Assembly: GCF_000444995.1 (NCBI RefSeq)
Contig: NC_022049.1
Location: 62,001-126,000 of the forward strand
Direction of reading: 5' to 3'
Length of the DNA: 64,000 bases
From: Paracoccus aminophilus JCM 7686
GTDB taxonomy: Bacteria > Pseudomonadota > Alphaproteobacteria > Rhodobacterales > Rhodobacteraceae
Below are positions 1-64,000 of this stretch, in pieces. The notes under the pieces are model-generated. The model had not been told where the DNA came from. It ran no database searches and saw only the letters and a list, made by a program, of their open reading frames with translations. The position numbers were made by a program, and so were the translations under genes. Every line of letters begins with the position of its first letter. Position 1 is the first letter of the stretch.

Positions 1-3000
1 TCGGTCAGGCGCAGATATTCGCGCGTCGAGACCAGGAGGCCCGGGAAGCAATAGAGGCGCGGCCGGGTGCCGGTGGCGCGCAGCAGGATCGCACTGCGCC
101 CGGTCGCGTCTCCGGCCGTGATCCGGGCGGCGAGGCCGCGCACGGTGGGTGCATCAAAGAGATCAGCCACGGTCAGCTGCACCTTGGGCCAGATCTGCCG
201 CATCCGCGCCAGCACCTTGAGCGCGATCAGCGAGCGTGCGCCCATCTGGAAGACGTCATCGGTGGTGCCGAGGCTCTCATAGCCGGTTTCCTCGCGCCAG
301 AGCCTCAGGATCTGCGTCTCGGCCTCGGTTTCGGGCGCAATGCCTGCGCCCTTGCGCTGGACCTTGCCGGGCAGGGGCAAAGCGGCGCGGTCGAGTTTCG
401 CATTCGGGTTCGTCGGCATCCGGTCGAGCACCACCACGGCGGCCGGGATCATATGTTTCGGCAGCAGGGTTTCGAGCCGGTGGAGCAGCGTCTCGCCGGT
501 CACATCGGGCGGGGCCACGACATAGCCGATCAGGCGTTTCTCGCCCTCCTCCTCGCGCAGAAGGACCAGCGCCTCGCTGACGCCGGGTTGGGCGAGGAGC
601 GCCGCCTCGATCTCGCCGGGCTCGATGCGGTAGCCGTTGAGTTTGACCTGCAGATCGACCCGGCCGAGGAATTCGATCGTGCCATCCTCGCGCCAGCGCC
701 CGAGATCGCCCGAGCGGTAGAGCCGCGCGCCGTCCGGCCCGCCGAGACTTGGCCCGAAGGGATCGGGAATGAAGCGGTCGGCGGTGGTGCCCGGGCGCCC
801 GACATAGCCGCGCGCGACGCCCGAGCCGCCGAGATGGATCTCGCCGACCACGCCGATCGGGCAGGGCATGAGATCGGGGTCGAGCACATAGGCGCGCCGG
901 TCGCCAACCGCGCGGCCCAAGGGGGCATAGGCGCCGTCAAAGCGGGTGCCGGCCTCGACCCGCCAGACCATCGGCGTCATAATGGTTTCGGTCGGGCCAT
1001 AGCCGTTGATCAGGGTCTTCGCGTTCAGCGCGCGCGACAAAAGATCGAAGGTCGTCTGCGCAAGCCCCTCGCCGCCGAAGGAATAGAGCCGCATCGGCGG
1101 GGCCTCGCCGGTGGCCTCGGCCCATTCGGCGAGCTGTTGCAGGTAAGTCGTTGGAATCGAGGCATTGTTGCAGCCATGATGGCGCATTGCGGCGAGGGTC
1201 TGTTCCGGCGTCCAGAGCGGGCCATCCGGGATCACGACCGAGCCGCCCGCCATCAAGGGCACCATCCAGCGCTCGTGCCCGCCATCTGACGAGAAGGGCA
1301 GGAAGGGCAGCTCGCGGCTTTCCGAGGACATGCCATAGACGCGCGAGGTCGTCTGATTGTGCAGGCTGAGCGGGCCGTGTTCGACCGCGACGCCCTTCGG
1401 CTTGCCGGTCGAGCCCGAGGTATACATGACATAGGCGAGCTGGTCGGGATGGATCGCGACCTCAGGATCGGTATCCGCAAACTCGCCCGGCGGCAGGTCG
1501 TCAATGCAGAGCACATGGGCGGCGAGGCCCGCGGGCAGGCGGTCGAGAAAGCGGGTCCGGGTCAGCACCACGCGCACCCCGGCATCGGTCAGGATATGGT
1601 GGTTGCGGCTTTCGGGGTGATCGGGCTCGACCGGGATATAGGCGCCCCCGGCCTTCAGCGCGGCGAGGATCGCGATGATCGCCTCGCCGCCGCGCTCGAT
1701 CAGGATGGCGACCGGGGTTTCGGCGCCGACGCCAAGCGCGATCAGGCGATGGGCGAGGCGGTTGGCCGCGGCGTTCATCTCGCCGTGGCACCATTGGCGC
1801 GCGCCGCAGATGATCGCGGTCTTCTCGGGCGTCTCGCGGGCGCGGGCGGCGATGATGTCATGGGTCGCACGCGGGTCGTTTTCCTCGGCATCGGGATAGG
1901 GGGCGGAGAGCGCGTCAAGCTCGGCCTCGCTGACCAGCGGGATCATCGCGAGCGGGCGAGCGGGCGCGGCAAGCCCCGCCGCGAGCAGGCGGTCGAGCTG
2001 GGTCGCAAAGCGGGCGAGCAAGGCGGGCTCATGCAGCCCCGCCGCATGGTCGATGCTCAGATGAACCGCGCCGTCGGGGGTGATCTCGGCGAGAAAAACC
2101 GCCTCGCCCTCGGCGGGCGGGCGCGGGGTTTCCAGACGGCGGATGCCTGCGGGCAAGGCGGGCAGGCGGCGCAGATGCAGCGCCAGCGCGCCAAGCGGGT
2201 GACGGTCGGCGCCGCTGTGGCGCAGCATGTCTTGGACCAGCGCTTCTGAGGGCAGGCGCGCCGCCGTGATCTCGGCTTGCGTCTGGGCGATGCGCGTGGT
2301 GAGCGCGTCGAAGCCCTCGGCCGGGTCATAATCGAAGGTGAAGGGCAAGCGATCCTCGCCGCGCCGCGCCGGGTCGAGCGAGGGTTGCGAGAGCGCAAAG
2401 CGCAGGCTGTCGCCGCCGCTATAACGCGCGAGCAGCGCGGCGAAGGCCGCGATCAGCGCGGTTTCGGGATCGGGGGTGCGCGCGTCGAGGATCAGGCTCA
2501 GCCCCGCGCGGGCCGTGGTTTCCGCCCGGCCGTGGCGCTGCGGCAGGCGGGCGATGACATAGCCCTCGTCGCGGCCTTCCTCTTGGTCCGCCTCTAGCAG
2601 CTTGCGCCAGCCCTGCAAGGCCTCGCGTCCCACAGGAGCGGGCAGCGGGGCCAGCGCAAACGCGGGCGGGGCCTCGCACGAAAGCGCCGCGATCAACCAG
2701 TCCTCCATCGCGAAAAGCGTCGCCGCATCGCCCAGAAGCGGGTGCAGCGTCAAGGCGAGCACCTGCCGCCCGTCGGGCGCGGGCGCAAGCAGCACCGCCG
2801 CCAGAGGGCCGGTCTCGCGGTTGAGCTCAAGCGTGGAAAGCGCCGCGCGGATCGCCGCCTCGGGATCGGCCGAGCCCGCAAGTTTGCGCAAAGCGATCTG
2901 GGGCGTCTCGGTCAGCTCGCGAAAGACCTCGCCGCCGGGATGGGTGACGAAGCGGCTGCGAAAGGCGGGATGGGCGGCGATCAGCGCGGCAAGCGCGGCC

Positions 3001-3152
3001 TCAAGGCCCGCCGCCGCATTCGGGGCGATCTCGAGGATCAGCTGCGGACGACCGAAACCCGAGACCGCGCCCACGGTTTCATGCGCCCAGATCTGGCGTT
3101 CCGCGCCGGAAAGCGGCAGCGCATCCTGCGTCAAACGGATCATTTCGTTCAC
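1..3152 (-). CDS. Siderophore non-ribosomal peptide synthetase, C-A-T-TE module (3' end outside window)
   Basis: Reading the minus strand, a condensation domain covers roughly residues 5-420. An adenylation domain follows, with YTSGSTGKPKG near residue 573, NGYGPTE, YRSGDL and the catalytic lysine K916 in NPNAKLDR. A carrier domain has its phosphopantetheine serine in GARSL (S971). A thioesterase domain starts with LYCFPG and is cut by the window edge. The gene starts either at GTG 3152 (GTGA overlap with the MbtH stop) or at ATG 3143; residue numbers use the ATG. The condensation active-site motif HHxxxDG reads HPLLGDA (residues 134-140), so the second, catalytic histidine is missing. Neighbours making N-hydroxyornithine and its acyl derivative point to a hydroxamate peptide. 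One module ending in TE suggests iterative use, as in EntF or VbsS. The amino acid activated is not deduced. Confidence 0.93.
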   Translation of the reverse strand, partial: MNEMIRLTQDALPLSGAERQIWAHETVGAVSGFGRPQLILEIAPNAAAGLEAALAALIAAHPAFRSRFVTHPGGEVFRELTETPQIALRKLAGSADPEAAIRAALSTLELNRETGPLAAVLLAPAPDGRQVLALTLHPLLGDAATLFAMEDWLIAALSCEAPPAFALAPLPAPVGREALQGWRKLLEADQEEGRDEGYVIARLPQRHGRAETTARAGLSLILDARTPDPETALIAAFAALLARYSGGDSLRFALSQPSLDPARRGEDRLPFTFDYDPAEGFDALTTRIAQTQAEITAARLPSEALVQDMLRHSGADRHPLGALALHLRRLPALPAGIRRLETPRPPAEGEAVFLAEITPDGAVHLSIDHAAGLHEPALLARFATQLDRLLAAGLAAPARPLAMIPLVSEAELDALSAPYPDAEENDPRATHDIIAARARETPEKTAIICGARQWCHGEMNAAANRLAHRLIALGVGAETPVAILIERGGEAIIAILAALKAGGAYIPVEPDHPESRNHHILTDAGVRVVLTRTRFLDRLPAGLAAHVLCIDDLPPGEFADTDPEVAIHPDQLAYVMYTSGSTGKPKGVAVEHGPLSLHNQTTSRVYGMSSESRELPFLPFSSDGGHERWMVPLMAGGSVVIPDGPLWTPEQTLAAMRHHGCNNASIPTTYLQQLAEWAEATGEAPPMRLYSFGGEGLAQTTFDLLSRALNAKTLINGYGPTETIMTPMVWRVEAGTRFDGAYAPLGRAVGDRRAYVLDPDLMPCPIGVVGEIHLGGSGVARGYVGRPGTTADRFIPDPFGPSLGGPDGARLYRSGDLGRWREDGTIEFLGRVDLQVKLNGYRIEPGEIEAALLAQPGVSEALVLLREEEGEKRLIGYVVAPPDVTGETLLHRLETLLPKHMIPAAVVVLDRMPTNPNAKLDRAALPLPGKVQRKGAGIAPETEAETQILRLWREETGYESLGTTDDVFQMGARSLIALKVLARMRQIWPKVQLTVADLFDAPTVRGLAARITAGDATGRSAILLRATGTRPRLYCFPGLLVSTREYLRLT

Positions 3153-3361
3153 TGCACGCCCCCCATCGCCTGACGCAAAGCGAGCGGACGCGGGTCCTGC
3201 CACAGCTCTTCGATCCGCGCGAGGCAATCGGGGCGGCTGGCGCGCGTGCCCTCGTCCTCCCAACCGGCGGGGAGGGGATATTGGCTGGGCCAGACGGAAT
3301 AACGGCCCTCGGCATTGCGCAGAATGCGCCAATCGGTGCGGCTGGTAAATGAGCGGGTCAT
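3149..3361 (-). CDS. mbtH: MbtH-family NRPS accessory protein
   Basis: A 70-residue protein with the MbtH signature: NAEGRYSVWP near the N-terminus, then PAGWEDEG, and the C-terminal W-x-DPRPLALR block. MbtH proteins bind and activate or stabilise the adenylation domain of the partner NRPS in the cytoplasm. The stop codon overlaps the NRPS start (GTGA), so the two are translationally coupled. The start ATG at 3361 is set by homology; longer in-frame reading upstream has no MbtH similarity. A GGTGAATTT-N14-CGTC promoter element lies about 40-67 bases upstream. Confidence 0.93.
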   Translation of the reverse strand: MTRSFTSRTDWRILRNAEGRYSVWPSQYPLPAGWEDEGTRASRPDCLARIEELWQDPRPLALRQAMGGVQ

Positions 3362-3401
3362 GGGAGCGGCCTCATGGTCCTGAAAATGACTTCCCCGCTT
3401 G

Positions 3402-3428
3402 GACGGATGGCGCGCGGGGAAATTCACC
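3402..3428 (-). promoter_or_regulatory. Predicted ECF sigma promoter P1 (mbtH-NRPS)
   Basis: Minus-strand GGTGAATTT at 3428-3420, a 14-base spacer, then CGTC at 3405-3402. The same element with the same spacing occurs at 3513-3539 and 5684-5710, each upstream of a siderophore biosynthesis gene. The layout fits ECF promoters, with an AT-containing -35 and a CGTC -10. Confidence 0.65.
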
Positions 3429-3435
3429 CCAAGCC

Positions 3436-3452
3436 GGGCGAAATTTTCGCCC
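3436..3452. promoter_or_regulatory. Palindrome between divergent siderophore promoters
   Basis: GGGCGAAA-T-TTTCGCCC has perfect 8-base arms around one base. It sits between the divergent P1 and P2 elements, where a repressor or activator could act on both. The protein that binds is unknown. Confidence 0.45.
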
Positions 3453-3512
3453 CCTCCGTTTTGGGCCCCGTTTCGGCCTCCCGTTTTAGGCGCCGTGATT
3501 TTGCCGCCGCGC

Positions 3513-3539
3513 GGTGAATTTCTCCGCCCCTCGCCCGTC
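3513..3539 (+). promoter_or_regulatory. Predicted ECF sigma promoter P2 (PLP enzyme-esterase)
   Basis: GGTGAATTT at 3513-3521, a 14-base spacer and CGTC at 3536-3539, identical in core and spacing to P1 and P3. It lies about 70 bases upstream of the ATG at 3611. Confidence 0.65.
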
Positions 3540-3610
3540 AGGCAAAAAGCCCGCGCCCGTCGCGCGCCCGATCTTTTCATCCCGGGACCAGCGCCCGAAA
3601 GGAGCCGCCC

Positions 3611-4807
3611 ATGAACCAGCATCTCGCCCCCGAGACCCTAGAGCCCCCCGCGACCCCCGATCTGAACAGCCTGCTTCTCGCCCCGCGCGCGGCGCAGGCC
3701 CATCACGCGACCGCCGTGCCGATCTATCAGACCGCGAGCTTCCTTTTCGAGAGCTACGACGAGCTCGCCGCGGTCTTTGCCGGGACCTCGGATCGCTTCA
3801 TCTATTCGCGCGGCAACAACCCGACGGTGGCCGAGCTGGAAAGCGTGATCGCCGCGCTTGAAGGGGTCGAGGCGGCGCGCGGATTTGCCTCGGGCATGGG
3901 CGCGATTGCCGCCGCGATCATGCCTTTCGTGCAGGCGGGCGACCGGGTCGTGGCGGTGGAAAACCTCTATTCCGACGCCTTCCGGCTCTTCGAGGTCGTG
4001 CTGAAGAAATTCGGCGTCACCACCGATTATGTCGATGGCAGCGATACCGAGGCGGTGATTGCGGCTTTGCCGGGCGCCAAGCTGCTCTATCTCGAAAGCC
4101 CGACGAGCTGGACCTTCACGCTGCAAGATCTCGCCCCGATCGCCAAGGCCGCCAAGGCCGAGGGCGTGCTCACCGTCATCGACAATTCCTGGGCGACGCC
4201 GCTTTATCAGCGCCCGGCCGAGCTTGGGATTGATCTGATCATCCATGCCGCCTCGAAATATCTTTCAGGCCACAGCGATACGATTGCCGGGCTCGTTTGC
4301 GGGCCGAAGGCGCTGATCGATCGCATCAACCACGAGGCCTATCATTACCTCGGCGCGAAAATGTCGCCCTTTGACGCGTTTTTGGTGCTGCGCGGGCTGC
4401 GCACTCTGGGCCTGCGCATGGCGCGGCATATGGAAAACGGCCTCGCTTTGGGGCGCGCCTTGCAGGACCATCCCGCCGTGACCCAGATCCGCCATCCGGG
4501 CTTTCACGACCACCCCGCCCGCGCCGCGCTTTCGGGCTATGGCGGGCTTTTCGCCTTTGACTTTGACGCGAGCGTCGATGTCCCCCGTTTCGCCAATAGC
4601 CTGCGCCTCACCCGGCTGGGGGTAAGCTGGGGCGGGGCGGAAAGCCTGATCATCCCGGGCGAGGCCGCGATCGGGCTCGCGGGGGCCTCGAACTCCTTCC
4701 GCCGCTTCAAGGTCAGCCCGCGCACCATTCGCTTCGCGGCGGGGCTGGAAGAGCCGGGCGCCTTGGTCGAAGATGTGCTGCAAGCAATCGAAAAGGCGCG
4801 GAAGTGA
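3611..4807 (+). CDS. PLP-dependent trans-sulfuration family enzyme (cystathionine gamma-synthase/beta-lyase type)
   Basis: A 398-residue Cys/Met-metabolism PLP enzyme of normal family length. YSRGNNPT (phosphate-binding region), DNSWATP (the aspartate contacting the pyridine nitrogen) and the Schiff-base lysine K216 in AASKYLSGHSD are all present. AGGAG stands 7 bases before the ATG. Members act on cystathionine, O-acyl-homoserine, methionine or cysteine; the substrate cannot be chosen from sequence. Its place matters: it has an ECF-type promoter, faces the mbtH-NRPS operon, and overlaps the following esterase by 4 bp (GTGA). That suggests a role in siderophore building-block supply or salvage rather than housekeeping methionine synthesis, which is an inference. 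Confidence 0.88.
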   Translation: MNQHLAPETLEPPATPDLNSLLLAPRAAQAHHATAVPIYQTASFLFESYDELAAVFAGTSDRFIYSRGNNPTVAELESVIAALEGVEAARGFASGMGAIAAAIMPFVQAGDRVVAVENLYSDAFRLFEVVLKKFGVTTDYVDGSDTEAVIAALPGAKLLYLESPTSWTFTLQDLAPIAKAAKAEGVLTVIDNSWATPLYQRPAELGIDLIIHAASKYLSGHSDTIAGLVCGPKALIDRINHEAYHYLGAKMSPFDAFLVLRGLRTLGLRMARHMENGLALGRALQDHPAVTQIRHPGFHDHPARAALSGYGGLFAFDFDASVDVPRFANSLRLTRLGVSWGGAESLIIPGEAAIGLAGASNSFRRFKVSPRTIRFAAGLEEPGALVEDVLQAIEKARK

Positions 4808-5688
4808 CGAAAATCGTGAAGGAAGGCGTGCTCGGTCTTGGCGGGGCGCGCTGGTTTGATCTCGAAGACAGCGCGAGCGGCGCGGTGCGGCGGGTCTTTT
4901 TGTGGATCCCCCCCGGCGAGGCGCCCGAGGCCGGTTGGCCCGCCTTGATGCTGACCGATGGCAATGCGGTGATCGCGACCGCGATTGATGCGATGCGCGC
5001 GCAGGCCTTTTACCCCTCGGGCACCAATCTTGGCTGGGGCGTGCTGATCGCCATCGGCTATCCGACCGACGAGGCCTATGACCCGTTTCGCCGCAGCTGG
5101 GATCTCGGCCCGCCGCCCGGCGCGACCTATCCGCCCTTCTGGGAGGGCACGCCCGAGGTCAAGACCGGGGGCGGCGCGGAAATGGCGCGCTTTTTGCTCG
5201 ACGAAGTCCGCCCCTTCGTCGCCGCGCGCGTGCCGCTTGACCTCGCCCATCAGGGGCTTTTCGGCCATTCCTTCGGCGGGCTCTTCGCGCTGTGGCTGAT
5301 GTTCACCCGGCCCGACGCCTTCAGCCATTGGATCGCCGCCAGCCCCGCGATCACTTGGGAGGAAAGCTTCCTCTTGACCCATCGCGACGGCTTCGCGCCC
5401 AAGGGCAAACCGCTCTCGCTGCTCTTGTCGGCGGGCGAATGGGAGGGGGCCGCGCTCGCGCCCTTCCAGATCGGGGCCGAGGATGCCGACAAGCGCCTCG
5501 CGGAAAAAGAGCGCATCCGCACCATCGCGGCTGCCGAAGAGATGGCCGGGCATCTGGATAAGATTCAAGGGATTTCAGCGCATTACGAGACATATGCCGG
5601 TGAAACCCATATGTCGGTCCTGCCGGTTGCGGTGAACCGCGCGCTCCACCACGTCTTCGCGCTCAAGAAAAACGCAAGCGTGGGGTGA
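4804..5688 (+). CDS. Alpha/beta-hydrolase, IroE/Fes-like siderophore esterase
   Basis: A 294-residue protein of the esterase D/enterochelin esterase fold. The nucleophile S156 sits in GHSFGG, and the presumed catalytic histidine is H269 in ETHMS. The block FTRPDAFSHWIAASPAITW is typical of IroE-like proteins. It starts at GTG 4804, overlapping the preceding stop. No signal peptide is visible, so it should be cytoplasmic and could open an ester-linked ferric siderophore after import. That is consistent with a thioesterase-released, ester-cyclised trihydroxamate, but the chemistry is inferred from context. Its stop codon lies inside promoter P3. Confidence 0.85.
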   Translation: MTKIVKEGVLGLGGARWFDLEDSASGAVRRVFLWIPPGEAPEAGWPALMLTDGNAVIATAIDAMRAQAFYPSGTNLGWGVLIAIGYPTDEAYDPFRRSWDLGPPPGATYPPFWEGTPEVKTGGGAEMARFLLDEVRPFVAARVPLDLAHQGLFGHSFGGLFALWLMFTRPDAFSHWIAASPAITWEESFLLTHRDGFAPKGKPLSLLLSAGEWEGAALAPFQIGAEDADKRLAEKERIRTIAAAEEMAGHLDKIQGISAHYETYAGETHMSVLPVAVNRALHHVFALKKNASVG

Positions 5689-5710
5689 ATTTTTCGGGGG
5701 CTCCTGCGTC
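5684..5710 (+). promoter_or_regulatory. Predicted ECF sigma promoter P3 (acyltransferase-hydroxylase)
   Basis: GGTGAATTT at 5684-5692, 14 bases, CGTC at 5707-5710. The element includes the stop codon of the esterase gene and lies about 56 bases before the acyltransferase ATG. Confidence 0.65.
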
Positions 5711-5765
5711 AGCCTGTCGCAGCCATGCAGGCGAGCGATGCAGGCCAAGGACGCAGGAACTCCCG

Positions 5766-6803
5766 ATGACGTTTGACCTTCCCCCTTTCGACCTTCCGGA
5801 CCCCTTTCTCGCGCGGCGCGACGGCGCGCGGATCTTGCTGGCGGGGCCCGCGCCCCAAAGCCTCGGCCTGCGCGATGCGGGCGAGGGGCGGCTCTGGCCC
5901 GCTTGCCCTGAGGGCGGTCTGCCCGCCGCGCTCGCGGTCTTCGAGGCGCTGAGCGCAGGCCCGGACGAGGTCGTCCTGATGCTCGATCCCGCGCCTTGGG
6001 CCGCGCTTTTGCCCGAGCTGCACGCGCGCGGCATCGCGGTGCCCTTCGAGGGCGCTTTCGCGGTCTTTCCCGCGCTTTTCTGGCAGGTGCCCGACCGCTG
6101 GCTGGCCCATGCAGCGCCGCCTTTCCCCGAGCTTTTCCGGCGCGGCCCGCATGGCCGCCATCCCCTGCGCCCGCCGAAACCCGAGGGGCTGCTCTATCGC
6201 CGCTTCATCCCTTGGCTTGGCCAATGGCTGACGCTGCGCGCGCTGGATTTGGACGATCTTCCGACCTTCCACCGCTGGCAGAACGATCCGCGCGTCGCGG
6301 CGTTTTTCGAGGAAAGCGGCACGCTGGACCAGCACCGCGCCTTGATCGAGCGGATGCTGGCCGATCCGCATCTGTTGCCGGTGATCGGCGCGCTCGACGG
6401 GCGCGATTTCGGCTATTTCGAGCTTTACTGGGCGCGCGAGAACCGGCTCGGCGCGGTCCATGATTGCGCGCCTTGGGACCGCGGCTGGCATGTGCTGATC
6501 GGCGAAGAGGATATTCGCGGCGCCGAACATGTCACCGCCTGGCTGCCCGCGCTCATGCATTACATGTTCCTATCCGAGCCGCGGACCCGCACGATTCTGG
6601 GCGAGCCCAAGGCCAGCCATGTCCAGCAATTGCGCAACCTCACGCGCGGCGGCTTCGGCAAGATCCGCGACTTCGATTTCAGCCATAAGCGCGCCGCTTT
6701 GGTCGCGCTCGATCGCCAGCATTTCTTCGACGCCCGGCTCTGGGCGCGCCCGCCCGAAAGCGATGGCCGCCCGCTTCGCCTGTCCCCGACGGTTCTTCTT
6801 TAA
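5766..6803 (+). CDS. Siderophore acyltransferase, IucB/RhbD/VbsA-like GNAT
   Basis: A 345-residue protein whose C-terminal half is the GNAT domain of siderophore acyltransferases. LTLRALDLDDLPTFHRWQND opens the domain and FGYFELYWA and RTILGEPKASH follow. The family transfers an acyl group from CoA to the N-hydroxyl amine of hydroxylysine or hydroxyornithine, forming the hydroxamate. The start ATG at 5766 has AGGAA 7 bases upstream; an earlier in-frame start would place the N-terminus inside the esterase gene. It precedes the amine hydroxylase by 11 bases, so the two hydroxamate steps are co-transcribed. Confidence 0.9.
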   Translation: MTFDLPPFDLPDPFLARRDGARILLAGPAPQSLGLRDAGEGRLWPACPEGGLPAALAVFEALSAGPDEVVLMLDPAPWAALLPELHARGIAVPFEGAFAVFPALFWQVPDRWLAHAAPPFPELFRRGPHGRHPLRPPKPEGLLYRRFIPWLGQWLTLRALDLDDLPTFHRWQNDPRVAAFFEESGTLDQHRALIERMLADPHLLPVIGALDGRDFGYFELYWARENRLGAVHDCAPWDRGWHVLIGEEDIRGAEHVTAWLPALMHYMFLSEPRTRTILGEPKASHVQQLRNLTRGGFGKIRDFDFSHKRAALVALDRQHFFDARLWARPPESDGRPLRLSPTVLL

Positions 6804-6814
6804 GGTCTTTTCCC

Positions 6815-8149
6815 ATGTCCGAAGCTTTTCTTTCCGAACCTTTCCGCCCCGATCAAGCCCACCCCACTCAGGCCCACCCCGACCACATCCACGAGCTGAT
6901 CGGCATCGGTTTCGGCCCCTCCAACCTCGCGCTGGCGATTGCGCTTGAGGAGCGCCAGAGCGGGCTCGATGCGGTCTTTCTCGAAGCCAAGCCACGCTTT
7001 GCCTGGCATCCGGGGATGCTGCTGAAAGGGACCGATATGCAGGTCTCCTTCCTCAAGGATCTGGTGTCGCAGCGCAATCCGACCTCGGGCTTTTCCTTCC
7101 TGAGCTATCTCCATGACAAGGGGCGGCTCGAACGCTTCATCAACCGCAAGACCTTTTTCCCCAGCCGGGTCGAGTTCAATGATTACCTCGATTGGGCGGC
7201 GGGCCGTCTGGGCGGGATCTGCGCCTATGACCAGCGCGTCGAGGCGATCGAGCCGGTGCGCGCGGGCGCGGGCGTCTCGCATCTGCGCATCCACAGCCGC
7301 GACGGCGCCGGGCGCGCCACGGTGCGGCAGGCGCGCCAGATCGTGCTCGCGCCGGGCGGCCAGCCCCATTGGCCCGAGCTCTTCGCGCCTCATCGCAGCG
7401 ATGCGCGGCTCTCGCATTCCAACGATTTCACCGCCCGCGTCCTGCCCAAGCTGACGCCGGGCGAGCGCATTGCCGTAATCGGCGGCGGCCAAAGCGCCTG
7501 CGAGATCTTCGCGACGCTCGCCGCCGATCCGGCCTGCCCGCGCGTCGATCTGATCCTGCGCGGGCCTGCCCTGAAACCCGCCGATGACAGCCCCTTCGTC
7601 AATGAGATCTTCGAACCCGCTCATACCGATCTCGTCCATGCTTTGCCGCCCGAGGCGCGCGCCCAGCATCTGCGCGAGTTTGCCGGGACGAATTACGCGG
7701 TCACCGATCTCGATCTGCTCCAGCACATCTATGGCCTCCTCTACGAGCAAGAGGTCGAGGGCGCAGCGCGGTTGCGGATGATGGCCGAAACCCAGCCGGT
7801 TGGGCTTCAGACGGTCGGGCAGGGGGCGGGTCTTCATCTGACGCTGGACGCGCAGGGCCGCCGCTTCGGGCTCGATTATGACCGCATCATTTTGTGCACC
7901 GGCTATCGCCGCGAGCTTGGCCAGACGCTGCTTTCAGGTCTCGCCGACTGGCAGACCGGCGCCGCGCCGGACCGCGATTACCGGTTGCCGATGAAGCCCG
8001 GCTTCGCGCCCACCGTCCATGTTCAGGGCTATAGCGAGCCGACCCACGGGCTCGCCGATACGCTCTTGTCGGTGCTCGCGCTGCGCTCGGCGGAAATCGC
8101 CGCTTCGGTCGAGCTGGCCCGCGCGGACCGGCGGATCGCTGCCGAGTAA
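6815..8149 (+). CDS. L-ornithine N5-monooxygenase (PvdA/SidA type)
   Basis: A 444-residue FAD- and NADPH-dependent amine hydroxylase. The FAD motif GIGFGPSNL is near residue 33, the substrate region MQVSFLKDLVSQRNPTSGF follows, and VIGGGQSACE gives the NADPH site. The wording of the substrate region is closer to ornithine hydroxylases (PvdA) than to lysine hydroxylases (IucD), so N5-hydroxyornithine is the expected product. It acts first in hydroxamate formation, before the acyltransferase just upstream. Confidence 0.93.
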   Translation: MSEAFLSEPFRPDQAHPTQAHPDHIHELIGIGFGPSNLALAIALEERQSGLDAVFLEAKPRFAWHPGMLLKGTDMQVSFLKDLVSQRNPTSGFSFLSYLHDKGRLERFINRKTFFPSRVEFNDYLDWAAGRLGGICAYDQRVEAIEPVRAGAGVSHLRIHSRDGAGRATVRQARQIVLAPGGQPHWPELFAPHRSDARLSHSNDFTARVLPKLTPGERIAVIGGGQSACEIFATLAADPACPRVDLILRGPALKPADDSPFVNEIFEPAHTDLVHALPPEARAQHLREFAGTNYAVTDLDLLQHIYGLLYEQEVEGAARLRMMAETQPVGLQTVGQGAGLHLTLDAQGRRFGLDYDRIILCTGYRRELGQTLLSGLADWQTGAAPDRDYRLPMKPGFAPTVHVQGYSEPTHGLADTLLSVLALRSAEIAASVELARADRRIAAE

Positions 8150-8277
8150 GCCAGAGGTCGGCCTTGAGCGGGTCGGGAGATCGTGGCACCACAGGCTTTC
8201 TATCCACCCACGCTTCGCGCCGGCAGACGGAAACAGGACCGCCCTTTCCCGGGCCGGTCTGTGGCGTGGAGAGAGAC

Positions 8278-8814
8278 ATGTCACCCAATCCCCAAACTCA
8301 GATCAGGCCGCGTTCGCCGCGCGATCAGGCCCTGTTGCTTGATGAGCTTGTCCAAAACCGCAACCTGCTTTTATGCGACGCGCTGCGCATTCTGGGCGCG
8401 CGCGACCGCGCCGAGGATGTGCTGCAAGAGGCGGCGCTGCGCGCGCTTGGGCGCAACTCGGGCGAGACCCTGCGCGACGGGCGCCATTTCGCGCGGCGCA
8501 TGGTGCGCAACCTCGCCATCGACCGGCTGCGGCGCGAGCGCTGGCTTGCGGGCGACGAGGCGCTCGAGCGCCAGCCAAGCGCCGGGCCCGATGTCGAGCG
8601 TTGCCTTGCCGGGCGCGAGCTTCTGGGCCGGGTCGAGGCCCAGCTGCGCCAATGCCGCGCGCGCGACCGCGAGGTCTTCTTGCGCCACCGCGTCATGGGC
8701 GAGCCGCAAAACCTGCTTGCGCGCGAATTCAACCTCTCGCCTGCGCGGGTTCATGCGATCGTGACCAAGATCCACAAGGATATCAGCGCCTTGCGGATCG
8801 ACGAACCGGCCTGA
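8278..8814 (+). CDS. ECF-family RNA polymerase sigma factor (iron/siderophore type)
   Basis: A 178-residue protein with sigma-70 region 2 (DRAEDVLQEAALRAL, then RRMVRNLAIDRLRRER) and region 4 (FLRHRVMGEPQNLLAREFNLSPARVHAIV). It resembles the PvdS/FecI group. The start ATG 8278 follows GGAGAGAG. No FecR-like anti-sigma gene is adjacent, and the TonB receptor of this locus has no visible N-terminal signalling domain, so activity is more likely set by its own transcription than by surface signalling. It lies behind promoter P3 on the same strand and could be autoregulated by read-through. It is the obvious candidate for recognising P1-P3. Confidence 0.9.
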   Translation: MSPNPQTQIRPRSPRDQALLLDELVQNRNLLLCDALRILGARDRAEDVLQEAALRALGRNSGETLRDGRHFARRMVRNLAIDRLRRERWLAGDEALERQPSAGPDVERCLAGRELLGRVEAQLRQCRARDREVFLRHRVMGEPQNLLAREFNLSPARVHAIVTKIHKDISALRIDEPA

Positions 8815-8828
8815 ACCCCGACGCGCGC

Positions 8829-9623
8829 CTAGATCCCTCGGGGCAGGACCACCGGCCCCGAGGCGGTTTCCACGCAATCGAACGGAATGGCAAAGGCGCG
8901 TTCGAGCGGTGCTGCGGCCAGAACCTCGGCCGTCGGCCCATGCGCGATCAGCGCGCCGTCGCGCAGCGCAATGATCTGATCGCAGAGCCGCGCGGCCAGC
9001 GTCAGATCATGGATGATGATGACGATCTGGCGCTTGGCCGAGAGCGTTTTCAGCAGCCGCACCAGCTCGGCCTGATGGGGCAGGTCAAGGAAGTTCAAGG
9101 GCTCGTCGAGCAGGATCGTCCCGCTTTCCTGCGCCAGAACCAGCCCGATCCAGGCGCGCTGGCGCTGCCCGCCCGAGAGGCTCTCGACCCGGCGATGCGC
9201 CAGATCGCCCATGCCGGTCGCGGCAATCGCGCGCGCGACCGCCTGATGATCGGCGGGGGTCAGCGGCAGGAAGGGGCGCAACCAAGGCGTGCGACCTCGC
9301 GCGACCAGCTCGCGCACCGTGAGCCCGGGCGGGGCCTCGCCGGTTTGCGGCAAAAGCGCAATCGCCCGCGCGCGCGTCTTGGGCGAGAGCCGCGCCAGAT
9401 CCTGCCCGCGATGGCGGATCTCGCCCGCCGTGGGGCGCAAAACCCCCGCGAGGCTGCGCAACAGCGTGGTCTTGCCGCAGCCATTCGCGCCAATCAGCCC
9501 GGTGATCCCGGGCGTTATCTCAAAGCTGAGATCGCGCAGGATCGCCGCGCCGCCAAGCGTCACCGAGAGGTTGCGCACCGCGAAGATCGGGCCGCTCATC
9601 TGCGTGGTTTCTGTCTCGATCAT
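8829..9623 (-). CDS. Siderophore ABC transporter, ATP-binding protein (FepC/FhuC type)
   Basis: A 264-residue ATPase with Walker A GANGCGKTT, signature [10 protein letters not shown] and Walker B GTILLDEP followed by the expected H-loop (IIHDLTLAA). It powers inner-membrane uptake of ferric siderophore with the two permeases encoded immediately upstream on the same strand (6-base gap). GAGGGG precedes the start at 9623. It is convergent with the sigma factor gene, with only 14 bases between stops and no clear terminator. Confidence 0.93.
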   Translation of the reverse strand: MIETETTQMSGPIFAVRNLSVTLGGAAILRDLSFEITPGITGLIGANGCGKTTLLRSLAGVLRPTAGEIRHRGQDLARLSPKTRARAIALLPQTGEAPPGLTVRELVARGRTPWLRPFLPLTPADHQAVARAIAATGMGDLAHRRVESLSGGQRQRAWIGLVLAQESGTILLDEPLNFLDLPHQAELVRLLKTLSAKRQIVIIIHDLTLAARLCDQIIALRDGALIAHGPTAEVLAAAPLERAFAIPFDCVETASGPVVLPRGI

Positions 9624-9629
9624 GGCCCC

Positions 9630-10595
9630 TCAGCTCCGATTGCGGCGGAACTCTCCGGCCAGCACGATCAGAAGGATCGGCGCACCGATGAGCGCGGTAT
9701 AAAGCCCGGTGGGCAGGAAGGTCGCGGGTGAAATCGCGCGCGCGAGCAGATCGGCCAGCGTCACGAAACCCGCCCCAATCAGCGCCGCCGCGACGGGCGC
9801 GGGACGGCCTCCCGCCAAGCGGCGCGAGAGCGGCCCCGAGGCCAGCGCGACAAAGCCCAAAGGCCCGGCGAGTGACACGGCCCCCGCCGCGACCAGCGCG
9901 GCGAGCAGCGCCAGAGCAATGCGTGAGGCCGCGACCCGCAGCCCCAAGGCGCGCGCCAGATCATCGGTGAACTCCAGCCGATCAAGCAGCCGCCCGGCGA
10001 GCAGAAGAGGCACCATCAAAGGCAGGATGCGCGCGGCTTGGCCGATCTCGGCCCAGCCCGCGCCATTGAGCGTGCCGGTCAGCCAAGTCATCGCCATGCC
10101 CGCCGCGCCGTCATTGGCGCGCAGGATCATCGCCTCGGTCCCGGCGCTGGCAAAAATCGCAAGGCCCAGCCCCTGCAGGACCACGGCGCGCGACGAGAGC
10201 CCACTGCGCCGGTCCCAAGCCAAGGCCCCGATCAGCGCCATGCCGCAGAGACCGCCCGCCCAGGCGCCGAGCACGGTCGAGCCGCCCGCGAGCATCGCCG
10301 CGACCGCGCCAAAGGCCGCGCTCTGGGTAACTCCGATAATATCTGGCGAGGCCAAGGGGTTGCGCAAAAGCGTCTGGAAGGTCAGCCCCGCGAGCCCCAA
10401 AGCCGCGCCCGCAAAAAGCCCGAGCAGAAGGCGGGGCAGGCGCAGGCTCCAGACCATGCGGCCTGCGCCCTCGGGATCGCCAAGCGCGGCCCAAAGCGCG
10501 CCGGGGGGCAGCCAGTTGCGCCCGGCGGCCAGCGCGGCTGCGGCCAGCGCCAGCACTCCGGCGGCAAGGGCGAGATGGCGCAGCGGCACCCTCAT
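9630..10595 (-). CDS. FecCD-family siderophore permease (FepG-like)
   Basis: A 321-residue polytopic membrane protein of the BtuC/FecCD family: LRLPRLLLGLFAGAALGLAG near the N-terminus, RNPLASPDIIG, and the C-terminal PTGLYTALIGAPILLIVL block. It starts at ATG 10595, overlapping the stop of the partner permease (ATGA). An in-frame extension far upstream exists, but it runs antiparallel to or out of frame with the other permease and was discarded. It forms the transmembrane channel with the next gene. Confidence 0.92.
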   Translation of the reverse strand: MRVPLRHLALAAGVLALAAAALAAGRNWLPPGALWAALGDPEGAGRMVWSLRLPRLLLGLFAGAALGLAGLTFQTLLRNPLASPDIIGVTQSAAFGAVAAMLAGGSTVLGAWAGGLCGMALIGALAWDRRSGLSSRAVVLQGLGLAIFASAGTEAMILRANDGAAGMAMTWLTGTLNGAGWAEIGQAARILPLMVPLLLAGRLLDRLEFTDDLARALGLRVAASRIALALLAALVAAGAVSLAGPLGFVALASGPLSRRLAGGRPAPVAAALIGAGFVTLADLLARAISPATFLPTGLYTALIGAPILLIVLAGEFRRNRS

Positions 10596-11587
10596 CCGCG
10601 CGCCCTCAGGATCTGGCGCACGAAGAGCATGAAGGCGGGCGCGCCGATCATGGCGAGCACCAGCCCGACCGGCAGCTCTGAGGGGCGGATGGCGATGCGC
10701 CCGATCGTGTCGGCACTCAGTGCCAAGGCCGCGCCAAGCGGGGCCGAGATCAGGATCAGCGCGGTCAGGCTCGACCCGGTCCGGCCGCTGGCGAGACGCC
10801 GTGCGAGATGGGGGGCGATCAGCCCGATAAAGCCGACCGGCCCCGCCAAGGCGACGCTCGCGCCCGCGGTCAAGGCGATTGCGCCGAGGCCAAGGCTCAG
10901 CACCCGCGCAGGCGAGACGCCAAGCGCCGCGCCGAGCTCGTCCGAGAGCATCATCGCCTCGATCCCGCGCGCCGCGATCAGCGCCAAAGCCATGCCGCCA
11001 AGCGCGACCGGCGCCAGCGCGGCCAGCCCCGGCCCATCGGCCATGGCAAGCGAGCCGACCATCCAGAAGCGATAGATATTGCGCGCCTCGGGGTTCATCA
11101 GCACGACCAGCGCCACCACCGACATGCAGATGCTGGCAAAAGCCGCCCCGGCCAAGGGCAGGCGCAAGGTGGTCTCTCCGCGCCCGGCAAGCAGCCGGAC
11201 CAGCACCGCTGCCAAAGCCGCCCCGCCAAGCGCGAGCCCCGCGACCGCGGCGCGCGGCAAGGCGCCAAAGCTCATCAGCCCCAGCACCACCGCCAAGGCC
11301 GCGCCCGCATTGACGCCGGTCAGGCTGGGGTCGGCCAAGGGATTGCGCGCGATCGCCTGCATGACCAGCCCCGCCACCGCCAACGCCGCGCCGACGACAA
11401 TCGCCGCGAGCGCGCGGGGCAGGCGCAGGCCAAGGATGAGGTCGCGGGCGGGGGTTTCCGCTCCGGTCAAGGCGCCGATGACCTCGCCCGGCGCGATCTT
11501 CTGCGCGCCCAGACTGAGGGCGGCCAGAAAGGCCAGGGCCACGAGGCCCCAAAGCAGCAGAAGCGGGAAGGCAAGCGAACGGGCCAT
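10592..11587 (-). CDS. FecCD-family siderophore permease (FepD-like)
   Basis: A 331-residue FecCD permease with about ten hydrophobic segments. Family landmarks are LRLPRALAAIVVGAALAVAG, RNPLADPSLTGVNAGAAL and the closing LPVGLVLAMIGAPAFMLFVR. It is the first gene of the minus-strand importer operon and diverges from the binding-protein gene across a 398-base gap. No GGTGAATTT-N14-CGTC element was found in front of it, so uptake may be controlled separately from biosynthesis. Confidence 0.92.
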   Translation of the reverse strand: MARSLAFPLLLLWGLVALAFLAALSLGAQKIAPGEVIGALTGAETPARDLILGLRLPRALAAIVVGAALAVAGLVMQAIARNPLADPSLTGVNAGAALAVVLGLMSFGALPRAAVAGLALGGAALAAVLVRLLAGRGETTLRLPLAGAAFASICMSVVALVVLMNPEARNIYRFWMVGSLAMADGPGLAALAPVALGGMALALIAARGIEAMMLSDELGAALGVSPARVLSLGLGAIALTAGASVALAGPVGFIGLIAPHLARRLASGRTGSSLTALILISAPLGAALALSADTIGRIAIRPSELPVGLVLAMIGAPAFMLFVRQILRARG

Positions 11588-11985
11588 GGCGTCCTGTGAC
11601 CGGGAAGGATGCTGGCGTCTGGCTGGCTGCCCCCTTCCTGCCGCGCCGCGCCGCAGGGGTCAAGGGGGCGAAAGGACCGGGGCAGGGTGAGGTGGGCCAA
11701 AGCGCGGGGCAGGGCGCAGGGATTGGGCGCGAGGATTGGGCACGAGGATTGGACCGGCGGACGCGATCACAGCGGGCGCAAGCCGCAGGGCCCTCCGCCC
11801 CGCTTTGGATTTCGCTGCATGGCGACGCGAAGTCCAAGCTCGATCCGCTTATGCGGGCGAATGCGCGGATTGCCGATATGGGTCTCGCGCCACGGGTTGA
11901 TTGACGCCGCACCCGGCTCTGGGTTAGCGCTTGGCCGATGCCAAGCCCGACGCCAGGCCTTCCCGCTTTGACCGGAGACCTGTCG
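11588..11985. other. Intergenic region between importer permease and binding protein
   Basis: 398 bases with no credible gene. It should contain divergent promoters for the permease operon and the binding protein. It is locally G/A-rich on the plus strand (three GGATTGG-like words at 11720-11755). No convincing iron-box or ECF element was recognised. Confidence 0.5.
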
Positions 11986-12936
11986 ATGTCGCTCAAACCT
12001 TTGGCTCTTTCCCTGATCCTTGCCGCCTCGGCTTCGCCGCTTTCGGCCGAGCCGATCCATCTCAGCCACAGTTTCGGCGAGACGGTGGTTGATCCCGAGA
12101 AGGTCCAGCGCATCGTCTCCGTCGGCTATCACGAGCAGGATTTCCTCTATGCGCTCGGCCTCGCGCCGGTGGGCGTGCATGAATGGTTTGGCAAGAAACC
12201 CTATGCGACCTGGCCCTGGGCCGAGGCCGCGCGGCAGGCGGTTGGCGCTGAGCCCGAGGTGCAAAATGGCTTCGAGATCGATGTCGAATGGGTCTGGTCG
12301 CTGCAACCCGATCTGATCGTCGCGACCTTCGCGCCGATGGATCAGCGCACCTATGAGGCGCTGTCGCAGATCGCGCCGGTTTTGGGCCGCCCCGAGGGTT
12401 TTCCCGATTGGGGCGCGCCTTGGGAGGAAGAGCTGCGCTTGATGGCGCGCGCGACCGGGCGCGAGGCCAAGGCGGAAGAGATCATCGCGGGTCTTGACGC
12501 CCGGATTGCGAAATCCGTCGCGGATCATCCTGAATTTGCAGGGAAAACCGCGACGATGGCCTATTTCAACGAGGGCCAGATCGTCGGCTATCGCAGCACG
12601 GATGGCGCGAACCGGCTGCTTGGCAAGCTCGGCTTCGCCACGCCCAAAGCCTATGACGAGATGGCGGGCGCGGGCGGGAATTTCACCGTCAGCACGGAAC
12701 GGCTCGATCTTTTCGACCTCGATGCGGTGCTCTGGCTGGTCGAGCCGCCCTCGCGCGCGGTCCTTGAGGCGCTGCCGGTCTGGCCCGCGACGCGGATGGC
12801 GCGCGAGGGCCGCGCGATCTGGGCCGATCCCGAGCTCGTCGGCGCGATGAGCTTTCAATCGCCGCTCTCGATTGGCTGGGGGCTGGATCAGCTTGTGCCG
12901 GCGCTCGCCACGGCGGTGGCGGGCAAGGCGCCCTGA
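11986..12936 (+). CDS. Periplasmic ferric-siderophore-binding protein (FepB/FhuD type)
   Basis: A 316-residue protein with a Sec signal peptide (SLILAASASPLSA then EP). The mature part has the class III binding-protein fold: QRIVSVGYHEQDFLYALGL, the WSLQPDLIVAT block and a long backbone-helix region. It hands ferric siderophore from the outer-membrane receptor to the FecCD permeases. The start at 11986 follows GGAGA; a start 48 bases earlier would add residues in front of the signal peptide. Confidence 0.9.
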   Translation: MSLKPLALSLILAASASPLSAEPIHLSHSFGETVVDPEKVQRIVSVGYHEQDFLYALGLAPVGVHEWFGKKPYATWPWAEAARQAVGAEPEVQNGFEIDVEWVWSLQPDLIVATFAPMDQRTYEALSQIAPVLGRPEGFPDWGAPWEEELRLMARATGREAKAEEIIAGLDARIAKSVADHPEFAGKTATMAYFNEGQIVGYRSTDGANRLLGKLGFATPKAYDEMAGAGGNFTVSTERLDLFDLDAVLWLVEPPSRAVLEALPVWPATRMAREGRAIWADPELVGAMSFQSPLSIGWGLDQLVPALATAVAGKAP

Positions 12937-13212
12937 TCCGGCGGTTTGCGGGCGCGTTCAGGGGGCCGGCCATGACCGCGCCATCGGCCCGCATCGGCAA
13001 AGAAGCTCCTGCCGGAAAGGACAGCAGGCCTGCCCCCTCACGAATTCTTGACAAAAAAGGTTTATATCCGGCACAACCCTTCTACCCAGGAAGGCCCGGC
13101 TTTTGCCCGCGCGACCACGGCATCCCCGCTTGAGCCTCGGCTCTGTCTTTGCCGCAACCTCCGCGCGCGTCCCTGACCCGGGCAGGCGCGAGTCCAACCC
13201 GGATCAGATCTC

Positions 13213-15402
13213 ATGCCTTCCGCCTTGTTTTCGCCGATTTCGAGCCCCTCGCGCCGGGTCCTTGCCGCGCTTTTGCTGACGGGCAGCGCCCTGAGCGCCC
13301 AGATCATCGCCCAACCCGCGCAGGCGCAATCGACCGATGCGCGCGCGCCGACCAGCGTGACGCTCGACACCGTCGTCATCGACGGCAGCCTCGAATCGCC
13401 GATTGGCGGCGGCACGGGCTATCTCGCGACCAATTCCGCGACCGCCTTCAAGGGCGGGGTGCCGCTGACCGAGACCCCGCAATCGGTCTCGACCGTAACG
13501 GAAAAAGAGCTCGACGACCGCAAGCCGCGCCAGATTCAGGACGCTTTGGCCTATGTGCCGGGCGTGACCGCCGGGATCTGGGGCGTCGATGACCGCTTTG
13601 ACCAATTCCTGATCCGGGGCTTTGATCTTGGCACCTCGGGGATCTATCGCGACAGCCTGCCGAACAAGGCGCAGAACTTCTCGGGCTTCAAGATCGAGCC
13701 CTATATGGTGCAGCGCATTGACGTTTTGCGCGGGCCGTCCTCGGTCATCTATGGCTCGAATGATGCGGCGGGGATGATCAATGTCATCTCGAAACGCCCG
13801 AAATTCGAGAATTTCGCCGAAGGCCAATTGAGCTATGGCTCGCATAAAACCGCCTCGGTCGGCGTCGATGCCGGGGGCGTGCTCGATCCGGCCAAGACGC
13901 TGGCCTGGCGGGTGACGGCCTTGCGCCGCGACGGCTCGACCGCGATCCACGATTCGGACAATGACCGCAGCCTGATCGCGCTTGGCCTGACCTGGGCGCC
14001 CACCGATCAGACCGAGGTCACCTTCCTTGGCCAATGGCAAAAGGATGCGCTGACCCCGAACTCCTTCATGCCGGTCGCGGGCGAGGATTATCCGGCGCGC
14101 TTTGGCGATCTGCCCAAAAGCTTCACCCGCAGCCAGAGCCCGTTCAACCGCTTCGCGACCGAGCAATATAGCTTTGGCTGGCAGGCGCGCCATGATCTGA
14201 GCGAGCAGCTGACCTTCCGCCAGAACTACCGCCATGCCCGCCAGAAGACCGATTACCGGCATCTCTATTTCAACGGCATGCATGATCCCGACTGGAATCC
14301 GACCGAGGATTCGATGAATTTCGCGGCTTTCGCCGTCGATGAGGTCGCGCGGCAGGACGCGATCGACAACCAGCTCGAATATCGCTCGACCGTGGCTGGG
14401 GCGGAAAACCGCGTGCTCTTGGGCGTCGATTACACCCGCCAGCAGGTCACGGGCACGGCGGCTTATGATGCGAGCTATCAGGTCGATATCCGCAATCCCT
14501 CGTTGAATTTCCCGGTCGCCTATCCGCCGATCTATTCCGACAGCCGGACCACGGTGACCGAAAAAGGCGTCTATATTCAGGACCATCTGAAATTCGACAA
14601 TGGCCTGAGCCTCACCGCCGGGCTGCGTCGGTCGTGGCTGGAAAACCGCAACCATGACCGCCTCAGCGGCACGACCACGGTGCAGAAGGACAGCGCCACC
14701 ACCGGGCTCTTCGGGCTGACCTATGACCTTGGCAATGGCTTCATCCCCTATGCGAGCTTCACGCAGGGCTTTACTGCCAATATCGGCCGGACCTTCGCGG
14801 GCGAGATCTATCAGCCGACCAAGGGCCGCCAATGGGAGGCCGGGCTGCGCTATGCGCCGACCGACCGCAACCTGCTGATCTCTGGCGCGATTTTCGACAT
14901 CACCAAGACCAATGTCCTGACCTCGGACCCGAGCAATCCCGGCTTCTCGGTCCAGACCGGAGAGGTGCGTCACCGTGGGCTGGAACTCGAAGCACGCGGC
15001 AATCTGACCGAGCAGCTCTCGCTGATCGGCGGCTATACCTATCTCGATCCGAAGATCACGCGCTCGAATGACGGCGATGCGGGCCATCTGACCCCGCTTG
15101 CACCGCGCCATCAGGCCTCGGTCTGGCTAGATTACGATTTCAGCGGCGCGGCGCAGGGACTGAGCCTTGGCGGCGGTGGGCGCTATATCGGCGCGACCTG
15201 GGGCGATACGGCGAACACCCGCCGGGTCTCGGCCTATACTTTGGCCGATGTCTCGCTGCGCTATGAATGGGACGCTTATGTCGCGGCGCTGAATGTCACG
15301 AACCTCTTCAACAAGGAGTATTTCGCGACCTGCGACGCTTCGGTCGGCTGCATCACCGGCGCCGGGCGCGAGGCGACGCTGACGCTGTCGCGCCGCTTCT
15401 AA
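13213..15402 (+). CDS. TonB-dependent ferric-siderophore outer-membrane receptor
   Basis: A 729-residue receptor. A signal peptide is followed by a TonB-box-like LDTVVIDG. The plug domain has ETPQSVSTVTEKEL, DALAYVPGV, FLIRGF and VLRGPSSVIYGS, and the beta-barrel ends in the canonical terminal phenylalanine (LTLSRRF). NVTNLFNKEYFATC is typical of hydroxamate and ferrichrome-type receptors. There is no N-terminal STN signalling domain. It sits beside its binding protein and importer, so it probably takes up the locus's own siderophore. Confidence 0.95.
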   Translation: MPSALFSPISSPSRRVLAALLLTGSALSAQIIAQPAQAQSTDARAPTSVTLDTVVIDGSLESPIGGGTGYLATNSATAFKGGVPLTETPQSVSTVTEKELDDRKPRQIQDALAYVPGVTAGIWGVDDRFDQFLIRGFDLGTSGIYRDSLPNKAQNFSGFKIEPYMVQRIDVLRGPSSVIYGSNDAAGMINVISKRPKFENFAEGQLSYGSHKTASVGVDAGGVLDPAKTLAWRVTALRRDGSTAIHDSDNDRSLIALGLTWAPTDQTEVTFLGQWQKDALTPNSFMPVAGEDYPARFGDLPKSFTRSQSPFNRFATEQYSFGWQARHDLSEQLTFRQNYRHARQKTDYRHLYFNGMHDPDWNPTEDSMNFAAFAVDEVARQDAIDNQLEYRSTVAGAENRVLLGVDYTRQQVTGTAAYDASYQVDIRNPSLNFPVAYPPIYSDSRTTVTEKGVYIQDHLKFDNGLSLTAGLRRSWLENRNHDRLSGTTTVQKDSATTGLFGLTYDLGNGFIPYASFTQGFTANIGRTFAGEIYQPTKGRQWEAGLRYAPTDRNLLISGAIFDITKTNVLTSDPSNPGFSVQTGEVRHRGLELEARGNLTEQLSLIGGYTYLDPKITRSNDGDAGHLTPLAPRHQASVWLDYDFSGAAQGLSLGGGGRYIGATWGDTANTRRVSAYTLADVSLRYEWDAYVAALNVTNLFNKEYFATCDASVGCITGAGREATLTLSRRF

Positions 15403-15411
15403 GCCATGACG

Positions 15412-15434
15412 GCCCGCGCCATATGCGCGCGGGC
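15412..15434 (+). terminator. Stem-loop after the receptor gene
   Basis: GCCCGCGC (15412-15419) pairs with GCGCGGGC (15427-15434), starting nine bases after the receptor stop. No T-run follows, so termination is likely but not assured. Confidence 0.5.
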
Positions 15435-15498
15435 TTGACCCTTGGCGGGGCCGTGCGCAGATCTGAAGAGCCCCGCGCGCAGCCCCGCAAGGACAGAG

Positions 15499-16365
15499 AT
15501 GGAGACGCCCTTTTCAACCAGCGACCCGGCCAGAGATCCGGCCAGAGACCCGGCAGGTGATCCCGCCCGGCAAGCCGCGCTCGCCCGCGCCTTGGCCGCT
15601 CTGCCGGTTGCGGCGCTGGCCGTGCGCACGGATGAGGCGCTCGACAACGGTCCCCATCACCATCCGGCCGGGCAGGTGATGAGCAGCCAAAGCGGGCTGA
15701 TGACGGTGATCCTGCCCGCGCAAAGCCTGATCGTTCCGGCCAATCAATGCGTCTGGATCCCGCCCGGCACCATCCATGCGGTGCGCGCGCATGGCGCGTT
15801 TTCGGGCTGGGGCGCCTTTCTCGCGCCCGCGGCCTGCGCGCTGCTGCCGCCCGAGCCGCGCGTCTGGCGCAGCTCGGCCCTTCTGCGCGAGGCGGTCGAG
15901 CGGCTGGCAGCACTCGGCCCGGGTCTTGCCGCGGGCGCCACGCCCCGCAACCACCATCAGCGCCAGCGCAATCTCGGCGCGGTCATTCTCGACGAGCTTT
16001 GCGATCTGCGCGACGAGCCGCTGACCCTGCCCACGCCCGAAAACCCCCGCCTGCGCCGCATCACCGAAGCGCTTAGCCGCGATCCCGGAGACCGGCGCCC
16101 GCATACCGATTGGGCGCGGCTTGCGGCGGTCTCGCCGCGCACGCTGACCCGGCTGTTCCGGGCCGAAACCGGGATCAGCTTTAGCGAATGGCGCCAACGC
16201 GCCCGCGCCTTTCGCGCCTGCGAATTGCTGGAACAGGGTGTCGCCATCGGCACCATCGCCCGCGAGCTGGGCTATGACAGCGCGGGCAGTTTCATCGCGG
16301 CCTTCCGCCAAAGCTTCGGCACCACCCCCGGCGACTATGCCCGCCGCCGCGACGGGGCTCTGTAG
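15499..16365 (+). CDS. AraC-family transcriptional regulator with cupin sensor domain
   Basis: A 288-residue regulator. The N-terminal cupin-like domain includes HHHPAGQVM and IVPANQCVWIPPGTIHAV. The C-terminal AraC double helix-turn-helix has WARLAAVSPRTLTRLFRAET and IARELGYDSAGSFIAAFRQSFG. The start ATG 15499 follows AAGGA. A short Asp-Pro-Ala-Arg repeat lies near the N-terminus. Its position after the receptor suggests control of siderophore genes, but a stem-loop separates them and the target is unproven. Confidence 0.88.
   Translation: METPFSTSDPARDPARDPAGDPARQAALARALAALPVAALAVRTDEALDNGPHHHPAGQVMSSQSGLMTVILPAQSLIVPANQCVWIPPGTIHAVRAHGAFSGWGAFLAPAACALLPPEPRVWRSSALLREAVERLAALGPGLAAGATPRNHHQRQRNLGAVILDELCDLRDEPLTLPTPENPRLRRITEALSRDPGDRRPHTDWARLAAVSPRTLTRLFRAETGISFSEWRQRARAFRACELLEQGVAIGTIARELGYDSAGSFIAAFRQSFGTTPGDYARRRDGAL
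15523..15570 (+). repeat. Four tandem 12-base units encoding DPAR-like repeats
   Basis: Four successive 12-mers (GACCCGGCCAGA and close variants) encode DPAR-DPAR-DPAG-DPAR inside the AraC gene, before the cupin domain. Copy number could vary by slippage without a frameshift. Confidence 0.8.
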
Positions 16366-16480
16366 CTGGGGCGCTTTCGCGCAGATTGGCCGCAAAGCCG
16401 GACAGCTTGGCCGGAAATCGCATTGAGCGCCTTGGCCCGCCTGCCCAGATCAGCCGGGCAAGCACAGCAAGGACAAGCGC

Positions 16481-17518
16481 ATGTTGATCTGGGCAGGGGT
16501 CGCCACCATCGGCGCGGTGACAGCACTTTCGGTAAGATATCGGACCTACAAAGATTATCTCGAACGAAAACATGAGTTTGAGCTGCTCGACTGGCAAACC
16601 TTCGGCGCGCGGACGCTTCTGGTGACGCTTGGCGCGCGGGGTGGCCGCGCTTTGCCAAAATGGCAGCCCGGCGCGCATCTCGTGCTGGAAATCCCCTCGG
16701 CTCAGGGTGGCGCGGTGCGGCGCGCTTTTTCGCTCTGCGGCGGCACGGCGACCAGCTATCAGCTCGCGATCGCCTGTCGCCCCGAGGGCAAGCTGACCGG
16801 ACCTCTTGTGCGCGATCTGAAAAAGGGCCTGCGCCTGACCGCCTATGCCCCGCGCAACCGCTTCTTTCGCCTGAGCAAAAGCCGCGCGCCCTTGGCGCTG
16901 ATCGGCATCGGCACCGGCATCGCGCCTTTGCTGCCGATGGCGCGGCAGGCTTTGGCGGCGGGGCGCCGGGTCTCGGTGCTTTACGGGGCGCGCGATCTGG
17001 ACAGCGCGGTGCTTCATCGCGAGTTCAGTGCGCTCGCTGAGGCCGAGGGCATGGGCTACCGGCTAACGCTCAGCCAGCCCGCGCCGGATTGGCAGGGCGC
17101 GCGGGGTCGCATCGGGCCGGAGGAGATCGCGCATCTGGTCGCGGATCATCCCGGCGAGATCTGCCTTTGCGGCTCCGAGCCGTTTTTGCAGGCCTGCCGC
17201 GCGACGCTCGCCGCGCTTGGCTGGCAGGGGCGGCTCCAGAGCGAGGCTTTCGCGACGGCGGCACCCCCCGCCAACCGCGCGGCGCGCATCTCCGTGAACG
17301 GGCAGAGTTTCGCGCAGGGCGATGCGCCCAATCTGCTGGCCGCTTGCGAGGAAAACGGCGTCTTTCCCTTCGCCGAATGCCGCTCTGGGCAATGCCGCTC
17401 GTGCCGCGTCACAGTGGTCGCGGGCGAGGTCAGCACCCCGGATGGCGGCAGGACCACGGGCGCGCAGATCCTCGCCTGTCAATGCCGCGCGCTGGGGGAT
17501 GTGACGCTGAAGCTTTGA
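16481..17518 (+). CDS. Membrane-anchored flavin/2Fe-2S oxidoreductase (VanB/phthalate dioxygenase reductase type)
   Basis: A 345-residue protein with an N-terminal hydrophobic helix, then an FAD/FMN domain (RRAFSLCGG), an NAD(P)H domain (LIGIGTGIAPLLPMA) and a C-terminal plant-type 2Fe-2S domain with cysteines in ECRSGQCRSC and LACQC. Such proteins pass electrons from NAD(P)H through flavin to an iron-sulfur centre and a partner oxygenase or acceptor. No oxygenase is adjacent. Next to the siderophore locus, a role as ferric-siderophore reductase is possible but only inferred. AAGGA precedes the ATG. Confidence 0.82.
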   Translation: MLIWAGVATIGAVTALSVRYRTYKDYLERKHEFELLDWQTFGARTLLVTLGARGGRALPKWQPGAHLVLEIPSAQGGAVRRAFSLCGGTATSYQLAIACRPEGKLTGPLVRDLKKGLRLTAYAPRNRFFRLSKSRAPLALIGIGTGIAPLLPMARQALAAGRRVSVLYGARDLDSAVLHREFSALAEAEGMGYRLTLSQPAPDWQGARGRIGPEEIAHLVADHPGEICLCGSEPFLQACRATLAALGWQGRLQSEAFATAAPPANRAARISVNGQSFAQGDAPNLLAACEENGVFPFAECRSGQCRSCRVTVVAGEVSTPDGGRTTGAQILACQCRALGDVTLKL

Positions 17519-17529
17519 CCCCGGCGCGC

Positions 17530-17830
17530 CAGCGATCGAGCCGAGAACCACCTGAATATCGGTATCTTCGGCAAGGCCCTCTTCGCCGAATTCGCCCTCG
17601 AAGCCCGACATTTCCCGCCCGCCAAACGGCGCATTCGGCTGGATCATCCCATGTGTGTTGATCCCGACCGAGCCGCCGAGCCCGTTCGGGCTATCATTCG
17701 CCGCCGCAATCGCCTCGTCGAAATCGTGGTGGCGGGTGATCGGCAAAGCCGGGTCGAATTGCTCTTCATCGACCAGAGGATCGCCGTTTTCAGCCCCGCG
17801 ATCTGCAGTTGCCCAAAGCCCGCCCCCGCT
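17530..17830 (-). pseudogene. Aldehyde dehydrogenase C-terminal remnant
   Basis: Minus-strand translation gives DEEQFDPALPITR, then AIAAANDSPNGLGGSVG joined directly to INTHGMIQPNAPFGG, then SGFEGEFGEEGL and IQVVLG. These are the final blocks of an NAD-dependent aldehyde dehydrogenase. The stretch of about 20-25 residues normally between GGSV and the INTHG block is missing. The catalytic-cysteine half of the protein is absent, and no native stop follows. It is the residue of a deletion, not a working enzyme. Confidence 0.75.
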
Positions 17831-17842
17831 TTACCGCGCGGC

Positions 17843-18205
17843 TCAGAACTTGTTGTCGGGCAGATGGCACGACAGGCAGCGCCGCGTCGGCCCCGCCGCC
17901 TTGCCCGCCGCGTGATCCTCGACATGGCACGAGCGGCAGAGGTTGTGGAACTGCTCCTCAAACAGCGGCGCGACCTTGGCATCGGTCAGGTGGCAGGTCA
18001 CGCAAGAGGGGCCGGGGATGCGCTTGGCGAATTCGTGGTGACAGGTCGCGCAGGTGACCGAGCCGTGGTCCTTATGCGCGAAGGTCATCGGCAGCGCCCA
18101 GGAGCCGCGCCCGAACTGATCGCCCCGGACCGGGCGCGGACCGGGCGGGCCAAAAGCGACAAGCGCGCCGCCTCCGATCAGCAAAGCAAGGAGCAGCCAT
18201 TTCAT
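17843..18205 (-). CDS. Tetraheme c-type cytochrome (class III/c7-like)
   Basis: A 120-residue protein with an N-terminal signal or anchor helix (WLLLALLIGGGALVAF) and four heme c sites: CATCH, CVTCH, CRSCH and CLSCH. Extra histidines (FAHKDHG, FHNL, EDHAAGK) could be distal ligands. It would carry electrons in the periplasm. Its start overlaps the stop of the ferric-reductase-like membrane gene (ATGA), implying the membrane protein delivers electrons to it. The acceptor is unknown, and neighbouring cytochrome genes are broken, so its present use is doubtful. Confidence 0.85.
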   Translation of the reverse strand: MKWLLLALLIGGGALVAFGPPGPRPVRGDQFGRGSWALPMTFAHKDHGSVTCATCHHEFAKRIPGPSCVTCHLTDAKVAPLFEEQFHNLCRSCHVEDHAAGKAAGPTRRCLSCHLPDNKF

Positions 18206-18900
18206 GCGATCAGGCTCCGGATCAGGACGAAGGCCGCGACCGCGACCCCGCCCGCCGCCGCGAAATCGCCCAGCCGCGCCGTCGGCGCCGCGCTCAGCCG
18301 CGCCCAATAGGGCCGCCCCAGCGACATGCCAAGCGCCAGCAGCGCAAGCCCCGCCGCCTGCCACCAATAGGGCAGGTAAAAGCCCGAGAGCACGATATGG
18401 ATCAGCGCGGTAACGACAACCAAAGCGGCAATGACGCGGTGCCAGAAGCGAAAGCCCTGAAAGCGGCGATGCACCTTCATGCGGTCGGGCATCCGCGCCA
18501 GCACGGTCAGCAGGCACAGCCCCAGCGCCGCCGCGAGCCCGAGCCACATGTAAAGCGGCGCGCCCGGCAGCAGGTAGAACCTGACCGTGCCATCGCCCGC
18601 GATCAGCCAGAAGGCATGGGCGAGCACCACCGCCAGCACGCCATAGCCCAGCATCTCGTGGCGCCCGACCCGAGGCCCGCGCGCGCGTGGGATCATCTGA
18701 AACAGCAGCCCGGCAAAACCGAGATAGCCAAGCGCGCCGCCGAGATCCCAGAACCAGCCGCCGCCATGGCCCGGCAGGGTCAGAAAGGTCAGGGCGAAGA
18801 CTGCGCCAACGATCAGAATCAGAACCTTCACCCGCAGTCTCGCCTCACGTCTTTCTTCGCGTCTCTCAAATCGCTCGCGGCTGGACCGCCCCCGGATCAT
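18202..18900 (-). CDS. Ferric-reductase-like transmembrane b-type cytochrome
   Basis: A membrane protein of 232 residues if started at ATG 18900. About six hydrophobic helices carry heme-ligand-like histidines in GRHEMLGYG, VLAHAFW, KVHRRFQGF, WHRVIAA and ALIHIVL, matching the ferric reductase/YedZ-type fold. The reading frame stays open to 19095, but residues encoded upstream of 18900 are the C-terminal tail of a broken cytochrome c, so the internal ATG was chosen. It is coupled by a 4-bp overlap to the tetraheme cytochrome and probably moves electrons across the inner membrane. Confidence 0.75.
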   Translation of the reverse strand: MIRGRSSRERFERREERREARLRVKVLILIVGAVFALTFLTLPGHGGGWFWDLGGALGYLGFAGLLFQMIPRARGPRVGRHEMLGYGVLAVVLAHAFWLIAGDGTVRFYLLPGAPLYMWLGLAAALGLCLLTVLARMPDRMKVHRRFQGFRFWHRVIAALVVVTALIHIVLSGFYLPYWWQAAGLALLALGMSLGRPYWARLSAAPTARLGDFAAAGGVAVAAFVLIRSLIA

Positions 18901-18904
18901 GGCT

Positions 18905-19487
18905 CTGGGCCAGGGATAGGGCGCAATCGACAGGCCTGCCCGCTCCAGCACCGGGGCGAGGTCGCGGCGCAGGGCCACGACATCGGGCACCGGCGCAGCC
19001 CGGCGACGGGCGACCTCTTCCGCGGAGAAAGGAGAGGCCCCCGCTCCCCAGAGGTCCAGCACATAATTCATCACCTCAGCCGTTTGTCTGCCCACCGACC
19101 CCGCCGAGCCCCCGGCACAGGCATGAGATAGCTCCGCCCCAGATCATCCCCGGCAATATGGCCGAGCGAGCCCGGAAAGGCCGGACTGCCCGCCACCTCA
19201 GCGCTCATGCCCTAAAGACCGTGGCAGTCCGAGTAATGGAGGATGTAATCCTGCCGCGCCGTGGCCCGTGTCACTGGATATTTCGCTGCCGGACGCCCCG
19301 CGCTTGGGGCGGGAGCCGCCGCGATCTCGGCGGCGGCGGGCAGTGCGGAGGCCACCAGCCCAAGCGCGGCGCAGGCCAGCGCAGATCGCGACCTCGCCAG
19401 CCGGGCCAAACGCGTCGCGGCAGCGCGCATCGAAGCAAAGCGCACCGGGGCAAAACGCATCGCAACAAAGGCAAAAGGCCCGCGCAT
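18905..19487 (-). pseudogene. Broken c-type cytochrome (nonsense, frameshift and lost heme cysteine)
   Basis: The N-terminus has a signal peptide (ALACAALGLVASALPAAA) and then QDYILHYSDCHGL followed by TAG at 19214-19212. The heme motif reads YSDCH instead of CxxCH. After the stop, the same frame gives MSAEVAGSPAFPGSLGHIAG and GDDLGRSYLMPVPG, and near 19100 the frame shifts. It then continues as QTAEVMNYVLDLWGAGASPF and ends near AGLSIAPYPWP. Three independent lesions make it non-functional. Confidence 0.75.
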
Positions 19488-19489
19488 CG

Positions 19490-19850
19490 CCAAATCCTTT
19501 GGCCGAATCGCCTTGAGATCGGCGGGCCCGAGCGTGCCGTCACGCGCCGCTGTGATCTCGCTGACCGTGACGGTTTTTCCTGTCTTGCCAAGCTCTTGCA
19601 GCACCCATGTGCCAATCTCGGCGAGCACTTCATCCGAGGTTCCCGCGACCGCAGGCACGACCATCCCGGCGTAACTTTCGCCGCGAATGGTCAAAGGCGC
19701 GCTCATGCCCTTGGTCACGACGCCGCTGAGATAGGCCGGGGCGGCATCGCCCAGAGCCTGCCAGAACTCGGGCCGGTCGAGCGGCGGTGCGAGGCGAGAA
19801 TGCGCCGAACAGACACTGGCGCGCGTCAGATGGGATCGCCTCGGGCTTTG
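19490..19850 (-). pseudogene. Second c-type cytochrome remnant, 5' end lost
   Basis: Minus-strand SVCSAHSRLAPPLDRPEFWQ, then APAYLSGVVTKGMSAPLTIR and WVLQELGKTGKTVTV, is the C-terminal part of a periplasmic monoheme cytochrome, with the axial Met probably in GMSAP. The heme site reads C-S-A-H, one cysteine short of CxxCH, as if one codon were deleted. No signal peptide or start precedes it. It reads in frame into the next broken cytochrome, giving a misleading 223-codon open frame. Confidence 0.65.
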
Positions 19851-20055
19851 GTTGATGCTCTGGGTCGCGATGTCACGCCTCACGCGGCACGCTCGTGGCG
19901 CGTTGATGACTGCGGATAACTTCTCCTCTCGGGCCGATCCTTCATCGGCGGTTCAGGAACTAGACCATGCCCGCGCGCCGCGATCTTGGATTCTCGTGCC
20001 AGAGAGCTTGCCGCTTGCGCCACCGCGCGCGCCCCGCCGAAAGGGCAGCCGCGCC

Positions 20056-20982
20056 CTAGCCCGGCGGCACGTCAGAGGCGGAATGCGCTTCGGCGGCGCC
20101 ATCTGGCCCGGTCGGCAGATTGCGAAAAAAGCCAGCGATCAGCCGGGTTTGCGCGGCATTCAGCGGCGCGGTCAGCGCGGTGCAAAGCGACAGCCGCTCG
20201 GCCAATCGCCGGTTGCCCAGGCGGCCAAAACTGAACCGCCCGGCCGCCACCCCCGCCGCCGCATCGAGCGAGGTCAGAAAGCTGATCCCCACGCCCGCCG
20301 CCACCGCATCGGTCAAAAGCGCGATCGAATTCGTGCGCAGGACGATCTTCGGCTCGGCATGGACGCGGTAGATCTCGGCATCGAGACGCGGCCAGACCGA
20401 GAGGCTGGTGTCGGGCAGGCACAAGGGCCAGCGCAGGCAATCTTCGAGCCGATAGGGCGCCTCTCCCACCGGGGCCAGCGCGGGCGCATAGACCACGCCA
20501 AGCTCATAGCTTTGCTCGGCATGGATGCGCAGCGCCGGCATTCTCGGGACGTTGAAGGCAATCAGCGCGTCGATCTGGTTCTGGCACAGCTGCTCGACCA
20601 GCGTCTCGGTATTGCCGATGCTGACCTTGAGCGAGACGCTTGACGACACCAGCCCGCCGACCACGAAAGGCGTCAGGCATTCCATGATGCCAAGCCGCAG
20701 ATCGCCGCGCGCGCGACCCGCCGTGCGCGCCATCGCGAGCCGGAGCCCGCTTTCATCGTCGAGCCATTTGCGCGCCTGAACCAGCAGCGCCTCGCCCTGC
20801 TCGGTCAGCTGCACCCCCTGCGGCACCCGCACCAAAAGCGGCGCGCCATAGGCCTTTTCCAGCATCTGCATCTGTCGGCTCAAAGCCGAGGCCGAGAGGT
20901 TCAGCTTTTCCGCCGCGCCGCGAATGGATTTTTCGCGGGCAACCTCGATGAAGGTGAAGAACTCGCGGGAGAAGGCAGACAT
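20056..20982 (-). CDS. LysR-family transcriptional regulator
   Basis: A 308-residue LysR regulator. The N-terminal winged helix is FFTFIEVAREKSIRGAAEKL followed by SASALSRQMQMLEK. The co-inducer domain follows (GDLRLGIMECLTPFVVGGL, ALIAFNVPR, VAAGVGISFLTSLD). The start ATG at 20982 was preferred to an earlier in-frame codon because family members begin a few residues before the helix. It is divergent from the deaminase-permease operon 116 bases away and probably regulates it, with a nucleobase or its breakdown product as the likely signal. Confidence 0.88.
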   Translation of the reverse strand: MSAFSREFFTFIEVAREKSIRGAAEKLNLSASALSRQMQMLEKAYGAPLLVRVPQGVQLTEQGEALLVQARKWLDDESGLRLAMARTAGRARGDLRLGIMECLTPFVVGGLVSSSVSLKVSIGNTETLVEQLCQNQIDALIAFNVPRMPALRIHAEQSYELGVVYAPALAPVGEAPYRLEDCLRWPLCLPDTSLSVWPRLDAEIYRVHAEPKIVLRTNSIALLTDAVAAGVGISFLTSLDAAAGVAAGRFSFGRLGNRRLAERLSLCTALTAPLNAAQTRLIAGFFRNLPTGPDGAAEAHSASDVPPG

Positions 20983-21098
20983 GGGGAACGGCCTTGTTCG
21001 AAAATTTCGCACATGATGCGCGATTCATACCGTTTGTTGCAAGCCTCCCCTTAGGTCAAGCTACAGCCAGAGGAAGACCAAGGGGGAGGAGACCCAGC

Positions 21099-21599
21099 AT
21101 GTCAAAATCCGACAAGAAAGCGGAGCCCACCGCCGCAGATCTCGCCAATCTGCGCGAGACGATGCAGCTGGCGCAGGCCAGCCGCGACAGCGGCAACCAT
21201 CCGTTCGGCGCGCTTCTGGCCGGGCCGGATGGGGCGGTGCTGCTGCGCTCTGGCAATACGTTTCGCGCAGATAAAGGCGTCGGCCATGCCGAGATGAATG
21301 TCGCGCGCGCCGCTGCCAAAGCCTATCCGCCGGAGTTTCTCGCAGAATGCACGCTGGTGACCTCGGTCGAGCCCTGCTGCATGTGCTCGGGCGGGACCTA
21401 TTGGGCGGGGATCGGGCGCGTGGTTTACGGCATGACCGAAAAGCGGTTGGCCGAGCTGACCGGGGACAATCCCGAAAACCTGACGATGGACATGCCCTGC
21501 GAGCATATTTTCGACGCGGGCCAGCGCCGGGTCGAGGTTCTGGGCCCGGTGCCCGCGCTCGAGGAAGAGATCGCCAAGGCGCATGAGGGGTTCTGGTAA
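21099..21599 (+). CDS. Nucleobase/nucleoside deaminase (cytidine-deaminase fold, guanine-deaminase-like)
   Basis: A 166-residue zinc hydrolase with HAEMN (zinc histidine and catalytic glutamate) and PCCMC (two zinc cysteines). Related enzymes deaminate guanine, cytosine or tRNA adenosine; the absence of tRNA-binding features and the adjacent purine permease favour a free base. An excellent GGAGGAG lies 8 bases before the ATG at 21099. It is co-transcribed with the NCS2 permease 37 bases downstream. Confidence 0.87.
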   Translation: MSKSDKKAEPTAADLANLRETMQLAQASRDSGNHPFGALLAGPDGAVLLRSGNTFRADKGVGHAEMNVARAAAKAYPPEFLAECTLVTSVEPCCMCSGGTYWAGIGRVVYGMTEKRLAELTGDNPENLTMDMPCEHIFDAGQRRVEVLGPVPALEEEIAKAHEGFW

Positions 21600-21636
21600 G
21601 CCAGAAACCCGGTCCCTCCAGTCAGGAAACCGCAAA

Positions 21637-23019
21637 ATGACCCAAACAGACCTCTCCCGGGCGGCAGGCCCGCAGAGCGGCGCGCGCGTGGCGCCCGTCG
21701 ACGAAATCCTGCCCGCCGGACGCATGTCGCTTTTGGCCGCCCAGCATGTGCTGGTGATGTATACCGGCGCGATTGCCGTGCCCTTCATCATCGGCAGCGC
21801 GCTTAATCTGACCCAGGCGCAGGTCGCCTTTCTCATCCAGGCCGATCTCATCACCTGCGGCCTGGCCACGCTGATCCAAACCGTCGGCTTCTGGCGCTTC
21901 GGCGTGCGGATGCCCCTGATGCAGGGCATCACTTTCGCCGCGATCTCGCCGGTGATCGCGATCGGCTCGAACCCCGCGATCCTTGCGGGCGGGCCGAATG
22001 CCGGGCTTCAGGCGATCTATGGCGCGGTGATCGCGGCCGGGCTTTTCGCCATTCTGATGGCGCCGCTTGGCCGCTATATCGTGCGCGCCTTCCCGCCCGT
22101 CGTCGTCGGTGCGGTGCTGACGGTGATGGGGCTCAGCCTGCTGCCGGTCGCCATCCAATATGCGGCGGGCGGCTTTGTCCCGGACGCCGGGCGGCCTGCC
22201 TATATCGGGCTCGCCTTTCTGGTGCTGGCGGCGATCGTGCTCCTGAATGTCTTCGGGCGCGGCTTTATCAAGAACATCTCGGTGTTTCTCGGGCTGATCA
22301 TTGGCGTCATTCTGGCGGCGCTGATGGGGATGCTCGATTTCAGCGCGGTGAAGGACGCGGCCCCGATTGCCGTGGTCACGCCCTTCCATTTCGGTATGCC
22401 GACCTTCCATCTGATCCCGATCCTGACCATGTGCCTTGTCGTCGCGATCACTTGGGTGGAATCGATCGGAGACACGATTGTCGTCGGTGAGATGGTGGGC
22501 AAGCCCGCGACCGAGCGCACGATTTCTGACCTGCTGCGCGCCGATGGGCTTTCGACCATGCTCGGCGGGATAATGAACTCGTTTCCCTATACCGCCTTTT
22601 CCGAAAACGTCGCGCTAGTCAATATCACCGGGGTGCGCAGCCGCTGGACGGTGGCGCTGGCGGGCGGCTTCCTGATCGTGCTCGGCCTTTCGCCGGTGCT
22701 CGCGACCGCGATCGCCTCGCTGCCAAAGCCGGTGGTTGGCGGTGCGGGTTTCGTGATGTTCGGCACTTTGGTCGTCGTCGGCATCAAGACGCTGCAAAAG
22801 ATCGACTTCGAGACCAGCTTCAACAATTTCATGGTCGTGGGGCTGAGCGTCTCTATGGCGATGATCACCATCGTGAAGCCCGATTTCTTCCAGTTCATGC
22901 CGGATTGGTCGCAGGTCGTGTTCCACTCGCCCGTCATCATGGGCGCGCTGACCGCGATTTCGATGAATGCGGCGCTGAACGGGCTGAAGGGTCACACCGG
23001 CATCGTCGCCGCGCATTGA
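21637..23019 (+). CDS. NCS2-family xanthine/uracil-type nucleobase permease
   Basis: A 460-residue polytopic permease of the nucleobase:cation symporter-2 family. AAQHVLVMYTGAIAVPFIIG carries the conserved Q-H pair, and QGITFAAISPVIAIG, TWVESIGDTIVVGEM and NSFPYTAFSENVALVNITGV mark the family. Proton-coupled uptake of xanthine, urate or uracil is expected. AGGAAA precedes ATG 21637. Together with the deaminase it forms a small base-scavenging operon. Confidence 0.92.
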   Translation: MTQTDLSRAAGPQSGARVAPVDEILPAGRMSLLAAQHVLVMYTGAIAVPFIIGSALNLTQAQVAFLIQADLITCGLATLIQTVGFWRFGVRMPLMQGITFAAISPVIAIGSNPAILAGGPNAGLQAIYGAVIAAGLFAILMAPLGRYIVRAFPPVVVGAVLTVMGLSLLPVAIQYAAGGFVPDAGRPAYIGLAFLVLAAIVLLNVFGRGFIKNISVFLGLIIGVILAALMGMLDFSAVKDAAPIAVVTPFHFGMPTFHLIPILTMCLVVAITWVESIGDTIVVGEMVGKPATERTISDLLRADGLSTMLGGIMNSFPYTAFSENVALVNITGVRSRWTVALAGGFLIVLGLSPVLATAIASLPKPVVGGAGFVMFGTLVVVGIKTLQKIDFETSFNNFMVVGLSVSMAMITIVKPDFFQFMPDWSQVVFHSPVIMGALTAISMNAALNGLKGHTGIVAAH

Positions 23020-23060
23020 GCCCTGACGGAGAAGCCCCACCGAAAAGCCTCACTGAAAAG

Positions 23061-23090
23061 CCCCGGCCCGGAGATCAATCCGGGCCGGGG
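23061..23090 (+). terminator. Strong stem-loop after the permease gene
   Basis: CCCCGGCCCGG (23061-23071) pairs perfectly with CCGGGCCGGGG (23080-23090) around an 8-base loop. It lies between convergent genes and may serve both. Confidence 0.8.
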
Positions 23091-23113
23091 TTCATGCGTT
23101 GCAAGAGAGGGCC

Positions 23114-24034
23114 TCAGCCCGGCTGACGTCCGGCATAGACCGCCAGATTGACATAGGCCGCCGTCAGCAAAGGCGCGGAAATCCCGTGCTTTTCGCCGCG
23201 CGCGACCAGATCGCCAAGGATCTCGACCGCCTCGACAGCGAGACCCGCCTCGAGGTCGCGAAACATCGAGGAGGTCAGTTTCGAGCCCGCTTCGGTCAGC
23301 TGCGCCTTCGCGGTCGCGACCGCCTTGGGGCTGGGGGCGACGCCCGCCGCCGAGATGATCGTCTGCGCCTCATCGACAATCGCCTCGACCACGCTTGCGC
23401 CACCGGGCACGGCGGCGATCTCGCCGATCGTGCCGCGCATCAGGCAGGTCGCCGCCGCGAGCGAAGACAGGAAGAACCATTTGCCCCACATTTCGCGCGC
23501 GATATCGGGCGAAAGCCGCGCCTCGAATCCCGCGCCTTGCAAGAAGGCGTCCAGCGCCTCGATCCGCGCGGTTTTCTCGCCCGAGAGCTCGCCGTAAACG
23601 AGGTCTTGAAACTTCGCGAGCTGGATGATCTCGCCATTCTCGCCAAGCGTGGTCGAGCAGCGGCAAAGCCCGCCGCCGACCGCCTGCGCGCCAAAGCGCT
23701 CGGTCAGCAGGTCGATATGGCGCATCCCGTTCAGCACCGGCAGGATGATTGTGTCCGGCCCGACGGCGGGGGCGATATCGTCAAGGCTCGCCTGCAAAGC
23801 ATAGCCCTTGACCGTCAGCAGGATCGCATCATAGGGGCCGCGCAGATCCTCGGCCAAGGCAAGCTGCGGCACCAGATCGGCATCGCCATGCGGGCTGCGG
23901 ATGCGCAGTCCGGTCTCGCGCAGCTGCGCCGCGCGGCGCGGGCGGACCAGAAAGGTCACATCGCGCCCGGCCTCGGCCAGACGGCCTCCGAAATAACCAC
24001 CCGTCGAGCCGGCGCCGACAACCAGAAGTCTCAT
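23114..24034 (-). CDS. Ketopantoate reductase family oxidoreductase (ApbA/PanE-like)
   Basis: A 306-residue NADPH-binding protein. The Rossmann motif is VVGAGSTGGYFGGRLAEAG, followed by DAILLTVKGYAL and the C-terminal KWFFLSSLAAATCLMRG block typical of 2-dehydropantoate 2-reductase. Paralogues outside pantothenate loci often reduce other 2-oxo acids, so the pantothenate assignment is only a default. It is convergent with the nucleobase permease and stands alone. Confidence 0.85.
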   Translation of the reverse strand: MRLLVVGAGSTGGYFGGRLAEAGRDVTFLVRPRRAAQLRETGLRIRSPHGDADLVPQLALAEDLRGPYDAILLTVKGYALQASLDDIAPAVGPDTIILPVLNGMRHIDLLTERFGAQAVGGGLCRCSTTLGENGEIIQLAKFQDLVYGELSGEKTARIEALDAFLQGAGFEARLSPDIAREMWGKWFFLSSLAAATCLMRGTIGEIAAVPGGASVVEAIVDEAQTIISAAGVAPSPKAVATAKAQLTEAGSKLTSSMFRDLEAGLAVEAVEILGDLVARGEKHGISAPLLTAAYVNLAVYAGRQPG

Positions 24035-24237
24035 TGCTTTCGTCCTTTCCTCAGGCCCCGATCCTGCGGGGCGCGCGCCATATGCGGGCGCGGTTTGCGG
24101 GGCAGTTTCGCAAAGCTAACGCCGCCGGGCGAGAGCGCACAGTGTCGGAATTGACAAATCCCGCATCACTCCCGACACTTTTCGCCCCGCGTTTGACGGG
24201 AGCAATTGGGGCGCAGGCGGGACACCCCCCGGTCGCG

Positions 24238-24972
24238 CTACTGGATCTCGTTGATATAAACGTCGTTTTTCGTCGTCGCGCGGTGGTAGTTGATCAGGAT
24301 CGGCTGGGCCATTTCGTCATAGGCGACCTCATTCAGCACCATGACGGCGGCGGGCGGCGTCAGATTCAGCAGCGCGCAATCTTCCTCGGTGGCCAGATCG
24401 GCCTCGAGCTGCTCGCGGATCGCCGAAATCTTCAGGCCATATTCGCTCCAAAGCAGCGGATAGATCCGCTCGGGCACGTTTTGCGGATCGGCCAGCAGGC
24501 CCGGCGCGAGCTCGCTCGAGAGGATGATGAGGTCATGCATCACCGGGCGATCCGCGACGAGCCGCAGCCGGTGCAGCACCTGAACGCCCGCGCCGGGGGC
24601 AAGGCCCAGCCGCTCGGCCTCGCTGTCGCTGGCGGGGCGATGCTCGACGCGCAAGGTGCGCGACGACGAGTTCTGGAAATCGCCCTCGCGCGAATGCAGG
24701 CGGAAATAATCGTAGAAAAACCGCAGCGAATGATGGGCGGTGCGGCCGGTGACCACGGTCCCGGTCTTGCGCCGCCGCGCCAGAATCCCGCCCGAGGTCA
24801 GATCGCCCAACGCCCGCCGGATCGTGCCGACCGAGACGCGGAACTCTTTCGCCAAAGCGATTTCCGCAGGCAGCACCGTGCCCGGCCCCCAGTCGCCGCG
24901 ATCGATTCGGGTTCTGATCTCATTCGCGACCGTGCGGTAGATCGGATCGTAAGAGGTGGTTTCGGTAGAGAT
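24238..24972 (-). CDS. GntR-family regulator with UTRA domain, probable ATC start
   Basis: A full GntR winged helix (YDPIYRTVANEIRTRI, then VLPAEIALAKEFRVS and VGTIRRALGDLTSGGI) is followed by a UTRA ligand domain (HSLRFFYDYFRLHSREGDFQ). The first canonical start in frame is GTG 24876, which would remove helix 1 of the DNA-binding domain. Between the upstream in-frame TGA (25014-25012) and that GTG there is no ATG, GTG or TTG. ATC at 24972, seven bases after GGAG, gives a normal-length protein (244 residues, starting I/M-STETTSYDP). It is divergent from the M20/ABC operon it probably controls. A sequencing error at the start codon cannot be excluded. Confidence 0.75.
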   Translation of the reverse strand: MSTETTSYDPIYRTVANEIRTRIDRGDWGPGTVLPAEIALAKEFRVSVGTIRRALGDLTSGGILARRRKTGTVVTGRTAHHSLRFFYDYFRLHSREGDFQNSSSRTLRVEHRPASDSEAERLGLAPGAGVQVLHRLRLVADRPVMHDLIILSSELAPGLLADPQNVPERIYPLLWSEYGLKISAIREQLEADLATEEDCALLNLTPPAAVMVLNEVAYDEMAQPILINYHRATTKNDVYINEIQ

Positions 24973-25060
24973 CGGACTGCTCCGGCTGTCGAAAGGAATT
25001 TTTGGTTTGGATCAAGAAGATCGTCGGTTGCCAGTTGACGTCAAGGCGAATCGTCGCTCT

Positions 25061-25086
25061 ATTACTCTATAGTTTATATAAAAGAG
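25061..25086. promoter_or_regulatory. Candidate GntR operator/promoter in the divergent gap
   Basis: An AT-rich tract with an imperfect CTCT-N14-AGAG symmetry lies just after a TTGACG -35-like hexamer (25035-25040). Both are in the short gap between the GntR gene and the M20 gene. Confidence 0.35.
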
Positions 25087-25120
25087 CGTGAAGCTCGACC
25101 GGAACGCAGAGGAGGGCGGG

Positions 25121-26419
25121 ATGGGGCAGCAGACTGCCATCGCACAGGCCAGTGCGATGATCGACATGGAGCTGGATCAGGCCGTGGCCGATCTCGGGCG
25201 CATGATCGCCTGCGACACCAGTTTTCCGCCGGGGCTGGGCTATGGCGATTTCGCGAGCCTCATGGAAGACCTGCTCGCCCCCCTGGGCGCTGCGACGCGC
25301 CGTGTGACCGTTCCCGAGGCGCTGTGGTTCGTGCCGCGCGGCCCGGCTCGGGGCGAGCGCATCAATCTGATCGCCGATCTGCCCGAGACCGATGGCCCGC
25401 TGCCGGTGTGCAGCCTTTATTTTCACGTCGATACCGTCTGCGCCGCCACCGGCTGGAGCCGCGATCCCTTCCGGCTGACCGAAGAGGCGGGCACGCTTTA
25501 TGGCCTTGGCACGGCGGATATGAAGGGCGCGATTGCGGCGATGCTTCATGCTTTGCGCGTGGCGCAAAAGGCCGGGGTCCGGCTGGCCTATCGCCCGCAG
25601 CTTCTGCTTTGCACCGATGAGGAGGGCGGGCTTTATCCGGGCATCCGTTACCTCGCCGAAGAGGGGCTGATCGGCGGCCATCTGGTGAATTTCAACGGCA
25701 CTGCCGGGCCGCGGATCTGGGGCGGCTGCTTTGGCAGTTTCAATCTTCAGGTCACGGTCACGGGCTTTGCCGCCCATGCCGGCAATTACATCGCCGACCG
25801 CCGCCGGCAGGGCATCAATGCGATCGAGGCGGCGCTGCCGATGATGCAGGCGGTGCAGGATCTGCGCCCGAGCGTCAGCGCGCGGGTCTCGGCCCTGCCG
25901 CCCCCGCCCGGCGCGCCGCCGCTGGCCGCTCAGATCGCGATCACCGTGGCCGAGGGCGGGACCTGCGGCGGGCAGGTGCCCGACCGCTTCACCTTCCTCG
26001 TCTCGCGCCGCTATGCCCCCGAGGAGGATTTCGCCGCCGCCCGCGCCGAGATCGAGAGCGCGATCCGCGCTGCCTGCCCGGACGGGGCGGGGCTCGATGT
26101 CGACCTGATCGGCCATCTTGTCCCGACCGCTGATCCGACCGGCCCGCATTATCCGCGCTGGATCCGCGCCGTGCAGGAAGGCTTCGGCGCCGCGCCCGAG
26201 GATTTCGTGAAATACGCCGCCGCGAGCGCCTCGGATTCGGGCTATGTCCAACGAGCGGGCGTCGCGCAAGAGATCATCCTGAGCGGGCTGATCCGGCCGA
26301 GCTCGAACGGCCATGGCGCGGAAGAGCACACCACCCGCGCCGATCTGGCGGCGCTGTCGCGCACCATCCTGCATTATCTCGCGGCCGATTTCGAACCCGA
26401 GCTGAACCCCGATTCCTGA
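25121..26419 (+). CDS. M20-family metallohydrolase (ArgE/DapE type deacylase)
   Basis: A 432-residue M20 enzyme with all metal-site landmarks: FHVDTV (first H and D), GTADMKGA (bridging D) and CTDEEGG (catalytic and ligand glutamates). The dimerisation domain starts near GFAAHAGNY. It should cleave an amide bond in the cytoplasm, releasing an acyl group from an amino-acid-like compound. The start ATG 25121 has GAGGAGGG in front; a GTG 33 bases earlier is open. It heads the operon with a peptide-type importer, so its substrate is probably what that system imports. Confidence 0.88.
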   Translation: MGQQTAIAQASAMIDMELDQAVADLGRMIACDTSFPPGLGYGDFASLMEDLLAPLGAATRRVTVPEALWFVPRGPARGERINLIADLPETDGPLPVCSLYFHVDTVCAATGWSRDPFRLTEEAGTLYGLGTADMKGAIAAMLHALRVAQKAGVRLAYRPQLLLCTDEEGGLYPGIRYLAEEGLIGGHLVNFNGTAGPRIWGGCFGSFNLQVTVTGFAAHAGNYIADRRRQGINAIEAALPMMQAVQDLRPSVSARVSALPPPPGAPPLAAQIAITVAEGGTCGGQVPDRFTFLVSRRYAPEEDFAAARAEIESAIRAACPDGAGLDVDLIGHLVPTADPTGPHYPRWIRAVQEGFGAAPEDFVKYAAASASDSGYVQRAGVAQEIILSGLIRPSSNGHGAEEHTTRADLAALSRTILHYLAADFEPELNPDS

Positions 26420-26448
26420 CACCTCAGACCATGACAAGGAGTAACGGT

Positions 26449-28008
26449 ATGACCGTCAACCGCCGCGCTTTCCTAAGCTCGACCGCTGCCGCCCTCGCGC
26501 TGCTGGCGGCTTCGCCCAAATTTGCCCTTGCCCAAACCACGCCCGAACGCGGCGGCACCCTGCGGGTCGCTCTGGATCAGGCGATCAGCGTCATCCATCC
26601 GCTGCTGACGCGGGTGAACCCGGAATATCTGGCGACTGAGCTTTTGTATTCGAACCTCACCCGCCTGACGACGAAGATGGAGGTCGAGCCCGATCTTGCG
26701 ACCGCTTGGCAGTCGAATGACGAGCTAACCGTCTGGACCTTTACCCTCCGCGAGGGGCTGAAGTTCCACGATGGCGCGCCCTGCACTTCGGAAGATGTGG
26801 TCGCGACCTTCGAGGCGATCCTGAACCCCGATGTCGCCTCGTCTGCGCGCAACAACGTCGGCCCGATCGAGAAGATCGAGGCGGTCGATCCGGTCACGCT
26901 GCGCTTTACCTTGACCGAGCCCTATGCCGACCTGCCCGCCGCTTTGGCCTTCAACAGCGCGCGCATCATCCCGGCGAGCGTCGCGCGCGGCGATCTCAAC
27001 AGCCTGCGCAGCACGGCCAATGGCACCGGGCCCTTCAAGCTCGTGTCCTACGAGCCCGACCGGCTGATGGTGGTCGAGCGCAACCCCGATTTTTACGATC
27101 CCGCGCGGCCCTATCTCGACCGGATCGAGCTGCATGTCTTCCCCGATCTCGGCGCGCAAACCTCGTCGCTCTTGTCGGGCGATATTGATCTGGTCGCGAC
27201 CATTGGCCCGAACCATTACATGCGTCTCGACGGCCAGCAGGGGGTCAATGTGCTGCGCGCGGCCTCGGGTCAGTTCTGCAATGTGAACTTCGGCACCGAT
27301 CTGCCGCCCTTCAACGATGTGCGTCTGCGCAAGGCCTTGGCGCTGACCGTGGACCGCGAGGCCATGGTCGATTTCATGACCGAGGGCTTTGGCACCAAGG
27401 GCAATGACACGCCGATCAACGAATCTTATCCGTTCTTCGCCCCGGTCACCCAGCGCGAGCGCGACATCGAAGCCGCGAAGGCGCTTCTCGCCGAGGCGGG
27501 CTATCCCAATGGCATCGAGGTCGAGCTGATCGCCTCGGACCGTCCGGCGCTGCGCAGCCAGCTTGCGGTCGCGCTGAAGGATATGGCGAAAGAGGCCGGG
27601 ATCACGATCAATGTCGTGACCATGCCCCATGCGACCTATCTCGATCAGGTCTGGACCAAGGGCTCGTTCTACGTCGGCTTCTACAATATGCAGCCGACGC
27701 CGGATGCGATCTTCAAGCTGTTGTTCACCTCGGATGCGGCCTGGAACGAGACACGCTGGAACAATCCGAAATTCGACGATCTGGTCAAACGCGCCCGCGC
27801 CACCACCGCGGTTGACGAGCGCACCAAGCTTTATACCGAGGCGCAAGCGCTGATGACCGAGGAAGTTCCCTCGATCATCCCGGCCTTCTTCGACGTGCTC
27901 GGCGCCAAGCGCGACTGGGTTGATGGCTATGAAATCCACCCGCGCGGCTCGGTCTATCGCCTTGACTTCGCTTGGCTGACCGCGGCCTCGCCGACGCGTA
28001 AGGGCTAA
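26449..28008 (+). CDS. Family-5 ABC transporter substrate-binding protein (Tat-exported)
   Basis: A 519-residue DppA/OppA-type binding protein. NRRAFLSS at the N-terminus is a twin-arginine signal, with likely cleavage after FALAQ. The SBP_bac_5 core starts with GGTLRVALDQAISVIHPLL and includes WTFTLREGLKFHDGAPCTSEDV. AAGGAG seven bases before ATG 26449 fixes the start. It captures a dipeptide, opine or acylated amino acid in the periplasm for the following permeases. Confidence 0.92.
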   Translation: MTVNRRAFLSSTAAALALLAASPKFALAQTTPERGGTLRVALDQAISVIHPLLTRVNPEYLATELLYSNLTRLTTKMEVEPDLATAWQSNDELTVWTFTLREGLKFHDGAPCTSEDVVATFEAILNPDVASSARNNVGPIEKIEAVDPVTLRFTLTEPYADLPAALAFNSARIIPASVARGDLNSLRSTANGTGPFKLVSYEPDRLMVVERNPDFYDPARPYLDRIELHVFPDLGAQTSSLLSGDIDLVATIGPNHYMRLDGQQGVNVLRAASGQFCNVNFGTDLPPFNDVRLRKALALTVDREAMVDFMTEGFGTKGNDTPINESYPFFAPVTQRERDIEAAKALLAEAGYPNGIEVELIASDRPALRSQLAVALKDMAKEAGITINVVTMPHATYLDQVWTKGSFYVGFYNMQPTPDAIFKLLFTSDAAWNETRWNNPKFDDLVKRARATTAVDERTKLYTEAQALMTEEVPSIIPAFFDVLGAKRDWVDGYEIHPRGSVYRLDFAWLTAASPTRKG

Positions 28009-28069
28009 GCCCGGAAGGGCAGGCCCCACCGACGGGCCGCCCGGCCCTGGCTTTGGGGCCGCTCCGACC

Positions 28070-28097
28070 GACCGGCCCCGGCAGTCCCGGGCCGGTC
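28070..28097 (+). terminator. Intra-operon stem-loop after the binding-protein gene
   Basis: GACCGGCCC (28070-28078) pairs with GGGCCGGTC (28089-28097) in the 152-base gap before the first permease. It probably protects the abundant binding-protein mRNA or attenuates downstream expression. Confidence 0.5.
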
Positions 28098-28160
28098 CGA
28101 TCCCGAAAAGGCCCGCCGTCCCCCGCGGCGTGCGGGCACCATCGATGACAGGAAGTCAAC

Positions 28161-29108
28161 GTGTCAGCGAGTTACATCCTCAAGCGCATCGCGCTGGTGT
28201 TCTATACGCTTTTCGTTGTCTCGGTCCTCGTCTTCGGCATTACCCAGATCCTGCCTGCCGATGCGGCGGTGATGATGCTGGGCGAGAATGCCACGACCGA
28301 GGCCCTTGACGCGCTTCGCAACCAGATGGGTCTGAATGATCCGATCTGGCAGCAATATCTTCATTGGGCAGGCGGCGTCCTGCAGGGCGATTTCGGCCAG
28401 TCTTTGCGCACCGGCCAGCCGGTCGGGCCCGCGCTTTTCTCGGCGCTTGGCACCTCGCTGACGCTCGCGGTCTTTTCGCTCTGCTTCATGCTGGTGATCG
28501 CGGTGCCGATTGGCGTGATCGCGGCGGTGCGGCGCGGCAAGGCGGCCGATCTCGTGGTCGGGCTGATTTCCTATATCGGGGTCTCGCTGCCGGAGTTCGT
28601 CACCGCGACGCTCGCGGTCGCGCTGATCGCCGATTGGTGGGGCATCCTGCCGCCTGCGGGCTATATCCCGCTCTCCGAGGATTTCTGGGGCGGCTTGCAG
28701 CGGCTGGTGCTGCCGGTGCTGGTCGTCTCGGTGATGATGATCGCCCATGTCTCGCGCATGGTGCGCTCTGAATTGGTCGATGTGCTGCATTCCGATTACA
28801 TCCGCGCCGCCCGGCTGAAGGGCCTGCGCCCGCGCCGCGTGCTTTTGCGCCACGGGCTGCGCAATGCGCTTTTGCCGACGATCACCATTGTCGCGCTGGA
28901 TGTGGGCTATCTGCTGGGCGGCGTCATCGTCGTCGAAGAGATCTTCTCGATCCCCGGCATCGGCCGCGCGCTGATGACCGCGATTCAGGCCCGAGACCTG
29001 CCGGTCATTCAGGCCGGGGTGATGATCATGGCCGCGACCTATTCCATCGTCAATTTCGCCGCCGACCTGATGTATGCGTGGCTCGACAAGAGGATCCAGT
29101 ATGATTGA
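28161..29108 (+). CDS. ABC transporter permease, DppB/OppB type
   Basis: A 315-residue inner-membrane permease with about six helices. The N-terminal LKRIALVFYTLFVVSVLVFG segment, the ATLAVALIADWW region and the coupling EAA loop (YIRAARLKGLRPRRVLLRHG) are those of the DppB family. The start is GTG 28161, preceded by AGGAAG. It overlaps the next permease by eight bases. Confidence 0.92.
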   Translation: MSASYILKRIALVFYTLFVVSVLVFGITQILPADAAVMMLGENATTEALDALRNQMGLNDPIWQQYLHWAGGVLQGDFGQSLRTGQPVGPALFSALGTSLTLAVFSLCFMLVIAVPIGVIAAVRRGKAADLVVGLISYIGVSLPEFVTATLAVALIADWWGILPPAGYIPLSEDFWGGLQRLVLPVLVVSVMMIAHVSRMVRSELVDVLHSDYIRAARLKGLRPRRVLLRHGLRNALLPTITIVALDVGYLLGGVIVVEEIFSIPGIGRALMTAIQARDLPVIQAGVMIMAATYSIVNFAADLMYAWLDKRIQYD

Positions 29109-29925
29109 CTTTCTGCGCCGCCTCTTGCGCACGCCGCAGGGCCTTCTGGGCTGCCTGATCGTCGGGCTGATCCTGATCGCGGTTCTGGCAGGCCGCTGGC
29201 TCACGCCCTACGGCCCCGAGGACATGCAATCGCTCGCCCGCTACAAGCCGCCGTCGCTCGCTCATTGGCTGGGCACCGACCAATATGGCCGCGACATCCT
29301 GAGCCGTCTGCTTGAAGGCGCGCGCTCGACCGTGCTGATGGCGCTGCTGGCCACCGTGATCGGCACGCTTGGCGGCGCCATTCTCGGCACGGGCTCGGCC
29401 TATCTCGGCGGGCGCGCGGATGAGCTGATCATGCGCACGGTCGATGCGGTCATGGCGATCCCGTCGCTTCTGCTCGCGCTGCTCGTGGTGTCGCTGCTCG
29501 GCTCAAGCTCGCTCAATGCGCTGCTGGCCATTGCCATCGCCTTCATGCCCAGCATGGCGCGGATCGCGCGTGCGGTCGCACTGACGGTGCGCAAACAGGA
29601 ATATGTCTCGGCCGCGATCGCGCGGGGCGAGGGCTCGGGCTATATCATCTTGCGCGAGATGCTGCCCAATGTGATCGCGCCGATCGTGGTCGAGATGACC
29701 ATTCGCGTCTCTTTCGCGGTCATGCTGTTCGCGACGCTGTCCTTCCTTGGCCTTGGCGCGCAGCCGCCCGCGACCGATTGGGGGCTGATGGTCTCTGAGG
29801 CGCGCGATTTCCTGCATCGGTCCTATTGGATCCTGCTCTGGCCCAGTGCCGCCATCGCCTTGACCGCCATCGGCTTCAACCTGCTGGGCGACGGGCTGCG
29901 CGATGCGCTCAACCCCCGGACCTGA
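29101..29925 (+). CDS. ABC transporter permease, DppC/OppC type
   Basis: A 274-residue permease. The DppC N-terminus carries GTDQYGRDILSRLLEGARST, and the EAA loop reads EYVSAAIARGEGSGYIILRE, followed by FLGLGAQPPATDWGLMVSEA. It starts at ATG 29101 within the previous gene's end, so translation is coupled. It forms the channel heterodimer with the DppB-type partner. Confidence 0.92.
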   Translation: MIDFLRRLLRTPQGLLGCLIVGLILIAVLAGRWLTPYGPEDMQSLARYKPPSLAHWLGTDQYGRDILSRLLEGARSTVLMALLATVIGTLGGAILGTGSAYLGGRADELIMRTVDAVMAIPSLLLALLVVSLLGSSSLNALLAIAIAFMPSMARIARAVALTVRKQEYVSAAIARGEGSGYIILREMLPNVIAPIVVEMTIRVSFAVMLFATLSFLGLGAQPPATDWGLMVSEARDFLHRSYWILLWPSAAIALTAIGFNLLGDGLRDALNPRT

Positions 29926-29934
29926 GGAATGACC

Positions 29935-31581
29935 ATGACCGACACAACAGATCCCGTTCTGGATGTCCGCGACTATTCGCTGGCCTATCAGGTCGGCAAG
30001 CGCCGGATCGAGGTGCTCAAGGAGATCAATTTCAGCATCGCGCGCGGCGAGGTGCTGGGGCTGGTCGGCGAAAGCGGCTCGGGCAAATCCTCGATGGCCT
30101 CGGCGATCATGCGCGCGCTGGCGCAAAACGCGGTCGAGAATGCCGGGGCGATCCGCCTTGGCACGACCGATCTGCGCGCGCAAACCGAGGCCGCGATGTC
30201 GAGCATTCGCGGCCGGCGCATCTCGATGGTGTTTCAAGACCCCGCGACCTCGCTCAACCCGACCTTGCGACTGGGAGAGCAGCTGGCCGAAGTGCTGGTG
30301 CGCCATCAGGGCCTGAGCTGGTCGCAGGCCTGGACCGAGGGCACCGCGCGGCTTGCCCATGTCGGGCTCAAGACCCCCGCCCAGATGATGGAGCGGATGC
30401 CGCATGAGGTCTCGGGCGGGGAAAAGCAGCGCGTGGTCATCGCCACCGCTTTTGCCTGCAATCCCGAACTGATCATCTTCGACGAGCCCACCACCGCGCT
30501 CGACGTGATCACCGCGCGCCAGATCCTTGATCTCTTTGGCGAATTGCAGGCCGCGACCGGGGTCGCCTCGCTTTATATCTCGCATGATCTGGCGCTTCTG
30601 TCCCAGACGGCGGATCGCGTGGCAGTGCTGGAAAAAGGCACCATCGTCGAGGAGGGCGCGACCGCGGGCCTCTTCCGCAATCCCCAGCATCCCTATACCC
30701 GCGCGCTGATTGACGCTGTGCCCGATCCCGCGCATCGGCTGGTCCAGCCGCTGGCCCAGACCGAGGCGCAGCCGCTGGTCAAAGTGCGCGAGGTCTCGGT
30801 CAATTACGGGCGGCGCTCGCTCATCGACAAGGTCTTTGGCCGCGAGGGCAAGGGCGTCGTCGGCAACCGCGCGATCACGCTCGACATCCGCCCGGGCGAG
30901 GTTCTGGGCATCGTCGGCGAAAGCGGCTCGGGCAAATCGACGCTGGCGCGCGCGATGACCGGGCTCAACCGCTTCGAGGGGCTGATCGAATTCGACGGCC
31001 GCCCGGTCCGGGGGCTTGCCGATATGGACCGCGACTATCGCCGCGATGTCCAGATCATCTTCCAGCATCCCGATGCCTCGCTGAACCCGCGCCAGCGCAT
31101 CTCGGAAATCCTCGGCCGCCCGATCCGGCTTTACGGCGGCACCGATGGCGGCGACGGCACGAGCGCGCGCGCGCGCATCACCCAGATGCTCGAACGCGTC
31201 CGCCTGCCTGCGAGCTATATCGATCGCTATCCCCATCAGCTTTCGGGCGGGGAAAAGCAGCGCATCGCGATTGCGCGGGCGTTTTTGTCGAACCCGCGTC
31301 TGGTCATCTGCGACGAGATCACCTCGGCGCTTGATGTCTCGGTGCAGGCTTCGGTGATCGAACTGTTGATGGAGCTGCAACGCCAAAGCGGCGCGGCTTA
31401 CATCTTCATCACCCATGACATCAATCTGGTGCGCCAGATCGCCCATCGCATCGCGGTGATGTATCGCGGCGATCTGGTCGAGGTCGCGGAAACCGCGACG
31501 ATCACCGATCCCGCCCGCGCCGATTACACCCGCGCGCTGTTGGGCGCGGTGACGGCCCCGGCCTCCACCCATCTGCGCTAA
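29935..31581 (+). CDS. Fused dual ATP-binding protein of the peptide-type ABC transporter (DppD-DppF)
   Basis: A 548-residue protein with two complete nucleotide-binding domains. Domain 1 has GESGSGKSS, SGGEKQRVVIA and FDEPTTALD. Domain 2 has GESGSGKST, SGGEKQRIAIA and CDEITSALD (Ile in place of the usual Pro after the Walker B Glu). GAGGA directly abuts ATG 29929, so ATG 29935 (six-base spacing) is the better start. Both halves would energise the DppBC-type channel. Confidence 0.92.
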   Translation: MTDTTDPVLDVRDYSLAYQVGKRRIEVLKEINFSIARGEVLGLVGESGSGKSSMASAIMRALAQNAVENAGAIRLGTTDLRAQTEAAMSSIRGRRISMVFQDPATSLNPTLRLGEQLAEVLVRHQGLSWSQAWTEGTARLAHVGLKTPAQMMERMPHEVSGGEKQRVVIATAFACNPELIIFDEPTTALDVITARQILDLFGELQAATGVASLYISHDLALLSQTADRVAVLEKGTIVEEGATAGLFRNPQHPYTRALIDAVPDPAHRLVQPLAQTEAQPLVKVREVSVNYGRRSLIDKVFGREGKGVVGNRAITLDIRPGEVLGIVGESGSGKSTLARAMTGLNRFEGLIEFDGRPVRGLADMDRDYRRDVQIIFQHPDASLNPRQRISEILGRPIRLYGGTDGGDGTSARARITQMLERVRLPASYIDRYPHQLSGGEKQRIAIARAFLSNPRLVICDEITSALDVSVQASVIELLMELQRQSGAAYIFITHDINLVRQIAHRIAVMYRGDLVEVAETATITDPARADYTRALLGAVTAPASTHLR

Positions 31582-31584
31582 GGC

Positions 31585-31605
31585 GCGCCCCTTTCGCGGG
31601 GGCGC
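31585..31605 (+). terminator. Stem-loop after the ABC operon
   Basis: GCGCCCC (31585-31591) pairs with GGGGCGC (31599-31605). It lies between the ATPase and the second M20 gene, so it may reduce but not abolish read-through. Confidence 0.45.
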
Positions 31606-31648
31606 GGTCGCAAGGCCTTGCCCCCAAAGCAAATTGACGGAGAATAAC

Positions 31649-32887
31649 ATGGACCGCAAAGCACTTCTCGACAGTCTGGATGAGAAGGCCTGTCTCGATT
31701 TCGTCTCGATGATGGTCAAGCACAAGACCTATTCCGAGACCGAGGGCGAGACCGTTCTGGTCAAGCGCATGGTCGAGGAAATGGCCGCCATCGGGCTTGA
31801 GGCCGAGATCCGCCCCTTCGGCGACAAGGGCCGCAGCAATGGCGTCGGCACCTTCCGCGGCACTGGCGGCGGCAAAAGCCTGATGTTTAACGGCCATCTC
31901 GACACCAACCCCGCGACCGAGGGCTGGACCGTCGATCCCTGGGGCGGGCTCGTCGATGACCGCTTCATCTACGGCATCGGCGTCTCGAATATGAAATCCT
32001 CGGATGCCGCCTATTTCTGCGCGGTGCGCGCGCTGAAAGCCGCCGGGGTCAAGCTCAAGGGCGATGTCATCCTGACCTATGTCGTCGGCGAATTGCAGGG
32101 CGGCGTCGGCACCGAGGCGCTGTTGCGCGAGGGCCTGCGCGCCGATTATTTCGTCAATTGCGAGCCCTCGGATCTGGTCGCGGTGACCATGCATGCGGCG
32201 GCGCTGAAGTTCCAGATCGAGCTCACCGGCGACACCCGACATCTCTCGAAGCGCGAAGAGGCGGTCGATGCTTTGGCGGCGGGCTGCGATCTGGTGCCGC
32301 GCCTGAATGCCATGACCTTCAAAGGCGCGCTCTCGCCCGAACATGCCTCGGTCAACCGCTGCCATGTTGGCGTCTTCAAAGGCGCGCTTGGCCGCGATCT
32401 CGAAGAATGGCGCCCGCCGCAGGTTGCCGATTTCTGCGTGCTGAAGGGCTCGGCCCGCTATGCGCCCGGCCAGAGCCGCGAGGGCGTGCTCGCCGATATG
32501 GAAGAAGAGCTCGCCGCGCTGCGTGACCGCTTCCCGGGGCTGCGCACCAAGCTCATCTCGATGGATACGATGGAGGAAAAGGGCCTCTCCTTGATGCCGC
32601 CCTATGAGGTCAACCGCGACAGCGCCATCGTCGCCGCGATCAACGCGGCCTATCTCGAGGTGCGCGGCGAGGCTCAGCCCACGGGCGCGATCACCCCCAC
32701 GCGCTTTTATGGCTCGGATGCCGGCCATCTCTACGAGCTTGGCGGGATGGAGGGCATCGTCTGCGGCTGCGGCGGGCGCTATAACACCATGCCCGACGAG
32801 CGCGTCGATATCGTCGATTACATCGATATGATCAAAGTCTATATGCTGACGATCCTCAACATCTGCGGCGTCGAAGAAGCGGCGTAA
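31649..32887 (+). CDS. Divergent M20-family hydrolase lacking two canonical metal ligands
   Basis: A 412-residue protein with the M20 fold and FNGHLDTNP (H and D present). The bridging-aspartate motif reads GVSNMKSS (Asp to Asn), and the glutamate pair reads GELQGG (second Glu to Leu). This wording is seen in a subgroup of ArgE/DapE-like proteins, so the protein may use one metal or a different chemistry. CGGAGAATAAC precedes ATG 31649. It follows the importer and may process the imported compound with the other M20 enzyme. Confidence 0.85.
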   Translation: MDRKALLDSLDEKACLDFVSMMVKHKTYSETEGETVLVKRMVEEMAAIGLEAEIRPFGDKGRSNGVGTFRGTGGGKSLMFNGHLDTNPATEGWTVDPWGGLVDDRFIYGIGVSNMKSSDAAYFCAVRALKAAGVKLKGDVILTYVVGELQGGVGTEALLREGLRADYFVNCEPSDLVAVTMHAAALKFQIELTGDTRHLSKREEAVDALAAGCDLVPRLNAMTFKGALSPEHASVNRCHVGVFKGALGRDLEEWRPPQVADFCVLKGSARYAPGQSREGVLADMEEELAALRDRFPGLRTKLISMDTMEEKGLSLMPPYEVNRDSAIVAAINAAYLEVRGEAQPTGAITPTRFYGSDAGHLYELGGMEGIVCGCGGRYNTMPDERVDIVDYIDMIKVYMLTILNICGVEEAA

Positions 32888-32908
32888 CCCTCGCCCTTCG
32901 CGTAGGGC

Positions 32909-32926
32909 GCGGAGCTTTGGCTCCGC
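32909..32926. terminator. Convergent stem-loop
   Basis: GCGGAGC-TTTG-GCTCCGC is a perfect 7-bp stem between the M20 gene and the racemase-family gene, able to act on both strands. Confidence 0.6.
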
Positions 32927-32937
32927 ACCTCGCACGT

Positions 32938-33651
32938 TCAACCCTTTGAAAACGCGACAATCCCCTCGGTGAGACAGTCGAGCGTGTCGAAGCTGGTCAC
33001 GCCCACAGCCACCGCTTCGGGGATCAGCGACAGCTCGGTGCAGGCGAGCATCTGGACGGTGACGCCCTGTGCCGCGAGATCAGCCGAGGCGCGCCTCAGC
33101 TCGTCCCGCGCCGCGTCCCCCGCACCCGCCGCCTTGATCTGGCGAATGGCGTCGAGCACCGGCGCATCGTCGCGCGGATAGGCCGCGACGCGCCCGCGCG
33201 CCGCCAGAGCCCGGTCATAAAGCCCGACCTGACGCACGGCGGGCGAGGCAAGAATACCGATCCGCCCGCCCTGCGGCGTCAGCTCGATCGCGCGATCGGC
33301 CGCGCGCGCCACCATGTCGATGAAGGGCAGGCGGCAGGCGGCAGCGATCTCGGGCAGATAGTGATGGGCGGTGTTGCACGGCATGGCCAGAGCCTCGGCC
33401 CCCGCCGCCTGCAAATCCCGCGCCATCGCCGCGAGAACCGGGCCGGGATCCTCGCCCCGCCCGTCCCCTTGGCCCTCGATCAGCCGCGCGATGCGCGAGG
33501 GCACTTGCGGATTTTGATGCACGATCAACGGGATGTGATCCCCTTCCGCCCCGCCCCGCACCGCCGCCAGCACCTTCTGCATGAGCAGGATGGTCGCCTC
33601 TGGCCCCATCCCGCCCAAGATGCCGACGCGCTTTTTCGCGCCCATACTCAT
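32938..33651 (-). CDS. Aspartate/glutamate racemase family protein
   Basis: A 237-residue protein with the two catalytic cysteine motifs of the family, MPCNTAHH and LACTELSL, and the N-terminal [12 protein letters not shown] phosphate/carboxylate loop. These cofactor-independent racemases invert the alpha-carbon of Asp or Glu and related acidic amino acids. Its start overlaps the stop of the PLP lyase gene (ATGA), suggesting the racemase supplies or removes one enantiomer for that enzyme. Cysteate, an acidic amino acid, would suit the pair; this is inference. Confidence 0.9.
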
Positions 33652-34649
33652 GCGCGCCCGGCCAGCAGCACGTCGTCATAGCCAAACAGAGCCGCCGAGC
33701 CGCCGGTGTGCAGGAAGACAACGCGCTGGCCCTTGAACTGCCCTTTGCGGCACAGATCAATCAGCCCCGCCGCGCCCTTGGCCGAATAGACCGGGTCGAG
33801 CAAAATCCCCTCGAGCTCAGCAAACATGCGGATCGCCTCCAGCGTATCCTCGCGCGGAATGCCGTAACCTGCGCCGACATAGTCGCTGTTGGCAAGCACA
33901 TCCTCGCGCGCCACGACACCCGCGCAGCCAAGCTTCTCGGCGGTCTTTTGGGCGAGCGCGAAGACGTTTTCTTCCTGCTTCTCGCGCGGCGCACGCACGC
34001 CAATCCCCAACAGCGGGATGCGCGCGTTGATCGCCTTGAGCCCGGTGATCAGCCCCGCCTGCGTGCCCGCGCTGCCGGTCGCGGTCACGATCTGGTCGAT
34101 GACGAGCCCCCGGTCATTGGCCTGCGAGACCAGCTCGAAGGCGCAATTGACATAGCCAAGCGCGCCGGTCGCATTCGAGCCGCCGCCCGGAATGACATAG
34201 ACCTTGCGCCCGGCTGCGCGAAACTGGGCCGCGACCGCCTCCATTTCAGCGGCCATATCAGCGCCACCGGGGCGGGTTTCGGTGGTTGCACCATGCAGAT
34301 GATCGAGCAGCACATTCCCGTTCTGGCGATAATTCGCCTTGTTCGAGCCGGTGCGATCCTCCAGCAGAAGATGGCAGCCCATGCCAAGTTTCGCGGCAAA
34401 AGCAGCGGTTTGGCGGGCATGGTTCGACTGGGTCGCGCCTTGGGTGATGACCAGATCCGCGCCCTCGGCCTGTGCCTCGGCCATCAGGAACTCGAGCTTG
34501 CGGGTCTTGTTGCCGCCGGTCGACAGCCCGGTGCAATCGTCGCGCTTGATCCAGATCTCGACGCCCAATTCATGGGACAGGCGGTCAAGCTTTTCCAGAG
34601 GGGTCGGCAGATGGGCGAGAAAGACGCGGGGGAAGCGGGACAGATGCAT
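33648..34649 (-). CDS. PLP-dependent D-cysteine desulfhydrase / L-cysteate sulfo-lyase family (DcyD/CuyA-like)
   Basis: A 333-residue fold-type II PLP enzyme. The cofactor lysine sits in [13 protein letters not shown], the substrate loop reads [15 protein letters not shown], and the phosphate-binding segment is [11 protein letters not shown]. The N-terminus [20 protein letters not shown] is close to CuyA, which releases sulfite from cysteate, and to D-cysteine desulfhydrase; the two cannot be separated without structure-guided comparison. It is divergent from a LysR regulator across a gap with two inverted repeats and operonic with a racemase. Confidence 0.85.
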
Positions 34650-34666
34650 GGCGAACCTTTCAAACT

Positions 34667-34686
34667 TGCATATCCCGACTTATGCA
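34667..34686. promoter_or_regulatory. Inverted repeat 1, putative LysR site
   Basis: TGCATA (34667-34672), eight bases, TATGCA (34681-34686), immediately upstream of the PLP lyase start. Confidence 0.45.
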
Positions 34687-34695
34687 GGGGAGAAT

Positions 34696-34722
34696 TTGCC
34701 GCTTCAAATGCGAATGCGGCAA
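34696..34722. promoter_or_regulatory. Inverted repeat 2, putative LysR site
   Basis: TTGCCGC (34696-34702) and GCGGCAA (34716-34722) are perfect arms around 13 bases, midway between the divergent lyase and LysR genes. Confidence 0.55.
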
Positions 34723-34755
34723 GGTATATTGCACAGATTACATATTGAGGATGCC

Positions 34756-35694
34756 ATGCGTCTGGAATGGATCGAGGATATTCTGGCGGTCGCCGATGCC
34801 GGTTCGCTTGGCGATGCCGCCGCGCGCCGCCATCTCACCCAATCGGCCTTTTCGCGCCGGTTGCGCATGATCGAAGAGCAGATCGGGGTCGAGCTTTTTG
34901 ACCGCGCCCGCAAGCCCCTGCAGCTTCACGCCCCCGTCGCCAATGAGATCGCGCGGATGCGCCATCTCGCGCAATCCTTGCGCGAACTCGGCGCGGATCT
35001 GCGGCTCGGCGATGCCTCGGCGGGGCGGGTTTTGCTGATCAGCCAGCACGCGCTGGCGGCGGCGCTTCTGCCCGGAATGCTTGACGGGTTGCGGGCGCAG
35101 AATGGGCGGGTCTTCGTGCATCTGCGCTCGGAAAACATGCAGGAGTGCTACAACCAACTGCTGGCGCGGCGGGTCGATATCGCGGTGGTCTATGGGCTCG
35201 CCGAGATTGCGAGCCCGGTCTATGACCGGCTGATCGAGACGCAAGTGATCGGTCAGGACCGGCTGATCCCGGTCGCGGCGCCCCGGCTCGCGGCGGATCT
35301 CGGGCTTGGCGCACCTGAGGAGGCACCCACCACACCCGTACCGGGCGAGTTTGCTCCCGATCTGCCCTATATCGCCTATCCGCCCGAGGTCTTTCTCGGC
35401 CAGATCATGGAGCGTTTCCTGCTGCCCGAGGTGATGAGCCGGGGCGCGGCAAAGCCGCAGGCCGAGACCGCGCTGACGCTCGCCGCGCTGGAAATGGCGC
35501 GTCAGGGCATTGGCGTCGCTTGGGTGCCGCAATCTCTGGCCGCGCAGGCTGTGGCCGAGGGCAGCCTCAGCGATCTCTCTGCCCATCTGCCCGCACAGCC
35601 GCTGGATGTGCTGGCTTTGCGCCTCGATCGCGCGATGACCGGGGTGCGGGCCGAGGTCTGGGATTGGATCACGGCACCGAAGCCGCCGCGCTAA
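34756..35694 (+). CDS. LysR-family regulator of the lyase/racemase operon
   Basis: A 312-residue LysR protein with its winged helix at the N-terminus (WIEDILAVADAGSLGDAAAR, then LTQSAFSRRLRMIEEQIG) and a standard co-inducer domain. ATG 34756 with GAGG six bases upstream was chosen; an overlapping earlier ATG (34751) is out of frame. Divergent placement over a 106-base gap with two inverted repeats is classical LysR architecture and implies control of the lyase-racemase operon and of itself. Confidence 0.88.
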   Translation: MRLEWIEDILAVADAGSLGDAAARRHLTQSAFSRRLRMIEEQIGVELFDRARKPLQLHAPVANEIARMRHLAQSLRELGADLRLGDASAGRVLLISQHALAAALLPGMLDGLRAQNGRVFVHLRSENMQECYNQLLARRVDIAVVYGLAEIASPVYDRLIETQVIGQDRLIPVAAPRLAADLGLGAPEEAPTTPVPGEFAPDLPYIAYPPEVFLGQIMERFLLPEVMSRGAAKPQAETALTLAALEMARQGIGVAWVPQSLAAQAVAEGSLSDLSAHLPAQPLDVLALRLDRAMTGVRAEVWDWITAPKPPR

Positions 35695-35700
35695 AGCCCG

Positions 35701-37452
35701 TCAGAGAATCCGGCCAAGCACAGCGCCGGGCTCGACCGTCGCCCCGGCTGCGGTCAGGGGCTGCAGCTTGCCCGCGCGCGGCGCCGCGATCGGGGTCTCC
35801 ATCTTCATCGCCTCAAGCACCGCGACCGCCTGACCCTCGGCGACCTCCTCTCCTTTCGCGACCAGCCATTTGCCCAAAAGCCCGGCGAGCGGCGCGCGGA
35901 TCGCGCCCTCATCCTCCACTGCCTCGGGCGTAGGCGCCGCCACGGTCAGAGGCCCCGCGACCGCGCCAAGATGAGCGGCAAGCCGGGCGAGAAGTGCGGG
36001 GCCGAGGCCGATGTCATGGCGCTTGCCGTCGATCTCGACCGGGCCGCGCAGCAGGGTAGGCTCTGATGGGGCGACGCGCAGCGCGGCCTCCAGCGGCTCG
36101 GCGAAATCGGTCTCGATCCAGCGGGTATGAACGGCGAAATGTGCGGAATCGGTGAAATCGCGCGCCTGAACGACGGCGCGGTGGAAGGGCAGGACGCTCG
36201 CCGGGCCCTCGATCTCGAATTCGGCCAAAGCGCGGCTGGCGCGGGCCAAAGCGATCTCGCGGGTCGGGCCGGTCACGATCAGCTTGCCCATCAGCGAATC
36301 GAAGTTGGGCGGCACGAGCGAGCCGGTCTCGACCCCGCTATCAACCCGCACCCCGGGCCCCGAGGGCGCGCGCCAGCCGGTGATGCGCCCCGGCGTCGGC
36401 AAAAAGCCTCGGCCCGGATCCTCGGCATTGATGCGGAACTCGATGGCATGGCCGCGCGGCGCGGGGGCCTCGGTTATCGAGAGCGGCAGGCCTTGGGCGA
36501 TGCGGAACTGCTCGGCGACCAGATCGACGCCGTAAATCTCTTCGGTCACCGGATGCTCGACCTGCAGCCGGGTATTGACCTCGAGGAAGGAAATCAGCCC
36601 GTCCCCGCCCAGCAAAAACTCGACCGTGCCCGCCCCGGTATAGCCCGCCGCCCGGCAGATCGCGGCGGCGGCGGTGGTGATGCGGTCGCGCTGATCGTCG
36701 CTCAGGAAAGGCGCGGGGGCCTCTTCGACGAGCTTCTGGTTGCGCCGCTGGAGCGAGCAATCGCGCGTGCCAAGGACGACAACATGGCCGTGTTGATCGG
36801 CAATCACCTGCGCCTCGACATGGCGCGGGCGGTCGAGGAAGCGTTCGGCGTAACAGGCGCCATTGCCGAAAGCGGCCTCGGCCTCGCGGCGGGCGGCGTC
36901 GTAAAGTTCAGCGATTTCATCAAGATGGCGCGCGACGCGCAGGCCGCGCCCGCCGCCGCCAAAGGCCGCCTTGATCGCGACCGGCAGGCCATGGGTGCGC
37001 GCGAAAGCCTCGATCTCGGCGGCGTCCTTGACCGGACCATCGGTGCCCGGCACCAGAGGCGCGCCGACCTCGCGCGCAATGGCGCGGGCCGCGACCTTGT
37101 CGCCGAGGCGCGCAATGACCTCGGGCGCGGGGCCGATCCAGATCAGCCCGGCGGCCAGCACGGCCTCGGCGAATTCGGCGCGCTCGGAGAGAAAACCATA
37201 GCCCGGATGAACCGCATCCGCGCCCGCGCGGCGCGCGATTTCGAGCAGGGCCGGGATGTTCAGATAGGTCTCGGCGGGGCGGTTGCCGGGCAGAGCATAG
37301 GCCTCATCGGCGGCGCGCACGAAAGGCGCATCGGCATCGGCGTCAGCATAGACCGCGACCGCCGCAATCCCACTGTCGCGACAGGCGCGGATGATGCGCA
37401 ATGCGATCTCGCCCCGGTTGGCAATCAGGATCTTTTTCATCGTCGCGGTCAT
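35701..37452 (-). CDS. Biotin carboxylase with C-terminal biotinyl domain, 5-oxoprolinase-linked
   Basis: A 583-residue protein. The biotin carboxylase domain has [20 protein letters not shown], the ATP-grasp glycine loop [10 protein letters not shown] and the signature [18 protein letters not shown]. The C-terminal biotinyl domain carries EAMKM with the biotinylated lysine at K550. Its ATG overlaps the stop of the pxpBC fusion (ATGA). Carboxylases of this type accompany PxpABC in many proteobacteria and may provide the carboxyl-biotin used by the PxpC-like carboxyltransferase domain; that functional link is inferred. Confidence 0.88.
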
Positions 37453-39050
37453 GGCTGGGCTCCGTCGGTCTGGGGGCTGATCTCGGCAAAGGGGGCGGTC
37501 GCGCGAAAACGCAGCCGCGCGCCCGGCGGGATCTGGGCAAGGAGGTCAAGGTGGTGCGCGGCCACGACCGCAATCACCGGATAGCCGCCGGTCATCGGAT
37601 GATCGGCGAGAAAGAGCACGGGCAGGCCCGAATGGGGCAGCTGGATCGCGCCGGTGATGCAACCCTCCGACGCGAGCTCGCGCTGATCGGTGCGGGCAAG
37701 CGGCATGCCGTCCAGCCGAATGCCGACGCGGCTCGATTGCGGCGTCACGCGCCAGTCTTGCGAGGTCAGCGCGGCCAGAGCCTCGGGCGTGATCCAGTCG
37801 CTGCGCGGCCCGAGGATGATGTCGAGCGTGACGGTATCGCCCGCACGAGGCAGCTCGGGCGGGCTCTCGGGCGGCAGAACCGCGCCCGCGCTCGCGCCTT
37901 GAAGCGCGACCCGCGCCCCCGCGCCAAGCGGTAGCGGCCCGAGCTCGGACAAGGTATCGCGCGCGGCACTGCCCAGCACCGGGGCCACGGCAAAGCCGCC
38001 GCGCGCGCCAAGATAGCTGTGCAGGCCCGCGCTTGGCGCGCCGATCTCGACCCGGTCGCCGGGGTTGAGCGCCACCGGCTCGTGCGAGGCGAAATCAAGC
38101 GCGCCATTGATGCGGATCGCGCAGGGCGCGCCGGTCACCGCAATCACCGCCGCCGAATTCGTCTCGAAAGCGAAACCGCCGCCGGTCAATTCAAGTGCCG
38201 CCGTGCCCGCCGCATTGCCGAGCAAGCGGTTGAGCTGGCGCAGCGCGCCCTGATCGAGCGCGCCCGAACGCGGCACGCCCTGCTCGGCCATGCCCTCGCG
38301 GCCCCGATCCTGATAAAGCGCGGCGAGCGGGGCGGCGCGGATCAGGAAGGCGTCGGAGGACGGGGGTGAGACCTGAGCGGCGGGCTGTGCCGGCACAGGC
38401 GCCACGCCCGGTGAACGCGCCTCTTGCGCGCAAAACCGCACCCGGTCTCCGGGGTGCAGGAGCGCGGGCGGGTCGCGGCTCTCGTCCCACATCGCTTGCG
38501 CGGTGCGGCCAAGCAGCTGCCAGCCGCCGGGGCTCGCCTTGGGATAGATCCCCGAAAAGCGCCCGGCCAAAGCGACCGAGCCCGCCGGGATCGCGGTGCG
38601 CGGCGAGGCGCGGCGCGGCACCTCCAAGGCGGGATCGCCGCCGGTGAGATAAGAAAAGCCCGGCGCGAAGCCGTTGAAGGCGACAGTCCACAGGCTCTCG
38701 CCATGGCGGCGGATGACCTCGGCGGTCGTAAGCCCGGTCAGGCGCGCGACCTCGGCCAGATCCTCGCCATCATAGATCACCGCGATCTCGTGGATCCGGC
38801 CTGCGGGGGGGCTGTTCGGTGCGCCGGGCGCGCGCCCACCAGGGGCGAGGCTTTGGATCGCGGCGGCGAGCCGGGCGGGCGTGGTCAGGCCGGGGTCGAA
38901 TTCGAGCAGTATCGTGCGCGCGGCGGGCATCTGCGCGCGCAGGCCCAGAGGCGGGGCCGCGCGCAGGGCCGCGTCAAGCGCGAGCGTGTCTTCCAGATCG
39001 TCAAGCTCGACCAGCAGCGCCGCCGAGCCGCAGGGCAGAAAGCGCATCAT
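37449..39050 (-). CDS. Fused 5-oxoprolinase subunits PxpB-PxpC (KipI-KipA / allophanate-hydrolase-like)
   Basis: A 533-residue fusion. Residues about 1-210 are PxpB/KipI ([33 protein letters not shown]). After a linker, the remainder is PxpC/KipA, the biotin-dependent carboxyltransferase fold ([35 protein letters not shown]). With PxpA these proteins use ATP to open 5-oxoproline to glutamate. Overlaps of four bases with both neighbours show a tightly coupled operon. In many bacteria B and C are separate genes, so the fusion is worth noting. Confidence 0.92.
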
Positions 39051-39823
39051 CGCGCGGGTGCCGAGGTGACGCCACCGGTCACGGGCGCCAGCGGCTCGCC
39101 CTCGGCCAGAAAGAGCGCGCGGATCCGCGCGGCCATCTCGACGGCGGCGGGGCTGTCGCCGTGCACGCAGATCGATTGCGCCTCGACCTTGACCAAGGTG
39201 CCGTCAACCGCCTCGATCACGCCCTCACGCGCGAGCCGCAGCATCCGCGCGGCGACCAGATCCGGGTCATGGAGCACCGCGCCGGGCAGGCGGCGCGGCA
39301 GAAGCTGGCCATCGGGCTGATAGCCGCGATCGGCGAAGGCCTCGCAAATGACCGCGAGCCCCGCCGCGCGGGCCTGCGCGACCAAGGGCGATCCGGCCAG
39401 CGCCATCAGCGCGAGCCGCGGGCGATGGGCGAGGAGGGCGGCAATCACCGCCTCGGCCTGCGCGCCGCCCTGCGCGATGACATTGTAAAGCGCGCCATGG
39501 GGTTTGACGTAAGTGACCCGCGTGCCCGCGACCTGCGCGAGCGCCTCGAGCGCGCCGATCTGATAGATCACGGCGGCGGTCAGATCCTCGCGCTCCATCT
39601 CGATGACGCGGCGACCAAAGCCCACCAGATCGGGATAGCCGACATGGGCGCCGACCGCCACGCCCTCGGCCGCCGCCCATCGCAGGGTCCGCAAAAGCCC
39701 CGCCGGATCGCCCGCGTGAAAGCCGCAGGCGATATTCGCCGAGGTCACGATCTTGAGCATCGCGGCATCATCGCCCATCTGCCAGGCGCCGAAGGCCTCG
39801 CCCATATCGCTGTTCAGATCCAT
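39047..39823 (-). CDS. pxpA: 5-oxoprolinase subunit PxpA (LamB/YcsF family)
   Basis: A 258-residue protein. [12 protein letters not shown], the metal or active-site block [28 protein letters not shown] and [12 protein letters not shown] are the conserved motifs of the LamB/YcsF family. It is the first gene of the minus-strand operon. Start ATG 39823 has GGGGAG upstream. It catalyses 5-oxoproline ring opening together with PxpBC. Confidence 0.93.
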
Positions 39824-39893
39824 CCCGGCTCCCCCCGTCAGAGACCGCGCATCCAAGGCGGCGCGGCATTGGCTTTGCTTGGACTTGCCAAGA

Positions 39894-39926
39894 TTGTTCA
39901 ACAATGTAAATAAGAATGTTGAGCAC
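39894..39926. promoter_or_regulatory. Candidate GntR/FCD operator
   Basis: ATTGTT-C-AACAAT (39894-39906) contains TGTTCAACA, a match to the FadR-subfamily pattern GT-N3-AC. A related half, TGTTGAGCA, follows at 39918-39926. Both are between the divergent pxp operon and the FCD regulator. Confidence 0.6.
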
Positions 39927-39946
39927 TCTCTTCGGAAAATCCCGCC

Positions 39947-40609
39947 ATGTCGCCCGCCAATCCTACCGCCAGCCTGTCCGAGCAATTGGCCGACCAGATC
40001 CGCGCGCGTCTGGCCGAGGGCCGCCTGCGCCCCGGTCAGCGCCTGTCCGAAGTGGCGCTCGCCGCCGAGCTTGGCGCCTCGCGCAACAGCCTGCGCGAGG
40101 CCTTTCGCCTGCTCTGCCGCGAGGGCCTGTTGACCCATGCCGCCAATCGCGGGGTCTCGGTTTCGGTGCTGAGCGAGGGGCAGATCATCGACATCTACCG
40201 CGTGCGGCGGCTGATCGAGGGCGAGGCTTTGCGCCAAAGCTGGCCCGATCATCCCGCGGTCGCCACGATGGCCGCGGCGGTGGCCGAAGCGACGGCCTGC
40301 GCGGCGGCAAACGATTGGCCCGGTGTCGCGGCGGCGAACCTCGCCTTTCACGCGGCGATCGTCGATTGCGCCGACAGCCCGCGCCTGAGCGCGCTGCACC
40401 ACCGCCTGAGCGCCGAGTTGGGGCTCGCCTTTGCCCGCCTGCCCAATCCGCAATCCATGCATCTGCCCTATATCGCGCAAAACCGCGAGATTCTGGCGCT
40501 GGTCGAGGCCAATGACAGCGCGGCCGCCGCTGAAAAGCTCGCGCAATATCTGCGCCAATCGGAACGCGCGGTGCTGGCAGCCCATGTGACGAGCGGTGCG
40601 GAGGCCTAA
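39947..40609 (+). CDS. GntR-family regulator, FCD (FadR) subfamily
   Basis: A 220-residue regulator. The winged helix is [20 protein letters not shown], then [19 protein letters not shown]. The all-helical FCD domain has [10 protein letters not shown] and [18 protein letters not shown]. It is divergent from the pxpA operon, with a GT-N3-AC palindrome in the gap, so it probably represses 5-oxoproline catabolism and its own gene, with release by a carboxylate ligand. Confidence 0.9.
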
Positions 40610-40765
40610 GGGCTGAGACCTCACGGTCAAGCTCTGATTGCGCCAGTTTCTCTGCGCCAAGATGCTTGTGCTCGCGCGCGCGAATATGTTCATAGAAGGA
40701 AACAGGCCATTCCGCGCCGGCCCCTCTGGGCCAGCCTGGCCCCCCAGATCGAGTTGACGCCCGCC

Positions 40766-41314
40766 ATGATCAGACCCACGAAAGCCCAAATCGACGCGGC
40801 GATCATCGACCGGGCGGCGGGGCTTTTTGCCCGTCACGGCTTCACCCATACCTCGATCCAGCAGATCGCCGATGCGGTCGGCTATTCCAAGGCCGGGCTT
40901 TTGCACCATTTCCCGAGCAAACAGGCGATTTATGACGCGGTGCTCGACACGCTGCTCGCGCATACCCAAGAGGTGTCGGCCCGGGTGAGTGCGCTGCCGC
41001 CGGGGCGCGAACGCGATCTTGCGGTGATCGAAGCCGCCACCGATTTCAATTTCGAGCAACCGGGCATCGGCGCTTTGGGCAACTCCATCGCCGCCAGCAC
41101 CCAGCCCGACAATGAGCGGCTGAAGGCGATTGGCACGCATATCTATGCCTCGCTCGCCGTCGATCTGAGCGCGCCCGACCCCGAACGCCTGATCCGCATC
41201 TCGGTCGCTTTGGCCGGGGTCGGCATTGCCAGCTCGATGGATATCCCGATCGAGCTCAAACGCGCCTGGCGGCCTTTCATGATCGCGAGCGCGATGGGCG
41301 CGCTCGGCTACTGA
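40766..41314 (+). CDS. TetR-family regulator
   Basis: A 182-residue protein. The N-terminal TetR helix-turn-helix is [20 protein letters not shown], then [19 protein letters not shown]. The ligand domain is short and unassigned. Start ATG 40766 was preferred to an in-frame TTG twelve bases earlier. It stands alone, and its target is not apparent; the palindromes near 41554 and 42314 are possible sites. Confidence 0.85.
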
Positions 41315-41680
41315 GCCGAAAATCCAAGGCTATAGCCCGACAAACCCAGCCGAATGCGCGCGTTGTCCCCGCAGGAGACCCTGCGCGGATGGGCTCGCTT
41401 TGGCGCTAAAGGGCCGTGGATTTCCTAGATTCTAAGCGAGATATCTAGCGCAGAATATTGATATATAATCGCTATGCATAAGGTGAATGATCGCCTCTGA
41501 TAGCGCATGGCTCCTGTGGTCCGCGATGTGGTTTGGCTCAAAACAGGGTACAAACCGAATCGGTTGACACCAGACCATATCGGTCTATGACGAGCCCTGC
41601 CGCCCGTCAGGCCGATGCTGCACGACATGACAGCACAGGCTCTGGCGGGCGGTCCCGCAGCTCACACAGGAACAGATATT
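41315..41680. other. AT-richer regulatory gap upstream of the repeat lipoprotein
   Basis: 366 bases without a credible gene. 41420-41480 is unusually AT-rich for this genome and has CTAGAT (41425-41430) facing ATCTAG (41443-41448). A promoter/operator array follows at 41554-41591. Confidence 0.5.
41554..41591 (+). promoter_or_regulatory. Promoter with two-part operator for the repeat lipoprotein
   Basis: ACCGAATCGGT (41554-41564), nine bases, ACCATATCGGT (41574-41584). TTGACA (41564-41569) and TATGAC (41586-41591) at 16-base spacing form a promoter interleaved with the half-sites, so a bound protein would block transcription. A matching array lies at 43480-43510. Confidence 0.6.
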
Positions 41681-42256
41681 GTGGTCACCTCCCTTGGCTT
41701 TACCCGCGCCGCCTCGGTCTTTTGCTCGGCCCTGACGCTGTCAGGTTGCGTCACCTCCGCTCAGGATTTGTCACTCGCCCCCGCCGTCCCGTCGTCGCGT
41801 CAGGGCGGAATGGCGCCGCTTGCGCCGCCCGTCAGGATGCAGCCGGGCCGGGTCGTCGCGAGCCCCGCGCCGATTGTCGCAGCTCCGGTTGCGCCGATCC
41901 GTGTCGCTCCCGCGCAGATCGCCCCCGTGCAGGTGACGCCGCTTGCCCCGATGCCGGGCGGCGTGAGCGCCATGCCGATGCCCGCGCCGATGCTGCTCGG
42001 TCCGGGGCCGGGCGGCCTTCAGGCGCCGCTGGCCCCCGCGAGCGGGCGCTATTTCATCCAAAGCGACGGCAGCATTGGCGGCCCGAAGAAATCGGGGCGC
42101 TATTATGTCCGCAACGGCTATATCTACGGCCCGAAAAACAGCGGCAAATATTACATTGCCGATGGCATCATCTACGGGCCGAAAAGCGCGGGCCAGTATT
42201 TCATCCGCGACGGGATCATCTATGGCCCGAAGGGCGACATGCCCTGGATGAAATGA
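41681..42256 (+). CDS. Putative lipoprotein with four tandem 16-residue GPK repeats
   Basis: A protein of 191 residues from GTG 41681 (AGGA upstream; a longer in-frame start at 41615 is open). The N-terminus has a lipobox, LTLSGC. Next comes a long Pro/Ala/Val-rich region that would span the periplasm or act as a spacer. The C-terminus is four near-perfect units of the form SG-R/K-YY-I-x-DG-IIYGPK. I do not recognise the family. Repeats with alternating Tyr/Ile and Gly-Pro-Lys turns suggest a small beta-structured binding surface. It is likely regulated by a protein binding 41554-41584. Confidence 0.75.
   Translation: MVTSLGFTRAASVFCSALTLSGCVTSAQDLSLAPAVPSSRQGGMAPLAPPVRMQPGRVVASPAPIVAAPVAPIRVAPAQIAPVQVTPLAPMPGGVSAMPMPAPMLLGPGPGGLQAPLAPASGRYFIQSDGSIGGPKKSGRYYVRNGYIYGPKNSGKYYIADGIIYGPKSAGQYFIRDGIIYGPKGDMPWMK
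42041..42235 (+). repeat. Four tandem repeats encoding 16-17-residue units
   Basis: The units start at 42041, 42092, 42140 and 42188 and translate as variants of SGRYYVRNGYIYGPKN. The first unit has one extra residue. Units 2-4 are closest to one another. Confidence 0.85.
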
Positions 42257-42313
42257 CGCAGCCCCTCACGCAGTCGTGCCCTCGGGGCGGGCTTTCGCCC
42301 GTTCCCACAGCGC

Positions 42314-42347
42314 CGCACTAAACGTACATTGATGTACGCTTAACGGC
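42314..42347. promoter_or_regulatory. Long near-perfect palindrome upstream of the small lipoprotein
   Basis: The core CGTACAT-TG-ATGTACG is at 42323-42338, with symmetry continuing outward through TAA/TTA to GCCG/CGGC. It could be an operator or a hairpin. It lies about 75-105 bases before ATG 42421. Confidence 0.55.
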
Positions 42348-42420
42348 GCAACGGACTCACCCGCAAGACCAACCGCCCCGCGCGGGCCGGGCCAAAAACC
42401 GAAATGATGAGGCAATGGAC

Positions 42421-42639
42421 ATGATCAAAAACACCACCCTTCTGCTAGTGCTCGCGCTTGGCCTTGCCGCCTGTGGTCCGGGCCGCAACAGCCCGATGAA
42501 CAGCGCCGCGGTGCGCACGGTCGGCGGCGCGGCCGTGGGCGCGCTCGTGGCCGACAAGACCGGCGGGTCGAAAACCAAAGGCGCGCTGATCGGCGCGGTG
42601 GCGGGCGGCGTCTCTTGCGTGAACGGCAGCTGCTACTAA
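42421..42639 (+). CDS. Small glycine-zipper-like lipoprotein
   Basis: A 72-residue protein. The signal IKNTTLLLVLALGLAAC ends in a lipobox (LAAC). The mature part has a glycine/alanine-rich zipper-like segment (VGGAAVGALVA, KGALIGAVAGGV) and two cysteines near the C-terminus. GAGG eight bases upstream favours ATG 42421 over ATG 42415. It resembles small entericidin or osmotically inducible-type lipoproteins in general build only; the function is unknown. Confidence 0.7.
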   Translation: MIKNTTLLLVLALGLAACGPGRNSPMNSAAVRTVGGAAVGALVADKTGGSKTKGALIGAVAGGVSCVNGSCY

Positions 42640-42693
42640 GACTTTGAGGCCAACGCGGCCTGTCTTGCCCCCAAGGGCAAATTCGCGATGATG

Positions 42694-42731
42694 GACACCG
42701 CCCCCCAAGAACGGACAGGGCGGGCGGTGTC
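42694..42731. promoter_or_regulatory. Inverted repeat before the TetR gene
   Basis: GACACCGCCC (42694-42703) pairs with GGGCGGTGTC (42722-42731), ending 15 bases before the TetR ATG. It could be an autoregulatory operator or a terminator for the small lipoprotein. Confidence 0.45.
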
Positions 42732-42746
42732 ACCCCAAGGAGCGCC

Positions 42747-43316
42747 ATGGCCAAAGAGCGTCCGCAGATGCGCGCCGATGGGGCGCAGAACCGCCAAGCC
42801 ATTCTGGCCGCCGCCCGCGCGGTCTTTGCCGAGACCGGCACCGAGGCGCCGCTCGAGCTGATCGCCAACCGGGCGGGCGTGTCGCGTATGACGCTTTATC
42901 GCCATTTTCCCGACCGCTCCGAGCTGATCCTCGAAATTTTCGAGGCCAATATCGCTGAGTTCGAGACCTATGCGCAAAGCCATCTCGGTCAAGACGACGC
43001 GATTTTCGCGCTGCTTGAGCTGGTCGCTTTGGGGATGCACGAACACCGCGAGATGAGCCTCGCCGCCCATCTCAATCCGACCAGCCACCCGCGACTCTCC
43101 GTCATGAAGGCGCGGCTGGTCACGCTGCTTTTGCCCCATATGGCCGCCGCCGCACGCGCGGGGCTGATCGCCAGCACCGATCTGGCCAGCGATCTTGGGC
43201 TGATGCTCGATGCGATTGCCGGCGCGATGGCCTCTGTCCCCGAGCCCGAGCTTCATGCCCAGGCCGCGCGGCTGATCGCGCTGCTGCGCCATGGGCTTTC
43301 GGGCGGGGCAGGCTGA
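42747..43316 (+). CDS. TetR-family regulator next to the SpoIIM-like gene
   Basis: A 189-residue TetR protein. The DNA-binding domain has NRQAILAAARAVFAETGT and IANRAGVSRMTLYRHFPDRS; the C-terminal domain is typical of the family. AAGGAG lies six bases before the ATG. It sits between two genes that share the ACC-rich operator pair (41554-41584 and 43480-43510), making it the nearest candidate to bind both. Confidence 0.88.
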   Translation: MAKERPQMRADGAQNRQAILAAARAVFAETGTEAPLELIANRAGVSRMTLYRHFPDRSELILEIFEANIAEFETYAQSHLGQDDAIFALLELVALGMHEHREMSLAAHLNPTSHPRLSVMKARLVTLLLPHMAAAARAGLIASTDLASDLGLMLDAIAGAMASVPEPELHAQAARLIALLRHGLSGGAG

Positions 43317-43479
43317 GCGGCGGGCCGCGCGCCCCAGACCTCAAGGCATAGACCGACTGCGGACGGCCCGCGCTCCGCTCTCTTTCCCCACATCCCAGAA
43401 CTTCGGGCTTTTGCTCGATTGCTGACGGCTGAACTTTGCTGGCGAAACGGGTCTTGACCTCGGCTTTCGCACGACTTAG

Positions 43480-43510
43480 ACCGAAATGGTTGGTTACAGA
43501 CCGTTTCGGT
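43480..43510 (+). promoter_or_regulatory. Two-part operator upstream of the SpoIIM-like gene
   Basis: ACCGAAATGGT (43480-43490), nine bases, ACCGTTTCGGT (43500-43510). The two halves are inverted copies with one mismatch. Layout and spacing match the array at 41554-41584. Confidence 0.6.
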
Positions 43511-43568
43511 AGATTCGGAGACCAGCCCCTCCGAACACAACCCCCTCAAGATAAGGAAGACCCTCCGC

Positions 43569-44210
43569 ATGAAGTTCCTGTCCGAGCTTTCAGCCCTCAT
43601 CCGGCAGTATCGCCATGCGTTTATCGCGCTCAATCTGATCCTTTACGGGCTTCTGGCCCTGACCATGGTCATCACGATGATGGTGCCGCAGCTGCAGCCT
43701 CTGGCGAGCGGCTGGTATGATATGAACAATATCTCGCTGCCGATCCTCGACCGGGGCGTCATGGCCTATGTGACGGGCGATTTCTGGACGGCGGCGGGGG
43801 TGACGCTTTTGGTCAATGTCAGCGTGGCGACCCTGCTGACCATTCTGCCCTCGATGATCATTCCCTATCTCGGCCTTGTCGCGCTGCTCTATCGCTTCAT
43901 TCTCTGGGGGCCGATGTTCGCGCCTCTGGGCCTGCAACGGCTGATGTTCCTGCCGCATTTCCCGACCGTGCTGATCGAGGGATTCGCCTATATTCTCGCC
44001 GGTTTCGCCGCCTATATTCACAGCACCTATCTCAGCCATCCGGGCCATTACGGCTTTGCCACGCGCCGCGCGGCCTTCGTGCCGGGGCTGCGCCGGGTGC
44101 TGCCGGTCTATGTCGCGGTGCTGATCGTCTTGATCATCGGCGCGCTTTACGAGGCCTATGAGGTCATTCACCTGATCCCGGTTCTGGTCGAGGCGCAGAC
44201 CCCGCACTAA
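43569..44210 (+). CDS. SpoIIM-like (DUF95) integral membrane protein
   Basis: A 213-residue protein with about five transmembrane helices. The order of features resembles SpoIIM/DUF95 proteins: an N-terminal Arg/His segment before helix 1, LPHFPTVLIEGFAYILAGFA, and LRRVLPVYVAVLIVLIIGAL near the end. In Bacillus, SpoIIM acts in peptidoglycan degradation during engulfment; in non-sporulating bacteria its relatives are uncharacterised. It has its own regulated promoter. Confidence 0.7.
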   Translation: MKFLSELSALIRQYRHAFIALNLILYGLLALTMVITMMVPQLQPLASGWYDMNNISLPILDRGVMAYVTGDFWTAAGVTLLVNVSVATLLTILPSMIIPYLGLVALLYRFILWGPMFAPLGLQRLMFLPHFPTVLIEGFAYILAGFAAYIHSTYLSHPGHYGFATRRAAFVPGLRRVLPVYVAVLIVLIIGALYEAYEVIHLIPVLVEAQTPH

Positions 44211-44218
44211 GCGCATCC

Positions 44219-44238
44219 GGGCGGCCTTGGCGCCGCCC
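44219..44238 (+). terminator. Stem-loop after the SpoIIM-like gene
   Basis: GGGCGGC (44219-44225) pairs with GCCGCCC (44232-44238) nine bases after the stop, followed by an AT stretch. Confidence 0.6.
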
Positions 44239-44333
44239 ATATATGCACAGCAAGAATAAGATCTGCATAAATCCGAATTTCAAATCAACAGGCGGAATGG
44301 CTAGCTCTGGCTCAGACCTAACGGAGACCTGTC

Positions 44334-44828
44334 ATGCAGCCTGTCACATTTCTTCTCGCCGCGCTGATCTCTGGCGCGCTTGTGCCCTTTCAGGCCGGAG
44401 CCAATGCCGCGCTTGGTCGCGCGCTTGGCCATCCCCTCTGGGCCACGCTGATCTCGCTTGCGGTCAGCGCAGCCTGTATCCTGCCGGTGATGCTGACCCT
44501 ACGCGTGCCCGCGCCCCACCTCGCCGCGCTGGCGGGCCAGCCGAAATGGATCTGGATCGGCGGCGTCGCGGGGGTGATCTATATCACGGCGGCGCTGCTT
44601 CTCGCGCCAAAGCTCGGCGCGGCGAGCTTCATGACGGCGGTGATTGCGGGCCAGATCCTCGCCTCGCTGCTGATTGATTACGCGGGCGTCGTCGGCTTTG
44701 CCGCCAAGGAGATCACCGCGAGCCGGCTGATCGGCGCGGCTCTGGTGGTCTTGGGCGTTCTGGTCATGCAGGGCGGCGCGCTGATGCGCACGCTGCTGGG
44801 CACGGGCGCGGCAACACCTGCCGGTTAA
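44334..44828 (+). CDS. DMT-superfamily transporter, YdcZ/DUF606 type
   Basis: A 164-residue membrane protein with five predicted helices. The N-terminal block ALVPFQAGANAALGRALGHP is diagnostic of the DUF606/YdcZ half-size DMT transporters, which work as dimers or pairs. GGAGA precedes the ATG. It is convergent with the ABC operon and stands alone, so the substrate is unknown. Confidence 0.85.
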   Translation: MQPVTFLLAALISGALVPFQAGANAALGRALGHPLWATLISLAVSAACILPVMLTLRVPAPHLAALAGQPKWIWIGGVAGVIYITAALLLAPKLGAASFMTAVIAGQILASLLIDYAGVVGFAAKEITASRLIGAALVVLGVLVMQGGALMRTLLGTGAATPAG

Positions 44829-44846
44829 ATCCTTCGCGGGCCGACC

Positions 44847-45842
44847 TTACGAGCGGCCCTTTTCGCGCCACTCGGTCCAGAAATCGCCGACCGCCGTCAT
44901 CAAGACGATCGCCGCGCCTGCCGTGACGGTCGTGCCGATCACCACCGGGAAATCGCCCTCGATCGCCGAAGACACCGCCAGCCGCCCCAGCCCGTCGATG
45001 CCGAAAATCGTCTCGGTGACGATGGCGCCGCCCAGAAGCGTGCCGATCTCCAGGGCGCCAAGCGAGATGATCGGATTGAGCGCGGCCGACAGCGCATGGC
45101 TGAAATAGATCCGCCCCTCGGGCAGGCCCTTGGCGCGGGCGGTGCGGATGTAATCGGCCTGCGCCACATCCAGAACCGCGCCGCGCACCACGCGCTGGAA
45201 GAGCCCCGCCTCGACCAAAGCGAGCGTCGCCCAAGGCAGCGCGAGATGGCGTGCCCATTGCAGCGGGCTCTCGCTCAGGGGGACATAGCCCGAGGAGGGA
45301 AAGATCGCCCAACCGGCCTGCGTCAGCAGGTAGAAGAAGACGTAGGAAAAGAGGATGCCGCTCAAGAGCACCGGCACCGACATGAAGATACAGGCGAAGA
45401 GCCCGCTCAGATGGTCCTGCCATTTGCCCTGATGGCGCGCGGCCCAGACGCCGCTGAGGATCGAGAGCGCGAACCAGATCAGCGCCGCGCCGATCACCAG
45501 CGACAAAGTGGCGGGCAGTTTCGACAAGATCAGATCGGTGACCGGCGCCTGTTTGCGGAAGGAATAGCCCAGACCCGGCGGCCAATGCATCAGCCCCATC
45601 GGCGCGCCCTGCACATCGGGGCCGCGGTAAAGATAGTGCCAAAGCTGGAGATACCACGGCTCATCCAGCCGCAAAGCGCGCGAGATCGCGTCGATGCTTT
45701 CCTGCGTCGCATTGATCGGCGCGAGCATGGCGGCAGGGTTGCGATAGGCCAATCGCGTCAGGAAAAAGCAGGCGATCAGCAGGATGACCAGGGTCGCGAT
45801 GGATTGCGAAAGCGTGGTCAGAAGGCGGCGGTGCAGCGTCAT
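44847..45842 (-). CDS. ABC transporter permease, DppB/OppB type (sulfur-locus importer)
   Basis: A 331-residue permease. The N-terminal helix is LSQSIATLVILLIACFFLTR, the EAA loop reads DYIRTARAKGLPEGRIYFSH, and FGIDGLGRLAVSSAIEGDFP closes the protein. A 40-residue insertion near residues 60-100 (YRGPDVQGAPMGLMHWPPGL region) makes it slightly longer than usual. It is the last gene of the transporter operon. Confidence 0.92.
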   Translation of the reverse strand: MTLHRRLLTTLSQSIATLVILLIACFFLTRLAYRNPAAMLAPINATQESIDAISRALRLDEPWYLQLWHYLYRGPDVQGAPMGLMHWPPGLGYSFRKQAPVTDLILSKLPATLSLVIGAALIWFALSILSGVWAARHQGKWQDHLSGLFACIFMSVPVLLSGILFSYVFFYLLTQAGWAIFPSSGYVPLSESPLQWARHLALPWATLALVEAGLFQRVVRGAVLDVAQADYIRTARAKGLPEGRIYFSHALSAALNPIISLGALEIGTLLGGAIVTETIFGIDGLGRLAVSSAIEGDFPVVIGTTVTAGAAIVLMTAVGDFWTEWREKGRS

Positions 45843-45845
45843 CTC

Positions 45846-46760
45846 TCAGCCCCTTTGCGCGTCATGGGGGTCAAGCTGGCTGCGCAGCCCGGCTGCGAGC
45901 AGGTTCGCCGCCGCCACCGTCAGAAAGAGCGCGAGCCCCGGCGCAAGAAGCAGCCAGACCTGTTCCTGATAAAGCCCCGAGCGCTGCGCCTCGGCGATCA
46001 TATTGCCAAGGCTCGGGGTCGGGGGCGCGATGCCGACGCCCAGAAAGGACAGCGTCGCCTCGGCCACGATATTGACCGGAAGCTGGACCGCCCAGAAGAC
46101 GACGAGCTTCGGGGCGACGACCGGCAGGATCTCGGTGCGGAAGATTTCCAGCATGCGCGCGCCCGAGACTTGGGCCGCCTCGACCATCGGACCGCTGCGC
46201 AGGGCCTTGACCAGACCGCGCACCAGCCGCGCGAAATAGATCCATGAAAACAAGGCAATGACAATGGTGACCAGCAGCTCGGGCGAGATGCGGGGCAGGC
46301 CGTCCGGGCCTCGGTTCAGGGTCGCGAGCGCCAGCGCCGTCAAGACGAAGGGGAAGGCCAGCACGACATCCATGAAGCGGCCAAGCAGGCGATCGCCCCA
46401 GCCGCGCGACCAGCCCGACACCAGCCCGATCGCGGTCCCGATCAGCAGCGCGAGCGCGGTGGCCGGCACGCCGACCAGCAGCGAGACCCGCGTGCCGTAA
46501 AGCGTGCGCACCAGAACATCGCGGCCAAAGCCGTCCGAGCCAAGCGGGAACTCTGCCCCCGGCCCGACCGGCAGGCCCATCATATCGAGGCCGGTGGTGC
46601 GAAATTGCTCATTCGGGCCGTGGCCCAACCAGCCCGCGACCAGCGGCGCGGCGATGGCGGCAAGCAGGATCAGCCCGCCCAGAACCACGCCCGCAAGCAG
46701 CGCGGCATTGATGCGGGGCAGGCGCAGCCGCCCGGTTTCGGGAACAAGGATATCAAACAT
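45846..46760 (-). CDS. ABC transporter permease, DppC/OppC type (sulfur-locus importer)
   Basis: A 304-residue permease. PLGSDGFGRDVLVRTLYGTR, the EAA region AAQVSGARMLEIFRTEILP and TLSFLGVGIAPPTPSLGNMI identify the DppC family. ATG 46760 overlaps the preceding ATPase gene by eight bases. The reading frame stays open farther upstream, but that stretch is antiparallel shadow inside the ATPase gene. Confidence 0.92.
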   Translation of the reverse strand: MFDILVPETGRLRLPRINAALLAGVVLGGLILLAAIAAPLVAGWLGHGPNEQFRTTGLDMMGLPVGPGAEFPLGSDGFGRDVLVRTLYGTRVSLLVGVPATALALLIGTAIGLVSGWSRGWGDRLLGRFMDVVLAFPFVLTALALATLNRGPDGLPRISPELLVTIVIALFSWIYFARLVRGLVKALRSGPMVEAAQVSGARMLEIFRTEILPVVAPKLVVFWAVQLPVNIVAEATLSFLGVGIAPPTPSLGNMIAEAQRSGLYQEQVWLLLAPGLALFLTVAAANLLAAGLRSQLDPHDAQRG

Positions 46761-48432
46761 GAAGCGAGGCTCCGGAAGGCGCGAGCGGCGCGGCCTCGAT
46801 GCGGCCATCCTGCAAATCGCGCAGGCGGCGGCCGGGCACGGCATCCAACAGGCGCCGGGTATAGGGATGGGCGGGCGCGGCAAAGATCGGGCCGGTCGGA
46901 CCCGCCTCGACGATCTGGCCCTGTTCCAGCACGGCAAGCCGGTCGCAATAGCGCGCGACCACGCCGAGATCATGGGTGATGAGCAGGATCGAGAGGCCCA
47001 TTTCAGCGCGCAACCGCGTGAAGAGCGCCAAGATTTCCGCCTGCGTGGTGATGTCGAGCGCCGAGACCGGCTCATCCGCGACGATCAGCCGGGGGCGCGG
47101 CGCCAAGGCGCGGGCAATCGCCACGCGCTGACGCTGCCCGCCCGAAAGCTGACCGGGCAGGCGCTGCGCAAGGCCGGGGTCAAGCCGCACGGTCTGCATC
47201 AGATCCGCGACCGCCTCGGCATCATGGGGACGCCCGGCACGGCGCAGGGGATCGGCGAGGATCGCGCCAATGCGGCGATGCGGGTTGAGGCTCGCATAGG
47301 GGTCTTGGAAAACCACCTGCACCTCATGGCGCAGCGCGGGCGGGAAGGGCGCTTCCAGCCGCTCGCCGTCCAGCAGCACGCGACCGCCATCGGCGCGATC
47401 AAGCCCCGCGATGATCCGTCCGAGCGTCGTCTTGCCAGAGCCGCTTTCGCCGACCAAGGCCACGATCTCGCCCGAGGCGACTTCAAGATCGACCCCGCGC
47501 AAAGCATGGTTGCCGGGAAAGCGCCGCGAGATTTCGCTGGCGCGCAGAAGGGGCTTCCTCGGGGCTTCGGGCGCGCGTGGCAGCAGCGGGCCTGCGGGTT
47601 GCAGCCCATGCGCGAGCCCCGCCGCGGCCAGCAATTTGCGCGCATAGGGGTGGCGCGGGCGGCGCATGACCTCGAGCACCTCGCCCTCTTCGACGATGCG
47701 CCCGTCCTGCATCACCACCAGCCGGTCGGCGATATCCGAGACCACCGCAAGGTCATGGCTGACGAACAGAACTGCCAAGCCGCGCTTTTGCTGAAGCTCT
47801 TTCAGAAGCGCCAGAATCTGCGCCTGCACCGTCACATCGAGCGCGGTCGTCGGCTCGTCGGCGATCAGCAGCGACGGGCTGAACGCCAAAGCCATGGCGA
47901 TCATCACGCGCTGGCGCATCCCCCCCGAAAACTGGCGCGGCAGATCGTCGAGCCGCGCTTCGGGATTGCGGATGCCGACATCGGCCAGAAGCGCGTTGAC
48001 GCGGCGGCGCAGCTCGGCCCGCGTGGGCCGGGGGCGCGGGGCATGGGCGAGAATGGTTTCGGAAATCTGGGTGAAGATCGTCTTGTAAGGATGCAAATTG
48101 CTTTGCGGATCTTGGAAAACATAGCCGATGCGCGCGCCCCTGAGCGCGCGCAAGGCCGAGCCGCGCAGATTGTGGATCGGGCGGCCTTCAAACCAGACCT
48201 CGCCGCTGACGCGCGCGCCGCGCGGCGCAAGCCCGGTCGCGGCCAGAAGCGAGATGCTTTTGCCCGAGCCCGAGACCCCCACCAGCGCCAGCGTCTCGCC
48301 CGCGCGGACCGAGAGCGAGATCTCCTCGACAATCCGCTCCTCGCGACCGGCAAAGCCGACCGAGAGGTTCTGGATGCGAAAAAGCGGCGGGGTTTCGGCC
48401 AAAGTTTCAGCCGATGGTGCGGGCACGGTCAT
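46753..48432 (-). CDS. Fused dual ATP-binding protein of the sulfur-locus ABC importer
   Basis: A 559-residue protein with two nucleotide-binding domains. Domain 1 has [21 protein letters not shown] and ADEPTTALD. Domain 2 has [21 protein letters not shown] and ADEPVSALD. It is organised like the fused ATPase at 29935-31581 but diverged in sequence, so the two importers are paralogous systems with different substrates. Confidence 0.92.
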
Positions 48433-48439
48433 GATAGGC

Positions 48440-50185
48440 TCAGGGCTTCAGCGCGATATTGGTGATGTCGGCCGCCACCGCGAGCGAGGACCAGGTCCAG
48501 TTCGCCAGACGATCCGAGCCGAGCACGATCTTGCGCTTCTCGATCAGCGGGATCCACGCGAGATCGGTCGAGACGAGCTGGTCGGCCTTGGTCCAGATCG
48601 GGCCGGGATTGTCCGACACGAACGCCTCTGCCGCGAGCTTGTTCAGCTCGGGGTTCGAATAGCAGATCGAATGGACATTGCCCGTGCCGCAGGGCGAGGC
48701 ATCCGAATTCAGCCAACCACCCAGCAGCATCCGCGTCGAGGGCCCTTGCCAATCCGGCGCGAACTGGCTGCCGAGCGAGATGTCCCAGCGGCTCGTCGGG
48801 TCCTGGATATAGGCATACCATTGCGTCGGCGGGATCGGGATCAGGTTGATGTTGATCCCGGCCTTCTGCGCATCTTCCTTGACGGTCAGCGCAATCGCCT
48901 CGAACTGCGCGGTCGAGCGATAGGGCGCGTCGAAGGTGATGCCATTGGGGAAACCCGCCTCGGCCAGCAGCGCTTTCGCCTTTTCCGGATCGCCCTGATA
49001 ATCCTTGGTCGGATAGGGGTCGAAGGGCTCGTAGCCCAGAATGGTCGAGGTGATGATCTGGGTCAGCGGCTCGGCCGAGATCGGCCCGCCCTGCGTCTGG
49101 ACGATATTGGCGCGGTTGACCGCATAGGTCAGGGCTTGGCGCACGCGGATGTCGCGCAAGGCCTCGGCGCCCACCGATTTCGCCTCGGGCCGCGCGTTGA
49201 AGGTGATGAAATTCGCCGAGCCCGCGTTTGAGGCATGCAGGTTCGGGTTCTTGTCCTTGAGATAGCGCGCAATGGTCGCGCGCGGCGGCACTTCGAGGTA
49301 AAGCGACAGATCCGCCTCGCCGGTCGCGATCTTCTGGACGATGGTGTCCTCGTTGTTGGTGGTGAAATCAATCACGATTTCATCGGCATAGGCGGCGCGG
49401 ACCGGATCGAGCTCGGCGCTGTAGCGCGGCGAGCGTTTCAGGACCAGCGTCTGGCCTTGGGCGTATTTCTCGACGAAATAGGGGCCGCTCGAGGGGAAAT
49501 TCTGGCGGAACTCGACCGAATCCGGGAAGTATTTCGTGGCGATTTCCTCGGGCAGCGGGCTCACGAAGTTCATCGAGAGGATGTTGAGGAAATCGTAGTT
49601 CTTGCTGTCCGAGGTCAGGACCAGCGTGTAGTCGTCGGGCGCATGGACGCCGCTGATCTCATGGCTGTCGATAAAGGCTTTCGCGGTGGTCAGATCGCCC
49701 GGCGCGACCTTCTGGAAGGCCTCGCAATAATCCTTGAACCCCGAGAAGGCGAGGTTGAAGTAGTTGATCGCCGCCACCTGCTTGTTCGGATCGCAGAAGC
49801 GCTTGATCGCATAGACGAAATCGCCCGCCTTGATCTCGCGGTCGGTCGGGCCGGAATAGGTCACGCCCTTGCGCAGATGGAAGGTATAGGTCTTGCCATC
49901 GGGCGACACATCCCAGGAGGTCGCGAGATCGGGGACGAGCGTGGTGTCGTCCTTCAGATCGGTGGGCGAGCCCTTATAGGTGACCAGCTGGCGCGTCACC
50001 GCGCGCAAAACCGCCCAGGAATCGGTGCTGTAGCCGGTCAGCGGATCGAAAGCGTCGAGATCGCTGTTCAGGGATGCGATGCGCAGGGTGCCGCCCTGTT
50101 GAAGCGTCTCGGCACCGGCGGGGGCGGCAAGGCTCAGACCCGCGAGGGCAAGGGCAGCGAAGCTGCTGGAGGAAAAGAGCGACAA
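48440..50185 (-). CDS. Family-5 ABC transporter substrate-binding protein of the sulfur locus
   Basis: A 581-residue binding protein with a Sec signal (FAALALAGLSLAAPAGAE). The SBP_bac_5 core has QQGGTLRIASLNSDLDAFDP and YTFHLRKGVTYSGPTDREIK. It is about 60 residues longer than DppA. A palindrome, ACGAT-N7-ATCGT, lies about 50 bases before the start, and the same palindrome precedes the monooxygenase operon, so its ligand is probably an organosulfur (or organo-nitrogen) compound degraded by those enzymes. Confidence 0.9.
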   Translation of the reverse strand: MSLFSSSSFAALALAGLSLAAPAGAETLQQGGTLRIASLNSDLDAFDPLTGYSTDSWAVLRAVTRQLVTYKGSPTDLKDDTTLVPDLATSWDVSPDGKTYTFHLRKGVTYSGPTDREIKAGDFVYAIKRFCDPNKQVAAINYFNLAFSGFKDYCEAFQKVAPGDLTTAKAFIDSHEISGVHAPDDYTLVLTSDSKNYDFLNILSMNFVSPLPEEIATKYFPDSVEFRQNFPSSGPYFVEKYAQGQTLVLKRSPRYSAELDPVRAAYADEIVIDFTTNNEDTIVQKIATGEADLSLYLEVPPRATIARYLKDKNPNLHASNAGSANFITFNARPEAKSVGAEALRDIRVRQALTYAVNRANIVQTQGGPISAEPLTQIITSTILGYEPFDPYPTKDYQGDPEKAKALLAEAGFPNGITFDAPYRSTAQFEAIALTVKEDAQKAGININLIPIPPTQWYAYIQDPTSRWDISLGSQFAPDWQGPSTRMLLGGWLNSDASPCGTGNVHSICYSNPELNKLAAEAFVSDNPGPIWTKADQLVSTDLAWIPLIEKRKIVLGSDRLANWTWSSLAVAADITNIALKP

Positions 50186-50230
50186 GGAGGTTCTCCGGAG
50201 GGGCGTGTTCGGCCGGGATCGGCGTTAATT

Positions 50231-50249
50231 CACGATCTGATTTATCGTG
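50231..50249. promoter_or_regulatory. Operator palindrome, importer operon
   Basis: CACGAT (50231-50236), seven bases, ATCGTG (50244-50249). The core ACGAT-N7-ATCGT is identical to that at 58276-58298. Confidence 0.6.
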
Positions 50250-50328
50250 TTTGTAGCCAATCTCAATGGTCGGGTTTGGGCGATTTTCGGCCCCGCCGGA
50301 GAGGTTTCTTCTGTGGAACAGGGCTCGC

Positions 50329-51546
50329 CTAGAAGGCGATCCCTGCATGGGGTTTACGGCTGACCGTGGTCAGGCGCGCGAGGCGTTCGATCACCGAATC
50401 GGGGGCGGTGATGCGCCCGGCATCGGCCAGAACCTGCGGCTCGAGCGCGCCGAAAAGCAGCGAGGCAAGATCGCCGATCCCGATCTGCAGATCGGCGCGT
50501 TCGCTCGTCGCCCCGGCCTCGGGGCCCAGCCGCCATTGGCCGGAATTCGCAGGCAGGATCTCATCCGTGACCGAAACGACCACCGCCGCGCCCTCGCCAA
50601 AGTGGCGCTTGGCCAGAAGCCCGGGCAGATCGAGAATGCGCAGCCAGCTTTCATCCTTGACCGCGCCAAGCGTCACCGCGCGCGGATCGTCAATCAGCAG
50701 GGGCAGCGCGTCATCGAGCGGGCGCGACGGGAAGGTCGCGCGGTGGATGATGTCTTGCGCGTAAAGATGGCCGATCAGATCGCGATAGGCCGCCGCATCA
50801 TGGGCAATGAGATCGTCGATGATGACGCCGCGATCGCGCGCGACCAGCCAGTTGTCGGAGGGCTCGGGATGAAAGCGCAGATAGCCGCGCTCGCGCCCTT
50901 TCGGGCCAAGCGTGATCGCGTGATGGGGCGTCGCGCCGTTGCGGGTGCGAAACTCTTGCATCGCCCACCAGCTGTCCCAACGCCGCAACTGCGCGCCGCG
51001 CCGCGCGGGGGTTTCGGCGGCAATGCGCTGCAAAAGCGGCAGATCGGCCAAGGGATCGACCGGCCGCAATTCATCGCGCCGGGTCGGAACCGCCAGACGG
51101 CTCCGGCTCAGATCCAGCTCGATCCGCAAGGCCTGCGAGCCGATGCCATAGCCATAGCGGCCATAGATCCGTGCATCCGAGGCGCGCAGCCCGGCGACCG
51201 CATAGCCTTGAAGGCGCGCCGCTTGCAGCTGATGGGACAGCAACCTGCGCGCAACGCCTCGGCGTGTCGCATGGGGCGCGGTGCCGACATGGGTGACGCC
51301 AAGATGGCGCACCCATTCCCCGCCGGGCAAAGCAATTTCGCCGGGATATCCGTTGACTGTGCCCAAAAGTTCATCATTCTCGAAGGCACCGATCGGCGCG
51401 CCTTGCGCCAGAAAACGGGTCTCGAGATCCGGGGCGAGCCGCGCCAGATCGGGCAGGATCAGGATCGAACGGCGAAAAAGCGCGAAGGCCGCGCGTTTCT
51501 CGGCTTCGCTTTCCAGCGGGCGGATGGTCAGGGCAGTGTCAAGCAT
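50329..51546 (-). CDS. Eis-like GNAT acetyltransferase
   Basis: A 405-residue protein. The N-terminal GNAT domain binds acetyl-CoA (VTHVGTAPHATRRGVARRLL). A second GNAT-like domain and a C-terminal SCP2-like segment give the three-part build of Eis proteins. Eis enzymes acetylate amines on diverse small molecules. It is the last gene of the monooxygenase operon, 12 bases after the DszC-like gene, so it may acetylate an amine substrate or product of the pathway. That role is inferred. Confidence 0.82.
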   Translation of the reverse strand: MLDTALTIRPLESEAEKRAAFALFRRSILILPDLARLAPDLETRFLAQGAPIGAFENDELLGTVNGYPGEIALPGGEWVRHLGVTHVGTAPHATRRGVARRLLSHQLQAARLQGYAVAGLRASDARIYGRYGYGIGSQALRIELDLSRSRLAVPTRRDELRPVDPLADLPLLQRIAAETPARRGAQLRRWDSWWAMQEFRTRNGATPHHAITLGPKGRERGYLRFHPEPSDNWLVARDRGVIIDDLIAHDAAAYRDLIGHLYAQDIIHRATFPSRPLDDALPLLIDDPRAVTLGAVKDESWLRILDLPGLLAKRHFGEGAAVVVSVTDEILPANSGQWRLGPEAGATSERADLQIGIGDLASLLFGALEPQVLADAGRITAPDSVIERLARLTTVSRKPHAGIAF

Positions 51547-51558
51547 GTCAGTTGGCTT

Positions 51559-52815
51559 TCACGTCGCGGCTTTCGGCGGCTCGGTATAGACCCGAGGCAC
51601 CGGCAATGTCCCGGAAATCCGCGCCAGACCGATTTCGCGGGCGCGGTAAGAGACCGGATCATGGGTCGTATGGGTGCGGATATTGCGCCAGAAATGGTCG
51701 AGACCAAAGCGGTTTGCGGTCGAGCGCCCGCCGGTCAGCTCGTAAATCCGGGCCGTCACCTCAAGCGAGACATCATTGGCGACGACCTTGGCCTGATCGA
51801 CCAGAACCGCCAGACGGCCCCAGTCGTCGCGCGCCAGATCCGGCCCGGCGAAGAGCGCCTCCTGAAAGGCCAAGGTCGCGCGGTCGGCCAGCGCAATCCC
51901 GGCCTCGACCTGCGCCGACAAGCGGCCAAGGATCACGGCATTATAGGGATCCTCGACCGCCGAACTCAGCCCCGATTCCGGCCAGGGACGGCCTTCCTCG
52001 CGGATATAGGTCTCGGCGGCCTCTAGCGCGCCCTCGGCAATGCCCAGATAGAATTGCGCGAAAATGATCTGGCTGAAGAGCCCGCGCAGCCCGTCGCGCT
52101 CGGCGCTCTCGCCCGGCCAGTGATCGAGGGCAGAGAGGCGTTCATGCTCGAAAAGCTCGACCCGGTCGAAGGTCACCGAACCCGAGGCGGTCAGGCGCTG
52201 GCCGAGATTGTCCCAATCGTTGCCAAAGCTGATCCCCGCGCGGTCGGTCGGGATCTGGTAATGGACGCGCCGGCCCTTGTCCCAGAGGCTGACAGTGATG
52301 ATCTGCGAAATCGCCGTGCCGGTCGCGAAGCTGCGCTTGCCCGAGATGAAGCGGCGCGTGCCCTCGGTCTCGATTTCCGACCATTGATCGCGCGGGTTCG
52401 AGACGCCGCCCTGAAACCAGCCACGTTCCGCGACATGGCGCGTGGTTTCGGCCCATTGCGCGGGCGTGCCGAGGATATAGGTCCAGACGCCGTTCGAATA
52501 ATGATAGGCGATGAGCTGCCCGATCGAGCCATCGCCCGCCGAAATCAGCCGCACGATCTCCATCGCTTGCAAAAGGCTCGCGCCGCCGCCGCCGAAATCA
52601 CGCGGCGCGGCAAGGCCGAGAAGACCGGCCTGACGCAAGAGCTCGATCTCGGCATGGGGGTCGAGATTGGCGCGGTCGCGGGCCGAAATCGTCGCGGCCA
52701 ACTCGGCCGCAATCGCGCGGGCGCGGATCTTCCAGCGCGCGAATTCGGGCGCGGCGATGCCCTGATAAAGCTCGGCTAAGCCCTGCGCGGGCGCGGGGGC
52801 AAGATCCAGGGTCAT
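51559..52815 (-). CDS. Acyl-CoA-dehydrogenase-fold flavoprotein, DszC/SfnB type (copy 1)
   Basis: A 418-residue protein. PRDFGGGGASLLQAMEIVRL, SFATGTAISQIITVS and the C-terminal GLDHFWRNIRTHTTHDPVSY are hallmarks of DszC/SfnB-type flavin monooxygenases; the last block differs from true acyl-CoA dehydrogenases. Such enzymes use reduced flavin and oxygen to oxidise sulfides or sulfones. A similar but distinct copy lies at 55465-56691. No flavin reductase is in the operon. Confidence 0.85.
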   Translation of the reverse strand: MTLDLAPAPAQGLAELYQGIAAPEFARWKIRARAIAAELAATISARDRANLDPHAEIELLRQAGLLGLAAPRDFGGGGASLLQAMEIVRLISAGDGSIGQLIAYHYSNGVWTYILGTPAQWAETTRHVAERGWFQGGVSNPRDQWSEIETEGTRRFISGKRSFATGTAISQIITVSLWDKGRRVHYQIPTDRAGISFGNDWDNLGQRLTASGSVTFDRVELFEHERLSALDHWPGESAERDGLRGLFSQIIFAQFYLGIAEGALEAAETYIREEGRPWPESGLSSAVEDPYNAVILGRLSAQVEAGIALADRATLAFQEALFAGPDLARDDWGRLAVLVDQAKVVANDVSLEVTARIYELTGGRSTANRFGLDHFWRNIRTHTTHDPVSYRAREIGLARISGTLPVPRVYTEPPKAAT

Positions 52816-52834
52816 CGCGATTTCTCCTTGTCTC

Positions 52835-54004
52835 TCACAGCGTTACCGGGGCGAGCAGCCCGCGCGCGCGCAAGACCGCCGCCGCGCCCTCGCCGAAATG
52901 CCAGGCCTCTTCGAGATGGGGCTGGCCCGAGAGGATGAAATGGTCAAAGCCGGTCCGGTGATAGGTCTCGATCAGATCCGCGACCTGCGCATGGCTGCCG
53001 ACGATCGCGGTCCCCGCGCCGCCCCGCACAAGGCCGAAACCGGACCAGAGGCCGGGGTAAATCTCGAGCTCGCGCGCCGAACGCGGCACGCCCTCATGGC
53101 TTTGATGCAGCGCCGACATCTGCGCCTGCGCGACCGATTCCGATTTCGCAAGCAGGCTGCGCGCGCTTTTCACCGCCTCGGGGTCGAGCCACGACAAGAG
53201 CTTATCGGCCACCGCCCAAGCCTCGGCCTCGGTATCGCGCGAGATGACATGCAGGCGGATGCCGAAATTCAGCTTGCGGCCTTTCGCGCTTGCTGCGGCG
53301 CGCAGACGGGCGATGCGCGCGGCCTCGATTTCGGGCGGCTGACCCCAGCTGAGCGCGACATCGGCCTGAGCCGCCGCGACCGCCTCGGCGGCAGGGCTCG
53401 CGCCGCCGAAGAAGATCTCGGGCAGGGCGTAGGGCGCGGGGTCGATGCGGGCCTCGCGAATGTCGAAATGCGCGCCCTGATAGGAAAAGGGCTGATCGGC
53501 AGGCGCCGCGCTGACGCCCCGGACCACGGCGAGAAACTCCTCGGTCCGCGCATAGCGCGCGTCATGGTCGAGGTGATCGCCAAAGCGCGCCTGCTCATAG
53601 CGGTCGCCGCCGGTCACCACATTGAGCAAAAGCCGCCCGCCGGTCATGCGCTGAAAGCTCGCCGCCTGATGGGCGACCAGCGTCGGCGAGATCAGGCCCG
53701 GGCGAAAGGCCACCAGAAACTTGAGGCGTTCGGTGTCAGCCGACAGCGCCGCCGTCGCGATCCAGGCATCCTCGCACCAGGTCCCGGTCGGGGTCAGCAC
53801 GGCGTGAAAGCCCTGCGCCTCGGCGGCGCGGGCGACCTCTGCCAGATAGGCGCGGGTGGGCGCGCGAAACCCGCCCGAGGCCCCGACCAGATGGCTGTCA
53901 TTGCCCGAGCCGGTCAGCCCCCGGCTGTCGCCATTGGTCGGCAGATACCAGTGCAGATGGATGCGGCCCGTCGAGGTTTTGTTCGTATTGCCCTGATTGC
54001 TCAT
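52835..54004 (-). CDS. SsuD-like FMNH2-dependent alkanesulfonate monooxygenase family protein
   Basis: A 389-residue luciferase-like (LLM) protein. LTPTGTWCEDAWIATAAL, RPGLISPTLVAHQAASFQRM and TGGRLLLNVVTGGDRYEQAR are typical of SsuD/MsuD/SfnG. It desulfonates alkanesulfonates or related sulfones using FMNH2 and oxygen. ATG 54004 overlaps the stop of the DszA-like gene (ATGA). Confidence 0.88.
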   Translation of the reverse strand: MSNQGNTNKTSTGRIHLHWYLPTNGDSRGLTGSGNDSHLVGASGGFRAPTRAYLAEVARAAEAQGFHAVLTPTGTWCEDAWIATAALSADTERLKFLVAFRPGLISPTLVAHQAASFQRMTGGRLLLNVVTGGDRYEQARFGDHLDHDARYARTEEFLAVVRGVSAAPADQPFSYQGAHFDIREARIDPAPYALPEIFFGGASPAAEAVAAAQADVALSWGQPPEIEAARIARLRAAASAKGRKLNFGIRLHVISRDTEAEAWAVADKLLSWLDPEAVKSARSLLAKSESVAQAQMSALHQSHEGVPRSARELEIYPGLWSGFGLVRGGAGTAIVGSHAQVADLIETYHRTGFDHFILSGQPHLEEAWHFGEGAAAVLRARGLLAPVTL

Positions 54005-55455
54005 GCTTTCAGCCTTTCCGGTGCCGAGGCCGCTCGGTAATCCTGATCGAGCACGGAGGGCCCATCCCAAAGCGCGCGGAACCCCGCACCGGGATGATCG
54101 GGGCCGAGCCGGTCATGGCCCAGAAGCCGCCCGCGCAGCGTCTGGCCCGCACCTTCGGGCGTCAGACGGCCGCGCGCGCGCAGTTCCGGCACGACATAAG
54201 TGATGAAATCCTCAAACGAGCCCGGGCTGACCGCATAGGCGATGTTGAAGCCATCAACCCCGGCCTCCTCGGCCAGAGCCTCCATCTGGTCAGCGATCTG
54301 CGCGCCAGTGCCGACGAACTTCGGATGGATGCCGCCAAGGCCGATATATTCGGCGATGTCGCGCACCGTCCAGCGCCGCCCGGCATCCTTGGCCGTCAGC
54401 CCGCGCAAAGCCGAGCGGCCCGCATTGGTTTCAATATATTCGAGCGGCTGGTCGAGGTCATATTGCGCCCAATCGACCCCGGTCCAGGCCGAGAAAAGCG
54501 CCAGCGCCGCCTCGATGCTGGTATGGGCGAGATAATCGGCCTCTTTGGCGCGGGCCTCGGCCTCGGTCGCGGCGGGGATGGCAAGGATCGCGGTGATGAA
54601 TTTCAGACTTTGCGGATCGCGGCCAAGCTCGACCGCACGCGCCCGGATCGCCTCGACCGAGGCGCGCATCTGCGCGGGATTGGTGCCGCCCAGAAAGACC
54701 ACCTCGGCATTTTGCGCGGCGAATTCGCGCCCGCGCGGCGAGGTGCCCGCCTGAAAGATCAGCGGCGTGCGCTGGGGCGAGGGCGCGCTCAGATGGGCGT
54801 CGGGAACCGAGAAATAGCTCCCGTGATGGTGGATCGGATGGACCTTTTCGGGGCGCGAATAAAGCCCCGAGGCGCGGTCGCGCACCAGCGCATCCTCCTC
54901 CCACGAGCCCTCCCAAAGCTTGAAGCAGACATCGACGAATTCCTGCGCGCGCTCGTAGCGCTCATCATGCTCCATCTGCGCGTCATGGCCGAGATTGCGC
55001 GCCGCCGATTCAAGAATCGAGGTCACGACATTCCACGCGACCCGGCCCTTGGTCAGGTGATCGAGCGTCGAGAATTTTCTAGCTAAAAGATAGGGTTGCT
55101 CGTAACTTGTCGAAACCGTCACGCCAAATCCCAGCCGTTTCGTGACCCCCGCCATTGCCGCGACCAGCACAAGCGGGTCATTCAGCGGCTGCTGCGCGGC
55201 GCTGCGCAAAGCCGCGTCGGGCGAGCCGCCATAGACATCGAGCGGGCCCAGAGCATCGGCGATGAATAGGTTGTCAAAGCCGCCCTTGTCGAGCAGCTCG
55301 GCCAGCCCGGTCCAATAGGAGAGCTTGGTGTAATTTTGCGACTGATCGCTCGGATGACGCCAGACCCCGGCCGAGACATGGCCGGGCACTGTCATGGCAA
55401 ATCCGTTCAGGATCAGTGGTTTCTTGGCAGAAGTTGTGGTGATGTGATCGCTCAT
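54001..55455 (-). CDS. LLM flavin monooxygenase, NtaA/SnaA/DszA family (copy 1)
   Basis: A 484-residue protein with the NtaA/DszA landmarks: ILNGFAMTVPGHVSAGVWRH, GGFDNLFIADALGPLDVYGG, TKGRVAWNVVTSILESAARN and FQAGTSPRGREFAAQNAEVV. Members oxidise sulfones (DszA), dimethyl sulfide (DmoA) or aminopolycarboxylates (NtaA) with reduced flavin. Context with DszC- and SsuD-like genes favours C-S bond cleavage. Confidence 0.88.
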   Translation of the reverse strand: MSDHITTTSAKKPLILNGFAMTVPGHVSAGVWRHPSDQSQNYTKLSYWTGLAELLDKGGFDNLFIADALGPLDVYGGSPDAALRSAAQQPLNDPLVLVAAMAGVTKRLGFGVTVSTSYEQPYLLARKFSTLDHLTKGRVAWNVVTSILESAARNLGHDAQMEHDERYERAQEFVDVCFKLWEGSWEEDALVRDRASGLYSRPEKVHPIHHHGSYFSVPDAHLSAPSPQRTPLIFQAGTSPRGREFAAQNAEVVFLGGTNPAQMRASVEAIRARAVELGRDPQSLKFITAILAIPAATEAEARAKEADYLAHTSIEAALALFSAWTGVDWAQYDLDQPLEYIETNAGRSALRGLTAKDAGRRWTVRDIAEYIGLGGIHPKFVGTGAQIADQMEALAEEAGVDGFNIAYAVSPGSFEDFITYVVPELRARGRLTPEGAGQTLRGRLLGHDRLGPDHPGAGFRALWDGPSVLDQDYRAASAPERLKA

Positions 55456-55464
55456 CTTGGCGCC

Positions 55465-56691
55465 TCAGCGGTAATAATCGGGCGCGGGGAAGCGGCCATT
55501 CAGGGCCCAATCGCCGACCTCGTGGGTCTTGTAATGGATCGGGTCATGCAGCGTATGGGTGCGGATATTGCGCCAGAAGCGGTCGAAGCCATAGCTGCGG
55601 GCGGCGGCGCGCGCGCCCATCAGCTCAAAGATCCGCGAGGTGACTTCGAGGCCTGCCTCATGGGCGGCAATCTTCGCCTGATAGGCGATGACGGCAAGCG
55701 CGCCGCGTCCGCCCTCGGTCAGCGCCGGACCCTGGGCCAAGGCCGCATCGGCGCGCTGGCCTGCGGCATCGGCCAAGGCTTCGGCGGCGGCAAGCTGGGC
55801 CGAAAGGCGGCCAAAACGCTCGACGATCAGCGGGTCATCCCCGGCTTTCGCATAGCCCGAGGAGACCCAAGCGCGGCCCTGCGTCGCGATATAATCGCGC
55901 GCGGCGCGCAGGGCGCCCTTGGCGGTGCCGATGTAAAGCTCGGCAAAGGACAGCTGGATCACCGGGACATGGACGGTGACATGGGGCGGATGGGCGGTGC
56001 CCTCGGGCGCGGCATTGACCAGATCGGCGCGGGAGACGCGGACATTTTCAAGCGTCGCGCCGCCGCTCACCGTCTGGCGCTGACCGATCGCGTCCCAATC
56101 GCCGCCAAAGCGAAGGCCCTCGGTCGGATTGGCGACGATGAACTGGCCGATCTGGCACGAGACATCCGCGCCGTCCACCGTCGCGCCTTCGGCAAAGCGC
56201 ACCCAGACTTGCAGGGTATCGGCCACCGCCGCGCCCGAGGTAAAGGGCTTCGCGCCATTGATGACATAGCCCGCGCCGTCGTTTTTCGCCTCGAGAAGCG
56301 GCGGATAGGCGGCCTGCGCAATGCCCGCATGGAACCAGCCCTGCTTCAGAAATCCCTCGAGCCGGCGAGCGCGCAGATCCTCATTCGTGCCGCCGAGGCC
56401 AATGCGCGTGCCGAAGAGGTGATAGGACATGAGCTGCGCCAGCGAGGTATCGGCCTCGGCCAGTTTGCGGATGACGCGCAGGATTTCCGACGCGGTCGCG
56501 CCACCGCCGCCCTGCGCCGAGGGGATCGCGATGGTCAGCAGGCCCGAGGCGCGCAAAAGCGCGATTTCCTCGACCGGATCGCGGCCCTCACGGTCGCGCG
56601 CCACCGCCGTCTTGACCAAGGCCGCGCCGACGCGGGTCGCGGCCTCGAGCCAATCCTCGATCCCGCCTTGGCTGGGGTTCAGGTCTTTCAT
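55465..56691 (-). CDS. Acyl-CoA-dehydrogenase-fold flavoprotein, DszC/SfnB type (copy 2)
   Basis: A 408-residue homologue of the 51559-52815 protein, with IPSAQGGGGATASEILRVIR, KPFTSGAAVADTLQVWV and the closing GFDRFWRNIRTHTLHDPIHY. The near-identical terminal motif with diverged interior suggests an old duplication and different substrates. Its start overlaps the DszA-like gene at 56688-58139 (ATGA). Confidence 0.85.
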   Translation of the reverse strand: MKDLNPSQGGIEDWLEAATRVGAALVKTAVARDREGRDPVEEIALLRASGLLTIAIPSAQGGGGATASEILRVIRKLAEADTSLAQLMSYHLFGTRIGLGGTNEDLRARRLEGFLKQGWFHAGIAQAAYPPLLEAKNDGAGYVINGAKPFTSGAAVADTLQVWVRFAEGATVDGADVSCQIGQFIVANPTEGLRFGGDWDAIGQRQTVSGGATLENVRVSRADLVNAAPEGTAHPPHVTVHVPVIQLSFAELYIGTAKGALRAARDYIATQGRAWVSSGYAKAGDDPLIVERFGRLSAQLAAAEALADAAGQRADAALAQGPALTEGGRGALAVIAYQAKIAAHEAGLEVTSRIFELMGARAAARSYGFDRFWRNIRTHTLHDPIHYKTHEVGDWALNGRFPAPDYYR

Positions 56692-58139
56692 TGCGCATCG
56701 TCCTTCTGGAATTCTTTCGCGGGTTTCGCCTGCGCCGGGATCGCGGCCAGCCGATGGGCGGGGTGATCGGCGCGGGGCCGGGCGCTCTCTTGCCCGAAAA
56801 GCCGCGCGCGCAGGCTGGTGCCGGGGTCGCGGGGCGCGCGGATGCGGCCCAGTTTGCGCAATTCCGGCACGACATGGGTGATGACATCGGCATAAGAGCC
56901 GGGGCTGACGACATGGAGGATGTTGAACCCGTCAAGCCCGGTCTCATTGGCCCAACGGTCAAGCTCCGCCGCGACTTTCGCGCCCGAGCCGACGAAAAGC
57001 CGCGAGCGCCCCAGCCCGCCCGCAGGCGCCAAAGCGTCGCGCAAGGTCCAGTCGCGCCCGGTTTCCTCCTTGGCGAACATCCCCAGAAGCCCGCGCCCCG
57101 AAGCGGTGTCGAGATAGCGGATCGGGGTTTCGGGGCCGTAATCGGAGAAGTCGATATTGGTCGAGGCAGCGTAATGGACGACCGCGCCGTCGAAGTCGAA
57201 ATGGCGCTGATACTCGGCAAGCTTGGCCTCGGCCTCGGCGTCGGTTTCCCCGGTCACGATCGCGACCGAGGTGATGAAGCTGATCGCATCGGGGCCGCGC
57301 CCCTCGGCCTCGGCCAAGGCCTTGACCTTGGCGATATTGCGCCGGATCGCGGCATCATCGGCGCCGACGACAAAGATCACCTCGGCATGGCGGGCGGCGA
57401 ATTCCACGCCGCGCGCCGAGCCTCCGGCCTGCATCAGAACCGGCACGCGCTGGGGGCTCGGCTCGGCGATATAGGGGCCGGGGACGGTGAAGAAGCGCCC
57501 CTCATGGTCGATCGGATGGACCTTGGCGGGATCGGTGAACATGCCTTCGGGATGGGCCGCGCTGCCCTTGTCGCGCAAAACCGCGCCGTCCTCCCACGAG
57601 GACAGCCACAGTTTATAGGCGACCTCGAGGAATTCATCGGCGCGGTCATAGCGCAGATCGTGATCGACCTGCGTGTCATAGCCCAGATTGCGCGCCGCAC
57701 TTTCAAGCTGCGAGGTCACGAGGTTCCAGCCAATCCGCCCCTCGGTCGCATGGTCAAGCGTGGTGAATTTGCGCGACAAGAGCCAGGGATGCTCGTAGGT
57801 CGTGGACACCGTGATGGTGATGCCAAGGCTTTCGGTCACCGCCGCGATCCCCGAGGCGATGAGCAAGGGATCGGTCAGCGGCGATTGCACGCCCGCCGCC
57901 AAAGACGCCCCGGCATTGCCGCCATAGGTGTCCAAAAGCCCCAGAGCATCGGCGATGAACAGATTGTCAAAGCCCGAGCCGTCGAGCAGCCGCCCGAGCT
58001 CTTGCCAATAGTCGAGATCGGTGTGGCGGTAATGCTGATCCTCGGGATGCCGCCAGAGGCCATAGGCGACATGGGACACGGCATTCATGGTGAATGCATT
58101 GAGGACAAAGGGCTTTTTCGCGCCGTTCGGGGTCGTCAT
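56688..58139 (-). CDS. LLM flavin monooxygenase, NtaA/SnaA/DszA family (copy 2)
   Basis: A 483-residue homologue of the 54001-55455 protein, first in the operon: VLNAFTMNAVSHVAYGLWRH, GSGFDNLFIADALGLLDTYG, TEGRIGWNLVTSQLESAARN and MQAGGSARGVEFAARHAEVI. The two DszA/DszC pairs lie head to tail, pointing to two parallel or sequential oxidations. The leader contains a perfect 18-bp palindrome and, farther upstream, the shared operator. Confidence 0.88.
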   Translation of the reverse strand: MTTPNGAKKPFVLNAFTMNAVSHVAYGLWRHPEDQHYRHTDLDYWQELGRLLDGSGFDNLFIADALGLLDTYGGNAGASLAAGVQSPLTDPLLIASGIAAVTESLGITITVSTTYEHPWLLSRKFTTLDHATEGRIGWNLVTSQLESAARNLGYDTQVDHDLRYDRADEFLEVAYKLWLSSWEDGAVLRDKGSAAHPEGMFTDPAKVHPIDHEGRFFTVPGPYIAEPSPQRVPVLMQAGGSARGVEFAARHAEVIFVVGADDAAIRRNIAKVKALAEAEGRGPDAISFITSVAIVTGETDAEAEAKLAEYQRHFDFDGAVVHYAASTNIDFSDYGPETPIRYLDTASGRGLLGMFAKEETGRDWTLRDALAPAGGLGRSRLFVGSGAKVAAELDRWANETGLDGFNILHVVSPGSYADVITHVVPELRKLGRIRAPRDPGTSLRARLFGQESARPRADHPAHRLAAIPAQAKPAKEFQKDDAQ

Positions 58140-58222
58140 CTAGCAATTCCGGTCAGAGAGAGGGCAAAGCGTCATCAACGGGGCCCGCATGTCTTGCGCG
58201 GCCAGACCGGCCCAAGCGGGGA

Positions 58223-58240
58223 TGCTGTCGCGCGACAGCA
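58223..58240. repeat. Perfect 18-bp palindrome in the operon leader
   Basis: TGCTGTCGCGCGACAGCA lies about 85-100 bases before the monooxygenase start. As RNA it would be a hairpin with almost no loop; as DNA it may be a dimer-binding site. Confidence 0.6.
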
Positions 58241-58275
58241 GGACGAGAGGAGCGGGACACGGCGCCACCGAAATT

Positions 58276-58298
58276 AAGACGATTCAATTGATCGTCTT
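58276..58298. promoter_or_regulatory. Operator palindrome, monooxygenase operon
   Basis: AAGACGAT (58276-58283), seven bases, ATCGTCTT (58291-58298). The 8-base arms are perfect. The core and spacer length match 50231-50249. Confidence 0.65.
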
Positions 58299-58345
58299 TA
58301 TAGATGCTCTTTCGGGCGGTTTGCTTCCAAACTTGGGCACGGCTT

Positions 58346-58395
58346 GGGAAAATTCCTTCCCCTGAAAACCCTCTCGCGAGAGGAATCATTTTCCC
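58346..58395. repeat. Nested inverted repeat upstream of the LysE gene
   Basis: Outer arms GGGAAAAT (58346-58353) and ATTTTCCC (58388-58395) enclose a perfect CCTCTCGCGAGAGG (58370-58383). Confidence 0.5.
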
Positions 58396-58517
58396 TACGC
58401 GCCCCTTTGCCCCGCGAGAGTGCATGATTCTGGCCCGCGCTCGCGCGCTGCGCGATCTTGCCCGGTCGCGCGGCGCTGCTAGAGTGGCGCAGGCGGCGCA
58501 GGTTGGGGGAGAGCTCG

Positions 58518-59147
58518 ATGCCGGATTTCACCACTTTGACGATTTTCGCAGGGGCGGCGTTCATTCTGGCGGTGACGCCGGGGCCGGATGTCTTCCTGAT
58601 TGCCTCGCGCAGTCTGACGCAGGGGCGTCTCGCGGGGCTTTTGACCTGCCTTGGCATCTCGGCGGGCTATGTCGTGCATACCGTGCTCGCGGCTTTGGGG
58701 CTCTCGAAGCTCTTTCTGACCGTGCCGATTGCCTTTGAAATCGTGCGTTGGGCGGGCTGCGCCTATCTGCTTTATCTGGCGTGGAAGGCGATCCGCACCA
58801 AAACTCCCGATGGCGAGGTCGTGACCACCCCCGCCATCGCGCCGGTGAAGATTTTCATGCAGGGGCTTCTGACCAATCTGCTGAACCCGAAAGTCGCGCT
58901 CTTCATCCTCGCGCTCTTCCCGCAATTCGTCCATCCGGGCGAGGGCTCGGTGCTGGTCCAGATGATGGTGCTGGCGCTGGTTCTCAATGTGATCACATTG
59001 GCGATCAACAGCTCGGTGATCGTGCTCGGAAGCCGGATCCGCGCGCGCCTGTCGCGCCCGCGCCGCTTCCCGCGCCTGCCGCAATATCTGATGGCGACGG
59101 TTTTCGCGGGGCTCGCCTGCCGCCTGGCGCTGACCCAGCGCGCGTGA
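58518..59147 (+). CDS. LysE/RhtB-family amino acid exporter
   Basis: A 209-residue membrane protein. AAFILAVTPGPDVFLIASRS, the LysE signature region, and NLLNPKVALFILALFPQFV identify the family. GGGAGAG precedes ATG 58518. It exports an amino acid or derivative; standing alone, its substrate is unassigned. Confidence 0.9.
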   Translation: MPDFTTLTIFAGAAFILAVTPGPDVFLIASRSLTQGRLAGLLTCLGISAGYVVHTVLAALGLSKLFLTVPIAFEIVRWAGCAYLLYLAWKAIRTKTPDGEVVTTPAIAPVKIFMQGLLTNLLNPKVALFILALFPQFVHPGEGSVLVQMMVLALVLNVITLAINSSVIVLGSRIRARLSRPRRFPRLPQYLMATVFAGLACRLALTQRA

Positions 59148-59149
59148 AA

Positions 59150-59168
59150 GGGGGGCTTTGGGCCCCCC
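59150..59168. terminator. Convergent stem-loop
   Basis: GGGGGGC-TTTGG-GCCCCCC between the LysE gene and the amidohydrolase gene, starting three bases after the LysE stop. Confidence 0.75.
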
Positions 59169-59172
59169 AGCT

Positions 59173-60363
59173 TCAGGCTGTTGCGGCCTCCGCCGAAGCC
59201 GCGCGCAGGACATCCGCCACGAGTTGCGGCGCGTTCAAAAGCAGCGCCTCGTTGAAGTTGAAGCGGTTGTTGTGGAGCGCGCCCGCCTCCATCCCCGCGC
59301 CGAGCCAGAAATAGCAGCCCGGGCGCTCGGCGATCATCGCGCCGAAATCCTCGGACACCATCGAGGGCGCCGGGGCCTCTTGCCAGTCGAGCCCGCGTGC
59401 GGCCGCTGCCGTCACTTCCGCTACCAGATCGACCGCCGCGCTGGCATTGCTGGTCGGGTCGAAAATCCGGCGGATGACCGGGGCGACGCTGAGCCCGAAG
59501 GCCGCCGAAATCTCGGCCGCGACCTCAGCCGCGATCCCGGCCGCTGCAATGCCATGCGCGGGATCGACAAAGCGGAAGGAGGCCGAGACCTCGAGATGGC
59601 TCGGGATGATATTCGCAGCCGTCCCGCCCATGTTCTGGGTGAAGGCGAAAGCGGTCGGTGCGCCGGTCAGCTCATGGCGCAACCGGGCGTTCATCCGGGT
59701 GATCAGCGCGGCCATCGCGCCGTAAAGATCGTCCGAGAGCGCGGGCAAAGCCGCATGGCCGCCCTTGCCGTCAAGCGTGAAGCCAATCTGGTGATAGGCC
59801 GCCATGATCGCACCTTCGCGCGCCGCGACCGTGCCGAGCGGCAGTTCGGGCCAATTGTGGAAACCGAAGGTCAGCGCGGGCGCGATCTCGTCGAAAAGCC
59901 CGTCCGCGATCATTGCATCCGCGCCGCGCCCGACCTCTTCGGCGGGTTGGCAGATGAAATGGACAGGACCGGGCAGGGGCTCGCCGCCCGTGGCGCGGCG
60001 CGCGAGCAGCTCGGCCACCGCGAGCAGCAAAGTCATATGGCCGTCATGGCCGCAGGCATGCATCCGGCCGGGGATTTCCGAGGCGAAGGGCAGGCCCGTC
60101 GCCTCGGTCAGGGGCAGCGCGTCCATATCGGTGCGAAGCGCGACGGCGGGGCCATTGCCGCCGCCAAGCGTCGCGACAAAGCCCGTCCCGCCGATCCTGC
60201 GCGAGATCTGGCAGCCCAAGGCCTCCAGCCGCTTGGCGAGTTCCTGCGACGTCCATTCCTCCTCGAAAGCGATTTCGGGGTGGCGATGGAAGGCGCGGCG
60301 GATCTCGCAAAAGCGGGCGTGCTCGGCGGCGAGCCAGTCGAGTTCGCTTTGGACGCGCGTCAT
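59173..60363 (-). CDS. M20D amidohydrolase (hippurate hydrolase/IAA-amino acid hydrolase type)
   Basis: A 396-residue metallohydrolase. FHRHPEIAFEE, RTDMDALPLTE, HACGHDGHM (Cys and His ligands) and QPAEEVGRGADAM are canonical for M20D enzymes, all ligands intact. It hydrolyses N-acyl amino acids such as hippurate. It follows the BtpA-like gene by three bases, so the two are operonic. Confidence 0.9.
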   Translation of the reverse strand: MTRVQSELDWLAAEHARFCEIRRAFHRHPEIAFEEEWTSQELAKRLEALGCQISRRIGGTGFVATLGGGNGPAVALRTDMDALPLTEATGLPFASEIPGRMHACGHDGHMTLLLAVAELLARRATGGEPLPGPVHFICQPAEEVGRGADAMIADGLFDEIAPALTFGFHNWPELPLGTVAAREGAIMAAYHQIGFTLDGKGGHAALPALSDDLYGAMAALITRMNARLRHELTGAPTAFAFTQNMGGTAANIIPSHLEVSASFRFVDPAHGIAAAGIAAEVAAEISAAFGLSVAPVIRRIFDPTSNASAAVDLVAEVTAAAARGLDWQEAPAPSMVSEDFGAMIAERPGCYFWLGAGMEAGALHNNRFNFNEALLLNAPQLVADVLRAASAEAATA

Positions 60364-60366
60364 GGC

Positions 60367-61209
60367 TTAGGCCTCCAAGGCGCGCGAGGCCACGTTGACG
60401 AAGCTTTTCACGCGGGCCGGATCGACCGGGTTCCACCACACGCCGCCCTCTTTGAGGGACGAGGCGACGATGACGCCATTGGTCAGCGACAGGATCAGCT
60501 CGACATTGTCCTCGCTCACGCCAGAACCGACCAGCAGCGCCAGATGGGTGGCGTCGCGGATGGTCCGGATCTCATCGGGGTTCGCGGCATCGCCGGTGCG
60601 CTGGCCGGTCGCAATCACCGCATCGGCGTCGAAGAACGCGAGATCGCGGGTCAGTTCCTCGATGGTGCGGTCGGCGACGATGGCATGGGCGCCGTGTTTG
60701 ACATGGCTGTCGGCGAAGACCTTGATCTGGTCCTGACGCAGACGGGCGCGGAAGCGAAGCGCCTCGCCGGCGCGGCCTTCCATGAAGCCTTCATTCGCGA
60801 CATAGGCATTGGCCCATTCATTGACGCGGATGAAGCTTGCGCCGCCCGCCGCCGCGATCGAAATCGCCGGGATCGGCGCGTTGGCCAGAACGCTGATGCC
60901 AAGCGGCACGCCGAATTCCTGACGGATGCGGTCGGTGACCACGGCCATGAAAGCGGCGGTTTCGCAGGTGATGTCATCGGGTTTGAGGAAGGGGATGTCG
61001 CCGTGGTTTTCAATCATCAGCCCGTGCATCCCGTTCGAGATCAGCGCCTCGGCGTCGCGCAGGCAGGCGTCATAGATCTCGGTCACCGGCTGGTCGCGAT
61101 AGCGCGGCGCGCCGGGGAAGGCCGGGCAATGGATCATCCCGATCAGCGCCTTGTCGCGCCCGAAGATGTCGAATATCGCATTTGCGGGACGGTCGGAAAT
61201 CAGTTGCAT
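60367..61209 (-). CDS. BtpA/SgcQ-family TIM-barrel protein
   Basis: A 280-residue protein. LIGMIHCPAFPGAPRYRD, GMHGLMIENHGDIPF, FIRVNEWANAYV and IATGQRTGD are BtpA-family blocks. Cyanobacterial BtpA affects photosystem I stability; heterotroph members such as SgcQ sit in sugar operons with unknown chemistry. AAGGGC before ATG 61209 favours that start over ATG 61245. Only 34 bases separate it from the divergent kinase gene. Confidence 0.85.
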   Translation of the reverse strand: MQLISDRPANAIFDIFGRDKALIGMIHCPAFPGAPRYRDQPVTEIYDACLRDAEALISNGMHGLMIENHGDIPFLKPDDITCETAAFMAVVTDRIRQEFGVPLGISVLANAPIPAISIAAAGGASFIRVNEWANAYVANEGFMEGRAGEALRFRARLRQDQIKVFADSHVKHGAHAIVADRTIEELTRDLAFFDADAVIATGQRTGDAANPDEIRTIRDATHLALLVGSGVSEDNVELILSLTNGVIVASSLKEGGVWWNPVDPARVKSFVNVASRALEA

Positions 61210-61243
61210 GGGCTGCCCTTCTGGAAGTTTAGGAATGATGTTC

Positions 61244-62131
61244 ATGGCTCAAGTCGTCGTAATTGGAAACATCGCGTTGGATGAAACCTTGGCGGTCGAG
61301 GCGTTTCCCGAACCCGGTGCCTCGATTGCCGGATCCGCGCTCTCGGAAGGCGTCGGCGGCAAGGGCGCGAACCAGGCGATTGCCATGGCGCGGGCGCTGG
61401 CAGGCGTGGCTCCGGTGCGGTTTGTCGCAGCGATTGGCGGCGATCTGCGCGGCGCGAGGCTGCGCGCGGGGATCGAGGGCGAGGTGCTCGAGGCGCGGTT
61501 GATCTCGCGCGATCTGCCCACGGATTTCTCGGTGATTTTGCGGGACAAAAACCGCGAGAACACCATCGTCACGACGCAGGATTGCGCGCGCTCGATCACC
61601 GGCGAAGAGGCGGTTGCGGTGCTGGCCGAATATGGGCCGGGCGATGCCTTGGTCTTGCAGGGCAATCTGCGCGCGGAAACCTCGCTTGCGGTCCTTGAGG
61701 CCGCGAAGGCGCGCGGGATTTGGCGGGTGTTGAACCCGTCGCCAGTCGAGGGCTGCACCGCCGAGATGCTGGCCGCTTGCGATCTGCTGGTCGTGAATGA
61801 GGGCGAGGCCGAGACCTTTGGCGGCGCGGCGCATCTGTCGGTGGGCAAGGTTCTGGTGCGGACCTTGGGGCCGCGCGGGGCCGAGGTCTGGCAGGAGGGT
61901 GCGCTGGTCTTGAAGGTTGCGGGTGTCGCGGTCGAGGCGCTTGATCCGACTGGCGCAGGGGATTGCTTCCTTGCGGCGCTGGTCGCGGCGATGATCCGGC
62001 GCGGCGCGATCCTGCCCGAGGCCGAGGATCTCGACCTTGCCGCTTGGGCGGCGGGGCTATGTGTCTCGCGACTGGGCACGCAAAGCGCCTTTCCGACCGT
62101 GGCTGAATTCCAAGCCGCTTTCACGGCGTAA
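61244..62131 (+). CDS. PfkB-family sugar/nucleoside kinase (ribokinase-like)
   Basis: A 295-residue kinase. VVIGNIALDETL, the GVGGKGANQAIAMARAL signature 1 and the catalytic DPTGAGDCFLAAL signature 2 (Asp base) are intact. AGGA precedes ATG 61244, though ATGs at 61235 and 61238 are also in frame. It is the only plus-strand gene of the cluster and probably phosphorylates a sugar or nucleoside released by its neighbours. Confidence 0.9.
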   Translation: MAQVVVIGNIALDETLAVEAFPEPGASIAGSALSEGVGGKGANQAIAMARALAGVAPVRFVAAIGGDLRGARLRAGIEGEVLEARLISRDLPTDFSVILRDKNRENTIVTTQDCARSITGEEAVAVLAEYGPGDALVLQGNLRAETSLAVLEAAKARGIWRVLNPSPVEGCTAEMLAACDLLVVNEGEAETFGGAAHLSVGKVLVRTLGPRGAEVWQEGALVLKVAGVAVEALDPTGAGDCFLAALVAAMIRRGAILPEAEDLDLAAWAAGLCVSRLGTQSAFPTVAEFQAAFTA

Positions 62132-62136
62132 GGGGA

Positions 62137-62157
62137 GGGTGCGCCACTGGCGCACCC
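62137..62157. terminator. Convergent stem-loop
   Basis: GGGTGCGCC-ACT-GGCGCACCC is a perfect 9-bp stem between the kinase and GATase-like genes, serving both strands. Confidence 0.8.
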
Positions 62158-62164
62158 CCGTCAT

Positions 62165-62929
62165 TCACTCGCTGGCTTCGAGCCAAGCGAACATGTTCAG
62201 CCAGAGCTGACGGTAGCCTTCCCAAGCGCAGAAGGCGGGCGAGAGCCAATGCGGCGACATGTCCGAGGTCCAGACGACCGAGCGGCCCTTGCCGAATTTG
62301 CCCGCCACCAGCAGCGGATGGCCGCCCTGATCTTCGGGCAGACGCGCGATCAGCTCGGCGCCGTCTTTCAGCACAACCTCGTTGACGCCCAGAACCGGCG
62401 GCCATGCGGCGGGCATGTCCTTGAGGATCGGGTGCGCCGGGGCGACCAGATCAGCAATCGCGCCTTCTGGGATCTCGATGCGGTCATCCCACGGATGACA
62501 TTTGACCGGCAGAACTTCCTCGACCGGCGTGTTGCGCCAGCGTGCCTTGCCGTCGATCCCCTGGAACGAGAAGTAACCGCCCGCCATGATCAGCTTGCCG
62601 CCCTCTTCGACCCATTGCTTGAGCAAACGCAGGCGGTTCGGCGCGGTCTGGCTGTGGATCCAGACTTTCTGCGGCAGCAGGAAGGTCGACGACCCGATGT
62701 CCGAGATGATGATGATGTCCCAAGCGCGGATGCCCTCGATGTCGAAGGGGAAACCGTCTTGCGCTTCATGCGCGGGCATATGGGTGACTTCGTAATCCGT
62801 GCCCTTCATCGCATCCAGAAGCGGCTGGCAGCCGGTGTGGAAGGTGACCGAGCCGAATTGGTCAAAGCCCTTGTAATGGGTCGAAGACGACAGCCAGCTT
62901 TCGCCGACGAGCAACACTTTTTTGGTCAT
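62165..62929 (-). CDS. Class-I glutamine amidotransferase-like protein (GATase1-like, ThuA-related fold)
   Basis: A 254-residue protein of the GATase1-like family: KKVLLVGESWLSSSTHYKGF, DIIIISDIGSSTFLLPQ, VEEGGKLIMAGGYFSFQG and TSDMSPHWLSP. A nucleophile cysteine at the usual elbow is not evident; the elbow reads MAGGYF, so it may bind sugars as ThuA relatives do rather than cleave glutamine. AGGAA precedes ATG 62929. It follows the phosphotriesterase-like gene by 13 bases. Confidence 0.8.
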   Translation of the reverse strand: MTKKVLLVGESWLSSSTHYKGFDQFGSVTFHTGCQPLLDAMKGTDYEVTHMPAHEAQDGFPFDIEGIRAWDIIIISDIGSSTFLLPQKVWIHSQTAPNRLRLLKQWVEEGGKLIMAGGYFSFQGIDGKARWRNTPVEEVLPVKCHPWDDRIEIPEGAIADLVAPAHPILKDMPAAWPPVLGVNEVVLKDGAELIARLPEDQGGHPLLVAGKFGKGRSVVWTSDMSPHWLSPAFCAWEGYRQLWLNMFAWLEASE

Positions 62930-62942
62930 GAGAGTATTCCTT

Positions 62943-64000
62943 TCAGTTTTCTTGGGCGGCGAAACGCGCGTCAAAGACGCGGCGCGGGTTCACCACCATG
63001 AGGCTGTCGACCAGTGCGGGGTCGAGACCCAGCCGCTTCAGGCGCGGCAGGAAGTGGGCATTCACGAAGCCGTAGCCGTTGCCGCCATAATGGCGCAGCA
63101 TGCATTTCAAAAAGACATCGTGGCTGAGCAGGATCTGGCGGCTGTAGCCCGCCTCGATCAGGCCCTGAATGGCGCGGGCACTATCGGCATCCGCCGGGCA
63201 ATCGACATCCTGATCGGCGTAATAGAAGAGGTTGCCGAGCATGTCATATTCGATGAAGGCCCCGCGCGCGGCGAGCTCATGCTGATAGGTGCGATCGGCC
63301 CAGGATGGGTTCATATGGCACAGGATCGTGTGCTTGAGATCCGCGCCCTCGGCCTCGCAAATATCGAGCACCTTATGGGCCACGCGGAACCATGCGGGCA
63401 GGTGGACCATCAGCGGCAGGCCAGTGCGGGCCTGCGCTTGGGCCGCGCCGCGCAGGGATTTCTCCTCGGCGGCGGTGAAGTCTGAGCCCACGCCGATCTC
63501 GCCGATCAGGCCGATCTTGGCATCGGTCCCGTCCACGCCGACGGTCGCTTCCTGAACGATCTGATTGGCGATGTCCTCGACGCTCAGATCATGGAAGTAA
63601 TCGGGCAGCGAGGTGCCGAGATAATAGCCCGCGCCCATGACGATATTGACGCCCGCGTCTTTCGCGATCTGGCGCAAGACCTTGGGGTCGCGCCCGATGC
63701 CGCGGCAGGTCGGATCAATCACCGTGCACCCGCCCTGACGGGTGAAATAGCCGAGCTCTTTCGCGACAACCTCGGGTTCATCCACACCCAGATTGGCGCG
63801 GTTGACGAAGGGGTCTTGCAACAGCTCGGAATAGATCTCGGGCGTGATCGGGGCATCGACCAGATAGTCGCGCGCCGGATCGCTCGGCGGGTTCCACCAG
63901 CACGAGCAATCGTTGTTCAGGTGCTCATGCATCAAGGTGATGCCGATCTCGGAAGCGGCGACCGGACCGTTCACGGTCATCACCAGCCCCGAATTGACAT
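62943..64000 (-). CDS. Phosphotriesterase-homology (PHP/PTE-like) metallohydrolase, 5' end at window edge
   Basis: Binuclear metal landmarks are present: TLMHEHL (HxH), GLIGEIG with Glu at the bridging position as in E. coli PHP rather than carboxylated Lys, MVHLPAW, LCHMNP and LLSHDVF. The family includes lactonases and phosphodiesterases. ATG 63980 is possible, but the frame remains open to the window edge and codes NSGLVMTVNGPV, which looks like genuine N-terminus, so the gene probably begins outside. Confidence 0.87.
   Translation of the reverse strand, partial: VNSGLVMTVNGPVAASEIGITLMHEHLNNDCSCWWNPPSDPARDYLVDAPITPEIYSELLQDPFVNRANLGVDEPEVVAKELGYFTRQGGCTVIDPTCRGIGRDPKVLRQIAKDAGVNIVMGAGYYLGTSLPDYFHDLSVEDIANQIVQEATVGVDGTDAKIGLIGEIGVGSDFTAAEEKSLRGAAQAQARTGLPLMVHLPAWFRVAHKVLDICEAEGADLKHTILCHMNPSWADRTYQHELAARGAFIEYDMLGNLFYYADQDVDCPADADSARAIQGLIEAGYSRQILLSHDVFLKCMLRHYGGNGYGFVNAHFLPRLKRLGLDPALVDSLMVVNPRRVFDARFAAQEN

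Follow-up and report, generated by a model that had tools for sequence, protein, structure and literature searches.

The analysed stretch of Paracoccus aminophilus JCM 7686 DNA (64,000 nucleotides, hereafter the window) carries a siderophore gene cluster at its left end, listed here together with three copies of a proposed promoter element.

1..3152, minus strand: NRPS with condensation, adenylation and carrier domains (domain profiles), extending past the window's left edge
3149..3361, minus strand: MbtH-like protein (PF03621; compared with the rhizobial arrangement)
3402..3428, minus strand: promoter copy 1, GGTGAATTT-N14-CGTC, before mbtH–NRPS
3513..3539, plus strand: promoter copy 2, same element, before PLP enzyme–esterase
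3611..4807, plus strand: Cys/Met-metabolism PLP enzyme (domain profiles and cluster comparison)
4804..5688, plus strand: putative esterase (PF00756)
5684..5710, plus strand: promoter copy 3, same element, before acyltransferase–hydroxylase
5766..6803, plus strand: GNAT acyltransferase (PF13523)
6815..8149, plus strand: ornithine/lysine N-hydroxylase (PF13434)
8197..8277, plus strand: candidate structured 5′ leader of the sigma gene (alignment, structure prediction)
8278..8814, plus strand: ECF sigma factor, RpoI/PvdS-like, 178 aa (domain profiles); the frame stays open further upstream
8829..11587, minus strand: siderophore importer ATPase and two FecCD permeases; box absent upstream
11986..12936, plus strand: periplasmic siderophore-binding protein; box absent upstream
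13213..15402, plus strand: TonB-dependent receptor, Pfam plug and barrel only; box absent upstream
15442..16365, plus strand: AraC-type regulator; box absent upstream

The NRPS is 1285 aa long when read from the ATG at 3143, with the GTG at 3152 as a possible alternative start, and the ECF sigma gene gives a Sigma70_r2 match and a TIGR02937 score of 48.4 bits against a cut-off of 42.9. MbtH, NRPS, N-hydroxylase, acyltransferase and PLP enzyme occur here together with the ECF sigma gene, making up the vbs-type gene set that we take to define the vicibactin family.

The original prediction placed a shared ECF-type promoter before three siderophore transcription units. A re-scan of the sequence reproduced all three copies with their coordinates and strands, their 9-base and 4-base blocks and their 14-base spacer; each copy sits just upstream of a gene unit, as expected if it drives a biosynthetic unit, and the sigma gene at 8278 does lie downstream of the third copy. 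The presumed −10 block ends 40 bases before the mbtH start codon (3361) in the first copy, 71 bases before that of the PLP gene (3611) in the second and 55 bases before that of the acyltransferase gene (5766) in the third, which also overlaps the esterase stop codon. Written as TGAA-N17-CGTC, the element is the iron-starvation (IS) box TAAAT-N16-CGT with a −35 A replaced by G. Because the −35 of all three copies is TGAAT instead of the canonical TAAAT, we class the element as an IS-box variant.

Occurrence of the element in the genome

Exact matching returned the element three times in the window and three times in the 4.87-Mb genome, every time inside the siderophore cluster, against approximately 0.05 matches predicted genome-wide from base composition alone. 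With up to two mismatches, the window holds five matches (1.19 expected), a number reached in none of 100 shuffles, and the genome holds 138, so that the element is specific only under close matching. When the spacer was freed to 1–30 bases, 18 exact matches were found genome-wide, three at 14 bases and 15 at the 29 other lengths together. A weight matrix trained on 36 sites of other genomes, with the genome's own sites excluded, ranked the three copies first to third in the window (26.7–29.2 bits), ahead of a runner-up of 15.6 bits within the receptor gene. Taken together, the genome scan, the freed-spacer counts and the weight-matrix ranking rule out a chance or repeat origin of the element.

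The genome-wide scan suggested as a refuting test does not contradict the promoter reading: three of the seven relaxed GTGAAT-N16-CGTC sites are in the cluster and four lie elsewhere. Of the latter, two fall within open frames, one precedes a TauE-type exporter gene by 54 bases, and the last is not followed by a gene start in the next 250 bases. In a check for a wider regulon, these four and six one-mismatch sites made up nine distinct sites: five inside coding-like frames, two within open frames failing a codon test, the one ahead of the TauE-type gene, and one (C5:425968) lacking a gene start over that distance. Directly behind these nine no iron gene turned up, and on this set of sites a wider regulon in this genome was dropped as a candidate.

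Conservation of the element and its presumed sigma factor

Nineteen related Rhodobacterales clusters were gathered by sigma or PLP homology. Within 350 bases before mbtH, all 19 have a divergent TGAA-N17-CGTC pair (38 sites), with TGAAT in 37 sites and TGAAC in one; the same stretches contain TGAA or TAAA sites at 19 other spacings six times in total, and TAAA at N17 not once. At the corresponding place, all four Rhizobiales clusters examined, each with a related sigma gene, carry TAAA-N17-CGTC pairs. A strict site at the position of the third copy is present in only 6 of the 19 clusters, so this copy is not general. Among five further loci with the cluster, three being identical or nearly identical to clusters in the set above, 9 of 10 divergent sites have the strict sequence. 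One of the two G754 sites reads GGAA. From 80 loci fetched, L075, L076, L077 and L081 entered the cluster comparison and seven more the sigma alignment comparison. A one-per-genus draw from the family yielded no additional clusters, Paracoccus yeei pYEE1 has cluster remnants only, and the Azospirillum, Ketogulonicigenium and Agrobacterium loci, which stand outside the counts, lack such a cluster and have FecR encoded close to the sigma hit.

A sigma hit lies within the cluster in 19 of 19 cases, and in the tree the TGAA-cluster sigma factors make up one side of a branch with 99/98 support. Among 125 genomes of the genus, exact matching found the pair in precisely the three that carry the sigma gene and not in the remaining 122; G407 and G463 were found by the motif and, independently, by sigma homology. 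This uniqueness, conservation and co-occurrence, together with a spacing and −10 of the IS-box and rhizobial vbs type, strongly support the predicted ECF-type promoter. Judging from the sequences, the three elements are very probably promoters recognised by polymerase with the ECF sigma factor encoded in the cluster, and would drive vicibactin-like siderophore synthesis. GTGAATTT would serve as the −35 and CGTC as the −10, TGAA and CGTC being 17 bases apart. Once made, presumably under iron starvation, the sigma factor would bind these sites and switch on mbtH–NRPS, PLP enzyme–esterase and acyltransferase–hydroxylase together, and their joint output would be a vicibactin-like hydroxamate siderophore. 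RpoI is reported, in work by Yeoman from 2003, to transcribe vbsGSO and vbsADL in vitro.

It is highly improbable that some other ECF sigma factor of the genome reads the boxes, or that they bind a regulator such as the AraC protein and are not promoters of the cluster's sigma factor. Such a reader is left some room by the sigma comparisons, which cover the cluster's own gene among the ECF sigma genes of the genome, but two blocks at a fixed spacing with CGT have the layout of an IS promoter, the exact pair tracks this particular sigma gene within the genus, and the sigma hit shares the cluster in every case.

The cluster resembles the RpoI/vbs (vicibactin) cluster of Rhizobium johnstonii/leguminosarum 3841 in that mbtH–NRPS is divergent from an acyltransferase/PLP side, and in having a hydroxylase, an ECF sigma gene and divergent CGTC sites 17 bases from TRAA. 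In R. johnstonii the unit opposite mbtH–NRPS comprises acyltransferase, MATE exporter and PLP genes, whereas here the MATE exporter is absent between promoter and PLP gene, an esterase lies inside the unit, there is a third promoter, the hydroxylase belongs to another unit and the −35 reads TGAATTT instead of TAAA. The sigma factor is only 28% identical to R. johnstonii RpoI. The helix of region 4.2 presumed to read the −35 (VSRTLVNFMIK) is identical in the sigma factors of G238 and R. johnstonii, whose promoters have TGAA and TAAA, respectively; it therefore does not explain the A-to-G change and was ruled out as its cause.

Spacing and −10 are like those of the Pseudomonas PvdS box TAAAT-N16-CGT, as given in PMC2235872 and PMC6037834, but the second −35 base is G here and inspection of the cluster showed no anti-sigma gene. 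The Burkholderia cenocepacia sigma factor OrbS, as described in PMC9023288, is likewise an IS ECF sigma factor without an anti-sigma factor that serves three siderophore transcription units; its units include uptake genes, whereas the three boxed units here are without importer or receptor. In the same source a C-terminal cysteine cluster of OrbS senses Fe(II), whereas the sequence and alignment of our sigma factor gave no cysteine after region 4.2, and an OrbS-type sensor was not found. An ECF sigma factor for iron genes is also shared with FecI–FecR–FecA, but unlike there no anti-sigma gene was found beside the sigma gene, whose neighbours are the hydroxylase and importer ATPase genes, and the receptor has no STN signalling domain by Pfam; a FecR-type system was accordingly set aside. 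The layout is of a known kind, the IS ECF sigma regulon of PvdS, OrbS and RpoI, with a variant signal. It represents a portable sigma–promoter pair, one sigma factor with one nearly invariant promoter, and a natural experiment in which the −35 element has diverged against a constant spacing and −10.

Synthesis and uptake genes

The proposal that the sigma factor governs synthesis and not uptake is borne out by motif in this genome, where the box is absent before the importer, receptor and AraC genes; these genes must be controlled otherwise. As a broader statement it needs qualification, given a boxed receptor gene in the congener G407 and an esterase possibly acting in iron release. In relatives, up to 330 bases upstream of the uptake-type genes were scanned; 43 of these genes, spread over 14 of the 19 clusters and including some ATPase paralogues outside the cluster, begin a gene unit. 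The G407 receptor gene was the single hit, which makes a synthesis-only regulon the usual state and not a rule. We take seriously, while doubting it, that the regulon of the sigma factor covers siderophore utilisation as well as synthesis, and that the division from uptake is no functional rule. The esterase of the second unit, a member of the presumed regulon, may hydrolyse the siderophore for iron release, and its Agrobacterium rubi homologue lies within a receptor–ABC gene row; the Shinella homologue, by contrast, is not in such a row, and the G407 box, which also fits a role in utilisation, has no counterpart in the upstream scan.

A candidate leader of the sigma gene

A conserved leader precedes the sigma gene in all 19 clusters, and by eye none similar to 8197..8277 was seen in the stretch upstream of the R. 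johnstonii sigma gene. The proposed hairpin pairs 8203–8212 with 8218–8227, and bases 8208–8213 are complementary to 8264–8269 at the ribosome-binding site. Across 16 leaders, the 5′ strand of the hairpin tends to complement the ribosome-binding site of the same mRNA (0 of 20,000 permutations); the complementarity is not significant for this genome's leader alone, excess pairing is absent in 6 of the 16, and a control in which the leader core was tested on coding bases +4 to +28 gave z = −2.1 as well. The element has a centre of variable length and contains paired changes. A first helix (A1 columns 15–18 with 27–30) did no better than shuffles and was replaced by an RNAalifold structure derived from the same alignment. 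Rfam 15 gave no matches for window positions 8100–8400 at E up to 5, and none at gathering scores for seven related loci, six of which hold the leader. The leader model R2 reached scores as high as 23.8 bits, equal to those of weaker true leaders, in 13 congeners that lack the sigma gene, and missed the G762 leader in a whole-genome search.

The comparison of leaders suggests RNA-level control of the sigma factor, and since the conserved leader RNA is able to pair with the ribosome-binding site, translation of the sigma gene is probably regulated through it. More tentatively, we propose as a plausible reading that the Rhodobacterales IS sigma factor is under a cis-acting RNA switch of a new class, in which the leader hairpin (UCnACYnAGS...SCnnRGCAGA) and the ribosome-binding-site duplex would be mutually exclusive, and a metal ion, heme, pH, a small RNA or a protein would decide production of the sigma factor and siderophore pathway.

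The Iron-Rhodo-box is said to have been defined by Rodionov in 2006. It seems to us unlikely that the conserved element is not an RNA structure but an operator in the DNA, bound for example by IscR at such a box. IscR represses iron genes in Rhodobacter (PMC4618611), the element lies by eye 9–12 bases past the presumed −10 of the sigma gene, a possible repressor position, and the RNA evidence is mixed in its control and in the six leaders mentioned; however, the same source describes the Iron-Rhodo-box as a 19-bp palindrome, at odds with a centre of variable length, and the paired changes and own-site complementarity over 16 leaders point to RNA. We looked, by eye only, for a palindromic iron box ahead of the sigma gene and set that candidate aside. 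If the leader does act as RNA, it would add RNA-level control beside the controls described for this family in the literature consulted, which are Fur, anti-sigma factors and the OrbS cysteine sensor, and what it senses would be a question open to direct testing. By eye, the sigma gene also appears to have a sigma70-like promoter of its own, weak in this genome.

Probable promoters of the siderophore biosynthesis units

Scans with Pfam and NCBIfam identified, on the biosynthetic side of the cluster, genes for an NRPS (1285 aa, the gene extending beyond the window edge), MbtH, a Cys/Met-type PLP enzyme, an esterase, a GNAT acyltransferase, an ornithine/lysine hydroxylase and an ECF sigma factor. 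On the uptake side they identified an importer ATPase, two FecCD permeases, a binding protein, a TonB receptor and an AraC regulator. The receptor has plug and barrel domains and no signalling domain in the Pfam scan, and domain scans of the cluster revealed no anti-sigma gene adjoining the sigma gene. The features considered here are:

3402..3428, minus strand: promoter copy before the mbtH-NRPS unit
3513..3539, plus strand: promoter copy before the PLP enzyme-esterase unit
5684..5710, plus strand: promoter copy before the acyltransferase-hydroxylase unit
8197..8277, directly 5′ of the sigma gene: leader element, conserved in 19/19 related clusters, for which a hairpin is proposed and which is complementary to the ribosome-binding site (RBS)
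8278..8814, plus strand: ECF sigma factor gene, RpoI/PvdS-like

Scanning the window recovered GGTGAATTT-N14-CGTC at exactly the three places for which it had been reported. These are the only exact matches in the 4.87-Mb genome (six contigs, one of 438 kb holding the window at 62001-126000), and all lie within one 2.3-kb stretch of the cluster. Freeing the spacer to 1-30 gave 18 exact matches, 15 of them spread across the 29 lengths other than N14. When a weight matrix was built from 36 sites of other genomes, the three copies came top in the 64-kb window, 11 bits ahead of the next site, which falls inside the receptor gene.

Related clusters were gathered by searching for homologues of the sigma factor or of the PLP enzyme; two relatives (genomes G407 and G463) were first noticed by motif and later recovered by sigma homology too. 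From 20 Rhodobacterales loci analysed we left out G679, a PLP enzyme match alone (52%) without such a cluster, leaving 19, of which about 16 are distinct because Tritonibacter/G637, G607/G674 and two Pseudosulfitobacter are near copies; Ketogulonicigenium, which has a FecR-type system, was also left out of the comparison. In each of these 19 clusters the 350 bases upstream of mbtH hold TGAA-N17-CGTC twice, once on each strand (38 sites in all), and no TAAA at N17 from CGTC, while the remaining 19 spacings between 8 and 27 together gave six sites with TGAA or TAAA. As the 38 sites were chosen by TGAA and CGTC, these blocks do not vary among them; outside this selection, G precedes TGAA in 36/38, TTT follows it (37, 37 and 31 of 38) and the spacer columns mostly carry little information. 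The position 9 bases past CGTC is a purine in 37/38 sites, compatible with a transcription start there. In 6/19 clusters the acyltransferase gene also has a strict promoter of its own, the third in the cluster. Both sites also occur in G762, Pseudosulfitobacter SM26-46 and Thioclava 'Guangxiensis', although the additional loci from Thioclava and Pseudosulfitobacter nearly duplicate clusters already counted; G754 has one strict site, the other being GGAA-N17-CGTC, and the motifs of G766 are the same as those of a Thioclava record already in the set.

Among 125 genomes of the genus, three contain the sigma gene (E up to 1e-12), and among the motif matches listed only these three have close opposite-strand exact copies. 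The restriction of exact copies to the cluster, the pairs kept in relatives and the tracking of the sigma gene within the genus uphold the original prediction of an ECF-type promoter, and we have high confidence in this reading of the three boxes.

TAAA-N17-CGTC pairs were found upstream of mbtH in all four Rhizobiales clusters examined (Rhizobium johnstonii, Azorhizobium, Bradyrhizobium and Phyllobacterium), and the TGAA-cluster sigma factors fall together on one side of a branch with support of 99/98 in the sigma tree. The annotated cluster around the R. johnstonii sigma gene has core genes in common with that of the window; judged by position, it is probably vbs, as are any gene names applied within it. 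The iron-starvation box TAAAT-N16-CGT is already published (PMC2235872, PMC6037834), and RpoI is reported to initiate transcription of vbsGSO and vbsADL in vitro (Yeoman 2003, cited in PMC3420878). The promoters thus belong to an established type and differ from it in the -35. The sequence VSRTLVNFMIK, presumably the -35-reading helix, is identical in the G238 and R. johnstonii sigma factors, so this helix fails to account for the variant. Titles and abstract openings describe neither the promoter variant nor the leader in the literature on RpoI/vbs or, among the matches listed, in that on vicibactin in Rhodobacterales, on riboswitches with ECF sigma factors and siderophores, or on Paracoccus hydroxamate siderophores and ECF sigma factors, in a search that covered few subscription papers.

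TGAATTC-type sites with N17-CGTC also lie near the sigma gene in Nitrosospira/Nitrosovibrio (L082 11042, L085 11067, L086 11183), so TGAA may serve beyond Rhodobacterales, judging from these sequences; the L082 site immediately precedes an mbtH homologue, which was mapped in that locus only of the three. A related sigma gene in Methylobrevis pamukkalensis has GCTGAATTT-N14-CGTC (L076:7376, plus strand) ~1 kb upstream, and the stretch examined holds no NRPS, MbtH or PLP homologue.

Synthesis and uptake genes

The sigma factor had been proposed to govern synthesis but not uptake. For the window's genome this stands, as no box precedes the importer, binding protein, receptor or AraC gene, but it does not extend to congener G407: scanning up to 330 bases upstream of relatives' uptake-type genes yielded a single box, AGTGAATTT-N14-CGTC (L070:7479, minus strand), ahead of its TonB receptor gene. 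The upstream sequence suggests that this species has recruited the receptor to the sigma regulon. By a separate count, 43 uptake-type genes in 14/19 clusters are the first genes of units; the other five clusters have no uptake unit start within the stretch examined. A homologue of the esterase, a predicted sigma target, sits in a receptor-ABC gene row in Agrobacterium rubi but that of Shinella does not, so iron release is only a possible role.

The leader of the sigma gene

The leader, the part likely to surprise a specialist, has no Rfam match. Its core, AC-Y-N-A ... G-N-AG, lies between the hydroxylase and sigma genes in 19/19 clusters, 47-96 bases before the start codon (placed by eye in G463 and G407) and 9-12 bases past a sigma70-like -10 that is weak in the window's genome (by eye). 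A stricter pattern occurs before the sigma gene in 13/19 loci and at three further positions, including one that precedes a binding-protein gene by 228 bases. The sigma reading frame is open upstream in the window's genome; a conserved protein extension was ruled out because in 14/19 the distance from core to start codon cannot be divided by three.

RNAalifold predicted a 6-pair hairpin in which 95.6% of cells pair (0/500 shuffles match; at most 45% paired in slid versions), a result that is supportive, not independent, since the structure was drawn from the tested alignment. A four-pair loop helix in the G238-type subgroup is weaker (75% paired, 9/500 shuffles), and the window leader's own fold has z = -1.3, with 21/200 shuffles folding equally well. 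A model with the hairpin pairs (R2) detected 4/4 further leaders (20.7-35.8 bits) and a sequence-only model (R1) 3/4, two of the four being near copies of training rows; the G754 and G762 leaders each have one hairpin pair broken. R1 recovered the leader in 12/13 training genomes, missing G293. In the window's genome R2 matched the sigma leader only (E = 3.5e-4), but it scored as high as 23.8 bits in 13 congeners that lack this gene, and it missed the G762 leader in a whole-genome search.

Over 16 representative leaders, pairing between the core and the RBS on the same mRNA averaged -16.19 kcal/mol, versus -12.77 (sd 0.70) with RBS regions permuted among genomes, and 0/20,000 permutations reached so low a value (z = -4.9). 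Taken by halves of the core, z was -4.6 for the 5′ half and -2.5 for the 3′ half; eight control segment pairs ranged from -2.1 to +0.9, the lowest being that of the core with coding positions +4 to +28 (104/5,000). Individually, 5/16 leaders paired better than their own shuffles at 5%, that of the window not significantly (0.157), and excess pairing was absent from six of the 16 (G361, Gemmobacter caeni, Thioclava, G238, G293 and G741). Because the hairpin and the RBS duplex share one 5′ strand, they are mutually exclusive, which would be the architecture of a candidate translational switch, a testable prediction rather than a demonstrated one.

Variation among related clusters

In 16/19 clusters the promoter and the PLP gene are separated by ~1.3-1.5 kb of sequence, which carries a MATE exporter annotation in L156, L157 and L162; the interval lacks it in the window (3540-3610), G407 and G283. 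Paracoccus yeei pYEE1 (L225 11690-13412) carries a cluster remnant, an esterase split in two and an importer ATPase fragment, with no sigma match or box pair within the stretch examined. In Pseudosulfitobacter SM26-46 (L226 7425-8380) an IS6-family transposase gene occupies the expected place of the NRPS after mbtH, and the locus keeps the promoter pair and the exporter, PLP, esterase, acyltransferase, hydroxylase and sigma genes.
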